NCBI RefSeq assembly: GCF_040802235.1
Contig: NW_027332182.1
Coordinates: forward strand, 310,001 to 374,000
Direction of reading: 5' to 3'
Length of the DNA stretch: 64,000 nt
Source: Manis javanica
Taxonomy: Eukaryota; Chordata; Mammalia; Pholidota; Manidae
Shown here: positions 1 through 64,000 of the stretch, one piece after another
Layout: every line of letters starts with the position of its first letter
How positions within the stretch are numbered: position 1 is the first letter of the stretch
Notes under the pieces: generated by a model
The model's database searches: none
Told to the model about the DNA's origin: nothing
What the model saw: the letters and a program-made list of their open reading frames with translations, nothing else
Program-made: the position numbers and the translations under genes

Positions 1-184
1 TACAGCTGGAAGTGGATTCGGCTGTGTCTTTCCGACCAATGAAAAAAGGCCAATCTGGGTCCCCACAAGGGATCTCAAGTATTACCCCCCTAAGGAGGGG
101 GAGTTCACTGATGTCAATGATGACCCAGAAGGCCCCCTGCCTCCTGAGGATATCTCTCTTTCTCTCTTTCAGGGTCTGCAATGA
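1..184 (+). pseudogene. pol: Gammaretrovirus-like ERV, 3' end of pol (integrase C-terminus)
   Basis: A frame open from the window edge ends in a TGA at 182-184. The peptide contains a Trp-Val-Pro-Thr-Arg-Asp-Leu stretch and an acidic, proline-rich end, which fits the C-terminal tail of a gammaretroviral integrase. The pol stop overlaps the env start at 181-183 in an ATGA arrangement. The compact pol/env junction, the env that follows and the LTR at 2086 make the assignment firm, although only about 60 codons are inside the window. The rest of the provirus lies off the left edge. Confidence 0.75.
151..172 (+). promoter_or_regulatory. Probable env splice acceptor of the gammaretrovirus-like ERV
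   Basis: An almost pure pyrimidine tract ends in CAG at 170-172, nine bases before the env ATG at 181. This is where a subgenomic env mRNA would be spliced. The match to a mammalian 3' splice site is good by eye; use is inferred. Confidence 0.5.
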
Positions 185-1904
185 ACCCAATGATGCTGGT
201 CTTCCTGTTAATGGCAATAAATCTCTCATTAGCTAGGACAGGATTTGGAGATCCCGGTCAAGCAAGAGCCATACTATGAAAAACCATTGGAGACCCCTGC
301 ACAGCCTGCGCTCTCTCCAAGGCCCCTTCCCCTGAACACTTGCCCTAATGGGCAAGGGGCAGTTACACTTATGCAAGGGACAGAAAATGGATGCCCTGGG
401 AGAGTTCTCTCTCACCATTGTTGGCCAGGCCCCAAAATATCTTCACCTGCCCAAGGGAAATCCCCCTCTAAGTGTCCTTGCACCACTTTTCTTGCCTCCG
501 TTCATGCTCAATGTTATCAGGAGGTTATCCCCTACACTCACCGGAACAAAACATACTGGTATGCAACTCTGATAAAATGCAAGGATGAATATGCTGTCAA
601 AAGAATAGGGGAGAGAATGTCTGCTGGAATAAATTTGCCCCTATAGGTGCCTCTGATGGGGGTGGAGTCCAAGATCAGGCTCGACAGTACCAAAATTAAA
701 AATACTGGTAGACAGGCTGATTGAAGACCAAAATCCCCCAATTTACCACCCTCTTAGCCTCCCGGAGATCAGGGGAGAATTGCTTCTTGATCCTGAGACA
801 CAATCAATCATACAGGCTGCTTTTACCTTACTCAATAGAACCAATCCCGATTTAGCTAAGGATTGCTGGCTGTGCTTGAGGCTGGGACCATTATAAGCCA
901 ATGCTCTTCTTGTTAACCTGTCACAGACTGAGCCCCAGTGCCAGCTGTTACCCCCAAGTTCTAGAGTCTGTCTAGACCCTCTTTCCCCTAAAGGCCCATG
1001 TTTCAAAGCTGACCCCCATACTGATAACACTAGTAGGATAGATGTATGTCGAATCCACTATTCTTTTTCCCAACAAAATATTACTGTGAACAATACCTTT
1101 CTCTGTCCCCCTAATGGAACAGTCTTCATTTGTGGGGAAGACACGTTTGGCTTTCTCCCAACAGACTGTACGGGGCTTTGTGCTCCAACTGTAATTTTCC
1201 CTGACATTGGAGTGGTCCCTAATAATCAGAGCCTCCCTATTCCTGCTTTAGACCACATTGGAGGTAGATCAAAAAGGGCCATCCAAGTTACTCCCCTGCT
1301 TATAGGCCTTGAGGTGGCCACTGGAGCTGCCACTGGGGCAGCAGGATTGGGGACCTCTCTGCATTATTATAAAGCTCTTTCTCAACAAATGATCGATGAT
1401 ATACAAGCTGTAGCCAGCACAATTCCTGACCTCCAAGCACAGTTGGATTCCCTCGTGGCAGTAGTCCTACAGAACCGTAGGGGTCTTGATCTCCTCATAG
1501 CTGAAAAGGGAGGCTTATGTCTCTTTTTACAGGAAGAGTGCTGCTTTTATGCAAACCACTCTGGCATAGTCCGAAATAAGGTCAAGCAACTTCAAGAAGA
1601 CCTCGAGAGATGCCGAAAAGAATTGCAAGCCAATTTTCTTTGGCCTGAGTTACATGGGTGGTTGCCCTACATTCTGCCCTTCCTTGGCCCTATCCTTCTT
1701 TTGCTCCTACTTTTCACTTTTGGGCCCTGCATTATTAACAAGATTATCCAGTTTGTCCAAAAAAGAATTGAATCAATACAGTTGATGTGCGTGCAGGTAC
1801 ATTACCAGAGAGTTGCCACGGAAGCCAGTGACCCCTACGATCACTGTGAACCTTACAATGAGGCTGTGTCCATTAATTCCCCCTATCTCCCTGCACACCC
1901 ATGA
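181..1904 (+). pseudogene. env: Gammaretrovirus-like env (SU broken, TM region open)
   Basis: The ATG at 181 is followed by a hydrophobic signal-peptide-like stretch, then a frameshift and a stop (278-280). SU continues in other frames (245-646 and about 780-1085). A CWLC motif at 864-875 matches the CXXC isomerase motif of gammaretroviral SU. From about 1086 one frame runs open for some 272 codons to the TGA at 1902-1904. It contains a furin-type RSKR site (1266-1277), a hydrophobic fusion-peptide-like stretch, an LQNRRGLDLL immunosuppressive-domain-like segment, a CX6CC motif, a membrane span and a cytoplasmic tail. Fusion glycoprotein is the known family role. The broken SU makes this copy a pseudogene; the long TM frame may be chance survival. 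Confidence 0.85.
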
Positions 1905-2033
1905 TGGGTAAGATCTCCAAGGTGGAAACAACCTAAGACAGGCCATGGAGGATGAGTAATCTTGGGACAACCGAAGAGCTGCAAGGTACCGAGTGACGGG
2001 TAAGATCCCCAGAGGGGGACAACCTAAGACAGG
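1903..2033 (+). promoter_or_regulatory. CTE-like RNA export element of the gammaretrovirus-like ERV
   Basis: Two clear box pairs are present. GATGGGTAAGA at 1903-1913 pairs with AACCTAAGACAGG at 1930-1942; GACGGGTAAGA at 1995-2005 pairs with AACCTAAGACAGG at 2021-2033. A degenerate unit (GATGAGTAATC, 1951-1961) lies between. The boxes match the two-fold repeated core of the type D retrovirus constitutive transport element, which binds NXF1 to export unspliced RNA. The position between env and the polypurine tract is also the same. The first box overlaps the env stop codon. Sequence match is strong; export activity is inferred. Confidence 0.7.
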
Positions 2034-2072
2034 GGCCTTGCCTGCCAGGACATCCCAGAGAATTTATAAAAC

Positions 2073-2083
2073 AAAAAGGGGGA
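2073..2083 (+). promoter_or_regulatory. Polypurine tract of the gammaretrovirus-like ERV
   Basis: A purine run of A's then G's lies immediately before the LTR start TGTTGGGA at 2086. This is the expected plus-strand primer site. Confidence 0.75.
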
Positions 2084-2085
2084 AT

Positions 2086-2508
2086 TGTTGGGACCTTTTG
2101 CTTCTTTTAGGCCTGTGATGGCCTCAAATTGGAGGTTTCCATCCTCCCTCGTTACTTCCGCGTTTGTGGCCTAACTGGCTTCCCACACGCACGCTCTTAG
2201 CCCTAACTCCGCCTCCCCACCTAACCCAAAACCTGCCCAAAGAACCTAGGTACAGATGAGATAATCAATTTCCATTGGTTTATGTTACTTCCTTATCTTC
2301 CCCTATATAACTAAGCCTCTGATGGAATAAAGCTGAATTTTGCTGTGCCCTTGAGGCTGACACATCTCCCAGCTTGGTGTGGTTTTGTTTTTCCCTAGAT
2401 CTCAGGGGAGGGTGTCCAAGCCACTGACACTTGCCTTCTTGCTCAGCCCCAGGGATAACAGGCTGGTCCTGCTTGTCCCCACGCCTTCTTGCTGCTGAAG
2501 AGCAACAG
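2086..2508 (+). repeat. 3' LTR of the gammaretrovirus-like ERV
   Basis: It begins TGTTGGGA directly after the polypurine tract. A TATA box (CTATATAA region, 2304-2310) and a polyadenylation signal AATAAA (2326-2331) mark U3 and R. The right border is uncertain. A CA end occurs at 2429, but unmatched sequence continues to about 2507, where L1 sequence starts abruptly, so the LTR could be 344 to about 423 bp. The 5' LTR is outside the window. Confidence 0.75.
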
Positions 2509-5329
2509 TCAGTCTTGGAAGGTTGTATTTTTCTAGGATGTTGTCCATTTCTCCTAGGTTTCCCAGCTTGTTAGCATATAGGTTTTCATAGTAGTCTCTA
2601 ATAATTCTTTGTATTTCTGTGGGGTCTGTCATGATTTTTCCTTTCTCATTTCTGATTCTGTTGATGTGTGTTGACTCACTTTTCCTCTTAATAAGTCTGG
2701 CTAGAGGATTATCTATTTTGTTTATTTTCTCGAAGAACCAGCTCTTGGTTTCATTGATTTTTGCTATTGTTTTATTCTTCTCAATTTTATTTATTTCTTC
2801 CCTGATCTTTATTATGTCCCTCCTACTGCTGACCTTAGGCCATATTTATTCTTCTTTTTCCAATTTCAATAATTGTGACATTAGACCATTCATTTGGGAT
2901 TGTTCTTCCTTCTTTAAATATGCCTGGATTACTGTATACTTTCTTCTTAAGACTGCTTTTGCTGTGTCCCACAGTAGTTGGGGCTTTGTGTTGTTGTCGT
3001 TTGTTTCCATATATTGCTGGTTCTCCATTTTGATTTGGTCATTGATCCATTGATTATTTAGGAGCATTTTCTTAAGCCGCCATGTGTTTGTGAGCCTTTT
3101 TGCTTTCTTTGTACAATTTATTTCTAGTTTTATGCCTTCATGGTCTGAAAAGTTGGTTGGTAGGATTTCAATCTTTCAGAATTTACTGAGGCTCTTTTTA
3201 TGGCCTAGTATGTGGTCTATTCTGGAGAATATTCCATGTGCACTTGAGAAGAATGTGTATCCTGTTGCTTTTGGATGTAGAGTTCTATAGATGTCTGTGT
3301 CTGTTAGGTCGATCTGTTCTAATGTGTTCTTCAGTACCTCTGTGTCTTTACTTATTTTCTGTCTGGTGGGTCTCTCCTTTGAAGTGAATGGTGTGTTGAA
3401 GTCTCCCAGAATGAATGCATTGCATTCTATTACCTCCTGTAATTCTGTTAGTATTTGTTTCACATATGTTTGTGCTCCTGTATTGGGTGCATTTGTAGTT
3501 ACAATGGTTATATCCTCTTGTTTGACTGAGCACTTTATCATTATATAATGTCCTTCTTTATTTTTTTTTACTTTATTTTGAAGTCTATTTTGTCTGATAC
3601 TAGCATTGCAACACCTGCTTTCTTCTCTCTGTTGTTTGCATGAAATATCTTTTTCCATCCCTTGACTTTAAGTCTGTGTATGTCTTTGGCTTAGAGGTGA
3701 GTCTCTTATAAGCAGCATATGGATGGGTCTTGCCTTTTTATCCATTCTATTACTCTGTGTCTTTTGATTGGTGCATTCATTACATTTACATTTAGGGTGA
3801 TTATTGGAAGGTATGTAATTACTGCCATTGCCGACTTTAACTTTGTGGTTACCAATGTTCAAGGTTAGCTTCTTTACTATCTCACTGTCTAACTTAACTC
3901 ACTTTTAGAGCTATTGTAAACACGGTCTGATGATTCTTTATCTCCCTTCTTATTCCTTCTCCTCCCTTCTTCATATGTTGGGTGTTTTGTTCTATGCTCT
4001 TTTTAGGAGTGCTCGCATCTAGAGCAGTCCCTGTAAGATGCCCTGTAGAGGTGGTTTGTGGGAGGCAAATTCCCTCAGCTTTTGCTTGTCTGGGAATTGT
4101 TAATCCCTCCTTTATATTTAAATAATAATCATGCTGGATACATTAGTCTTGGTTCGAGGACCTTCTGTTTCATTGCATTAAGTATATCATGCCATTCTCT
4201 TCTGGTCTGTAGGGTTTCTGTTGAGAAGTCTGATGATAGCCTGATGGGTTTTCCTTTGTATTTTTTTCTCTCTGGCTGCCTTTAATACTTTGTCCCTGTG
4301 TTTGATCTTTGCCATTTTAATTATTATGTGTCTTGGTGTTGCCCTCCTTGGATCCCTTGTCATGGGAGTTCTGTGTACCTCTGCGGTCTGAGAGGCCATT
4401 TCCTCCCCTAGTTTGGGGAAGTTTTTGGCAATTATTTCTTCAGAGACACTTTCTATCCCTTTTTCTCTCTCTTCTTCTGGTACCCTTATAATGCGGACAT
4501 TGTTCCATTTTGATTGGTCACTCAGCTCTCTTAGAATTCTTTCTTTCCTGGAGATCTCTTTATCTCTCTCTGAATCAGCTTGTCTGCCTTCCTATTCTGT
4601 TTTCTAGTCCATTAATGGTCTCTTGCATCTCGTCCATTCTGTTTTGAAGTCCTTCCAGAGCTTGTTTTATTTCTGTATTCTCCTTCCTTAGTTCTTGCAT
4701 ATTTCTCTGCAAGTCCATCAGCGTGGTTATGTCTTTTGTTTTGAATTCTTTTTCAGGAAGACTGGTTAAATCTCTCTCCCCAGGTTCCTTCTCAGGGAAA
4801 GATGTAGCAGATGCCGAAGCTGTGTGGGTTAGTCTTGTCTGGATCAAATTTTATTGCCTTTTCATGTTGATAGGTGCCGTGGAGTGCTATTGATGTGTCT
4901 ATCAGCTGGGAGATTCAAGCCTCTTTCCACTTGGCTCTTGGCCTTTCTTTACTGGGACAACTACGACCCCTAGTGGCTTGTGTTGGACAATTGTGTGTAG
5001 ACTGGCTTTCTGTATCTTGCCCGTCGGTATGGAAAAAGCTCTCTTGCTGTGGGCGTGGCCAGCCTCAGGCTACTGCTCTGCTGTGACATGTCCTGGAGTG
5101 CTAATGGACTGGGGGCTGTTTGGCTGTTTCCCTCTGTGAGGGGTCTCAGAGCTGTTGCCCAGGGGGTTAGTGCACCAGGAGTTCTATGGAATTTCCAGCT
5201 GCTGGACTGTGACCCAGGATGCTTCCATCCAGCGATGGGGTCCCTGTCCCTTTAAAGCTTTCAAAAAGCACTCGCTTTTCTCTGTCCCATGGGCTCTGGC
5301 TGTGGGACCTGCTCACAGGTCTTACTGTC
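2508..5329 (-). mobile_element. LINE-1, 3'-truncated copy with ORF1 and 5' UTR
   Basis: Read on the - strand this is L1 from its 5' end into ORF2. Bases 5329-4851 are GC-richer 5' UTR, about 4850-3930 are ORF1 remnants and about 3865-2508 are the ORF2 endonuclease domain. ORF1 shows a coiled-coil-like N-terminus rich in Leu, Glu and Gln (4575-4847) and a C-terminal piece with LKAAREKK (4187-4399). The endonuclease part retains a DFNTPF-type stretch and an SRIDHILGHK-type stretch (3176-3658). Reading frames are broken several times. The L1 stops inside ORF2 where it meets the ERV LTR, and its 5' end abuts the OR fragment at 5330. Most L1 copies lose the 5' end; this one retains it. Confidence 0.9.
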
Positions 5330-5888
5330 CTATGTGGCAATCTGCCATCTGTTACACTATGAGACCATCATGAATAAGGGAGCCTGTGGGCGGATGGTGG
5401 TGGCTTCATACGTCAGTGCGTTGATTTGTGAAGCCATGCATGCTTCAGCGACATTTTCAACAAATTTCAGTTCCAATAAAATCCATCATTTCTTCTGTGA
5501 TATCCCTCAGATTATGGTGATCTCAGACCCCAAAATGAACATGGATGAAGCTTCCGTGACAATAATAGCTGTAATTATGACAATAATGTGTTTCACCTCC
5601 ATTTCATATTCCTATGTCAACATCTTCTCTGCTTTCCTGAAGATCTGCTCCAAGGAGGGAAGGTCCAAAACCCTGTCCACATGCATCCCTCATCTGGTGG
5701 TTGTGGCGCTGTTCACTTTCACAGCTGCCTTGGTCTACTTGAAGCTACCCTCACCCTCTCAGACCATCCTGGACCTCCTTTTGTCTGTTTCTTATGCAGT
5801 TTTGTCTCCAATCATGAACCCTGTCATATACAGCCTGAGAAATAAGGATATGAAGGCAGCTCTGGAAAGAGTTCTGATTAAAAAATAA
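5330..5888 (+). pseudogene. Olfactory receptor pseudogene, 3' half only (family 14-like)
   Basis: The frame is open from inside the L1 5' UTR through a TAA at 5886-5888 but encodes only the receptor from the end of TM3 (YVAIC) to the C-terminus. It keeps the second intracellular loop, the FFCDIPQ extracellular-loop-2 motif, SYSYVNIFSA, KTLSTCIPHL and the terminal NPVIYSLRN. TM1-TM3 are missing and were not found to the left. It is very similar to the intact OR at 12658-13587, sharing 3' flanking DNA too. The junction at 5330 lies within the DRY-motif codons, where L1 5' UTR sequence replaces the gene. A seven-helix odorant receptor cannot be made from this fragment. Confidence 0.9.
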
Positions 5889-7429
5889 AGAAAATATTTT
5901 AATTATATTTGAGAGTGCTGGGGAAATAATACATTTCATAAATTCTAACACAGGTGCATGCTTCATATTGGACATCAGTGAGGCAGAGAACTGTTTTACA
6001 ATTTATGTTGTTGCAAAATCATCATAGGATGATGATTCATATTTGATCCTTGATTGATGAAACTTGATTGAAAGTTGCAGTATGAAAGTGGTTAGAACAA
6101 TGTTTCTGGAAGAATATTCGAGTCATTGGTGGAGCCCATTTACAGTTAGCCCAATTTAGTGAGATTAGAAGGAAGAGGGTGAGTTATTTGGATTTTGCTC
6201 TTCAGAATCAGTAGTCTAAAAAAATCAGGGTCCTCTGAGTATGTGTGAACTCTTGAGCAAACAGTATCTAGTTCAGTTCTGAATTTTCCAGAAAGCTCCA
6301 TCATCACTTTCATTAGTGGAGCAGAAGGATTCATAGAGAAACCACAAGTATCCACAGAAAGTGCCATAGAATCAGACTGCAATGGGGCAAAGTTGAGGAG
6401 TGACTTAACCAATGCATCTGCCTATTGTTTTGTTTTGTAGTTCATGAACCAATTCTGAATGCAGAAAATAAAATTGTTAAGAACAGGATATATTCTCTCA
6501 CATGTGCATTTCACACATTTTCCTGTTCCTAGTAGTACTTACAACAACTTAGAAACTCTCACGTCTAGTTTCAGTGATAAAAGCCACATTTTTAGCAACC
6601 TATGTTTTGTATGACATTGCAGTGAGGCCATGTCTGCAGCATCCTACAGGAATTCCCTAACTCGTCTATTCTGTAATTGCTGACAGAGATCAGGTGGCTG
6701 AACAAACCGCAAGTGTGAGCCCCTAGTTGAGCCTGAGAGCTGAAGATGCTCAGATGGCCCCGCTGCCTGGGCCAGGCCAGGCATCATGGTTCAGCTTTCC
6801 AGTCCATCTGTACTAGTTAGTAAATGAATAAAGCTACCATTACATTGAGAATAACACCTGCCTCTCATTATTGCTAATCACTACATTTATTCCCGGTTAT
6901 ACAAAGAAGCATATGAAAATACTCAAACATTCTATGTGCATATTGTGTCATGTAAAATGATTAATTTACCTTTCTTTAAGTTGACGTTAGCACTGTAAAA
7001 ATGGGCTTTCTATGGACAGAGTACTTATTTATAGACTTGTTTTTACATTTTGTGAAGTACATAGAGTAAAATGCATAAATACTTGAGTTAAATGATTCAG
7101 ACATGCGGATATACACTCAGGTTACTATTCCACAGATCAAGATGTGTAGTGATAGCAGAATCTTTTTACCTTCCTTTAGTCACCAGTCCCCTCACCACCC
7201 TTCCCTGCAGCAACCACCAGTGTCTTCTCTGTCCAAGTAATGGATTGAAATTCATAATCAAGATGATACTGTAGACTTCTCTGGTTGACACTGAGAAATG
7301 CATTGGTGACTCTCCTGCAGAATCCCGCTGTGAACAGCTCTGCACTGACCTGTTTGACAGTGGAGGTGGGTGTATATCTGAAGGAAAGGAAGTCATTGTG
7401 TCAGAGGGGTATCTGCCCTCCATGCTCAT

Positions 7430-7990
7430 TGCAGCCCTATTTACAACAGCAAGACATGCTAACAGCAGAAGTTTCGATCAACATATTTATATTCTAAGAA
7501 ATTGTAATATATAGCACACACAATGGAATATGATACAGCCAAAAAGAAGGAAATATTGCCATTGTGATATCATGGGTAAACATGGAGGATATTCTGCTTT
7601 GTGAAATAAGTCACAGAAAAAAATGGTATATTCATTCACTTGCATGTGGAATATAAATAAAAATCAAATGACTCATAGCAATAAGGCATACATTGTGTAT
7701 TCTAGGGCTGGAAATGGGAATGTGAGACTAGATGAAGGGAGTCAAAGTACTGAATTCCAGGTATAAGTTCACTAAATCCTGGAGATCTAATCTACAGTGC
7801 ATGACAGTTAAAGCTTATGCATTGTATTCTTGCAACTTGCTAAAAGGGTAGATTTCAAACCTTCTCATTACAATGAAAATGTTAGATGTGCAGTGCTCAA
7901 TGTAGTAGCTCACATGTGGTAATCATTTTGTAACCTGTACACTCATCAAATAATTCCATTTTACACCGTAAGTGTGTATGTGTCCATTAC
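7430..7990 (+). mobile_element. Old L1 3' end fragment inside the left OR duplication
   Basis: Phrases typical of L1 ORF2/3' UTR are present: GCAGCCCTATTTACAACAGC, CACAATGGAATATGATACAGCC, and then the 3' UTR pattern of ATGGAATATAAATAAA and CTAAATCCTGGAGATCTAAT. The orthologous segment in the right copy is 15130-15840, so this insertion predates the duplication. It is heavily mutated. Confidence 0.7.
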
Positions 7991-8670
7991 TTTTGAGTAT
8001 GGCTGGATAAAAATGATCACAAAATATGTTCCTGAATCAACACGAGTGAATTCAGGAGGGCCTGAGTTTGATTTGGCTCCAGAGTGAACTTGTGCAAATG
8101 GGCAATTTTCTTAACTTGTACCTTAAAGTTTCTGTTGAAAACATATTCTACCTGTACAAGGTACTGTGATTCCAAAGTAAGATGTTATATGTCACCTTCC
8201 TGGAATCAAATAAGCAAATATAATCTTTCACCATTTATATGATAAATTAAAATGTCTGTCATAATCAAAATTATATGAAAATCATGAGTTGTTTATTCCA
8301 GTGTGGTTAACAAAATGGAAATTGTATATTAAAAGATCAGTGGTACAACATATGAAAACCACCCTAGATATCTAACTGCACTGTCTCTTAAATATATTAA
8401 AAATATAAATTTCCTTAAAGAAAATATATTTAAGTTCAAATATATGTAATTTCCAAGATATATTATTTTTATTAAAATATTACCCAACCACATTGAAATC
8501 AGAAAAGGATATTAGATAAAACTTCGTTTAATCACTCAAGGAAGGCATAAGTTGTGCCCCTATAAAATAATAATAACCCTACTGTAGTAGAGGTAGATAC
8601 AGCTGTTAGCTTGTCTTGCATAAATGCCATATGAGAAACCGTGTGCTTGGTGAAGTTTCCATGGGGCAGT

Positions 8671-9426
8671 TCTGTGTTGTTCTCTGCCCTAAGGATGGAC
8701 TGTATATATTAGTTTTGCCTTGATGTCACTTAAAATGAGTTTTCATTGCTTTATCCCCTTTCCCAGTCACCCACCTGCAGCCATCACCACTTCAATTATT
8801 GCACAAATTTTAATGGTATACTGTCTGTTCCTATGGGCTTAATCAGCATGCTGAACTCGTTTAGTTTCCAGGTCACTCCTGGACTCTGGTCTCTAATTAA
8901 GGCCCCCATGGCTGGTCCAGGCCTTGAAAAGATGGGACATTTTAGGCCACTCTTTTCATATCTTATTCAAGGAGGCCACTCACTACTCAGATCTGCTGAG
9001 AATCTCCATCCTCTTGTGATTGATAGTTGTCCTTTCTGTTTCAAGTTTGGTACCAAATATAATGTTTTTTTCTATTATTTTGTCATAATGTGAAGGCAGT
9101 ATACAGAACAATACCTTCAAATCCACACATGAATGTGACAAGTCTGTGGAAAAATAGAGGAACCTTCTCATAAAAAATCATCACATCACATATTGACACA
9201 TAACCACCATGTAAGTAAACTCACCATAGTTTGATGTGCCATTGTCTATAGAAATGGAAAAATATTTCTCACATTTTATTCAATTCTGATGACTGCCAAG
9301 TGCTCATTGACATTGAAGAGTATCAATTACAATTTTGTACATTTGAAGGTTCCAATTTATCTCAACATAGTATTAAACTCCAGATAATGAAAACAGTTCA
9401 TTATGAACTCTAAAGAAAATCTTTTT
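8671..9426. other. Intergenic, no recognised feature
   Basis: Unique-looking sequence between the left OR duplication and the first ERV-tail retrocopy. An open stretch at 8746-9093 has no recognisable family features and looks like chance. Confidence 0.5.
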
Positions 9427-9437
9427 AAAAGTAAGCA

Positions 9438-9929
9438 TAAAAGCCACAGTGCATAAATCTTCAAAGTAAAAAGCTAACCTTCTCAAAGAATATTGCTTCT
9501 CTCACTTACCAACTTTACATTTCCCTGTATGGCCCCGGAAGATGACTGGTTAGCCAGAGACATGTAAGATTCCTCAAGGGAGGAACAACCTAAGACAGGC
9601 ACAGTCGCAGGGGGGCCATCAGGTGAGAAATTGGGGATCAAGAGAGGTGAGGCTTAGAACCTCACACCCCCCTGTTTTGACAGAAATCTTCTGCATCCGT
9701 GAATATTTTGTTGCCCTTGTATAGCTTGGATGAATACTTATTCTACAGGCACAGACCTGATCATCTACATTTGCCCTCTTACAGCACTAAATTATGTTTT
9801 CTACCTTTATCTTGCATCTACCTACCACTTCAGCATTTTATTAAAAAAATAATAATAATAAGGGAGAAATATGGGATTCACATATAAATCAAGTATAAAA
9901 ATAAAATAAATAATCATATCTGAAAAAAA
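9438..9929 (+). mobile_element. ERV-tail retrocopy A (5'-truncated, early poly(A))
   Basis: This is the Env-3' flank/CTE/U3 part of the tail also seen fused to L1 at 24171-25944. It starts about 110 bp before the CTE-like boxes (9559-9569 and 9587-9599). It ends in U3 at CATATCTG followed by a short A run rather than at the usual R end. An 11 bp duplication AAAAGTAAGCA flanks it (9427-9437 and 9926-9936), and the left site TTTTT/AAAAG fits the L1 endonuclease target. This copy has an AATAAA-type signal about 15 bases before its end (near 9905-9912), so the template was probably polyadenylated early. It was evidently reverse-transcribed from RNA by L1 machinery. Confidence 0.8.
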
Positions 9930-9936
9930 GTAAGCA

Positions 9937-11465
9937 AGTAAATTATGTTATGTGATATAAAATTATGCAGTAATTTGATACATTTTGCGTAAATTATGAT
10001 AAATATAATCTATGATGACACATCTACTTAAAGGTATAAAACCAGAAAGTAGCTTAGAGCTGAATATTGATAATAAAGAAATTTAAACCATATGATTTCT
10101 AGAAAATAAATATAGCTCTGTTGATATACTAAAATCTATTCATTCGTGTGTTTTAATTCAACAAATATCTATGACCCAGCTATTTTTTGGCTGGTCCTGT
10201 CTGGTTTTTGGATATAGAACAATGAATAAATATTTTGTTATACTTTTTTGTCATAGAAAATAAATAAAATATTTAGTATATTATAAGTGGATGAACATAA
10301 AACACAGTGCAGTGGGTTGGGGAGAGTACCTTTAGGGAAACATTGCTATTGTAAATGTCCTCCCTTCACTCTGGGTGTCAGCTGCATTACTCACGATAGG
10401 CAGGATACTGACACACCTAACTGTCCTTTCATGATGAAAGGCTAAAAAAGTTGTGTTACATACGTACAATGAAAAAATCATCCTTGAAAAACAATGAAAT
10501 CTTCAGTTTTGTTTTGATAAACATGACAATCACAATGTACGAATTCATCAATATTTTAAACAAACATGCATGTGTATATGCACACCATCAAGGGAAATGG
10601 CAGTAAAGTATGTGATTTACCTTTTACCACCATCAAATTGCACAGTACCCATACCTATTACCTTAATGTTTAATATGTGCTGGAAGTACTTTAAGAGGCT
10701 ACATATTTTTTGTCCATTTCATTTTGCATATTCCAAAGCCAGCACAGAGTTTGCCCAGGAGTTGGGCAAATCCTAGTCCTGCTATTGTTTAAATGCATGG
10801 AGCCACTGCAGTTGTGTTCTCCTAGAATAAAATCCTTGATACACTGTAAGGAATAAATGAAATAATCCAGTCTCCTTATGTTTGATCTGACTTAATGCTC
10901 CAAAGCTGGAGAAGTGAGTGCAAGAATTCATTTCTTCAGCAGGTGACTGGCAGAGGCAATATCCACTAATGTCAGGACTTCTGTGTGACTTAAAATCACT
11001 GTGGATACAATAAATCCCAAACTACTATGTGGGATAAACCTGTCTATAAGCCAGCATTTTCACTGTATGAAAGTGTAACAAAAATATGCCCAATGTTACT
11101 GACTTCTTACTACGTGCACATAATATCTGTATATTTTATCTTCAAACAAATCTTAATCATATTATGTTCCCTATGTTATAGTGATATAACATGGAGCTAC
11201 AGACCTATGAAAGAACACATGCATTTTATTATTCACCTCCAGTTGGGGGGTATATATTTTTGTCTCATTTACCATTACAGTACGAAACTGAGTAGCCCTC
11301 CATGGAAAATCCTAATATATGCAGTTTCACTTATGAATATAATAATATTTGAAACATTAACTATGGACACTTCAACCTTCTATTAATATACGAATATATT
11401 CAGAGAATGCAGATACTTCTGGCAAAGCACCAAGGAACATAAAGCAAGTTTTGAGTTTACAGCTT
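9937..11465. other. Intergenic AT-rich DNA, no recognised gene
   Basis: AT-rich sequence between two ERV-tail retrocopies. Open stretches at 10570-10776 and 11027-11386 lack recognisable domains. I see no convincing repeat family or regulatory site here. Confidence 0.5.
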
Positions 11466-11483
11466 AAAAAAGAAACAATACAG

Positions 11484-12309
11484 AAGATACCTCAAGAAAA
11501 ATGCTGGGCATAGAAGCCACAGGGCATAAATATGCAAAGAAGTAAAAAGCTAACCTTTTCAAACAATATGGCTTCTCTCTCACTTATCAACTTTACATCT
11601 CCCTGTATGGCCCCGGAAGATGACTGGTTAGCCAGAGACATGTAAGATTCCTCAAGGGAGGAACTACCTAAGACAGGCACTGATGCAGGGTTCCATCAGG
11701 TGAGAAATTGGAGATCAACAGTTGTGAGGCTTAGAACCTCAAACCCCCTGTTTTGAGAGAAATATTCTGCATCCGTGGAGGTTTTACTGCCCTTGTCTAG
11801 CTTGGATTAACACATAGTCTACAGGCACACACCTGATCATCTACATTTGCTCTCTTACAACACTAAACTATGTTTTCTACGTTTATCTTGCATCTACCTA
11901 CCACTTCAGCATTTTATTTAAAATAAATATAATAATAATAATAAAGGGAGAAATGTGGGATCCACATATAAATCAAGTATAGAAATAAAACGAATATTCA
12001 TATTTGACCTGATTGTTTATAGTTCATAATGCGTGATCAAAACCGAAAGTTTCTGTGATGAATGCTCTTGTACTGTTCACCATGTAAGAATTTATTCACT
12101 ATGTAAGAATTTGTTCATCATGTAAGAACTTGTTCATTATGCTTCAGAAGATTGGAGACTGATGAGAATTAGGCTTGGAGTGGATTAATGATTGTGTATT
12201 GAGCATTGACACCCCTATACATAATTTTATTGTTGTTAACCATTTGATCAATAAATATGAGAGATGCCCACTCAAAAAAAACCCAAATAAATAAATAAAT
12301 AAATTATTA
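11484..12309 (+). mobile_element. ERV-tail retrocopy B with target-site duplication
   Basis: The copy starts just upstream of the segment beginning GATACCTCAAG, runs through the CTE-like boxes (11637-11647 and 11665-11677), U3 and the R end. It finishes with AATAAATATGAGAGATGCC and an A-rich tail that has decayed to AAAT repeats (to 12309). An 18 bp duplication, AAAAAAGAAACAATACAG, is at 11466-11483 and 12310-12327, preceded by TT on both sides, as expected for L1 endonuclease cutting at TT/AAAA. It lies about 350 bp upstream of the intact OR start. It is diverged from the other tails but keeps all landmarks downstream of env. Confidence 0.85.
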
Positions 12310-12657
12310 AAAAAAGAAACAATACAGTGCAATGTAATGGAGAGGCGCTGCCTGATTACAGCAGATTCCCAGTGATTCACGTTTTATATTGCAATAATTT
12401 TGCAAGACACACATTTCCTTCATAAAAACATGCAATTTGCTGTCATTTTAAAAATAGCCAAATTGCATTGCACAAAAATGTTAATATACATTTTAGGATG
12501 AATTAGCCTTTGCTACCTGTAATTCACTCCAAAGGCAGTTTTATAGGTTTTTGTTTGTTCTATTTTTTGTGCAGTTGGGACATGGAGGCACCTTCGCCTG
12601 GTGGCTTATGTGCGCTTCATTTACATCACTGACACTTGCGGACACACCATTGATGTG

Positions 12658-13587
12658 ATGATCAACTACACAGGAGTCACTGAGTTTCTTCTGGGATTGT
12701 CTGAAGACTCGAGAGTGCAAACCCTACAGGGGATCCTGTTCCTCATGGTCTACCTGGCATCCCTGTTAGGAAATGGACTCATCATCATCCTCATTATTTG
12801 GGATCCTCTGCTTCACACACCCATGCACTTCTTCCTGAAGAACCTGTCACTCATAGACCGCTGCTACATTTCTGTCACTGTTCCTAAATTTGTTCTCAAC
12901 TCCCTGATTAACAGGAACACAATATCCTTCCTTGTATATGTTTTCCAGGTGCTGTTCTTTGCAGGTTTTGCTGCTGCTGAACTTGCCATCCTCACAGTGA
13001 TGTCCTATGACCGCTATGTGGCCATCTGCCTTCTGCTGCACTATGAGGACTTTATGAACAAGGGGGCCTGTGGGCGGATGGTTGTGGCTTCATATGTCAG
13101 TGCGTTCATTTGTGGAGCCATGCATGCTTCAGCGACATTTTCAACAAATTTCAGTTCCAATAAAATTCATCATTTCTTCTGTGATATCCCTCAGATTATG
13201 GTCATCTCAGACCCCAAAATGAACATAGATGAAGCTTCAGTGACATTAATAGCTGTAATTATGACAATAATGTGTTTCACCTCCATTTCATATTCCTATG
13301 TCAACATCTTCTCTGCTGTCCTGAAGATCTCCTCCAAGGAGGGAAGGTCCAAAACCCTGTCCACATGCATCCCTCATCTGGTGGTTGTGGCGCTGTTCAC
13401 TTTCACAGCTGCCTTGGCCTACTTGAAGCCACCCTCCCCCTCTCAGACCACCCTGGACCTCCTTTTGTCTGTTTCTTATACTGTGTTGTCTCCAATCATG
13501 AACCCCATCATATACAGCCTGAGAAATAAGGATATGAAGGCAGCTCTGGAAAGAGTTCTGATTAAAGAAGTACAGAAAATATTTTAA
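12658..13587 (+). CDS. Olfactory receptor, family 14-like, intact frame
   Basis: Single coding exon of 309 codons plus TAA, the usual OR length. The ATG at 12658 places an N-glycosylation site (NYT, residues 3-5) and TEFLL where OR N-termini have them; the open frame extends upstream only through a GTG. Seven hydrophobic helices are visible with LLGNG in TM1, PMHFFLKNLS (PMYFFL variant), MSYDRYVAIC (residues 115-124), HHFFCDIPQ, SYSYVNIFSA, KTLSTCIPHL and NPIIYSLRN. Family role: G-protein-coupled odorant detection in sensory neuron cilia. Two oddities: the disulfide cysteine at the TM3 start is Tyr94, and the usual HPLHY after the DRY region reads LLLHY. The gene may be a functional variant or be early in decay. 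Exact family rank is by resemblance only. Confidence 0.9.
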   Translation: MINYTGVTEFLLGLSEDSRVQTLQGILFLMVYLASLLGNGLIIILIIWDPLLHTPMHFFLKNLSLIDRCYISVTVPKFVLNSLINRNTISFLVYVFQVLFFAGFAAAELAILTVMSYDRYVAICLLLHYEDFMNKGACGRMVVASYVSAFICGAMHASATFSTNFSSNKIHHFFCDIPQIMVISDPKMNIDEASVTLIAVIMTIMCFTSISYSYVNIFSAVLKISSKEGRSKTLSTCIPHLVVVALFTFTAALAYLKPPSPSQTTLDLLLSVSYTVLSPIMNPIIYSLRNKDMKAALERVLIKEVQKIF

Positions 13588-16510
13588 CTGTATTTGAGAG
13601 TGCTGGAGAAATAATATATTTTTTAATTCTAACAGAGTTGCATGCTTTCACATTGGACATCAGTGAGACAGAGGAGTTTCTTACAATTTATGTTGTTGCA
13701 ACATCATCACAGGATGATGATTTATAGTTGATCCTTGATTGATGAACTTTGATTGCAACTTGTATTGACAAAAAAATTGGAACAATGTTTCTGGCACAAT
13801 ATTCCAAGCACATTGGTGGATCTCATTTTCAAGTTAATCCCAATGTAGCGGGATAAGGAAGAGGTTGATTTATTTGGCTTTAGCTTTTAAGAATCAGGAG
13901 TCTAAAGAAATCAGGGTCCTCTAAACATGCATGAACTCTTGAGCAAAGGACATCTAGTTCAGTTCTGAATTGTTCCAGTAAGGCTCCATCATCACATTCA
14001 TTAAAGGTGCAGAAGAATTCATTGCATAACCAGAAGTGTCCATAGAAAGTGTCACAAAAACAGACTGCAATTAAGGAAAGTTTAGGAGTGACTTAACCAA
14101 TATATATTCCTATTGTTTTGTTTTGTAGTTGATGAGCCATCTTTTTCCGTTTGAAACCATGTAAAATAAATACTGTTAGGAACAGGATGCATTCTCTGAC
14201 GTGCATTTCACACATTTTTCCCATTCGAGGTAGTACGTACAGCAACATAGAAACTCTCACAGCTAGCCTCAGTGATAAAAGCCTAATTTTTATCCATCTA
14301 TGTTTTGTACTACATTGCAGTGACGCCATGTCTGCAACATCCTACAGGAATTCCCTAACTCGTCTCTTCTGTAGTTGTTGATAGAGATCAGGTGGCTGCA
14401 CAAACCACAAGGGTGAGACTAGGTTGAGCCTGAGAGCTGGAGATGCTCAGTATCCTGTCTGCCTTGGTCCAGGCTGTGTGTCATGGTTCAGCTCTCCAGT
14501 CCTTCTGCACTGCTTACTAAATGAATGAAGCTACCACTATGTGGAGAATAACACCTGCCTATAATTTTTACTAACTCACTACGTTTATTCCTGGTCATAC
14601 AAAGTAGGATGTGAAAATACTAACGTTCTATATGCACATTGTTTTATGTAAAATTATTAATTTACCTTCCTTTAAGTTGGGGTTGGCTCTGAACAACTTC
14701 TCTGGAAACCATTTATTTATTTCTTTGCTTTTCTCTTTTTGTGTGGTGTGATACATACAATAAAATGCCAAATCCTTAATACATTGAAAGGAATTCTGAC
14801 ATATATATGCATATAGTCATGTCACCATCAGCCAGATCAGGATGTCAAACAATCTCACTACTTTTCTTCCTTCCCACAGTTCAGCAATCTCTTCACCACC
14901 CTCCCCTGTGGTAATGACCAGTGTCTTTTCTATGCACACGGAGGACAAATATTTATAATCAAAATTATAACAAAGAACTCTCTGGTTGACATTGACAAGT
15001 ATATTGGTGACCATCTTTCAAGAGCCTGCTAGGAACAACCAAACACTGACCTAATTGACAGATTAAGTGTGCATGTAAATGAAGGAAATGGCATCACTTT
15101 GCCAAAGAGGTATCTTTCCTCTGTGCTCATTGCAGCACTATTTATAACAGCAAAACATGCAAACAACAAAAAGAGTCCATCAATATGTGAATAGACTAAG
15201 TTTATATATATATGTACATATGTACACATATGCACTCAGGGGTGGTAGTATAGCATGGAGAATATTGTCAATGATTCTGCAACATGTTTATATGTTGATA
15301 GGTAATACCTCCAGTCATGGGGTGAGGATATTAGTATATGTGGAACTATGCGTGTATTTGAAACCAATTTAAGATTCTATGTCCACAATAATTCAATTAA
15401 AAGTAAAAAGGAAAGAATATATATAGTCAAAAAAATCTCATCATGTATAAATATTTTTGAGAAATGAGTCACACAGAAAAAAATAGGATATTAGCTCACT
15501 TATATGTGGAATATAAATAAAAATCAAATGATTTACAAAAACTGGAAGTACATTCTTGCTTCGCAGAGCTAGAAATAGGGGTGGAAGGTAAATAAAGGTG
15601 GTCAAAGTACCATCTTATAGCTATAAGATGACTAAATCCTGGGGAGCTAATATACAGCATGTAAATGAAGTTAATAATTATGAATTGTATTCTTGAAACT
15701 TGCTTAAAATGCAGATCTTAAATCTTCTCATTGCAATAAAATGTGGTTATTATGGAAGTGGTGGATGTGGCAATCATTTTGTAACATGTACACATATCAA
15801 ATCATAACATTTTATACCTTAATGTGCATGTGTCAATTGTATTTGAACAAGACTGGATAAAAATGATCACAAAATGTGTTACTGAAATAAAGAGAGTGAA
15901 TCCAGGAATGTGCTGGCCTGAGTTAGATTTGTCTCCACAGCAAACATGTGCAATTTGGCAATTTTCTTAATATACACCTTAAACCTCTGGTCAAAAGAGA
16001 TTCTACTTCCTTGAGTTACTGTGATTCCACAGTAAGGTGGTATGTGTCACATTCCCAGAATAAAATAAGCAAACATAGTTTTTCAGTATTTATTTGGTAA
16101 ATTAAATAGTTTATCATATTAAAAATTATGTGAACATCATGAGGGTTTATTCCAATATGGTTAACTAATTGGAAATTATATCTCATAGGATCAACAGGAA
16201 AACATAACCATGCATGATTTCTAAATGCATTACATCTACTTTAATATTTTAAAAATGAAACTTTCCTTAGGGAAAATATATTCATGCCAAAATATACTCT
16301 AAGGTATATTATTCTTATTAAACCATTACCTGAGACATACTGAAATGAGAAATGGTTTTACACATGAATCTTCAATTAACAAAACAAAGCAGGTATAAAT
16401 CTGTCCTATCAAATCCAAGTATCCCTACAATAGTAGAGGTAGATCTAGTCGATAGCTTTTCCTACATAGAAATGATTTTTAATTGACATGTGTTAGGTGA
16501 AGTTCTTACC
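13030..16510 (+). repeat. Duplication of the OR locus, right copy
   Basis: Partner of 5330-8670, offset by about 7.7 kb. It contains the second half of the intact OR and shared 3' flank. It differs by an extra L1 3' fragment near 15232-15410 and many substitutions and small indels. Between the OR stop and 15130 I see no other gene. Confidence 0.8.
15130..15840 (+). mobile_element. Old L1 3' end fragment with a second L1 3' UTR piece inserted
   Basis: The outer L1 fragment matches the one at 7430-7990. The segment at about 15232-15410 is absent from the left duplicate. It reads as an L1 3' UTR end (GTATAGCATGGAGAATATTG, TTTGAAACCAATTTAAGATT, then AATTCAATTAAAAG) and resembles 34030-34215. It therefore arrived after the duplication. 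A short TA-rich alternating stretch sits at its left edge (15199-15225). Confidence 0.65.
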
Positions 16511-19340
16511 AGTGAAGATGTTGCTTTTCCAGTATCGTGTCTTGGAGGCTACGGGGAATGAAGTCAGCAGAAAAGAGTGCGGAGCAACCAGCAAAGTTTT
16601 TAATGAAGTGAAAATGAAAGAGTAAAACTCCCAGTAACCAGGAGGGTTCCAAGAGGGGATGCCATTAGCGCTGCATTGTCTGGGGTTTATCAGCACAGAA
16701 AGTATGCAAGTGGCTGGTAGTTATTGCTGGGGCCTGTTGCTATGGCCAAGCTGGGATGAAAGGGGAGAGAAAAAAAACTTTATTGTCTGGCTGATTTTCC
16801 CAAATGTCCAGAGTGAGGCTTCTTGTTTTACTGTGAAGTCTTGATAGTGATTTTCCCTTACCAGGTCCTTGAGCTTTATCTGCTGAGTCCCACCTGCCTC
16901 AAACCCACCTCAGAAGAGGTAACCCACACTGTAACTAGGGAGAAGGGCAAAGACCACTTGGGCTGCTTCCTACTGACAATGGGCGACTCCTGGGGAACAG
17001 CAGTCTGCGTTCAGTCTCTGAATGGCTTATCTAGTGACCCCTGGTAAATGTGGGATGACTGTCATGGGGAGTCCAATCTGCATCACCATCTGGACTCTAA
17101 ACAAGAGGTGACAGATTTAATTATAAGATTAAGTAGACATGGTCCAAATATGAGAGCAAATAATATCACTCTATGGAGGGGAATAAAGGGTGCCAACTGG
17201 GGCCACACCCACCCATGGTGGATTTGACCATCTGGCCCAGCCAGGAGTCCTGCATTTCCCTTTCTGTGAGCTCATTAAAGAGATGGATGTCCTGCTTGAT
17301 CCTCTCTAATACTCTTCTACTAGTCCTGAGGTAATAGCATAAAATCAGCAGATCTCACTGGGCACAGCACAGGTGCCCTAGGCCTCAGCGATGAGCATAT
17401 CCAAGGCTCTACTAATCAAACAACCGCCTGAGCTGAGGAGTCTGAGGCTTTTTGGTGGGTTTCTATGGCTCCTACTATTACTTTTGAGGTACCTCACATC
17501 ACTAGGGAGATGTTTCTAATGCTCCTCTTGAGTTCAGGAATGCCTATAAGCAAAAACAGGCCATGGAATATTAAGTATCCTTGGCCATTCATCTCTAAAT
17601 CTCTAATATTGCACTATCTGTGGATGGCCCACTGAAATCAGGAGTCTGAGGCACCTGGCTCCTAGGCTGATGCCATAGTGACACATCCAGGAAGGGACCT
17701 GGGTCAGGCATCTGCCTGGAGGAGAGAAAGAAAGTATGTTAAGATTCAACACATTAGTTATAGTTGCAATTGTTGTGCACCACCCTCTCCATCCCCTCAG
17801 TAGGGCCAAGCACACATTTGTTCCACAAAGAAAAATAGTCCAGTCCTAGCCAGTGAGACTCCAGGGGGCAGTCCTTGTAGCTGAGGGCATTTGTGTGAGG
17901 ATGGGAAACTACTACAGTTGGCCAAAATAGAGGAAACCCGTGGCCCTCAGGGGTCAAAACTAGAGGGTTTTAAGCCTGTGAAATAATCATGGCACACAAG
18001 GGAGTGAAGTCGGTGAGGGATTCATTATGAGTATGAGGAATCTGACAGTGAAGGTTTCTAAAAATGAGTTGAATGACATGAAAAGGAGGATAAGGATAGG
18101 GGTTGTCACAGGAGATGTTGAGGACTGTCTTTGTTTTAGTTCCAATGCCAAGAATCTCTTGCCCCAGTGAATTGTTGGCTATGGCTCAAACCTCATTATC
18201 ATAATGATTGATGACATTGAATTTATTATTCTCCACCATAACCAGAGGCTAGAGATTTGCCTTGCAAACATGGGTCTCGGATGATGGTGTAGAAAGGCTA
18301 TAGACATCAAAGTCCTCTTCCTTTTCAGTGGAATCTCCCCAGAATTGTGGCTTCCACTCAGGAAAGGTATGATTGTACATAAAGGTGGTGTTATAGAAAT
18401 AGAAGACCCATGCCCCATGAATCAGAGAAGCACAGACTGGCTTTGGCAGCAAGGTGCTGGACTTTGCCTACTTGCTTAGCTAGTAATGGAATAACCCACT
18501 GTGGATCAAGGGACTATGGGCCTCTACCTAGTCCATCATTTTTGGTGGTGGTGTAGTTTGTATAAGAAATCCCCAAGATTGTGTTAAGGTATGAGCAATT
18601 GTTTCTAGTGATACTAGAATTCCGAGGAGATCTGTATCATCCACCAAATGATCTCAGCAGGGGCAGATCTAGCTATTGGTGTGGTTACTTAGATTAGCAA
18701 TTTTTTAAATCACTGGAGTCAGAGGATACACAGCTGCCATGAGAGGAGTCAAAAAGGAGGGTGTCATTAATAGTAATAAGTGTGGTTTAACGCCATTGCT
18801 TGTACTTTAAACCCACCAGGGGCAGAGATACTGCTGGCAACTGGGATGGGGTCACAAAAACATTGAAGAGGAAAATAAGAAGTTCCACTCCCACAGTGAT
18901 GCTGAAAAGGACCCAGGACTCTGGTGTCATGAGGTGCTTATCTTCGGCACGTGCCATTTAAAAAGAATCTCCAGTTCTCCTACAAACTTATACAAATAAT
19001 TGGGCAAGGAGTCCTCCTTCATCAGAGGATGGCTTGGTTTTTCAGACACTGAGGCCTTCAATAAGGAATGATGGGCTGGAGACTTGTGCCCTTTCACCTT
19101 TTTTGCAGTGGTAGTGAGGAGAATTACTGCAAGCAGTCCTTCCCAGATGGGGGTGAGAGAAGAACCAGTAGATGCACTGTCTTAACTAAGTCTCCTGGCT
19201 CAAAATGAGGACGTCCTTTCCTTCTCGAGCTGCTTCTAGTTCTGGAAGGTTTGCTGGAATTGAGCCAGAGAGGTGACATGATTTACTTGTGAAGCTGTCT
19301 ATGTGTCAAGGAGGAAGTTATTGGTCAAGAAAGGCCTGCC
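16511..19340 (-). mobile_element. Probable old ERV relic on the - strand, with env-like frames
   Basis: On the - strand two fragments read like a retroviral surface glycoprotein. Bases 18452-18249 contain two N-glycosylation sites in FYNTTFMYNHTF, and 17957-17754 contain a Cys- and Trp-containing stretch. Further 3' on the - strand (16990-16510) is an LTR-like end with AATAAAG and ATTAAA signals. No protease, RT or clear TM was recognised, so the class is unknown. It could also be an unfamiliar LTR retrotransposon. Many stops and frameshifts show great age. It is bounded on the right by the L1 that begins near 19341. Confidence 0.45.
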
Positions 19341-22300
19341 ACCATGTGAGTCCACAGATCTCCCAACACAAGGGACCCAAGGAGGACAACACCAAGACAT
19401 GTAATAATTAAAATGGCAAAGATTAAGGACAAGGACAGAGTCGTAAAAGCAGCCAGAGAGAGAAAAAAGAATATCTACAAAGGAAAACCCATCAGGCTAT
19501 CATTAGACTTCTAAGCAGAAACCTTACAGGCCAGAAAGGAGTATCATGGCACATTCAGTGCAATAAAGCAGAAGGGCCTCAAACCAGGAATACTCTACCA
19601 AGTAAGATTATCATTTAAATTTGAAGGAGGGATTAAACAGTTCCCAGATAAGCAAAATTTGAGGGAATTTGCCCCCATATACCATCTCTACAGTGTATTC
19701 TAAAGGGACTGATCCAGATGGTAGTGTGCCTAAGGCTAAATAGCTGTCGCCAGAAAAAATAAAACCACAGAAAAGAAAGTAGACCAATTAAATATAAATG
19801 AAACACAAAATAAAATGAGTTAGCCACAAAGTCACTCAAGGGATACACAAAGAGTACAGAATATGCCACCTACCATATAAAGAGTGGAGGAGGAAGAAAA
19901 AGAAGGGAGAGAAAAAAGAATCTTCAGACTATGTTTGTAATAGTTTAATAAGTCACCTAAGGTAGACTATTACATAGTAAAGAAGGTGCCCTTGAACATT
20001 TGGTAACCATAAATCTAAATACTGCAATGGCAATAAGTACATATCTATCAATAATCACCCTAAGTGTAAATGGACTGAATGCATCAATCAAAAGACATAT
20101 TACAGAACAGATAAAAAAGCAAGACCCACCTTTGTGCTGCCTACAAGAGACTCACCTCAAACCTGAAGGCATGCACAGACTAAAAATGAAGGAATCGAAA
20201 AGATATTTCATGCAAAAATAGGGAGAAAAAAGTATGTTTTGGAGTACTTGTATCAGACAAATTAGACTTCAAAACAAAGAAAGTACCAAGAAACAAATAA
20301 GGACATTACATAATTATAAAGGGGTCAGTTCAACAAGAGGATATAACCATTAAAAATAACTATTCACCCAATAAAGGAGCACCTACATATGTGAAAAAAA
20401 TACTAACAGAATTAAAGGGGGAAATAGAAATCAATGCATTCATTCTAGGATACTTCAACACACCACTCACTCCAAAGGAGAGATCAGCAAGACAGAAAAT
20501 AAGTATGGGCACAGAGGCACTGAACAGCACATTAGAACAGATGGAACTAACAGACAACTATAGAACACTCCATCCAAAAGCAGCAGGTTGCACTTTCTTC
20601 TCAAGTGCATATGGACCATTTTCCAAAAGAGACCACACACTAGGCCACAAAAAGAGACTCAGTAAATTCAAAAAGATTGAAATCCTACCAACCAACTTTT
20701 CAGACCACAGAGGTATAAAACTAGAAATAAATTGTACAAAGAAAGCTAAAAGGCTCACAAACACATGGAGGCTTAACAACATGCTCCTAAATAATCAATG
20801 GATCAATGACCAAATCAAAATGGAGATCCAGCAATATATGGAAACAAATGACAACAACACAAAGCACCAACTATTGTGGGATACAGAAAAAGCAGTCTTA
20901 AGAGGAGAGTATATAGCAATCCAGGCATATTTTAAAAAGGAAGAACAATCCCAAATGAGTGGTCTAATGTCAGAATTATCAAAATTGGAAAAAGAAGAAC
21001 AAATGAGGCCTAAGGTCAGCAGAAGGAGGGACATAATAAAGATCAGAGAATAAATAAATAAAATTGGGAAGAATAAAAGAATAGCAAAAGTCAATGAAAC
21101 CAAGAGCTGGTTCTTTGAGAATATAAACAAAATAGATAAGCCTCTAGCCAGACTTATTAAGAGGAAAAGAGAGTCAACACACATCAACAGAATCAGAAAC
21201 AAGAAAGGAAAAATCACGATGGATCACACAGAAATACAAAGAATTATTAGAGAGTACTATGAAAACCTGTATGCTAACAAGCTGGGAAACCTAGGAGAAA
21301 TGTACAGCTTCCTAGAGAAATACAAACTTTCAAGACTGACCCATAAAGAAAAAGAATATCTAAACAGACCAATTACCAGAAGCGAACTTGAAGTGGTGAT
21401 CAAAAACCTACCCAAGAACAAAACCCCCAGGCCAGATGGATTCACCTCGGAATTTTATCAGACATACAGGGAAGACATAATACCCATTCTCCTTAAAGTT
21501 TTCCAAAAAATAGAAGAGGAGGGAATACTCCCAAACTCATTCTATGAAGCCAACATCACCCTAATACCAAAACAAGGCAAAGACCCCACCAACAAAGAAA
21601 ACTACAGATCAATATCCCCGATGAACATACATGCAAAAATACTCAACAAAATATTGGCAAACCGAATTCAAAAATACATCAAAAGGATCGTACACCATGA
21701 CCAAGTGGGATTCATCCAGGGATGCAAGGATGGTACAACATTCAAAAATCCATCAACATCATCCACCACAACAACAAAAAGAAAGACAAAAACCACATGA
21801 TCATCTCCATAGATGACAAAAAAGCATTAGACAAAAATTCAACAACCATTCATGATAAAAACTCTCAGCAAAATGGGAATAGAGGGCAAGTACCTAAACA
21901 TAAAAAAGGCCATTTATGATAAACCCACAGCCAATATTATACTGAACAGCGAGAAGCTGAAAGCTTTTCCTCTGAGATCGGGAACTAGACAGGGATGCCC
22001 ACTATCCCCACTGTTATTTAACATAGTACTGGAGGTCCTAGCCACGGGAATCAGACAAAATAAAGAAATACAAGACTCCAGATTGGTAATGAATAAGTTA
22101 AACCATCACTATTTGCAAATGACATGATATTGTACGTAAAATTCCCTAAGGACTCTAACCCAAAACTACTAGAACTGATATCGGAATACAGCAAAGTTTC
22201 AGGATACAAAATAAACACACAGAAATCTGTGATTTCCTATGCACTAACAATGAACCAATAGAAAGAGAAATCAGGAAAACAACTCCATTCACAATTGCAT

Positions 22301-24170
22301 CAAAAAGAATAAAATACCTAGGATTAAACCTAACCAAAGAAGAGAAAGACTTATACTGTGAAAATTACAAGTCACTCTTAAGAGAAATTAAAGGGGACAC
22401 TAAGAAATGGAAAGTCATCCCATGCTCGTGGCTAGGAAGAATTAATACTGTCAAAATGGCCATCTTGCCCAAAGCAATATACAGATTTGATGCAATCCCT
22501 ATGAAACTACAAGCAACATTCTTCAATGAATGGGAACAAATAATTCAAAAATTCATATGGAAACACCAAAGACCCCGAATAGCCAAAGCAAACCTGAGAA
22601 AGAAGAATAAAGTAGGGGGGATCTCACTCCTGAACTTCAAGCTCTACTATAAAGCAATAGTAATCAAGACAATTTGGTACTGGCACAAGAACAGAGCTAC
22701 AGACCAGTGAAACAGAGTAGAGACGCCAGACATTTACCTAGACATATATGATCAGTTAATATTTGATAAAGGAGCTGTGAACATACAATGGGGAAATGAC
22801 AGTCTCTTCAACAGATGGTGCTTGCAAAACTGGACAGCTACATGTAGGAGAATGATCCTGGACCATTGTCTAACCCCATGTACAAAAGTAAACTCAAAAT
22901 GGAACAACGACCTGAATGGAACTCATGAAACCATTAAACTCTAGGAAAAAAACATATTAAAAACCTCTTAGACATAAACATGAGTGACCTCGTCTTGATC
23001 ATATCTCCCTGGGCAATGAAAAGAACAGCAATAATGAACAAGTGGGACTATATAAAGCGGGAAAGCTTCTATACAGCAAAAGACACCATCAATAGAACAA
23101 AAAGGGACCCTACAGTATGGGAGAATATATTTGTAAATGACAGATCCAATAAAGGCTTGATGTCCAAAATCCATAAAGAGCTCACACGCCTCAACAAACA
23201 AAAAACAAATAATCCAATTAAAAAATGGGCAGAGGAACTGAACAGATAGTTCTCCAAAAAAGAAATACAGATGGCCAAAGGACATGAAAAGATGCTTCAC
23301 ATGGCTAATTATCAGAGAAATGCAAATTAAAACTACAATGAGGTATCAACTCACACCTGTAAAGATGGCTGCCATCCAAAAGACAAACAACATATGTTGG
23401 TGAGGCTGTGGAGAAAGGGTATCCCTCCTACACTGCTGGTGGGAATGTAAATTAGTTCAACCATTGTGGAAAGCAGTATGGAGGTCCATCAAAATGCTCA
23501 AAACAGAGTTAGCATTTGACCCAGGAATTCCACTCCTAGGAATTTAACCTAAGAACACAGCAATCAAGTTTGAGAATTACAGATGCACCCCTATGTTTAT
23601 CGCAGCACTATTTACAATAGTCAAGAAATGGAAGCAACCTAAATGTCCACCGATAGATAAATGGATAAAGAAGATGTGGTACATATACACAATGGAATAC
23701 TACTCAGCCACAAGAAGAGGGAAATTCCTACCGTTTACAACAACATGGATGGAGCGGAGGGTATTATGCTCAGTGAAATAAGCCAAGCAGAGAAAGAGAA
23801 ATAGCAAATGATTTCACTCATCTGTGGAGTATAAGAACAAAGGAAAAACTGAAGGAACAAAACAGCAGTGGAATCACAGAACCCAAAAATGAACTAACAG
23901 GTACCCAAGGGAAAGGGACTGGGGAGGATGGGTGGGTAGGGAGGAATAAGGGTGGGGAAGAAGAAGGGGGATATTAAGATTAGCATGCATAATGGGGAGT
24001 TCGGAGAAAGAGGAGAGTTGTACAACACAGGGTACACAGGTAGTGATTCTACAACATTTTGCGATGCTGATGGTCAGTGACTGTAAAGTGGTTTATAGGG
24101 CCGAGCTGGTATAGGGGAGAGCCTAGTGAACATAATATATTCTTCATGTAAGTTTAGATTAATGATAACC
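19341..24170 (+). mobile_element. LINE-1 body of chimera copy 1 (5'-truncated in ORF1)
   Basis: The L1 starts in the ORF1 C-terminal domain (a piece of the form PQTRNTLPSK and GIKQFPDKQNLREF near 19560-19680). It then contains ORF2: endonuclease (about 20030-20900, broken; SKRDHTLGHK-like at 20391-21053), RT (21219-22130), C-terminal domain (22456-22710, 22980-23249) and 3' UTR to about 24170. Stops and frameshifts divide ORF2. The RT catalytic FADD motif reads FAND at 22112-22123, removing the first catalytic aspartate. L1 retrotransposes by target-primed reverse transcription; this copy cannot. Its 3' end does not stop in poly(A) but continues through an A-rich stretch into the ERV-derived tail at 24171. 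Confidence 0.9.
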
Positions 24171-24573
24171 AAAAAAAGAATAGAAAGAAAGAAAAGGGGG
24201 ATTACTCCCTGATAGGATAAAACTAACTGTAAATCAGCGATTAATGCATGCTTTAAATATCCTTAATTTTGATCACTTAAAGGGTGTCATGATGGCTATA
24301 GAGGTGCATTTTTCTGATAATATTCCTTTCTCTTAAAAAAAAAAAGCAGTTCCTGTGTGGTGACCTCCAATTAGTTCTACACAATGGTATAAAGGGCATA
24401 TCAAAGTTTGGGCAAAGAGTCTGTTTGTGTTTATACAGATGATCAAAGCATAATTTGGCTACCCAGAAAATGAACTAAGATACAATATGAAGAAGAACTT
24501 TCAGCATCAGCACTCTCTGGAAGAGTCATACCAGAAGATGATCATCAAAAATCCTCAACAAATATACAGGCGC

Positions 24574-25009
24574 TGCTACAGCTGTAGCTGCATTCATCCC
24601 ACCGGTTCCTGGACTTGCCATGGGAATGAAGAAGGAGATATCTAAGCTGGCCTGTGCATACAGTAAAACAACAAATTTGACTGGATCTATACTGTTGGAA
24701 CTCAACCAAGAATTAGGAGAAGTGCAAGTTGTAGCACTCCAAAATCTTACATCTACAGACTATCTACTGTTAAAAGAACATATGGGATGTGAACAGTTCC
24801 CAGGAATGGGTTGCTTTAATTTGCCTGATTTCTCTCAGACGGTTCAAGTACATTTGGACAATATCCATCATATCATAGATAAGTTTTCACAAATGCCTAG
24901 GATGCCTAACTGGTTTTCTTGGTTTCACTGGATATGGCTGGTAATTATAGATCTGCTTTGGTTATGTAACTGTATTCCTATTATGTTAATGTGTGCACAA
25001 TTTAATTAG
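24574..25009 (+). pseudogene. env: Retroviral Env TM fragment in chimera copy 1
   Basis: An open stretch encodes a hydrophobic Ala/Pro-rich fusion-peptide-like segment, a heptad-like helix (ELNQELGEV), an immunosuppressive-domain-like segment beginning LQNLT, a cysteine pair CEQFPGMGC, a short ectodomain with WFSWFHW and a membrane span (WLVIIDLLWLCNCI). CX6CC family members have two adjacent Cys; here the first of the pair is Gly. The organisation is that of an alpha/gamma-type TM subunit. No SU precedes it; integrase-like sequence lies directly upstream. It has no cellular start context, so I treat it as a passenger in the L1 tail. Confidence 0.75.
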
Positions 25010-25339
25010 TAGTTTAAAACCTATACATGCTTAAGTTACTCTACGAGAAGATATGTCAAAGAAATAATCAATCTTCCCATGTTTTCTTCCATCTGCTACG
25101 TCTATAGCTTTTCTTATTCCTTCCTAATTACAACCCTTTAATAGAATTCGTGCCTCATATTGAATTTACCGAGTTCCTCCAAGTGGTATAGATAGCTTAA
25201 GACAAATGCTGGGCAAAGAAGCCACAGGGCATAAATCTGCAAAGAGTAAAAAGCTAACCTTTTCAAACAATATGGCTTCTCTCTCACTTACCAACTTTAC
25301 ATTTCCATGTATGGCCTTGGAATATGGCTGGTTAGCAGA

Positions 25340-25380
25340 GATGGGTAAGATTCCTCTAGGGAGGAACAACCTAAGACAGG
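25340..25380 (+). promoter_or_regulatory. CTE-like boxes in chimera copy 1 tail
   Basis: GATGGGTAAGA (25340-25350) and AACCTAAGACAGG (25368-25380), both identical to the type D retrovirus CTE boxes apart from one base. They lie between Env and U3. Only one clear unit is visible, whereas the viral element has two, so strength of export function is uncertain. Confidence 0.65.
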
Positions 25381-25944
25381 TACAGTCGCAGGGGGGCCAT
25401 CAGATGAGAAATTGGGGATCAACAGAGGTGAGGCTTAGAACCTCACCCCACCCTGTTTTGAAGAAATCTTCTGCATCTGTGGATGTTTTATTGCCCTTGT
25501 CTAGCTTGGATTAACACATAGTCTACAGGCACACACCTGATCATCTACATTTGCTCTCTTACAACACTAAACTATGCTTTCTACCTTTATCTTGCATCTG
25601 CCTACCACTTCAGCGTTTTATTAAAAATAATAATAATAAAGGGAGAAATGTGGGTTCCACATATAAATCAAGTATAAAAATCAAATATTCATATTTGACC
25701 TGATTGTTTATAGTTCATAATGCATGATCAAAACCAAAAGTTTCTGTGACGACTGCCCTTGTACTGTTAACCATGTAAGAACTTGTTCATTATGCTTCAG
25801 AAGTTTGGAGACTGACGAAAATTAGGCTTGGGGTGGATTAATGATCGTGCATTGAGCATTGACTCCCCTATACAGAATTTTATTGTTGTTAACAACGATT
25901 AGATCAATAAATATGAGAGATGCCCTCTCAAAAAAAAAAAAAAA

Positions 25945-28900
25945 GCAAGTCCTGTCTATATACTGCTTACAAGAGACTCCTGTCAAATCCAAAGGCATGC
26001 GTGGGCTAAAAGTGAAGGGATGGGAAAAGATATTTCATGCAAAAAAAGGGAGAATAAAGTAGGTGTACAAAGTAGGTAATACAAGCATCTGACAAAATAT
26101 ACTTCAAAATAAAGAAAGTAACAAGAAACAAAGAAGGACATAACATAGTGATAAAGGAGTCAGTCCAACAAAGGGATATAACCATTATAAATGTCTATTC
26201 ACCCAATAAAGGAGCACATACTTATGTGAAACAAGTACTAACAGAATTAAAGGGTGAAATAGAATGCAATGCATTCATTTTAGAATTCAACACACCACTC
26301 ACTCCAAAGGACAGATCACCCAGACAGAAAATAAGTATGGACACAGAGACACTGAACAGTACATTAGAACAGATGGACCTAGCAAACAACTATAGAACAC
26401 TCCACCCAAAAGCAGCAGGTTGCACTTTCTTCTCGAGTGTACATGGAACATTTTCCAGAATAGACCACATACTAGGCCACAAAAAGAGCCACAGTAAATT
26501 CAAAAAGATTGAAATTCTACCAACCAACTTCTCATATAACAAAGGTATGAAACAGAAAGTAAATTGTACAAAGAAAATAAGAAGGCTCAGAAACACATGG
26601 AGGCTTAACAATATGCTCCTAAAGAGTTAATAGGTTAATGAGCAAATTAAAACAGAAATCAAGCAATATATGGAGAGAAATGAAAACAACAGTGCAGCAC
26701 ACCAACTTCTGTGGGATGCAGTGAATCCAAGGAAATGTACTTTATTATGTTGAGTTACTTGCACTCTATACCCATTTTGTTGAGTGGAAAGTATACAGCA
26801 ATCCCAGCCTACTTAAAGTAGGAAAAACAATCCCAAATGAATAGTTTAAATGAACAATTATTGAAACTGAAAAAAGAGAACAAATGAGGCCCAAAATCAG
26901 TTGAAGTAGGTTCATAATAAAGATTAGAAGAAATAAATAATATTGAAATGAATAAAACAATAGAAAAAATTAATGAAACTAAGAGCCTGTTCTTTGAGAA
27001 AATAAACAAAATAGATAAAGCCCTAGTCAGACTTATCAGAAAAAAATGGGATTCTACATGCATAAACAGAATCAGAAATAAGAAAGGAAAAATCACTATG
27101 GATACCACTGAAATACAAAGAATTATTAGATAATACTATGAAAAATTATTTGCTAACAAACTGGATAACCTAGAAGAAATGGACAACTTTCTAGTAACAA
27201 TCTTCCAAGACTGACCCAGGAAGAAACACAAAATCTGAAGAGACCAATTATCAGTAGTGAAATTGAATCAGTAATCAAAAAACTACCCAAGAATAAAATA
27301 CCTGGACCAGATGGCTTCACCACTGAATTTCATCAGACATTTAGAGAAGGTGTAATACCCATTCTCCTAAGGTTTTCCAAAATGTAGAAGAGGAGGGAAT
27401 ACTTCCAACTCATTAACTCATTCTATGAAGCCAGCATCACTCTATTACCAGAACCAGGCAAAGACACAACAAGCAAACTACAGACCAATATCCGTGATGA
27501 ACATAAATGCAAAAATACTCAACAAAATATTAGCAAACTGAATTCAAAAATACATCAAGAGGATCATCCATCATAATCAAGTGGGATTCATCCCAGGGAT
27601 GCAAGGATGGTACAACATTAAAAAATCTATCATCATCCACCATATCAATAAAAGGAACAGAAATCACATGATCATCTCCTAATGAAAAAATATTTTGACA
27701 AAATTCAATACACATTCATGATAAAAACTCTCAACAAAATGTGTATAAAGGGCAGAAACATCAACATAATAAGGGCCATATATGACAAACCTACAGCAAA
27801 CATCATACTTAACAGTGGAAATTTCATAGCTTTTCCTTGAAGATTGGGAACAAGATAGGGTTGCCCATTCTCCGCACATTTATTCAACATAGTACTGGAG
27901 GTCCTAGCCATGGAAATCAGACAACACAAATAAATAAAAAGCATCCAGATTGGTAAGAAAGAAGTTAAACTGTCACTGTTTGAAGATGGCATGATATTGT
28001 ATATAAAAACCCTAAAGAATCCATTCCAAAACTACGAGAACTAATATCTGAATTCAGCAAATTTTCAGGATACAAATTTAATGCACAGAAATCTGTTGCA
28101 TTCCTATACACTAATGATGAACTAGCAGAAAGAGAAATCAGGAAAGCAATTCACAGTTGCATCTAAAAGAATAAAATAAGAATAAAATACATAAAAATAA
28201 ACCTAACCAAGCAAGTAAAAGACCTATATCCTGAAAACTACAAGACATTCTTGAGAGAAATTAAAGAGGATACTAACAAATAGAAATTCATCCCCTGCTC
28301 TTGGGTAGGAATATTTAATATTGTCAAAATGTCCATCTTGTGTAAAGCAATCTACAGATTCAATGCAATTCCTACCAAAATGCTGACAGCATTCTTCACT
28401 GAACTGGAACAAATAGTTCTAAAATACATATGTAACTTCAAAAGACCACAAATAGCTTAAAAAATCCTGTGAAAGAAGAATAAAGCTAGGGGGATAAGTC
28501 TCCTCAACTTCAAGCTCTACTACAAAGACACAATAACCAAGACAATTTGGTACTGGCACAAGAACAGACACATGTAACAGAATAGAGAGCCCAGATATAA
28601 AACCACACATATATGGCCAATTAATATATATATAAAGGAGCCATGGGCATACAATGGTGAAATGACAGCCTCCTCAACAACTGGTGTTGGTAAAACTGGA
28701 CAACTGTCTGCAAGAGAATGAAACTGGATTGCTGTCTTACTCCATACACAAAAGTAAACTTGAAATGGATCAGAGACCTGAATGTAAGTCATGAAACCAT
28801 AAAGCTCTTAGAAGAAAACATAGGCAAAACTCTCTTGAATATAACGATGAGCAACTTCTTCATGAACATATCTCCTCAGACAAGGGAAATAAAATAAAGA

Positions 28901-30045
28901 TGAACAAGTGTGAGTACATCAAACTAAAAATCTTCTGTACAGCAGAGGACACCATCAGCAGGACAAAAAGGCATCCTAGAGTATGGAAGAATGTTTTCAT
29001 AATTGACATATCTGATAAGGGGTTGATATCCGAAATATGTAAAGAGCTCCCTTCCCTCAACACCCAAAAAAGAAATAACCTGATTAAAAAATGGGCAGAG
29101 GATCTTAACAAACATTTCCCCAAAGAAGAAATCCAGACGGTCAACAGGCACATGAAAAGATGCTCCACATCACTAATCATCAGAGAAATGCCAATTAAAA
29201 CCACAATGAGATATCACCTCACACTAGTTACGATGGCCATCATCCAAAAGACAAGAAACAACAAATGCTGGCAAGGATGTGGAGAAAGTGGAACCCTCCT
29301 ACACTGTTGGTGAGAATGTAAATTAGTTCAATCATTGTGGAGAGCAATAGAAGCTTCCTTAAAAACCTAAAAATAGGAATACCGCTTGACCCAGGTCTTT
29401 CACTCCTAGGAATTTACCCAAAGGAAATAAGATCCTTGATTCAAAAAGATATATGGTCCCCTATGTGTATCACAGCACTTTTTATATGGGCAAGATATGG
29501 AAGTAACCTAAGTGTCCATCAGTAGATGTGGTAAATATACACAATGGAATACTATTCAGCCATAAGAGAAAAAAAAAATCCTACCATTTCCAACAACATG
29601 GATGTAGCTAGAGAGTATTTTGCTCAGTGAAATAAGCCAGTTGGAGAAAGACAAGTACTAAATAATTTCACTCATTTGTGGAGTATAACATCAAAGCAAA
29701 ACTGGAGGAACAAAACAGCAGCAGACTCACAGACTCTAAGAAGTGACTAGCAGTTACCAAAGGAAAGGGTTTGGGATGGGTTGGCAAGCAGGGAAGGAAA
29801 AGGGGATTAAGGAGCATTATAATTTGCACACACAATGTAAGTAGGTCACAGGGAAGCAGTACAGCAGGAAGAAGACAAGTAATGACTCTATAGCATCTTA
29901 CTATGGTGATGGACAGTTACTGCAGTGGGGAGTGGGGCAACTTGATAACATGGATGAATGTTGATAACACAATGTTGCCCATGAGAAACTTTCATAAGAT
30001 TGTATAGCAATGATACCATAAATAAAAAGAAAAGAAAAAGCCAGT
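25945..30045 (+). mobile_element. LINE-1 with ordinary 3' end (5'-truncated in ORF2)
   Basis: L1 from the ORF2 endonuclease domain (CLQETPVKSKGM near 25950-26060; RIDHILGHKK near 26148-26630) through RT, the C-terminal domain (28900-29313) and 3' UTR to an AATAAAAAG end near 30030. Many frameshifts. The RT motif is FEDG at 27979-27990. About 60 bp at 26725-26785 does not fit L1 well. Its 3' UTR (CTTTCATAAGATTGTATAGC) differs from that of the chimera L1s and carries no ERV tail, so it is a useful control: a separate, conventional L1 subfamily. Confidence 0.85.
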
Positions 30046-30790
30046 CTCAAAATACTACACACACACCGTATGATTCTATTTATAGAACAATCTTGAAATG
30101 ACAAAATTAGAAACAAAGGCCAAATTAGTAGTTTCCAAGGGTTGAGGTTTAGGAGCTTGGGAGGAAGGGAAGTATTCATGGCTATAAAAGGGCAACAGGA
30201 GGTTTCTTTGAGGTGATGGAAATGTTCTGTACTTTGTATCAAAGCTAATCCTGCTTCTGATATTTCACTATAGCTTTTATAAGACATTACCATTAGGGTG
30301 AATATTCAGAACAGATGTGAATTTTATGAAATCTTAAAATAAATAGTTTAATTTAAAGAAAAATTACATACTTCATAATTATATTTACAGCATTCTGGAA
30401 AAGGCAAACCCATAGGGTCAGAAAGAGATGAGTGGTTGCCACGGTGAGGAGGGAGAAAGGAGTTTTCTACAAAAAGTGCACAGGGAAATTTTGGAAGGTG
30501 GTGGACATGTTCTGTATCTTGATTGTGATAGTGGTTACCCAGCTCTATGATTTTATTACAATTGATCAACTAGTAAAAAAATGATTAGTCCTGGGGATCT
30601 AATGTACAGCATGTTGTATATAATTAACCATACTGCATTATGTAATTGAAAGTTGCTGAGAGTAAATTCTAAAAGAGGTCACACAAGAAAAATATGTAAT
30701 TATGTGCGGTAATGTGTTTAGCAACATTATTGCAGTTGTCATTCACCACATATACAATTTTAAATTTTCATGGTTTGCACTGTGAACTTA
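30046..30790 (+). mobile_element. Old L1 3' UTR fragments
   Basis: Two degraded stretches read like L1 3' UTR: 30060-30340 (TATTTATAGAACAATCTTGAA, GGTGATGGAAATGTTCTGTA) and 30360-30790 (GTGGTGGACATGTTCTGTAT, then GGATCTAATGTACAGCATG). The family assignment is by general resemblance. Confidence 0.55.
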
Positions 30791-30794
30791 CACA

Positions 30795-31440
30795 TGTTAC
30801 TTTTCTTTTTGTTAATTGAAGTGTAATCGATATACAATCTTATATTGGTTCCAAGTATACAACAAGGTGGTTCTACAGTTACCCATATTGTTAAATCCTC
30901 ACTCCGACCAGTGTGGTCATGATCTTCCCATACAGGAACGTGTTACAGAATCATTAGATGTATTCTCCATGCTGTACTACCATCCACAAGATGTCTGATT
31001 CACTAAATTATATTATTATTATGAATTTTTATTCCTCTGTATCTCCATCAACCTCCCCAACCCCCATCCCAACCCCTACCCCATGGTAACCACCAGTCAC
31101 TTCCCAGTGTTTATGAGTGTACCGCTATTTTGTTCATTTGATACTGTTTTTATTTTCATTTCCACAAGTAAATAAAATCATATGGTATTTGTCTTTCTGT
31201 GCCTGGCTTGTTACACTTAGCATAATATTCTCTAGATAGTTCCATGATATCACAAACGGCAAGATTTCTGTCTTTTTATGGCTGAATAATATCCCATTGT
31301 ATATATATGACACTCTTCTTTATCCATTCATCTCTCAATGGACAGTTTGGTTTCTTCCACATCATGGCTTTCAGTTATCACTCAATAAACCTGATAAAAG
31401 TGTATGCTAGTGTATGTGAATAAATAGCGTACCATTGGAA
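30795..31440 (-). mobile_element. Old L1 3' end on the - strand
   Basis: Read on the - strand it gives the L1 3' end: GGATGAATGGATAAAGAAGA-type sequence, CAATGGGATATTATTCAGCC-type, and the GGTTACCATGGGGTAGGGGT 3' UTR segment. It ends in the sequence near 30800 that matches the common L1 3' UTR start-of-tail pattern. Degraded; no coding capacity. Confidence 0.65.
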
Positions 31441-32098
31441 AAAGGTCTTCAAAGGTGTATTGATAATACACATAGGGCATCAATGACAATTACCAGTAAA
31501 ATAGCAATTTAGAATTTTCTTTATCTTTCGTTACCTGCTATCTTCTCCTGCTCTAAGTCTGTTAATGCCTAAACGGAAGCTAGTAAATAGACAACATTTA
31601 AAATAATACAAAGTAGAGAAGCTGAACATGTTCTTTACTCCAAGTAGGTACATCTTAGGAGTACCAAGTAGGTACTCCAAGTAGGCACATTTTTATGTAT
31701 TTATCCTAAACATCATTTCTTTCTTATTTTAGAGGTACACTTGAACACTTTCATTAAATACATTGAGTTTGGTACAGTGCCTTACAAAAAAATCAGTGCA
31801 CATGTGAGGAAATAAATTTATCATTTTAGATCTTCATTCACTTGCAAAATCATAGGAATGAAACTACATGAAATACCACTACACACTGCATAACAATTAG
31901 TGTTTAAAAACAGTGGCTACAAGAAATAATAGCTCATTTTATTCAAACAGGTATTTTTTTCATGATTTACTTCAAACTTGTTAATACATCAATCTCTCTT
32001 TTATTATATGACCACACTACTAATATGTAACTTTAAAATTAAAGTCAATATTTTTGTACATATTTTCCCACATTGATTAGAGCAATATTAATTTCTGG
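31441..32098. other. Intergenic spacer 3' of the minus-strand OR
   Basis: AT-rich DNA with short direct repeats (GTAGGTAC/AAGTAGG near 31650-31690). On the - strand this would be 3' UTR or downstream sequence of the OR; poly(A) signals are too common here to choose one. Confidence 0.4.
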
Positions 32099-33049
32099 TT
32101 AAGAAATAAAATCGCTTCTATGGAACTGGAAAGCTTTCTTTAACATTCTATGCACAGCAGACTTAATCTCCCTGTTCCTCAAGCTAAAGATGATGGGGTT
32201 GACTAAGGGGGACACCATGGCATAGAACATACCTGTGAGGAAGGTTTGAATGCTTGGTGAGTTTGAAACAGGGCCTAAGCAAGCAAACCATCCAGAAATT
32301 ATAAACAGAGTAAGTGTAGCTATCTGGGGGAAGCAGGTGGACAAAGCTTTCTTCTGAGCTTCCACAGAATGCATGTGCAGCACGGTTGAAAAGATGTGAA
32401 CATATGAGGCAAATAAGATGACAAAGCCAAGTAATACAATGCAGGCACTGACAGCGAGGGCCACAAACTCAGAAAACTGCACAGCCTTGGATGCTATGCT
32501 CATAATTTGAGGCACATCACAGAAAAACTGGTGAATCACATTGGACTCAGTGAAGGGATGACTGAACATGGTCCCTGTGTGGACAGCAGAATAGACCAGC
32601 CCACTGGCCCATGAGCCACATGACGCCTGTGTGCAGAAACGGGGGCTCACAGTGGACGCATAGTGCAGAGGGTGGCAGATGGCGACATAGCAGTCATAGG
32701 ACATGACCACAAGGAAGAAGAATTCTGCAGATCCAAAGAAAATATATAGGAAAGTCTGAGCAGCACATGCTCTAAGAGAAATCACTTTATGACCCATCAA
32801 AGAATTTGTGATGGATTTGGGAACAGTAACTGAGATGTATCCAAAATCTATAAGGGATAAATTGCCCATAAAAAAGTACATGGGGAAGTGAAGATTTGGA
32901 TCTATAACAATGATGGTAAATGTCACTAGATTTCCAGCCAGGGCAGCCAGATAAGTCACTAAGAATATCAAACCTTGCAAGATTTGAAGCTCCCGGGAGC
33001 TTGAGACATCCATCAGGAGGAATTCTGTGAAGATAGTGAGGTTTTCCAT
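32099..33049 (-). CDS. Olfactory receptor, family 14-like, intact frame with altered DRY motif
   Basis: Single coding exon of 316 codons plus stop. I chose the ATG at 33049 (MENLTIFTEFLL), which gives the standard OR N-terminus with an NLT glycosylation site; another in-frame ATG lies four codons upstream (33061). Visible motifs: AGN in TM1, PMYFFMGNLS, the TM3 cysteine (Cys95) present, HPLHY, HQFFCDVPQ, ASYVHIFSTV, KALSTCFPQ and NPIIFSLRN. The core of TM3/ICL2 reads MSYDCYVAIC, so the DRY arginine is Cys120. In class A receptors this Arg is central to G-protein coupling, so signalling may be impaired or unusual. No other break is seen. Family role: odorant detection. Confidence 0.9.
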   Translation of the reverse strand: MENLTIFTEFLLMDVSSSRELQILQGLIFLVTYLAALAGNLVTFTIIVIDPNLHFPMYFFMGNLSLIDFGYISVTVPKSITNSLMGHKVISLRACAAQTFLYIFFGSAEFFFLVVMSYDCYVAICHPLHYASTVSPRFCTQASCGSWASGLVYSAVHTGTMFSHPFTESNVIHQFFCDVPQIMSIASKAVQFSEFVALAVSACIVLLGFVILFASYVHIFSTVLHMHSVEAQKKALSTCFPQIATLTLFIISGWFACLGPVSNSPSIQTFLTGMFYAMVSPLVNPIIFSLRNREIKSAVHRMLKKAFQFHRSDFIS

Positions 33050-33061
33050 ATCTGCTAACAT

Positions 33062-33880
33062 ACTTCAGAAACCTGTAGTCAATTGCAAAGGGAAAAGATG
33101 ATGCTAGAAAAAAATTGGTGAGAGAACAATTATGTCCTTATATGCTGTAAATTTGTGTTGTAAATTGGTTTACTGAATTAAATATGCACAACTCATATAC
33201 AAAGCTTTTACCTTGAAAAGTGCTTATTAATTAATCAAATGAAACAACCAAGGTATAAGAAATACAATAATGCTAAAATACTAAATACTGTCTATATACC
33301 TTTAAAAATCTGTTTTGTCCAATGTGGTATAAAAATCAAAATAGAGTCCAAATAAGGAATAAGCAGGAAGGGTAAACACAGATATGCTGATGACTGAGAC
33401 ATGAGGTCTCTGTCCCACATATCAGTACTTCTCACAAAGACTTGCTTCGGTAAAGGCCAATTTCCTTCATCAGGCACACCAGAGAGTCCTTTCTTGAAGA
33501 TGAAAGGACTTTCACTCTAAGCCACATGAGATGATCTGCATCGGGCTCTTGTGTTTTACCAGGTGATCTCTCTCTGAAAGGCAATGTTTTATTTGTTCCC
33601 CTGGGAAGCCCCAGGAGACTAGTAATTTCACCTTTCTGAAATGAAAAAGGCTCTTCAATACCCTTTTTTCTGCAGATATTTTGGCCAGTCCACTGAGATT
33701 AATTAAATCAGCAAAAGTCCACTTTTAGAGATGATACTTGAAACATGTTTCATAAAACTTGAGAAAACACAAATTCTCAAATAGTTCTTGGGTCAATAGT
33801 AGTTAATAAATAAATAAATCTATAAAATGTGTGTTCATAGAGTCAAATAAATACCATATGTCTTAACTTCTTTTGTTAAG
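33062..33880. other. Intergenic, upstream side of the minus-strand OR
   Basis: Presumably contains OR promoter and 5' noncoding exon sequence, as OR genes usually have, but I can mark no specific site. No other gene recognised. Confidence 0.4.
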
Positions 33881-34215
33881 CAAAGCAAAACAGAATGAAC
33901 AACAACAGACTCAGGAACATGGAGAAGTGACTAGTGGTTACCATGGGGGAGCAATTGGCGTGGATCGATTGGGAGGGTGAGGGGGATGAAAGAGGACAAA
34001 AAATTCTCAATCATAATGTAAGTTGATCAAAGGGATAGTAATATAACATGGAGAATATAGTCAATGGGTCTGTAACATCTTTCTATTTTGACAAATAGCA
34101 ACCACATTAGTGGGGATGAAGATTTAATCATATGTGTAACTGTTCAACAAAAGTGTTTTATACTTGAAACCAATATAAGATCATATATCAATAATACTTC
34201 AATTAAAAAAATTAC
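33880..34215 (+). mobile_element. L1 3' UTR fragment
   Basis: Typical L1 3' UTR order: GACTAGTGGTTACCATGGGG, GTAATATAACATGGAGAATA, CTTGAAACCAATATAAGATC and a terminal TCAATAATACTTCAATTAAAA. It is the + orientation, 5'-truncated, and close to the piece at 15232-15410. Confidence 0.75.
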
Positions 34216-36060
34216 AAGGTGTGTTCAACTATCACATCTGAATTAAACTAACCAAAAGTATCTGATGCAGACCCAAATTCACCCTTATAAGTGGTGAAGT
34301 TACTGTTATAATTTTGAAAGTTGGCTGCCACAGGATGAAAATTTAAAATGGCTATTGTATATGACAATGTAAATTATTACCTATGCTAGGATGAGTCCCT
34401 GATGAGTAGCTGATGCAAAGGTTGTAATGAAAAAAGTCAAATGGATAAAATATTAAGGTGATTCTGAAACTGTCATGAAGAATGAGTAGAAAAATCTTGA
34501 ATAAATCTTAGGAGAAAAATTTAAAAATTATATATTCTAATAACCATGACACCAGTAAGAGGGATATTAACAAGACAAATATACTAAGAATAGTACCCAG
34601 CTTTGGGGTACATAGTAATCAAACATAAATGAGTGTAGAAGGCAGAAATGATTAAAAAACATATAGTGTACATTTCACTGTTGAACAATTTAACAAGCAG
34701 ATTTAATTAACAATTATTAAAAATTCCTAGGCTGAAATGTCCTCATAAATTCCGTGTGGCAATTTCAGGAGAATGGATGATGCCTGTGGACCACTTCAGT
34801 CCTTATCGTGGCAGCACCCAGTGTTTAGAAGGCCTGCTGTGGTCTCCTTGCCCCGGGAACATCTCTTTGCTCAAGCACAAGCTGACACTCTGTCCAAAGT
34901 TTCTTCTTTCTGATTTTCTCTCAGCTGGGAAATGATTGTTACTTTCTGGTTAATTTTGGTTATCTAGGCTTTTTCTAGTTTTTATGCTATTATTTATAAT
35001 GTATAAAGTATCTGCCTTAAATATTTTCACAATCAATAAATTCTTACCCCATTTTATACTTTTCATGCTGTAAATTGTTTTTTCTTTAAAGTCATTGAGT
35101 TGACTTAAAAACATAAAGTCAACACAAAAGTTTTGACTCAGGTTTGCATAAAATACTTCCGAATATTTAAATATTATTTCTATATTTAATAGAGTCTAAT
35201 ATCAGTTCGTCTTGAATGAATTAATATACTTAAAAGAGGAAGAAATATGTTTAAAAAATAATGGCAAATATTTTACAAATTTGATGTTAACTATAAACCA
35301 CCATGTCAGAGATAAATGTATTGTAAACAAAACAAACATGAAGAAAGCTTCACAAAGACACCTCATTGTAAAATTTCTGCTAATTGTAAAGAGTAAAACT
35401 GAAAATCAGCTGGAGAAAAAACATACAATTGACAAAGAATAAGTTTGTGCACTTTCATTTAAACAATATAAGTAAGAAGATAAAGGAACAACATTTTCAC
35501 AGTAAATAACAAAAATAAAAATTTCCCAGGAAAAATGATATCTGTAAAACAACAAGGAAATCAAGTGATGTCATAGAACATGGACAGTCTGGGAATTAGT
35601 CACTTCACCAAAACTATTGATCTGGAAATATCTGTCAGGAAAACTATATCAGAGCTCCAGAATAACATTGGCAACATTTGGGAGCATGTCTTAGGAGGAA
35701 AGATACTTCCATGTTTAGGTGAATTCTGATGTTTCACAGAAAGGCTACCAACCCATATTACTCCATCCAATGAGAGAAAGTAATGGATGCTGTGGACTTC
35801 GTTCCTACTTCATGTGTGGTTTTCGAGTTGGTGAGTAAAAACCTTGTCACCTAAGGATGTGTATTGTGTTTTGTTAAACCACACTTTACCTCCTGGAAGG
35901 CCTCAGGGATGACCATTGTTTTAATAAATCCCAGGCTGATATAATTTTCACGTAACATCTCTTAAGGAACATGAGTAATATCAACAAAAGGACATTGGTA
36001 AATGCAGATTTTGAATAGCACGATAAACTAACCTGACATAAAAAACATGTTGACAATATG
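34216..36060. other. Intergenic AT-rich DNA
   Basis: No gene recognised. An open stretch at 35212-35442 is Lys/Asn-rich, as expected from AT-rich DNA, and shows no domain. The part near 34740-34900 is more GC-rich and may be a decayed repeat. Confidence 0.45.
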
Positions 36061-38710
36061 CTCAGACAAGAAAATAATGTTTTTTATTAAAAATTTAAAA
36101 AATTTTAATTTCCAAGGAGTACATGAAACATTCTACATATGTCCCTGATATTATGCCAGAAAACAGTAGTCAACATAATATGTCAAGTTATAGCTAACAC
36201 AACAGAAATATGAAAAGTTTTTAGAGAATTCTATGAATAATTATATGCCCATACATTGGAGAACCTATAAGAAATGAAAAAGTTCCTGGAAGAGTACACA
36301 TCCAAGACTGACCCATACAAAATCTAAACCAGCAATGCAATTGAATTTGTAATAAAAAATTTCCCAGGAGAAAAAATTCCAATATCAGGCAGCCTCAAGG
36401 CTGATTTCTACAAAGCGTTTAAAGAAAACACAATACTGAACTTTTTAAAGGTATTGCAAAATGTAAAAGAGAAGGAAATACCTTGCAACCTTATACTTTC
36501 AGGGCAGCATTATTCCAAAAAACAAATTAAAGACACTACAAAAAATAAAACAATAAACCAATATCCCCAATGAACATAGATACAAAAATCCTCAACAAAA
36601 TATTAGCAAAACATATTCAAATATATATCAAAAGTTCCATCCATGCACAAGTCAGATTAATTCCAAAAATGAAAGGATGGTTCACTATTCACAAATCAGT
36701 CAATGTGATACACTATATTACAAAAAAGGATAAAAACCATGTGATCAACAGAATAAATGCTAAAAAAAACATTTGAAAAAATTCAATATCACTCATGATT
36801 AAAAACTACCAATAAAATATTTCTAGAGGGAAAAAATCTCAACATAATACATGCCATATGCAGCAGACACAAAGTTAACATCATACTAAGTAATGAAAAC
36901 ATGAAAGCTTTTCCTCTCAGATCAGGAACAAGACAAGGATGTCCACTCTCTCCACTTTAAGTCAACAAAGTATTGGAAGTCCTTGTGAAGGTAATCAGTA
37001 AATGATAAAGAGGTAAAATACATCAAAATTGGTATGGATGAAGTAAACCTGTCACTATTTGCAGATGAAATGATCCTACATATAGAATACCCTAAAATCT
37101 CCACCAGAATGTATTAGAAAATTAACTGGATTCAACAAAGTTATAGGATGTAAAATTAATAAACAGAAATCTGTTGCATTACTATATTCTAACAATGAAA
37201 TATCCGAAAGTGAATTCAGGAAAACAATTCCATTTACAATTGCATCATCCAAGAGAATAAAATTCCTGCAAGTAAACCTAACCAAGGAGGCAGAAGACAT
37301 CTACTTTGAAAACTATAATACACTTATGAGTGAAATTACGGAAGACAAAAATCAATGGAAATCTATCCCATGCTAATGGATAGGAGGAGTTATTATTGTC
37401 AAAATACTCATTATCTGCAAAGTAATGTACAGCTCCATACAATAACTATCAAAATATCAATGGCACTTTTCAAAGAACTTGTGCAAATAACCATAAAATC
37501 CATATGAATCCACAAAAGACTCCAATAGTCAAAGCAATCTTGAGAAAGAAGAACTTTGAGGGTATGTTTCCTGATTTCAAGCTATATGACAAAGTTGCAG
37601 TAAACAAAACTGTATGGTACTCATGTAGGAATAGACCCAGAGATCAATAGAAGAGACTAGAGCACAAATAATCTTTGGTAAATTAATATATAATACAGTA
37701 GACATGAAAATACAATGAGGGATAGTCTCTTCAATAACTTTTGTTGTGAAAACTGGACAGCTACATACAACACAATGAAACTGTATTAGTCTTTAACTTT
37801 AAACATAAAAATAAGCTCAAAATCAATTATAGTACTAAATGATGACATTGATCCACGAAGGTCTTCAAAAAAAATATAAGCAAAACCTCCTGAACAAACG
37901 TAGGAGCAATTTTTTTTCTGGACACATCACAGGTAAGAGAAACAAAATATAAAAAGCAACAAGTGGGACTACATCTAACTAAAAGCTTCAGTACAGCAAA
38001 GGGCACCATCCACAGAACAAAAAGACAAGCTAAAGTATGGGAAAATATATTCATAATTGATTTCCCCTATAAGGGATTCACATCCAAAATATACATAGAA
38101 ATCCTGTGCGTCAACACCAACAAAACAAATAATCTGATTAAAAAATGGGTGGAAGACCTTAACAGACCTTCTCTCAAAAGAAGAAATACAAATGGCCAAA
38201 AGGCACTTAAAGAGATGCTCCTCCTCATTAATCATCATGGTTTTGCAAATCAAAATGACATGAGATATCAGCATCACTTTGACTGAGTTCCCTGGCATTT
38301 GTGACTCTAAGAGTTGTGCAAACGAAGTGCAAAACTGAGTCTCCAGCAATTAGTCAATTGCAGTTCAGGTTTTCCTACCCATCCCTGTGCTGATTTCAAT
38401 GGTGATTTTCATTTGAGAGTCTATATTTAGTTAAGGCATGGCTTTCAGTATGAGCCTGCCTGTAACTCCAGTTTTCTGGAGAACTAATATATACCACGGT
38501 GACTATAAGTAACAATAATATATTGTGTACTTGAGATTTTCTTAGAAGGAAATCCTGTTTTCCAATGACACACAAAAAAAATGGTGATTATGTGAGATGA
38601 TGGCTGTGTTAATTATCATAATTGTGGTAATTATTTCACAATGTGCAAGTATGTAAAAAAATCAATTCTTGCATTAATACATCAACTAAAACATGGGAAA
38701 ACTAATATTT
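36060..38710 (+). mobile_element. Old L1, ORF2 and 3' UTR
   Basis: A diverged L1 starting in the region between endonuclease and RT, with RT pieces ([16 protein letters not shown] at 36570-36776), an RT catalytic motif reading FADE near 37057-37070, a C-terminal domain (37963-38286) and 3' UTR (CTAATATATACCACGGTGAC near 38490). Heavily mutated, far more than the chimera L1s; an older subfamily. Confidence 0.8.
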
Positions 38711-40575
38711 TTAATATCTGTGAGATAATTCTCACATGTATATTAATTATGACATCTAGTTCATTAGTAATGTGAAAAATGCAATACAGAAGAAAATGAC
38801 ACATATCTTAATAAACATAAAATAGCAACAATTAGAAAGCTTCGTTTGACCATATTTTAGCATAGTTTTGGAAAAGGTGCCATGTTGGTGAATTGCTGAT
38901 GGTGGTTTAAATATGTGAAGTTTTTCTCTGAAAACAAATATTTTATATGCTTAGGATTTTAACTACTTAGATATTCATGGACAATGGAATAAATGGGTGA
39001 AATGTGGTGAGTGGTATGAGATTCAATGCAATTAGTAGAAATTTGTGTATTTAGTTTTAAGTTCAAAAGCTTTCACTGACCCATTTGACTTAAACAAAAA
39101 CCAACAACTGATATTACATTACAACCATATTTATTAGAATTAATGAAATGTATAAACACCGATAGTGGCATTCAGTATGAATTAAGCCTTTAGTACTAAT
39201 TGCATTTGAAGGAAAAATATTTTTGGGCACTGCCCACTGAGGCCTGAATGCCAGATGTCATAATTTGTTCAACAAAAGTTTAATATTACAGTAGACCAAA
39301 ATTATCTCATATTCAGGCATCTTTGAATTAGCAAATACTTTTTTCCTGAACATATAACCCTCATCATTTCTGAAACGAAAGTATTCAACCACACAAAAAA
39401 TTAAACATTACAAAACAGTAATAATTGTATAAGCAGTTCTGAATGGTACTGAGAAAAAATATATTTCCCTGTGATTCATACAGTTTGTGCCAGTCTGTTT
39501 TCTTGTCCAATCTGCATTGTCACTAGCTTCTCCTAGATCTACATTTTGATTCATTGCCCTTCACTATTTCCTTTTATTATTGTTGTATATATTGGAGTTT
39601 AAATGAATGAATGTGGCCACCTTATTGTAATTTTTTAAATCTTTGTTTTATTAAACTATTTATATTTATGTTAAAACTTCACTAGAAGCATCTGTTTCCT
39701 ATGTTGGATATGATTACATATTGTTAATCTACTTTTTTTTCATGTCCACTAACCAGTAACCTCTTAAAAACTGGTGATTTTACCAGCTGCCTTTTGCTCA
39801 CCACAAATAGGTCATTGATTACAGGAACATTGAAAAAATTTTATACTGTATATGTTATAAATATGATTGAATCCATTTATAGGTGTAAGTACCTCTCTTT
39901 GTAATAGTCCAGAAAAGCCCAGGTTATATTTTCATAGATATAATAAGTAGATATACTGAAACAAAATTATGTAGTTTAAATCATATATATATTTATTTAC
40001 ATAAAATTAAGCATATACACACATATTTAATGCAATTTATACATAGTTATTTAAACATCAGATCTTTATATGTTTATTTATGTAGCTTTCATATATATTA
40101 TATATGAAACGTATTTATTTGCATTTATGACTTATATATTTATTTCTATATGCATATATCTACAGACATATACATATATAGGTATTTGAAATGCAAAACT
40201 TTATTTCAGTATTCTACCCCTTAAGTTTATGAAAATGCAAGAGACCTGTATGTCTAAATATATTAAATGTCAAAAAAGAAGAGATTATGGTACAATATTG
40301 CAGTTAGTTATGACTACGTGTGCAACTTAATTTTACTGCAATGAAATCATTATTACCACATGAAAAAATTGTCTTTTGACATCTTAATTCACTTACATCA
40401 TGAGATAGTAAGAACAAAAATTTACTACTGTATGTTATCTTTCAACAAGAGTCAGTGTAAGAAATTATTTTTATACAATCCATGATCTAATCAAATGATT
40501 GAATACACCTAATTTATTTATAAATCCTTTGAAGTATAAAACAATTATTTGCCTTAAATTTTAACTATATTTGAA
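38711..40575. other. AT-rich spacer with low-complexity TA stretch
   Basis: No gene. Bases 39960-40190 are a low-complexity run of TATATAT/ATTTATTT units. The remainder is AT-rich unique-looking DNA. Confidence 0.55.
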
Positions 40576-41168
40576 TTTTTTTTTGAGAGGGCATCTCATA
40601 TTTATTGATCTAATGGTTCTTAACAACAATAAAATTCTGTATAGGGGACTCAATGCTCAATGTACAATCATTAATCCAACCCGTCTAATTCTCATCAGTC
40701 TCCAATCTTCTGAAGCATAACGAACAAGTTCTTACATGGTGAATAAGTTATTACATAGTGAATAAGCTACATGGTGAACAGCAGAAGGGTAGTCATCACA
40801 GAAACTTTCAGTTTTGATCATGCATTATGAACTATAAACAATCAGTTCAAATATGAATATTCGTTTGATTTTTATACTTGATTTATATGTGGATACAGCA
40901 TTTCTATCTTTATTAATATTATTTTTAATAAAATGCAGAAGTGGTAGGTAGATGCAAGATAAAATTAGAAAACATAGTTTAGTGTGGTAGGAGAGCAAAT
41001 TTAGATGATCAGGTGTGTGCCTGTAGACTATGTGTTAATCCAAGCTAGACAAGGGCAATAAAACATCCATGGATGCAGAATATTTCTTTCAGAAGAGGGC
41101 GGGTGAGGTTCTAAGCCTCACCTCTGCTGATCCCCAATTTCTCATCCAATGGCCCCCCTGCAATGGTG

Positions 41169-41209
41169 CCTGTCTTAGGTTGTTCCTCCCTAGAGGAAGC
41201 TTACCCATC
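41169..41209 (-). promoter_or_regulatory. CTE-like boxes in chimera copy 2 tail
   Basis: On the - strand GATGGGTAAG (41209-41200) and AACCTAAGACAGG (41181-41169). Spacing is the same as in copy 1. Confidence 0.65.
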
Positions 41210-41524
41210 TCTGGCTAACCAGTCATCTTCCGGAGCCATACAGGGAAATGTAAAGTTGGTAAGTAGGAGAGAGGCAATACTGTTTGAAAAGGTTAGCTTT
41301 TTACTTCTTTGCAGATTTATGCCCTGAGGCTTCTATGTCCAGTATTGGTCTTGAGGTATCTTTACCACTTGCAAGAATTATGGTACTCAGTAAATTCGAT
41401 ATAAGGAACGAGTTGTATTTAAGGGTTGTAATTAGGAAGGAAAAAGTAAAGCTATAGGAGTAGCAGATGGAAGATCACATGGGAAGATTGATTATTTCTT
41501 TGACATATCTTCTTGTAGAGTAAC

Positions 41525-41990
41525 TTAAGTATGTATAGGTTTTAAACTACTAATTAAATTGCATACACACATTAACATAATAGGAATACAGTTACATTCC
41601 CAGAGCAGACCTATAATTACCAGCCATCTCCAGTGAAACCAAGAAAACCAGTTAGGCACCCTAGGCATTTGTGAAAACTTATCTATGATATGGTGGATAT
41701 TGTCCAACTGAACTTGAACAGTCTGAGAGAAATCAGAAAAATTAAAACAACCCATTCCTGGGAACTGTTCACATCCCATATGTTCTTTTAACAGTAGATA
41801 GTCTGCGGTTGTAAGATTCTGGAGTGCTACAACATGCACTTCTCCTAATTCTTGGTTGAGTTCCAACAGTATAGATCCAGTCAAATTTGTTGTTTTACTG
41901 TATGCACAGGCCAGCTTACATGTCTCCTTCTTCATTCCAATGGCAATTCCAGGAACCAGTGGGATGAATGCAGCTACAACTGCAGCATCG
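41525..41990 (-). pseudogene. env: Retroviral Env TM fragment in chimera copy 2
   Basis: An open stretch of about 136 codons encodes the same TM as copy 1: ELNQELGEV helix, LQNLT segment, CEQFPGMGC, WFSWFHW and a membrane span. It shares with copy 1 the Gly in place of the first of the paired cysteines and LQNLT, both different from copy 3 (LQNRA, VCC). That points to a common source element for copies 1 and 2. Confidence 0.75.
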
Positions 41991-42388
41991 CCTGGACTTT
42001 GTTAAGGTTCTTTGATGATCATCTTCTGGTATGACTCTTCCAGAGAGTGCTGATGTTGGAAGTTCTTCTTCATATCGTATCTTAGTTCATTTTCTGGGTA
42101 GTCAAATTAGGCTTTGATCCTCTGTATAAACACAAAGAGACCCTTTGCCCAAATTTTGACATGCCCTTTTTACCATTGTGTAGAACTCATTGGAGGTCAC
42201 CACACCGGAACTGCTTTTTTTTTTTTTAAGAGAAAGGAATATTATCAGAAAAATGTACCTCCATAGTCGATCATCTGACACCCTTTAAGTGATCAAAATT
42301 AAGTATATTTAAAGCATGCATTAATCATTGATTTACAGTTATTTTTATCCTATCAGGGAGTAATCACCCTTTACTTTCTTTTTTTTTG

Positions 42389-44555
42389 TCATTAATCTAC
42401 ACTTACAAGAAGAATATTATGTTTACTAGGCTCTCCCCTATACCAGATCCCCCCTATAAACCACTTTACAGTTACTGTCCATCAGCATAGCAAAATGTTG
42501 TAGAATCACCACTTGTCTTCTCTGTATTGTACAGACCTCCCCTTTCTCCCTCCCCCCATGCATGCTAATCTTAATACCCCTCTTCTTATTCTCCCCCCTT
42601 ATCCCTCCCTACCCACCCAATCCTCCACAGTCCCTTTCCCTTTGGTACCTGTTAGTCCATTTTTGGGTTCTGTGATTCTGCTGCTGTTTTGTTTCTTCAG
42701 TTTTTCCTTTGTTCTTATGCTCCACAGATGAGTGAAATCATTTGCTATTTCTCTTTCTCTGCTTGGCTTATCTCACTGAGCATAATACCCTCCGCTCTAT
42801 CCATGTTGTTGCAAATGGTAGAATTTGCCCTCTTCTTATGGCTGAGTAGTATTCCATTGTGTATATGTACCACATCTTCTTTATCCATTCTTCTACCAAT
42901 GGACATTTAGGTTGCTTCCAGTTCTTGGCTATTGTAAATAGTGCTGCAATAAACATAGGGGTGCATCTGTATTTCTCAAACTTGATTGTTGCATTCTTAG
43001 GTTAAATTCCTAGGAGTGAAATTCCTGGGTCAAATGGTAAGTCTGTTTTGAGCATTTTGATGAACCTCCATACTGCTTTCCACAATGGTTGAAATAATAT
43101 ACATTCCCACCAACAGTGTAGGAGGGATCCCCTTTCTCCACAGCCTCACCAACATTTGTTGTTGTTTGTCTTTTGGATGGCAGCCATCCTTTCTGGTGTG
43201 AGGTGATTCCTCATTGTAGTTTTAGTTGACATTTCTCTGATAATTAGCGATGTGGAGCATCTTTTCATGTGTCTGTTGGCCATATGTATTTCTTTTCTGG
43301 AGAACTGTCTGTTCAGTTCCTCTGCCCATTTTTTAATTGGGTTATTTGTTTTTTGTTTGTTGAGGCATGTGAGCTCTTTATATATTCTGCACATCAAGTC
43401 TTTATCGGATCTGTCATTTTCAAATATATTCTCCCATACTGTAGGGTTCCTTTTTGTTCTATTGATGGTGTCTTTTGCTGTAAAGAAGCTTTTCAGCTTA
43501 ATATAGTCTCACTTGTTCATTTTTGCTTTTGTTTTCCTTGCCCAGGGAGATATGTTCAAGAAGACGTCACTCATGTTTATGTCTAAAGGGTTTTTGCCTA
43601 TATTTTTTTCTAAGAGTTTTATGGTTTCATGACTTTCATTCAGGTCTTTGATCCATTTTGAATTTACTTTTGTGTATGTGGTTAGACAATGGTCCAGTTT
43701 CATTCTCCTACATGTAGCTGTCCAGTTTTGCCAGCTCCATCTGTTGAAGAGACTGTCATTTCACCATTTTATGTCCATGGCTCCTTTAACAATATTAATT
43801 GAACATATATGTTTGGGTTAATGTCTGGAATCTCTAATCTGTTCCACTGGTCTATGACTCTGTTCTTGTCCCAGTACCAAATTGTCTTGATTACTATGGC
43901 TTTGTAGTAGAGCTTGAAGTTGGGGAGTGAGATCCCCCCTACTTTATTCTTCTTTCTCAGAATTGCTTTGGCTATTCGGGGTCTTTGGTGTTTCCATATG
44001 AATTTTTGAATTATTTGTTCCAGTTCATTGAAGAATGTTGCTGGTAATTTGAGAGGGATTACATCAAATCTGTATATTGCTTTGGGCTGGATTGCCATTT
44101 TGAGGATATTAATTCTTCCTAGCCAAGAGCATGGGATGAGTTTCCATTTGTTAGTGTCCCCTTTAATTTCTCTTAAGAGTGTCTTGTAGTTTTCAGGGTA
44201 TAGGTCTTTCCCTTCTCTGATTAAGTTTAGTCCTAGGTATTTTATTCTTTTTGATGCAATTGTGAATGGAATTGTTTTCCTGATTTCTCTTTCTATTGGT
44301 TCATTGTTAGTGTATAGGAAAGCTACTGATTTCTTTGTGTTAATTTTGTATCCTGCAACTTTGCTGTATTCCTATATCAGTTCTAGTAGTTTTGGTGTGG
44401 AGTCTTTAGGGTTTTCTATGTACAATATCATATCATCTTCAAATAGTGACAGTTCAACTTCTTCTTTACCAATCTGGATTCCATGTTTTTATTTGTTTTG
44501 TCTGATTGCCATGGTTAGGACCTCCAGTGCTATGTTAAATAACAGTGGGGAGAGT
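42389..44555 (-). mobile_element. LINE-1 body of chimera copy 2 (left arm)
   Basis: On the - strand this is L1 from mid RT of ORF2 (beginning at ACTGTTATTTAACATAGCAC near 44550) through the C-terminal domain (44098-43769, 43397-43146, 42956-42768) to the 3' UTR end at 42389. The catalytic motif reads FEDD (near 44436-44447). It is cut by the 5' LTR of the provirus at 44556 and its 5' part is not found on the other side of that provirus. Confidence 0.85.
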
Positions 44556-44899
44556 TTTGGGAGCAGGCTATGCCCTTCCCACACTTGCTGATATGGCGGG
44601 AATGGAGAACAAAGAATATCCTGTTCACGCATCCCAGGAGCAACTGACGGAGCCCTGCTGTGCCTACCTTTGCCCGGCTACCACTGACATCAATACTGTG
44701 CTTGATTGTCTATTGGATAATGCTATGTCCTGTAATCATGTAACCCCACTGCATTATATAAACCCTGGACCTTCATTAAAGTTTTACTGGTGATGCGTGG
44801 GAGCATCAGCCCTTTCAGTTCTTTCTGTCTTTCTTTATTTTCTTTTCCTCCCTTCCGCAGTTCAGGACCTGTTCGACTAGGCGCAGCTGGACCGCGTCA
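44556..44899 (+). repeat. 5' LTR of the betaretrovirus-like provirus
   Basis: 344 bp, aligns end to end with the 341 bp 3' LTR at 52293-52633 with about 40 differences counted by eye. It ends in GTCA just before the primer binding site. A TATA box (TTATATAAA region, 44753-44762) and an ATTAAA signal (44775-44780) mark U3/R. The first bases read TTTTGGGAG in place of TGTTGGGAG in the 3' LTR. The divergence implies an old insertion, if the LTRs belong to the same integration. Confidence 0.9.
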
Positions 44900-44901
44900 A
44901 G

Positions 44902-44919
44902 TGCTGCCCGAACAGGGAC
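44902..44919 (+). promoter_or_regulatory. Primer binding site, tRNA-Lys type
   Basis: TGCTGCCCGAACAGGGAC differs from the complement of the tRNA-Lys3 3' end at two positions. It starts two bases after the LTR. Lys-primed elements are common among beta- and lentiviruses. Confidence 0.8.
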
Positions 44920-45022
44920 CTGAAGGAGAGGGAGAAGGTGAGGGCCACCACGTCAAGAAGAGAAAGCCCTGGTCAAGGTAACCAGAAAAGATGCCCAAGA
45001 GAAGAGGCGCACAAGCAACGTG

Positions 45023-45036
45023 GAAGTGGTAAGTGA
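45023..45036 (+). promoter_or_regulatory. Probable major splice donor of the provirus
   Basis: GTGGTAAGTG in the leader matches the 5' splice-site consensus and lies between the primer binding site and gag. It could supply the 5' exon of env mRNA. Confidence 0.45.
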
Positions 45037-45054
45037 TTTTTCTGCAAGTCAAAT

Positions 45055-47167
45055 ACGGGACAGGCAAGAAGCAAACAGTTTTATGTCTGTGGGTTGAAGA
45101 AATTATTGGCTGTTAGGGGAATTAAAGTAGGGAAGCCCCAACTAGAAAGATTTTTAGACTTTATTAAGGAAGTCTGCCCATGGTTTCCAGAAGACAGGAC
45201 AGTAGACACAGATTTATGGAATAAAGTAGGAGAGAAATTACAAACTTATTATTCTTCACACGGACCAAAAAGGTTTCCAGTAGATACTTTTGGACTGTGG
45301 ACCGTGATTAGAGATTCTTTAGATCTTAAGCACAAAGGATTTACGATATAAAATGTGAAAGAGGATGCCCTTGGTACAGATCAGGCCGCTGAGGAAAACA
45401 AAAGCAATCTTGCTTCTTCAGCCATTTCCCCATCTGCTCCACCATTGGAGGTGCCAGGAAGGCGGGAGCCATCCTATCACAAACTGGACAGCGGCTCAGA
45501 CGAGGAAGTGGAGGAGAGACAGAGCCTTCTAGTGGAGGAAGCTTTAGATCAACTTTGTGATAAGGAGGCACAGACAATAGAGACAGCCTCCATAGGCTCT
45601 AGCAAGAAAGTTTATCCATCCCTGCTTGCAGCAATGTGGACAATCACCACAGACACATTTGGAATACCTTTTGAAGAGCCATGGAATGAAATTCAGGGCA
45701 CCCTGAAGCGGCTTACTTTAGCCTAAGAAGCACAGCAAAAGATGGGATAGCCACACCCCGAGAGAAGAGACTCCCCTGTGAGTAAGGCTGAAACAGCTCC
45801 CCTTGAAAAGGCAGGTTCTGATCCTATTCAGCCTACATCCTCAGAAAAAAGTAAAGAGAAAACAGTGGAGCGAAAGACAGAGAAGGGTTTAGAGCAGAAA
45901 GAAAAACAGCCTGTAGAGTCTAAGAAAGAAAATCCTCATGTGCTTCCAGTTAATATGCAGAAGAGACAGAGAAATGTTACTCCTCTTGAGGCAGTACTAC
46001 AACAAGCTCAAGATCAGGGAGAGGACACACAAGAATTTTTTGCCTATCCAGTGTTAGAACAGCCAGGTGACAATGGAGAGGTATTCAGACAACATGTGCC
46101 ATTTCCTTTCAAACAGTTAAAAGAGCTGAAAGAGGCCTGCAATAAATATGGCCCCACTGCTCCTTTACATTAACCATCTTAGAAGCTATGACTACAGAGG
46201 CTTTTCCCGTGGGAGACTGGAAGTCCTTAGCACATGCATGTCTTACAGGGGGAGATTATCTGCTATGGAAATCAGAATTTTATGCGAATTGTCAGAAAAC
46301 AGCTAGGACTAATGCTGCTCAGAAAATACCCATTGTTTTTGACATGTTGGCAGGAGAGGACCAATATGCTGAGGTGGATCAACAGTTGGTCTTTCAGTTA
46401 GCAGTATATGCTCAAACAAATGTGGCAGCTAGAAGAGCTTGGAAGGCTCTCCCAGAAAGTACTAGTAGAACAGAGGAGGTCTCTAAGATCAGGCAAGGGC
46501 CTGATGAGCCATTTCAAGAATTTGCAGCTCACCTATTGAAGACAGCAGGGAGAACATTTGGAGAATAAGAGGCTAGTACCACCCTAGTCACAAGTTGGCT
46601 TATGAGAATGCCAACAGTGCCTGCCAAGCTGTCTTAAGGCCATTTTGGAAAAAGGCCACCTTATCAGATTACATTCGCTTATGTTCAGATATAGGGCCAT
46701 CCTATACCCAGGGGTTAGCTATGGCAGCAGCGCTGCAAGGGAAGTCCATCAAAGAAGTTATGCTTCTGCAGACCAGATCTCGTGGGTGTTAGGGTCCTGC
46801 CGGTGCATGCTTTAATTGAGGACAGATGGGACATATAGCCAGACAATGTCCACGAGCCTCCAGGTCTCCAGCTAATCAAGGAGGTGAGGCTACACTGCAG
46901 CTTTGTCTTGGGTGTAAAAAAGGAAAACATTGGGCAAAGGACTGTAGATCAAGATTTGATAAAGATGGCCATCCCCTACAGGGAAACTGGCAGAGGGGCC
47001 AGCCCGAGGCCCCGAACAAACAATGCTATGGGGCGCTGCAGGAGACCACAGAGAATCAGGCTTCTGAGAGTCAGGTTCTAAGCAGCGGAAATCCATTCAA
47101 GACCTCTTTCAAGCTACCTCAGGGAGCACAAGGCTGGACCTCAGTTCCACCGCCTACACAGTATTAA
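45055..47167 (+). pseudogene. gag: Betaretrovirus-like gag, start codon lost and frame broken
   Basis: The frame starts with ACG (45055-45057) followed by GGA CAG, so a Met-Gly-Gln myristoylation start has lost its ATG. A matrix-like domain follows (KKLLAVRGIKV, FLDFIKEVCPWFP). Stops occur at 45349-45351, 45724-45726 and 45748-45750, all in the same frame, then frameshifts after 46173 and about 46568. Capsid contains a major homology region (QGPDEPFQEFAAHL, about 46493-46535). Nucleocapsid has two CX2CX4HX4C knuckles: 46808-46849 with its second Cys replaced by TGA (46817-46819), and 46904-46945 intact. Gag forms the virion core in living relatives; this one cannot be translated whole. Confidence 0.85.
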
Positions 47168-47941
47168 CACCAGAAATGGGCATGCAAGCCCTTCCTACAG
47201 GGGTCTATGGGCCGTTACCTCTAGAGACAGTAGGATTATTGCTGGGAAGAAGTAGTAACACCATGAAAGGATTACATGTTGCCCCAGGTGTAATAGATGC
47301 AGATTATATAGGTGAAATTAAAGTCATGACACACTCTCCCCAAGGCATATTAGTAATCCCCTCTGGACAAAGGGTAGCACAACTAATATTGCTCCCCGTA
47401 ATATCTGTGGGAAGAACTGTCACCACAAGCCCTAGAAAAGATGGAGGCTTTGGTTCTTCAGAAGCTTATTGGATCCAAGAGATCAAACAGAATAGACCCC
47501 AACTAGAGTTGAAAATCCAAGGAATGTGGTTCAAAGGAATCCTAGATACAGGGGCAGATGTTTCTTGTATAGCAGACATTCATTGACCATCTGCTTGGCC
47601 CTCACAGCAAACACTTACAGAGCTCTGAGGCATAGGTCAGTCTCAATCACCTCTACAAATTTCTGATATATTAACCTGGGAAGATTCTGAGGGACAGATA
47701 GGTACTTTTCAGCCATATATTGTACCACGGTTACCTATAAATCTATGGGGTAGAGATGTCATGTCTGAGATGGGAGTTTATCTATATAGTCCCTCTGCTC
47801 AAGTTTCACAACAGATGTTTAACCAAGGACTCCTTCCACAACAAGGGCTAGGTAGCAATAACCAAGGTATTGTGGAACCCCTTCCATTAGCACTAAAACA
47901 AGACAGAAGAGAATTAGGGTATTTTCCTCAAGGGCCATGAT
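47168..47941 (+). pseudogene. pro: Betaretrovirus-like pro: dUTPase and protease with G-patch
   Basis: The first part (47176-47410) is a dUTPase domain: MGMQALPTGVYGPLPLETVGL, LLGRSS, GVIDADYIGEI and PSGQRVAQLILLP. It is followed by an aspartic protease with active site DTGAD at 47545-47559. A TGA shortly after (about 47584-47586) and another near 47628 break it; the frame then carries on with INLWGRDVM and a glycine-rich [10 protein letters not shown]-patch (about 47845-47875). The order dUTPase-protease-G-patch before pol is characteristic of betaretroviruses. Confidence 0.85.
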
Positions 47942-50512
47942 CTTGCCTGTTCTCCATGCAGACTTTATTCACTGGAAAAGCGATGAGCCAGTGTGGATAG
48001 ATCAGTGGCCCTTGTCCAAGGAAAAAATTGCAGCAGCTCAGTTGTTAGTTCAGGAGCAATTGGATAAAGGTCATACTACTTCCTCTACATCTCCTTGGAA
48101 CTCCCCTATATTTGTTATTAAGAAAAAATTAGGAAAGTGGAGGCTGTTGCAAGACTTGAGGAAAGTGAATGAAACTATAGAAGTGATGGGAGCTCTTCAA
48201 CCTGGGCTGCCCCATGCTGCAGCTATTCCAAATAATACCTATAAAATAGTATTAGACCTAAAAGACTGCTTTTATACTATTCCCTTAGCCCCACAAGATT
48301 GTAAAAGATTTGCTTTTAGTGTCCCGAGTACGAATCTTCAAGAGCCTATGAAAAGATATCAATGGCTAGTTTTGCCTCAAGGCATGGCCAACAGCCCGAC
48401 CTTGTGTCAGAAGTATGTGTCTGCAGCTATACTTCCCATTCATACATAATTTCCTCAAATATAAACCATCCACTATATGGATGATATTCTCTTAGCTTCC
48501 CAGGAACAGAAAATCCTGCTTGAAGCTTATTCTGCCCTGCAGACATCTTTGTCAGAGTGAGGTCTTGTTATAGCTCCTGAGAAAGTGCAGACAGTTAACC
48601 CATTTTCCACTTTTTAGGTTATAAATTGTACCATCACAAAATTAGACCCCAAAAGATAGAATTGAGAAAAGATCAGTTGAAGACTTTGAATGATTTTCAG
48701 AAACTGCTAGGGGATATGAATTGGTTGAGGCCTTCATTAGGAATCACCACTGGTGAACTAAAGCCTCTATTTGATGTGTTGCAGGGAGATCCAGATCCAA
48801 ACTCACCTAGAGAACTTACTCCGCTGGCCAAGACTGCTCTGTTGCGTGTAGACCAGGCCATTACACAACAGCGACTGACATATTTTTATTACAATAAACC
48901 TTTAGAAGCTTACATTTTTGCTACCAAACATTCCCCCACTGCGGTCCTTTGGCAAGGATAAGGTCCGCTTCGGTGGCTACATTTAGCAGTTTCACCTCAA
49001 AGATCATTAACTCCTTTTCATGATGCAGTGGCAACTTTAATACAGGAGATAAGGTCAGAAGCCAGAAAATATTTTGGATTTGAACCATCTATAATCGGTG
49101 TTCCTTTCACAAAACAACAGATAGATTGGCTCTTACAAAACACAGATGCATTTCCCATCGCTTTGGCTGATTTTATGGGAGTAGTAGATAATCATTACCC
49201 TCAGGTGAAACTACTCCAGTTTGCTCAACTTCAAGAATTTGTATTCCCACACATAATTTCTTCCACACCTGTTGAAGGTGCACCCACCATCTTCACGGAT
49301 GGCTCCAGCAATGGCACGGCTGTGTATGTGGTGCATGGCAAGGCTTTTTCACACCATACCACTCCAGCTTCAGCACAAGTGGTAGAACTGCATGCTGTGG
49401 CTTTAATTCTGCTCCACTTTTTGTCCTCATTTAATCTCTACTCTGACAGCCAGTATGTAGTCAATGCAGTCTCCCGACTGGAGACTGTTCCTCTCATTGA
49501 CACTTCTACTACAGCCATCCAGCAGCTTTTTGTACAGATACAGTATTTGCTTCAACAGCGGACAGAGTGCTGTTATATAGGTCACATACGTGCTCACACT
49601 GTGTTACCTGGTCCTTTGACTGCAGGTAATGCATTAGCTAATGCAGCCACGCGCTGCGTAGGCCTTACACAAATAGAAAAGGCTACGCACTCTCACTCAT
49701 TACATCATCAAAATAGTCATAGTCTTCACAAATATTTTCACATCACTAGAGAAGCTGTGAGACAAATTGTTAAAAGATGCTCAACCTGCCCTGAGCATTT
49801 CAACCTTCCACAACTTGGTGTAAACCCTCGTGGCCTCCTGCCAAATCACCTGTGGCAGATGGATGTCATGCACATCCCTGAATTTGGAAAATTAAAATAT
49901 GTTCATGTTACCATTGACACCTATTCAGGTTTCTTGCATGCTACCGCTCTCTCTGGAGAATCCACTTCACAAATTATTCACCATTGCCTCTCTTGCTTTG
50001 CTGTTATGAGCATTCCAAGGCTGATTAAAACCGACAGTGGATCTGGCTATACCAGTAGCTGCTTTTGCACATTTTGTGCGCAATGGGGTATTGCCCACAA
50101 GACAGGCATCCCCTATAATCCCCAGGGCCAAGGCATTGTTGAAAGAGCCCATGGCACTTTAAAAACCCAGCTCAATAAAATTAAGAAGGGGGAGTTATAC
50201 CCAGTTACACCTTTAAATTATTTATCCCATGCACTATATATTTTAAATTTTTTAACTCTAGACCTTGCAGGACGCAGTTCCGCAGAGCGCTTTTGGTGCT
50301 CTAGTGGTCATCCGTCCTTCGCACAGGTGCGATGGAAGGATCCTCTTACCAGGGCATGGCAAGGTCCAGATCCCGTCCTTCTTTGGGAGCGAGGACACGT
50401 TTGTGTCTTTCCACAGGATGCTGAGGGCCTGAGGTGGTGGCCAGAAAGGCTGGTGCGTCATGCAGACCATATTACTCCTGACCCTGCTCCAGCTTTGGAG
50501 GACCCCAGCTGA
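47937..50512 (+). pseudogene. pol: Betaretrovirus-like pol: RT, RNase H, integrase
   Basis: RT starts around 47937 with [26 protein letters not shown] and YMDD at 48474-48485, but stops after 48449 and a frameshift before 48626 break it. From 48626 one frame continues to the TAA-ended C-terminus at 50512 with a single stop at 48959-48961. RNase H shows FTDGSS, ELHAV and YSDSQYV. Integrase has an HHCC zinc region (HKYFHITREAVR to CSTC) and a complete D-D-E triad at 49862-49864, 50033-50035 and 50141-50143, the last two with the canonical 35-residue spacing. About 500 codons are open at the 3' end. The C-terminus overlaps env by 53 bases. Confidence 0.9.
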
Positions 50513-52073
50513 AGAGCAAGCAGTTCAGTGCATATATTGGGCATATGTTCCTGACCCTCCTCTGCTCCATCCAGTCAGTTGGAAGTCTCCTGAGGTACAT
50601 ATCTACTCCAATGATTCTGACATTTTGGGAGGACCTGTCGTCCACGCGCATCTACAATGCCGGTTGTATAATTATACAGGCCTAGGATGAGGGACTCCGA
50701 TGTGCTTCTTTAAAAATGATTGCAATGACATCACTTACTTAAATAATCACAAGCCTGGCTGTTTAACACTTCAGTCTTGAAATGTGTGGGACTGGACCGC
50801 TCTGGGTCACCAACTCACTGTCATGCTCTGGACGCCCATTGGAACACTAGTAATAGGAGCAACGGCACCTTGCCTTTACATCATCATCTTTAATTAAAAA
50901 TGACACATTGCCATTACCCTGGACAAAGTGCAAGGGCTCCCCTTCACTTGTGAGCGCAGGTGGTGAATGGCCACAGCAGATGAACATCACTAAAGAACTT
51001 TACATTGTTGACTGGTCTTTAGGACCAAATTCAAAGACTCCAGCCCTGCAATACAGAGGACTCTTTATAGGACTTTGGTACACTCCAGATGGGTACTCTC
51101 AAACCTCTTGGTGGAAAATAGGGGCGGCTATGGGAGGATTAGATTGGCATAATAGTACAACCATTAATGTAAACAATGACACACATGTGACAGCTTGCGT
51201 TGCCCACCCCATGCGCTGTTGGTAGGGTCTATTTCCATAAATATGACTTCTCAGAAAAATATGTTTCACATTGCCTGTAAAAATTGCAGTCTCACTAGCT
51301 GCATCTCTTCTGTGTCCAACAATACCATAGTTATTTTACTTAAGCAACCCCCTTTCCTTTTGACTCCTGTGAACCACATGGGAGCTTCGTATGATGATAA
51401 GGGCCTGCAAGTGTTGATAGAATTGAAGAAAGCTCCAGACTGTCCCAAGAGAGCTGTGGACATCATTATTGTAGGGTTGTTGTCTTTAATTTCCTTTATT
51501 GTATCTTCTACTGTAGGGGCTGTAGTATTAACTGAGAATGTACAAACTGCTACCTATGTCAATAGTTTGACCCAAAATGCAACTCAGGCTCTTAAGGATC
51601 AAGGAAATATTGATGAGAAAATAAGTCATAAGCTTAATGCCCTGTATGACTTGGTCATGTATTTAGTCAAAGAGGTTCAGGGCCTGAGACTAAAGCACCA
51701 ATTGAAATGTCATGCAGCCTATAATGAAATTTGTGTCACATCTAAAGAGTATAATCAATCTAAGTTTAGTTGGGAAACGGTGAAAAATCACCTACAGGGC
51801 ATATGGCTTACTGACAACTTCACCAAAGATTTTCTGGACCTACATAAGGAGATACTTGACATGAAAAATGCAGAATTGTGATTTGATCCTGTTTAAACCA
51901 CTCAAGATATCCTAGACACCCTCAAGCATGCAGCCTCTCCCTTCGGCAAGTTGGGAGACTCGCCCCATTTTCTGTTATCCATTGTGACTGCTCTTCTATG
52001 TCTTCTTATAATGATATTATTGATACCTTGTGTTATTAAGCTTGGGTTAAAATCCCTCTTAAAGCTGGGTTAG
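50460..52073 (+). pseudogene. env: Betaretrovirus-like env, frameshifted
   Basis: ATG at 50460 opens with a hydrophobic signal peptide (QTILLLTLLQLW). SU is split by a stop at 50688-50690 and frameshifts, with pieces at 50908-51225 and from 51195. The TM part (51195-51881) has a basic CPKRAVD cleavage-like site, a hydrophobic fusion peptide, NSLTQNATQALK helix and a CX6-7C pair (KCHAAYNEIC). A stop at 51879-51881 separates the membrane span (LLSIVTALLCLLIMILLIPC, about 51975-52040) and tail. It resembles Env of betaretroviruses of the MMTV/HERV-K type rather than the CX6CC type. Cannot encode a whole glycoprotein. Confidence 0.85.
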
Positions 52074-52137
52074 CAAATTCATATGTTTCGCCTGAAACAA
52101 CAACCCCCATATGATACTATCAGAGAAAGACAGGATA

Positions 52138-52256
52138 GCCAATGATGGGTAAGCACCCTGGAGACTCTGGCAACCTAAGACAGGGCTTCCACAGGAGAGT
52201 GGGAGTACCAATGACGGGTAAGATCAGAGTTGCTGCCTTGGGGCAGCTAAGACAGG
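52138..52256 (+). promoter_or_regulatory. CTE-like RNA export element of the betaretrovirus-like provirus
   Basis: Two units as in the type D viral element: CCAATGATGGGTAAG (52139-52153) with CAACCTAAGACAGG (52171-52184), and CCAATGACGGGTAAGA (52208-52223) with AGCTAAGACAGG (52245-52256). Location between env and the polypurine tract is the same as in simian type D viruses. This is the most complete CTE-like element in the window. Export via NXF1 is inferred from the family. Confidence 0.8.
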
Positions 52257-52278
52257 CACTATCTTCATATTATAATAT

Positions 52279-52290
52279 AAAAAAGGGGGA
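52279..52290 (+). promoter_or_regulatory. Polypurine tract of the betaretrovirus-like provirus
   Basis: AAAAAAGGGGGA two bases before the 3' LTR start at 52293. Confidence 0.85.
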
Positions 52291-52292
52291 GA

Positions 52293-52633
52293 TGTTGGGA
52301 GTAGGCTATCCCCTTCCCCCACTTGCTGATGTGGCAGGAAAGGAGAACAAAGAACATCCTATTTACCCATTCCATGACCAACTGACGGAACCCTGCTGTG
52401 CCTACTTTTGCCCGGCTGCTGCTTACGTCAATACTGTGCTTGATTGTCTATTGGATAATGCTATGTCCTGGAACCATGTAACCCCACTACATTATATAAA
52501 CCCTGGAACTTCATTAAAGTTTTGCTCGCAATGCGCGGTAGCGTCAGCCCTCCCAGTTCTTTCTGTCTTTCTTTTCTTCGCCCCCCTTCTGCACTTCAGG
52601 ACCTGCTCGACTAGACGTGGCTGGACCGTGTCA
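52293..52633 (+). repeat. 3' LTR of the betaretrovirus-like provirus
   Basis: 341 bp, TGTTGGGAG ... GTCA, with TATA box at about 52492-52500. About 12% different from the 5' LTR by my count, including a 4 bp length change in U5. The base after the end (CTAAAC) does not match the sequence before the 5' LTR (GGAGAG), so no target-site duplication is present. Confidence 0.9.
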
Positions 52634-55330
52634 CTAAACTACAAAACTACTAGAACTGATATCGGAATACAGCAAAGATGCAGGATACATAATTGACACA
52701 CAGAAATCTGTGGCTTTCCTACACACTAACAATAAACCAATAGAAAGAGAAATCAGGCCCCAGAAGATGACTGGTTAACCAGAGATGGGTAAGATTCCTT
52801 AAGGGAGGAACAACCTAAGACAGGCACAGTCACAGGGGGGCCATCAGGTGAGAAATTGGGGATCAACAGAGGTGAGGCTTAGAACCTCACCCCCCTCCTC
52901 CATTTTGAGAGAAATCTTCTGCATCCATGGATGTTTTGTTGTCCTTGTCTAGCTTGGATTAATACTTAGTCTACAGGCACACACCTGATCATCTACATTT
53001 GCCCTCTTACAACACTAAATTATGCTTTCTACCTTTATCTTGCATCTACCTACCACTTCAGCATTTTATTAAAAATAATAATTAAAATAATAAGGAAGAA
53101 ATGTGGGATTCACATATAAATCAAGTATAAAAATCAAATGAATAATCATATCTGACTTGATTGTTTATAGTTCATGATGCATGATCAAAACTGAAAGTTT
53201 CTGTGATATGACTGCTCTTGCACTGTTCACCATGTAAGAACTTATTCACTTTGTAAGAACTTGTTCACCACGTAAGAACTTCTTCGTTTTGCTTCAGAAT
53301 ATTGGAGACTGTTGAGAATTAGGCTTGGGGTTGATTAATGATTGTGCATTGAGTCCCCAATACAGAATATTATTGTTGGTAAGAACCATTTGATCAATAA
53401 ATATGAGAGATTCCATATAAAAAAAAAAAGAGAGAAATCAGGAAAACAACTCCATTCACTCCAATTGCATCAAAAAGAATAAAATATGTAGGAATAAACC
53501 TAACTAAAGAAGTGAAAGACCTATACCATGAAAACTACAAGACACTTAAGAGAAATGAAAGGGGACACTAACAAATGGAAACTCATCCCATGCTCTTGGC
53601 TAGGAAGAATTAGTATAGTTAAAATTGCCATTCTTCCCAAAGTAATATACAGATTTGATGCAATCCCTATCAAATTACCAGTAACATTCTTCAATGAACT
53701 GCAACAAATAGTTCAAAAATTCATATGGAAACACCAAAGACCCTGAATATGTAAAGCAATCTGGAGAAAAAAGAATAAAGTGGGGGTATCTCACTCCCTA
53801 ACTTGAGGCGCTACTACAAAGACATAGTAATCAAGACCCTTTGATACTGGCAGAATAACAGAGCCACAGAACAGTGGAACAGATTAGAGACTCGAGACAT
53901 TAATCCAAACATATATGGTCAATTAATATTGATAAAGGAGCCATGGACATACAATGGGCAAATGACAGTCTCTTCAACAGATGGTGTTGGCAAAACTGGA
54001 CAGCTACATGTAAGAGAACGAAACTGGACCATTGTTTAACCCCATAGACAAAAGTAAATTCGAAATGGATCAAAGATCTGAATGTAAGTCATGAAAATAT
54101 AAAACTTAGAAAAAAACATAGGCAAAAATCTCTTAGACATAAACATGAGTGAACTCTTCTTGAACATATCTCCCTAGGCAAAGAAAACAAAAGCAAAAAT
54201 GAACAAGTGGTACTATAGTAAGCTGAAAAACTTCTATAAAGCAAAAGACACCATCAATAGAACAAAAAGGTACCCTACAGTATGGGAGAATATATTCATA
54301 AATGACAGATCTAACAAAGGCTTGACATTCAAAATATATAAGGAGCTGACATGCCTCAACAAGTAAAAAACAAATAATCCAATTAAAAAATGGGCAGAGG
54401 AATTGAACAGACAGTTCTCCAAAAAAGAAACTCAGATGGCCAACAGACACATGAAAAGATGTTCCACATCACTAATTATCAGAGAAATGCAAATTAAAAC
54501 CACAATGAGATATCACCTCACACCAGTAAGGATGGCTACCATCCAAAAGAAAAGCAACAACAAATGTTGGCGAGGTTGTGGAGAAAGGGGAACACTCCTA
54601 CATTGCTGGTGGGAATGTAAATTACTTCAACCACTGTGGAAAGCAGTATGGAGGTTCCTCAAAATGCTCAAAATAGACTTACCATTTTATGCAGGAATTC
54701 CACTCCTAGGAATTTACCCTAAAAACGCAGCACTCAAGTTTGAAAAAGACAGATGCACCCATGTTTATGGCAGCACTACTTACAATAGCCAATAATTGGA
54801 AGCAACCTCAGTGTCCATCAGTAGATGAATGGATAAAGAAGAAGTGGTACATATACACAATGGAATATTATTCAGCCATAAGAAGAAAACAATTCCTACC
54901 ATTTGTAACAACATGGATGGAGCTAGAGGGTATTATGCTCAGTGAAATAAGCCAAGCGGAGAAAGACAAATACCAAATGATTTCACTCATCTGTGGAGTA
55001 TAAGAACAACAGAAAAAATGAAGAAACAAAGCAGCAGCAGAATCACAGAACCCACGAATGGACTAACAGTTACCAAAGGGAAAGAGACTGGGGAGAATGG
55101 GAGGGTAGGGATGAATAAGGGGGGGAAGAAGAAAGGGGGCATTATGATTAGTATGCATAATGTGGGGGTTGGGAGAAAGGGAAGGGCTGTGCAACACAGA
55201 GAAGAGTAGTGATTCTACAACATTTTGTTATGCTGATGGACAGTGACTGTAAAGCTGTTTGTGGGGGGACTTGGTGTAGGGGAGAGCCTAGTAAACATAA
55301 TATTCTTCATGTAATTGTAGATTAATGATA
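52634..55330 (+). mobile_element. LINE-1 body of chimera copy 3 (right arm)
   Basis: It begins in ORF2 just after the RT catalytic motif (AAACTACTAGAACTGATATC), is interrupted by a nested ERV-tail retrocopy (52758-53430), and continues at 53431 through the ORF2 C-terminal domain (53528-53746, 54403-54795, 54740-55003) to the 3' UTR end at 55330. Broken by several stops. It faces away from the provirus, in opposite orientation to the L1 on the left side. Confidence 0.85.
52758..53430 (+). mobile_element. Nested ERV-tail retrocopy in the right-arm L1
   Basis: The copy starts at CCCCAGAAGATGACTGG, a few bases before the CTE-like boxes (GATGGGTAAGA 52784-52794, AACCTAAGACAGG 52812-52824), and ends at R with ATCAATAAATATGAGAG and poly(A). 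A 12 bp duplication AGAGAAATCAGG flanks it (52746-52757 and 53431-53442). The interrupted L1 sequence joins perfectly when the insertion is ignored. It is a 5'-truncated, RNA-derived insertion that arose after the host chimera L1. Confidence 0.9.
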
Positions 55331-55724
55331 AAAAAAGAGAAAGAAAAGGGGGATTATTCTCTGATAGGATAAAAATAACTGCAAATCAACGATTAATGCA
55401 TGCTTTAAATATCCTTAATTTTGATCTTTTAAGGGGTGTCAGATGATCAGCTATGGAAGTACATTTTTCTGATTATATTCCTTTCTCTTAAAAAAAGAGC
55501 AGTTCCTGTGTGGTGATCTCCAATAAGTTATTCACAATGGTATAAATGTCACATCAAAGTATGAGCAAAGGGTTTGTTTGTGTTTATACAGAGGATCAAA
55601 GCCTAATTTGGCTACCGAGAAAACGAATCAAGATATGATATGAAGAAGAACTTCCAACATCAACATCCTGTGGAAGAGTCATTGCAGAAGATGAACATCA
55701 AAAAACTTCAATGAAGATCCTGGC

Positions 55725-56170
55725 GCTGCTGCAGTTGTAGCTGCAGTCATCCCAGCGGTTCCTGGACTTGCCATTGGAATGAAGAAGGAGATACCTAGGC
55801 TGTCCCGTGCATACAGTAAAACACCAAATTTGACTAGATCTATACTGTCAGAACTCAACCAAGAATTGGGAGAAGTGCAAGTTGCAGTGCTCCAAAATCG
55901 TGCGACTATAGACTATCTACTGTTAAAAGAATATATGGGGTGTAAACAGTTCCCAGGAGTGTGTTGTTTTAATTTGTCTGATTTTTCTCAAACTACTCAA
56001 ATTCAGTTAGACAATATAACATCCTATCATTGATAAGTTTTCACAAATGCCTAGGGCACCTAACTGGTTTTCTTGGTTTGACTTGATATGGCTGGTAATT
56101 GTAGGTCTGCTTTGGTTATGTATCTGTATTCCTATTATGATAATGTGTGTACACAATTTAATTAGTAGTT
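55725..56170 (+). pseudogene. env: Retroviral Env TM fragment in chimera copy 3
   Basis: Same TM as in copies 1 and 2 but with LQNRA and paired cysteines (GVCC), so it looks closer to the retroviral original. A small indel near 56025 shifts the frame and creates a stop before the WFSWFD segment and membrane span (about 56060-56150). Not translatable as a whole. Confidence 0.75.
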
Positions 56171-56509
56171 TGTTAAAACCTATACATGCTTATGTTACTC
56201 TACAAGAAGATATGTCAGAGAAATAATCAATGTTCCCATGTTTTCTTCTGTCTGCTACTTCTATAGCTTTTCTTCTTCCTTCCTAATTACAACCCTTCAG
56301 TAGAATTCCTGCCTCTTATAGAAAATTACCGAGTATCATAATTCTTCCAATTGGTAAAGATACCTCAAGACAAATGCTGGGCATAGAAGCCACAGGGCAT
56401 AAATCTGAAAAGAAGTAAAAAGCTACCCTTCTCAAACAATACTGCTTCTCTCTCACTTACCAACTTTACATTTCCCTGTATGGCCCCAGAAGATGACTGG
56501 TTAGCCAGA

Positions 56510-56550
56510 GACGGGCAAGATTCCTCAAGGGAGGAACAACCTATGACAGG
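56510..56550 (+). promoter_or_regulatory. CTE-like boxes in chimera copy 3 tail
   Basis: GACGGGCAAGA (56510-56520) and AACCTATGACAGG (56538-56550). Each box has one substitution relative to the consensus. Confidence 0.55.
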
Positions 56551-57131
56551 CACAGTCGCAGGGGAGCCATCAGGTGAGAAATTGGGGATCAACAGAGGTG
56601 AGGCTTAGAACCTCACGCTCCCTGTTTTGAGAGAAATCTGCATCCATGGATGTTTTGTTGCCCTTGTCTAGCTTGGATTAATACTTATTCTGTAGGCACA
56701 GACCTGATCATCTATATTTGCCCTCTTACAGCACTAAATTATGTTTTCTACCTTTATCTTGCATCTACCTACCACTTCAGCATTTTGTTAAAGAAGCATA
56801 ATAATAATAAGGTAGAAATGTGGGATTCACATATAAATCAAGTATAAAAATGAAACGAATAATCATATCTGACTTGATTGTTTATAGTTTATGATGTGTG
56901 ATCAAAATTGAAAGTTTCTGTGATATGACTGACCTTGCACTGTTCACCATGTAAGAACTTATTCACTGTGTAAGAACTTGTTCGTTATGCTTCAGAAGCT
57001 TGGAGACTGTTGAGAATTTGGCTTGGGGTTGATTAATGATGGTGCATTGAGTCCCCTATAAAGAACTTTTTTGTTGTTAACAACCATTTGATCAATAAAT
57101 ATGAGAGATGCCCTCTCAAAAAAAAAAAGTA

Positions 57132-58655
57132 AATCTAGACTTCCTCATTGCAAAATAGTTTAGGAGTATATGAGTAATATCTATTATGTATTCCTTTTTA
57201 AAAAAAAATTCATTTGCAATATCATTTATTAAGGCAAATCCAATGTAGTTGATACAACCTGGCCCTTCAAAAGAAAAATCCTGCAGTTTAGAAAATATGC
57301 TGCTTACATTTCCTATATTTTAGTGCCCTTACTGCTATGACTTTTCATGTCATATGGACCCACACCCTGTCTTTAATGTCCCCAGAAACTCAGTATGGAC
57401 AGCCTGGACCAGGTGTGGAACTGGTCCTCAGTGTTCACACTGTCAGAATGAAAGATCATTTATTCTTATAGTAGAAAAATGCAGTTTTCCTTTATTCTTA
57501 GACTTGCAATTAAATAGAACATACAGGGGTGCGTGGGTGGAGGGGAGTCTACTTTCTTCTAGTGTTTTTACCTTCTTCCTCTTGACAGGAGGCTTCCCAG
57601 GTATGTCCCTCTCCAGGACAAGGAGGCGTGACCATCTGTGCACCACACTGTCCCACTGCTACAATATGTTTACAATACACATTTAGTAAGTGCCTTATAT
57701 CAGTAGTGATATTTCCCTGTGCTCTTCATGACACTTGGACATTACAAAAAGTCTCTATTACAACTGTTTAAGAACATGTGTTTATGTTTTGGGCAATGTC
57801 AGAGGTGATGTCACATGAAACTCAAGAAACATGTCCTCCTGGTCAGGAGCCCCCTCCTGCTTCCCCCTGTGGTGCTCATGGGAATGCAGCTCTGGTGTGG
57901 AGGCAGTTGGGGGCATGCCATGGACATCCACTTACCCAGGACACAGCCATCTGTGGGATTCCAGCAGAAATGCCTACCTACATTCATGAAAAGACATGTC
58001 CAGTAATTCATGTTGCCCACACTGGAAACTAACACAATGCTGAAACCCAGTTAAACATTTATATTATGATTTACTGATGGTGACATTGAGAAAAACAATA
58101 TTGATTCAGACAATCAAAATCACAATAAAAAGATTTATAAAAGCAAACCTCACAAGATGATTCCATTAATAAATGACATAAAGTCATGCATACTGACAGT
58201 TTGAAGTCATTCAATTATTTAACTTTGAAAGGTCAATGACTGTGTTGTTGCAATGGTAGTAATATTTATTCTTGATTTGTTAGGTTGTTTCAATGTCTTA
58301 GTAAGTTTATAAAAATTATCAAGCTATATGCTTTATTTTTTATTAATTACTCATATTGTTACTCTTTTATATATAGTAAAACCAACACAATATCCACAAA
58401 TCAAGAGATAAGATAAAATATCATGAGACACAGTACAAATATTCTATAGTCTTGCTCATAGATATACCTAATTCATGATTAAGGAACAATTATTGTTCTA
58501 AACTCAAGAAAAAGATACTGATAATATAATCTAAACTTGCTCTGGAATTTATGGACAATGAAATAAAATATGTAAAATAATTATAGGAAATGTTGGGAAA
58601 AAATCTTTAAAGTGTATTTATTGTGTGTTTTGGGAAATTTGTCAAAAATATTCCA
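57132..58655. other. Intergenic, no recognised gene
   Basis: Includes a more GC-rich stretch (57340-58040) with open frames on both strands (57354-57686, 57778-58032) but no domain I recognise. It could be a decayed gene or an unfamiliar repeat. The rest is AT-rich. Confidence 0.4.
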
Positions 58656-58659
58656 TCTC

Positions 58660-59110
58660 TAAAATGTAGGAATATATGTCCTTCCTGACAATATTGATAA
58701 AACTGGAGGATATTACATAATGTGGAAAAAGCTAGACACATAAAGATAAACCATAAATTATCTAACTTTTATATGGAAGCTAAAATAGTCAAACTCATAG
58801 AAGCAGAGAATAAAGTGGAGGTAACTTGGGGGTGGAAATGGGGAAAAGGGCAGGTGATGGCCAAAGGGTGCAAACCTTGAGTTATGCAAGAAGATTAAAT
58901 CTTGTAGATCCACTATATAGCACAGTGGGTATAAGTAAAAATACTCTACTGCCTACTTGAAATTTGCTCAGGGGGATGAGAAAACTTCCAGAAGTGATGG
59001 GTGTGTCTGTGGCCTCATGGTGATGAAGGTTTCATGTGTTATTCTGATTCCCAAGGTCATCGAGTTGTATTCATCAAGTATTATGTCCATCACACCTCAG
59101 TAAAATGATT
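58660..59110 (+). mobile_element. L1 3' UTR fragment
   Basis: L1 3' end pattern: CATAATGTGGAAAAAGCTAG, GGGGGTGGAAATGGGGAAAA, CTTGTAGATCCACTATATAG, then CATCACACCTCAGTAAAATG. Old and 5'-truncated. Confidence 0.7.
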
Positions 59111-59369
59111 TCTTAAAATTCAGTATACAAACTATTAGAATTAATATAATTCCATATGTAGAAAATATTCTATTATGAAAGAAAATGCCATTAGAAAATG
59201 GCGATTAAATGTAATTCACAAGACCAAAAATAAAAACTTGGAAGTTCACTATTGAAAATTCCCAAGTCTTTACTCAGAAGGTACACTACTTAAAAAGCAC
59301 CTACTTAACTGAAACATAGTTTTGGGCTAAAAACTTCAGTTTAAGTACATTCATTCAACAGGATTTAAT

Positions 59370-59990
59370 GTTCACCCTAAACTTCACAATGAAATTGAAA
59401 AGGCCAAGAATAAAGAAGTCTTAAAGAATTTCAAATGGTTGAGAATACTTAAATATCCTCGAGTAATAAAAAAAAACTGGAAGATTTATGTCATCAAATA
59501 TCAAGACTTCTTATGCACATAGAGAGACACAGATTAGCTGAAAGAACAGAATTCAAAAACTGACCCACTCAAATACAGGCACTAGGCATAAAAGAATTTT
59601 TCACAGTAGGCATATAAAAAATTTCTACTACAGAGACATGGGTAAAAAGACCATACTAATTATTATGGAGGCAATTATTCTTGATCTCTATCCACTGTCA
59701 TGAGCAAATGAAAGACCATAGTGAAGGAATATAGAAATGTAAAGAGCAAAACAATAAACCATCTAGAAGATAACAGAAATATATCTTCACAAACTTGTGG
59801 TAACAAAAGAATTTTTTACAGTAAACAAAGAAGTAGTTATCATAAACTTAGTAATGATATATTGATATATATTAAATTTGATTAATTTTGAAGGATACCA
59901 CAAAAATATAAAGAAATGAGAAGCCACTCAAGGACAATCTATGAGGAGCTGCATAAATGGCACTGTCTTAATTACTTCCTTGTAGCTCAT
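59370..59990 (+). mobile_element. Old L1 ORF2 fragment
   Basis: Weak but coherent similarity to the ORF2 C-terminal half (AAAGAACAGAATTCAAAAAC, TTGATCTCTATCCACTGTCA, CAAAACAATAAACCATCTAG). Heavily decayed. Confidence 0.55.
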
Positions 59991-60075
59991 GGGCACTACA
60001 AATTGACAGACATTCGGGTATTTTCTCAAAACACCTCTTCTACTTCATGACTAGAAACAATGTATTAGAACACAT

Positions 60076-60110
60076 ACATATACACACACACACATCTATA
60101 CACACTTACA
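60076..60110. repeat. CA-rich microsatellite-like stretch
   Basis: ACACATACATATACACACAC and adjacent CA units. Short and imperfect. Confidence 0.7.
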
Positions 60111-60119
60111 GATCTACAT

Positions 60120-61720
60120 AATTTATCCACAAACATATCAGAATCGCTTGGCTCTTGTGAGATCTACCTTTTATTTCTCATGTTTAGAATGTCCAGAAAA
60201 CCAAGAGCCAAATATTAAATAAATCAAACATGTTATGTGCATGCAATTTTTCTACCTGAATCACTAGCTTAGTATCAAAATATAAATTGGATGACTTATG
60301 CATGGATTTGTTGATATTTTGTTTCAAGAGCCCATACAACTTCATACACTTCACAAACTTATATTTATTAATGCCAATCCCCCTGTTATGAAAGACAAAG
60401 TTCAGCTGCCTGCATCATTTTGCTGAAGAAAAATATTTTTATATTCTCCTGATATTTGTAAATTCCACTTCAACCCATTAAGTCCATGCAAATATATTTC
60501 CCAACTGTATTCTTATAAGCCATTCTCTTTCAAATAATGGTATTTCATGTCCTTTTTAGTACTTAGAAAACTGGATAAAAGTATCCAAGTTGCCTTGTTT
60601 TAGAGCATTGTAATTTAAATTGCATATTGCTTGTTTTAATAAAAAATATTTTGCCCTCATGTATCCATTTATGAAATATATATTCTCTCTTCTTACTTCC
60701 TTTATAAGTAGCATTTAAAATAATTGCAACACCAGTAAAAATGATGTCTCAACATGCAGGTTACACATTGGTAACCCGGCAAGAACATTTAGCAACCCTA
60801 CATTATCCTTTCCAGAGCATTAACATTTACAGGACACACTTCCTAAGGATTTATCAAGTGTCATTAATATTATAATATGCACAACACCCAAAGAAGACAG
60901 GTTCTTTGTTTAATTGAAATTTAATGCACCAACTGTTGCATTCATTACACATTATAGAAAATTTTCTTTATCCATGGAAATATTACTGCTTAAAATATTC
61001 ATTCCTGGAGGCATTCCAAGTTTGAAGGACATAAAGAGCCAGAACCCAGCATCCTGTTACACACACATACACCAAATCTACTCCTGCACACAGAGAAAAT
61101 CATTGTTAGGAAGAAATGAGGCCTGACCAGACACCTTCTACACAATGTGGGATAAAGGACCAAATAAAAAATGGCAGGACAGATGGAGACATTATTAAGG
61201 GAGACCCATCTCCATCTGCAAGTCAGCCCTTCAGTAAGGAGGCATATCACTGAGGGACTAGAGCATGCACTGGCCTACCCTGGGCCATAAAAACTCACAC
61301 TTTATGGGGTTTAAGAGGCTAACACACTATTAGTGAAGGTAACAGATTTTTCAATACAGTACCTGCAAAATGGTGGGGGAACTACTAAAACTCTCTTCAG
61401 GACCACACATATCATTGTTCTGTCTCCAATCATCCCATGCTATTTTCTCTTCAGCCCACTATGACCAGTCAGTGTCCCAAATACTGCACCCTGCACCTCT
61501 CATCAAGGCAGTTAATGACCTTTAAGTTGTTAATTCTAGTAGTTTTCAGTCCACATCTTACCTGGTCAATCCCGATGAAAATATTAGCACTTCAGTTACT
61601 CCTATCACATTGAAATAGTTTCAGAAATTGTCTCCCAGAACAATACACATTAGTGATTTGTTAGATCTTGAAATCTTCAAAACACCTGCCCTTAAATGAT
61701 TGCAACTCAGAGATAAACAA
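60120..61720. other. Intergenic, no recognised gene
   Basis: AT-rich, with a less AT-rich part at 60990-61560. Open frames at 60914-61126 (+) and 60999-61250 (-) have no recognisable domain. Confidence 0.4.
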
Positions 61721-61729
61721 ATGACCAAA

Positions 61730-62460
61730 TAAAGGTAAGAAAGGATTGGAAAAATCATCTCACAGTGTCAGATGAGCAAAGCCCAATAAGCACAGATAAT
61801 AATCCCCCCAAAATTATAATTAAATAATTAAAAATAAGATAAAAAGTACTGGATTTGATGAGGATATTCTGCAACAAGAACTCTCATTTCCTTTAGGTGG
61901 CATTGTGAAAACGTACAACAATATCTCTCAAATTAATGGCAGTTACTTATCAAACAAACACATGCAGATCAATTTCATTCCTAGGTATTGTCCAATAGAA
62001 ATGAGCCTCTTTGAATATAAGGCTTCTAAAGGAATTTTCATAAAATGCTTTTTGTAGTAGCCCCAAAATGTAAGCAATTGATGTGTCTGTCAATCAAAGA
62101 ATCAACAAATTCTGGCACATTCCCTCAGTGTCTTACTACCAGCCAAATTATAAAGGGAAACAAAGAAAACTCTACTGACATTGGCAACAAGTAGGTGAGT
62201 ATCAAAATGTTATTTGGACTAAAAAATCATATAGTGGAGTCCACATATATGAAGATCAGGTCTAACTATTCTGGAAAAGAATTCCCAATAGTTGCTGGTA
62301 ATGAAGGGAAGATACAGAGGGTGGCTGAGTTAGGGCGTCAGGAATATTTTGTGAAACAATTTCCTGATATGGATTTGTACTGAAAGTGTGAATGTATTTT
62401 TGAAAACCCATCAAGTGATATATTTCTAATGTACAAATAATAAAGGTTAATACAAAATGG
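61730..62460 (+). mobile_element. Old L1 3' end fragment
   Basis: Decayed L1 ORF2 end/3' UTR phrases: ATTCCTAGGTATTGTCCAAT, CAAAATGTAAGCAATTGATG, GATATGGATTTGTACTGAAA. Family rank unknown. Confidence 0.5.
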
Positions 62461-62479
62461 GTGGCATACCAAAATGTAA

Positions 62480-64000
62480 AACACAAACTATAAACCACTG
62501 GAGGGTGTTTCACAACGACAGAGTAGGAATATCCAAAATTCACCTCTTCCATTGAACACAGCAAATTCAAGCTTCACATGGAATAATTATGCACTGATAA
62601 AGACCTGAGAACTATATGAACAGCACCTCCACAGCAAAAGACAAAGGAGAGATATCAAAGTTAGGAGAGGCGCAAAGAAGTTCTTTCATGGATCCCCACC
62701 CAGATGCATTGACCCTGCACAGAAGATGGATCCAAAAATATGGAACTTTCACTGGAAGGGATTGTGTTCCACAACAGACACCCTGACCCTTAGCTGGCAC
62801 CAGAAAGACAAGCCCCTCATCTGCCTGGTTTACAGAATCAACAGGGATTGAGTCCACGAAAATCATAGAACTATAGGGAACAAAGACTCTTGAAAGACTC
62901 ATGACCAGACTCTGTCATCCTGAGGTCCAGTGCCAAACCAACAGAGTGAAAATTGTCAAGACAAAATGCAAGGGATATGCACTTTCTCATTTTAAAGCAC
63001 TTCCAGAGAGGCAGGAAACTGCAGAGTCTTCATCCAGGGATGGAAGCCCTGATGAAAAAGATATTCTCAGGCTCATCCTACCATTCCATGGAAGGAGCTG
63101 ACAGCCACCAAAGCCCAAAGTTAGTAAAAGAAATGTGATAATACAGATCAGATTGGAAATAAATGAAATACTGAGTAAAAATGGACAATAGAAAAAAATC
63201 ACTGAAACTAATAAATGGTTCCTTGAAAAGTTAAATAAATTCTGTAAATTTCTGGCAAGACCAATGAAAAACAGAGAGACCAAATAAATAAAAACCGAAA
63301 TATGAAAGTAAAAGTTATAACTGATGCCACAGAAAGGCAAAGCATCATATGAAAAATTATATTCATATAAACATATTATGAATAATTTTTTGTCAATGAA
63401 TTAGAAAATCTAGAAGAAATGGGTTAAATGTTAGAGACATAACATCTTTCAAGAATAAATTGTGAAGAAATAAAAAGTCTGAATAGGCTAATTAAAATAA
63501 TGAAATCAAATCACTAATTTAAAAACTACTAAAATAAGGCCCAACACTGGACAGTTTTACAAGTAAATTATACCAAACATGTAAAGGAAAAACATTCATC
63601 CTTCACAAAAAAAAATATTTAAAATTAAGGAACACTTCCAAAATTATTCTATATGCTCAGCATAACACTGATTACAAAATGAATGACTCCTCTGAGCAAA
63701 TAAAGATAATTCTTTCTTGGACTTCTGTATAAAAGGGGACTGACAAATAGAGATTTCAAATGTAGAGGAAAATGAGTAAAGAGAGGGAATTGTTTATGTA
63801 AGAAATAACATCATATTTGTAAGCAAATGGATATGATATAATAGAGAGAATGAAAAATTGATGCCCTATCTAAGAAGAACCCAGTAATAAAAGACATGAT
63901 GAACCATTAAAAAAAATGAATGACTCCTCAAAGAAAATTCTAAGACAATTTGCTGATGAACATATAGAAGTGACAACCCTCCACAAATAAGCAAACTGAA
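62480..64000 (+). mobile_element. Old L1 fragment running to the window edge
   Basis: From about 63070, sequence matches L1 ORF2 between endonuclease and RT (ATTGGAAATAAATGAAATAC, ACTAATAAATGGTTCCTTGA, GAATTAGAAAATCTAGAAGA). The upstream part (62480-63070) resembles an L1 5' region or ORF1 flank but I cannot place it. Highly decayed. Confidence 0.5.

Follow-up and report, generated by a model that had tools for sequence, protein, structure and literature searches.

An L1 lineage of Manis javanica with a retroviral 3′ end

The window we analysed, a 64,000-nucleotide stretch of the Manis javanica genome (contig NW_027332182.1, positions 310,001 to 374,000 of the forward strand), contains three sites at which the 3′ end of an L1 element runs through an A-rich stretch into a retroviral ‘tail’ that is closed by poly(A), confirming what a sequence-only reading of this DNA had described. 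Copy 1 (19341–25944, + strand) consists of L1 to about 24169, followed by an A-rich linker (24170–24189) set between the L1 3′ end and integrase, its order identical in 16 of 16 aligned copies and its length variable. The tail then opens with the C-terminal part of integrase and continues to the start of env (24190–24561), being ~79% alike to two proviral copies found elsewhere in the genome, L031 and L029. What had been taken for a short shared flank beyond the A-rich stretch is integrase already; an 89-codon open piece of L029 that crosses the junction point matches retroviral integrases, with a best E-value of 1.1e-7. Below this lies a scar (24562–24587), at which about 930 bp of SU, kept by both L031 and L029, is missing; then a piece of Env TM (24572–25006), open for 145 codons, which resembles ASLV TM (E 1.8e-8) and found 44 relatives in a protein search; and finally the U3-R of a 3′ LTR (25649–25929), with AATAAA at 25906–25911, 18 nt before the poly(A) (25930–25944).

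Copy 2 (40576–44555, − strand) holds the 3′ part of an L1, a junction near 42375 and a tail that reaches 40585, with poly(A) at 40584–40576; copy 3 (52634–57128, + strand) likewise holds an L1 3′ part joined to its tail near 55340, the tail reaching 57117 and the poly(A) 57128. Each of the three ends in AATAAATATGAGAGATGCCCTCTC plus poly(A), save that copy 2 lacks two bases, and they are 86–89% alike over the L1 3′ end and tail. The DNA past the poly(A) is unlike at all three; they are separate insertions, as had been proposed. Differing L1 5′ ends had been cited to the same effect, but simple 5′ truncation is not borne out for copies 2 and 3, since both abut a different provirus (about 44555–52630), which cuts the L1 5′ side of copy 2 at about 44555 and that of copy 3, the L1 part of the latter also being interrupted by a tail-only insertion. 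Copy 1, when compared with six full-length fused copies, has an identity of 0.77–0.94 up to about 21440 and 0.86–0.95 beyond; because the former part is the more diverged, its sequence suggests that the true start may lie further inside 19341–25944, with everything before about 21440 belonging to another L1.

Three of the six tail-bearing copies in the window are tail only, all on the + strand. The first (9438–9925) stops within U3 at a short run of A residues and is bracketed by an 11-bp target-site duplication (TSD; AAAAGTAAGCA, at 9427 and 9926); the second (11484–12309) has the R end and an A-rich end, with an 18-bp TSD (AAAAAAGAAACAATACAG, at 11466 and 12310); and the third (52758–53430) sits inside the L1 of copy 3, with a 12-bp TSD (AGAGAAATCAGG, at 52746 and 53431). 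Their TSD scores were equalled by random windows in 4, 0 and 2 of 300 draws, respectively, some of the draws necessarily overlapping the TSD site itself. All three start at differing points within the tail, in the manner of 5′-truncated L1s.

Throughout the genome from which the window comes (2.56 Gb in all), the first 40 bases of the tail occur at 4,138 places and the L1 3′ end of the lineage at 15,553, with reversed-pattern controls of 0 in both cases; tail sequence is present at 44 of the 45 resolved L1s that have precisely this 3′ end, and one is without it. The sequence-only reading had expected a search with the junction to return many scattered copies, identical at the join and each with its own TSD. 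Such copies are indeed found: matches are dispersed across many contigs, all 40 of those scored spanning 196–201 of 201 bases at 91–100%, and one junction is shared by 16 of 16 aligned copies. Out of 18 TSD tests, 8 scored above all of their mismatched-pair controls, 2 tied and 8 were not clear by score, giving individual TSDs in at least 8 of the 18. Of 20 fetched loci—not a fair sample, because the best-scoring ones were chosen—13 extend to the common L1 5′ start (L014 serving as the yardstick copy) and 11 of these 13 also to the R end; R and an A-rich tail close 18 of the 20, and in the remaining two no R end can be recognised. The L1 part has diverged as much as the tail, the identities over the 16 aligned copies being 0.942 and 0.939, respectively. 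At a substitution rate of 2.2e-9 per site per year, the terminal branches of the tail tree (about 0.02–0.065) would place the fused copies, very roughly, at about 9–30 My of age.

The carrier has the marks of a LINE-1—ORF1, ORF2 domains, TSDs and poly(A)—and makes up, together with its retroviral tail, a unit of ~8 kb. ORF1 frames are open over 317–318 codons in three of 12 copies (L011, L014 and L015); that of L014 (318 codons), the one copy put through domain search, contains PF02994 and PF17490, the L1 RBD and dsRBD domains. The ORF2 of L014 matches PF03372 (endonuclease) and PF00078 (reverse transcriptase), with 594 of 595 residues aligning to L1 ORF2p; an intact ORF2 is present in none of the 12 copies examined, 595 codons being the longest open frame. 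AATAAA is absent from the last 60 bases of all 23 L1 ends, of which 20 have AGTAAA 42 bases before the end and four have ATTAAA 11 bases before it.

In the proviral L031 and L029, the integrase sequence is continuous through the junction point, which is a TT/AAAA site (junction-point sequence TTATTAAAAC / TTGTTAAAAC), and R runs on into U5, which other LTRs of the family also possess. These proviruses are about 75–82% alike to the fused tail in most pieces and so are treated as relatives rather than as the exact founder; they account for the tail, and the type appears betaretrovirus-like. The SU breakpoint is common to all 25 fused-type tail copies compared (one further row, in L028, was spurious and was set aside). 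With respect to splicing as a possible source of the SU gap, a GT donor is absent at the left edge in L031 and L029, a right-edge AG occurs in L038 only, and a short ATCCTG/TCCTG match lies near both edges. In the tail tree, rooted on L031 by choice and drawn without support values, the proviral copies are outermost, followed by L035—a tail copy whose poly(A) is preceded by 20 nt of U5—and then by the window copies and the remainder as a ladder.

Pfam returned no family for either the TM or the integrase piece. Between four older and 18 younger tails the TM frame has 11 fixed-like differences, and because these are spread over codon positions 1, 2 and 3 as 5, 2 and 4, we see no sign of protein constraint on it, in samples that are small and compared without a statistical test; a cysteine of the TM motif is gone from 18 of 18 younger tails, and outside TM there are nine such differences in 924 columns. 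The stretch at 25319–25458, the candidate CTE-type export element, folds into a stem with a z of −0.5, 53 of 200 shuffles folding equally well, compared with −1.4 for L031 and −2.5 for the other window provirus. An Rfam search at gathering thresholds gave no CTE match, its sole match being a gag/pro frameshift site in that other provirus.

We consider it probable that an L1 inserted in a provirus, that its transcription continued as far as the poly(A) signal of the LTR, and that a lasting lineage arose from the fused RNA. The provirus, of betaretrovirus-like type, would have received the L1 in its integrase gene, in sense and at a TT/AAAA site, about 930 bp of SU being lost before or after that event; the L1 transcript would have passed the L1 3′ end into the remaining provirus, with cleavage beyond the AATAAA of the 3′ LTR; and L1 proteins would then have reverse-copied the fused RNA in cis into new sites, L1 and tail being carried as one unit and the tail becoming the 3′ end that a large lineage of L1s inherited. 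Of the earlier proposal, read-through into an ERV is supported, into a tail lacking the SU segment, as are use of the LTR signal and continued retrotransposition founding a subfamily, by the spread, the TSDs and the equal divergence; a ‘nearby’ ERV with intervening flank is not, the L1 having most likely lain inside the integrase gene. That proposal also looked to a source locus where the ERV passes R into U5. LTRs that continue into U5 exist (one R-U5 pattern matched at 175 places in the genome), but an L1-bearing source is not among the 13 R-U5 loci examined: C3:41266810 and C3:41280015, 13.2 kb apart, resembled a single provirus with an insert, but in the part that was fetched (L029) the junction point is free of L1, and L065–L067 resemble solo LTRs.

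A template jump would yield a structure identical to that observed: L1 reverse transcriptase would have started at the poly(A) tail of ERV RNA, copied as far as integrase and then switched to L1 RNA at its poly(A) end. The source would be this single chimeric insertion, the L1 never having been inside a provirus. The join does fall exactly at the A-rich end of the L1, and processed-looking ERV copies with poly(A) (L061, L063 and L064) occur in the six fetched of ten places; however, the proviral join point is a TT/AAAA site of the L1 type, for which a jump has no need, and we judge this route unlikely, though the strongest of the alternatives. We find it far harder to credit that the tail is a separate, non-autonomous element akin to SINE-R, picked up by L1s or spread alongside them more than once. 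Tail-only copies are common in the window and the make-up of the tail, env end plus 3′ LTR, is that of SINE-R (PMC12593883), but the varying tail-only starts are those of 5′-truncated L1s, one SU breakpoint runs through the 25 fused-type tails and one junction through the 16 aligned copies, and L1 part and tail have diverged equally. Local or segmental duplication of a single L1–ERV block, which three copies within 40 kb might suggest and which a junction confined to the window or set in common flanks would have indicated, is ruled out by copies on many contigs with differing flanks and their own TSDs, and by the 86–89% likeness of those in the window.

Returning to insertion and read-through, the LTR poly(A) signal would be the reason that the tail was kept. 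More speculatively, the retroviral 3′ end, by supplying this signal, and perhaps a CTE-like export stem, to an L1 whose own end lacks AATAAA, could have made the lineage a chief L1 of this genome for millions of years, and an autonomous L1 may, on the same tentative reading, have adopted RNA-processing parts of a retrovirus for the 3′ end with which it works. L1 lineages often change their 5′ ends; here an autonomous L1 has apparently swapped its working 3′ end for a retroviral piece and then succeeded, which would mean that a self-sufficient L1 can permanently incorporate part of a retrovirus. The question of whether 3′ ends limit L1 lineages becomes testable. The change has also left thousands of fossils that can be dated, and repeat annotation may split such copies into separate L1 and ERV fragments. 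A literature search of open-licence papers found no report of such a lineage.

In L1 3′ transduction, the L1 is followed by an A-rich remnant, downstream genomic DNA and a new poly(A), with TSDs. The fused copies show this same arrangement, with a TSD around the whole, and differ from it in that what was transduced is the 3′ end of a retrovirus, complete with the poly(A) signal of its LTR, and in that this tail is now the inherited 3′ end of a lineage numbering thousands of copies; known L1 transduction families are small. In the mouse Axin1 work, the chimeric L1 (cL1), part of L1 ORF2 joined to an LTR, is a designed construct mimicking such an event (PMC6500023), whereas ours is a natural lineage. 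HERV-W processed pseudogenes, according to a further study (PMC5016936), have a 3′ end of U3-R plus poly(A), a TT/AAAA motif and TSDs of 5–15 bp, and are products of the L1 machinery, all of which recurs here; those ERV transcripts moved alone, whereas here the ERV end rides on L1 RNA through many rounds, and L1, not R-U5, lies 5′ of the tail. SVA is composed of CCCTCT hexamers, an Alu-like part, a VNTR and SINE-R, which ends in an A-tail and derives from HERV-K10, specifically from its 3′ LTR and the 3′ end of its env (PMC12593883). Measured against that description, the likeness is limited to the kind of 3′ end, the sequence 5′ of our tail being L1 rather than hexamer, Alu or VNTR; our tail begins in integrase, and SVA is non-autonomous whereas the carrier here is an L1 with ORF1, endonuclease and reverse transcriptase. 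In both, a retroviral env end and 3′ LTR form the 3′ end of an element moved by L1, and this parallel implies that retroviral env-U3-R arose as an L1-moved 3′ end in two kinds of element.

Comparing the window with itself, and reading the junctions at the level of bases, we see three copies of an L1-ERV fusion, as the sequence-only reading had claimed: copy 1 (19341–25944, plus strand), copy 2 (40576–44555, minus strand) and copy 3 (52634–57128, plus strand), which are 86–89% identical across their common part, keep the same order (L1 3′ UTR, A-rich linker, retroviral sequence) and end in the same AATAAATATGAGAGATGCCCTCTC plus poly(A)—the version in copy 2 being two bases shorter. The 5′ part of copy 1 (19341–21440) is unusually diverged from full-length fused copies, with ~120 extra bases near 19725–19848, and could represent a different L1 or a product of recombination. 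Three copies of the retroviral piece without L1 (‘tail-only’) also lie within the window, with target-site duplications (TSDs) of 11, 18 and 12 bp whose scores were reached 4, 0 and 2 times in 300 random windows each; random-window maxima of 55 and 26 indicate that some draws overlapped the TSD site itself. The third sits within the L1 of copy 3 and is therefore a separate insertion; the first (9438–9925) has its 3′ end within U3, the poly(A) lying behind AATAAA-like bases seemingly gained by mutation. Between copies 2 and 3 (44555–52630) is a different, beta-type provirus (gag/pro frameshift site, 46981–47035), flanked by oppositely directed L1 3′ parts with no matching duplication, so that the place looks rearranged.

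The search that the sequence-only reading proposed, with the junction against the genome from which the window comes (G000, 63 contigs totalling 2.56 Gb, in which the window occupies 310001–374000 of contig 36), finds the fusion dispersed: a 201-base query gave 2,421 first-look candidates, and all 40 of those scored cover 196–201 bases at 91–100% identity. Two 40-base patterns were counted at ≤3 mismatches: the one taken from the start of the tail matches 4,138 places and the one from the end of the L1 3′ UTR matches 15,553, and neither has any match when reversed. The first 100 exact L1 ends among the matches listed all lie on contig 1. For 25 of them a tail start (≤1 mismatch) is also listed no more than 130 bases away; of 20 fetched from the remaining 75, 17 carry the same tail start in more diverged form, two have the tail deleted between its two A runs (L052 and L056, perhaps a sub-lineage) and one is without a tail. 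Among these 100 exact ends 45 were resolved, and tail sequence is present on 44 of the 45.

Taking the 20 best-scoring loci (rows 2–21 of the 40), fetched with flanks, and L014 as a yardstick fused copy, 13 (L014 counted) reach to within 30 bases of the L1 5′ start of L014, 11 of these also reaching the R end (five of these are interrupted by internal breaks or gaps). At full length a copy opens with GGAGCCAAGATGGCGGC or a close variant of it, reminiscent of the YY1 site with which other L1s start. A recognisable R end followed by an A-rich stretch is seen in 18 of the 20, the exceptions being L009 and L012. In 18 TSD tests (17 loci plus copy 2), scores lay above every mismatched-pair control in eight, tied in two and fell below in eight, the last including L013, with an imperfect repeat, and L015, whose repeat lies beyond a second, tandem tail. 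Fused or tail-only copies are arrayed head-to-tail in L015 and L017, as would result if the poly(A) of an older copy were a frequent target for new insertions. The ORF1, endonuclease and RT domains of L014, together with alignment of 594 of 595 residues to L1 ORF2p, identify the carrier by sequence as an L1; intact ORF2 was absent from all 12 copies examined.

L1 part and tail appear as one unit of one age: over 16 of 23 copies (seven were dropped, two for want of a recognisable R end and five because their L1 part is short or rearranged), pairwise comparison gives a mean identity of 0.942 in the L1 part and 0.939 in the tail, and junction order is identical in all 16, with variation in linker length and single base changes. 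In a tree of 34 tails (TM to R; rooted by hand on the proviral relative L031, no support values), L029 and L038 lie near the root. Next comes the L035 tail, whose poly(A) is preceded by 20 nt of U5; tail-only copies and the older copies of the window follow, and the remainder form a ladder—the shape that would be expected if a single L1 lineage had kept the tail as it evolved. An assumed rate and the best-scoring copies put the ages, very roughly, at 9–30 My.

R with a non-A continuation occurs at 270 genomic places, simple-repeat endings among them; a longer pattern spanning R and U5 matches 175. Ten loci of this R-U5 kind were fetched: L031 and L029 each carry a proviral 3′ part running from integrase to U5, L038 runs from TM to U5, L035 contains a pair of tail copies and the other six match the tail solely in the LTR or R end. 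Both L031 and L029 continue uninterrupted across the fusion point (at TTATTAAAACGAAAAGGGGG and TTGTTAAAACAAAAAGGGGG), where a piece of L029 with 89 open codons matches retroviral integrases, best of all 5cz1, 3jca, 7usf and 5cz2, which we take to be MMTV integrase. What the sequence-only reading called a ‘short flank’ after the A-rich stretch is thus itself integrase. The tail lacks ~930 bp of SU present in L031 and L029, with an identical breakpoint across the 25 tails compared, and its TM part resembles ASLV TM (E 1.8e-8).

A template jump from ERV RNA to the poly(A) end of L1 would yield the same structure; we consider it unlikely, the main point against it being the TT/AAAA at the fusion point, which is the kind of site used by the L1 endonuclease and is also named for HERV-W copies in PMC5016936. 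As to read-through, AATAAA is absent from the last 60 bases in 23 of 23 L1 ends, which carry weak variants (in 20 of them an AGTAAA 42 bases from the end, in four an ATTAAA 11 bases from it), and the tail has AATAAA 18 nt ahead of its poly(A); on these motifs it is likely that the L1 transcript would read through its own end to the signal of the LTR, and a copy that lost the tail would have lost this signal too. A CTE-like stem can be drawn in the tail fold, with stability no greater than that of shuffles, and the TM frame gives no sign of selection as protein. Between older and younger tails (24572–25929 in copy 1) there are 11 fixed-like sites in TM and nine in the 924 columns after it, which might hint at constraint on U3-R or the CTE-like part.

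At ten places, sequence of the same ERV family uses a second end, lying 20 nt beyond that of the tail and followed by poly(A). Six were fetched. Three of them, L061 (which retains the end of SU), L063 and L064, have the look of processed ERV copies, with poly(A) attached 20 nt past CTCTC, and probably arose when L1 copied ERV RNAs in trans. L059 (C3:76134730–76136830, minus strand; feature at ~1380–2035 in the L1 direction) shows the 3′ end of an older L1, then ~160 bp of flank, then an LTR of this family that extends from U3 up to 20 nt beyond CTCTC, and lastly poly(A); it may record a second, independent read-through from L1 into an LTR.

We found no report of such an L1-ERV lineage in the open-licence literature searched. 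The fused lineage works like L1 3′ transduction and has its structure, an L1-bearing source locus not being seen among the 13 R-U5 loci examined. The element is not an SVA, because its carrier is L1; the SINE-R of SVA (PMC12593883) represents capture of the same retroviral piece. From the processed HERV-W copies described in PMC5016936, the lineage differs in that its ERV end travels as part of an L1 and is passed on with it.
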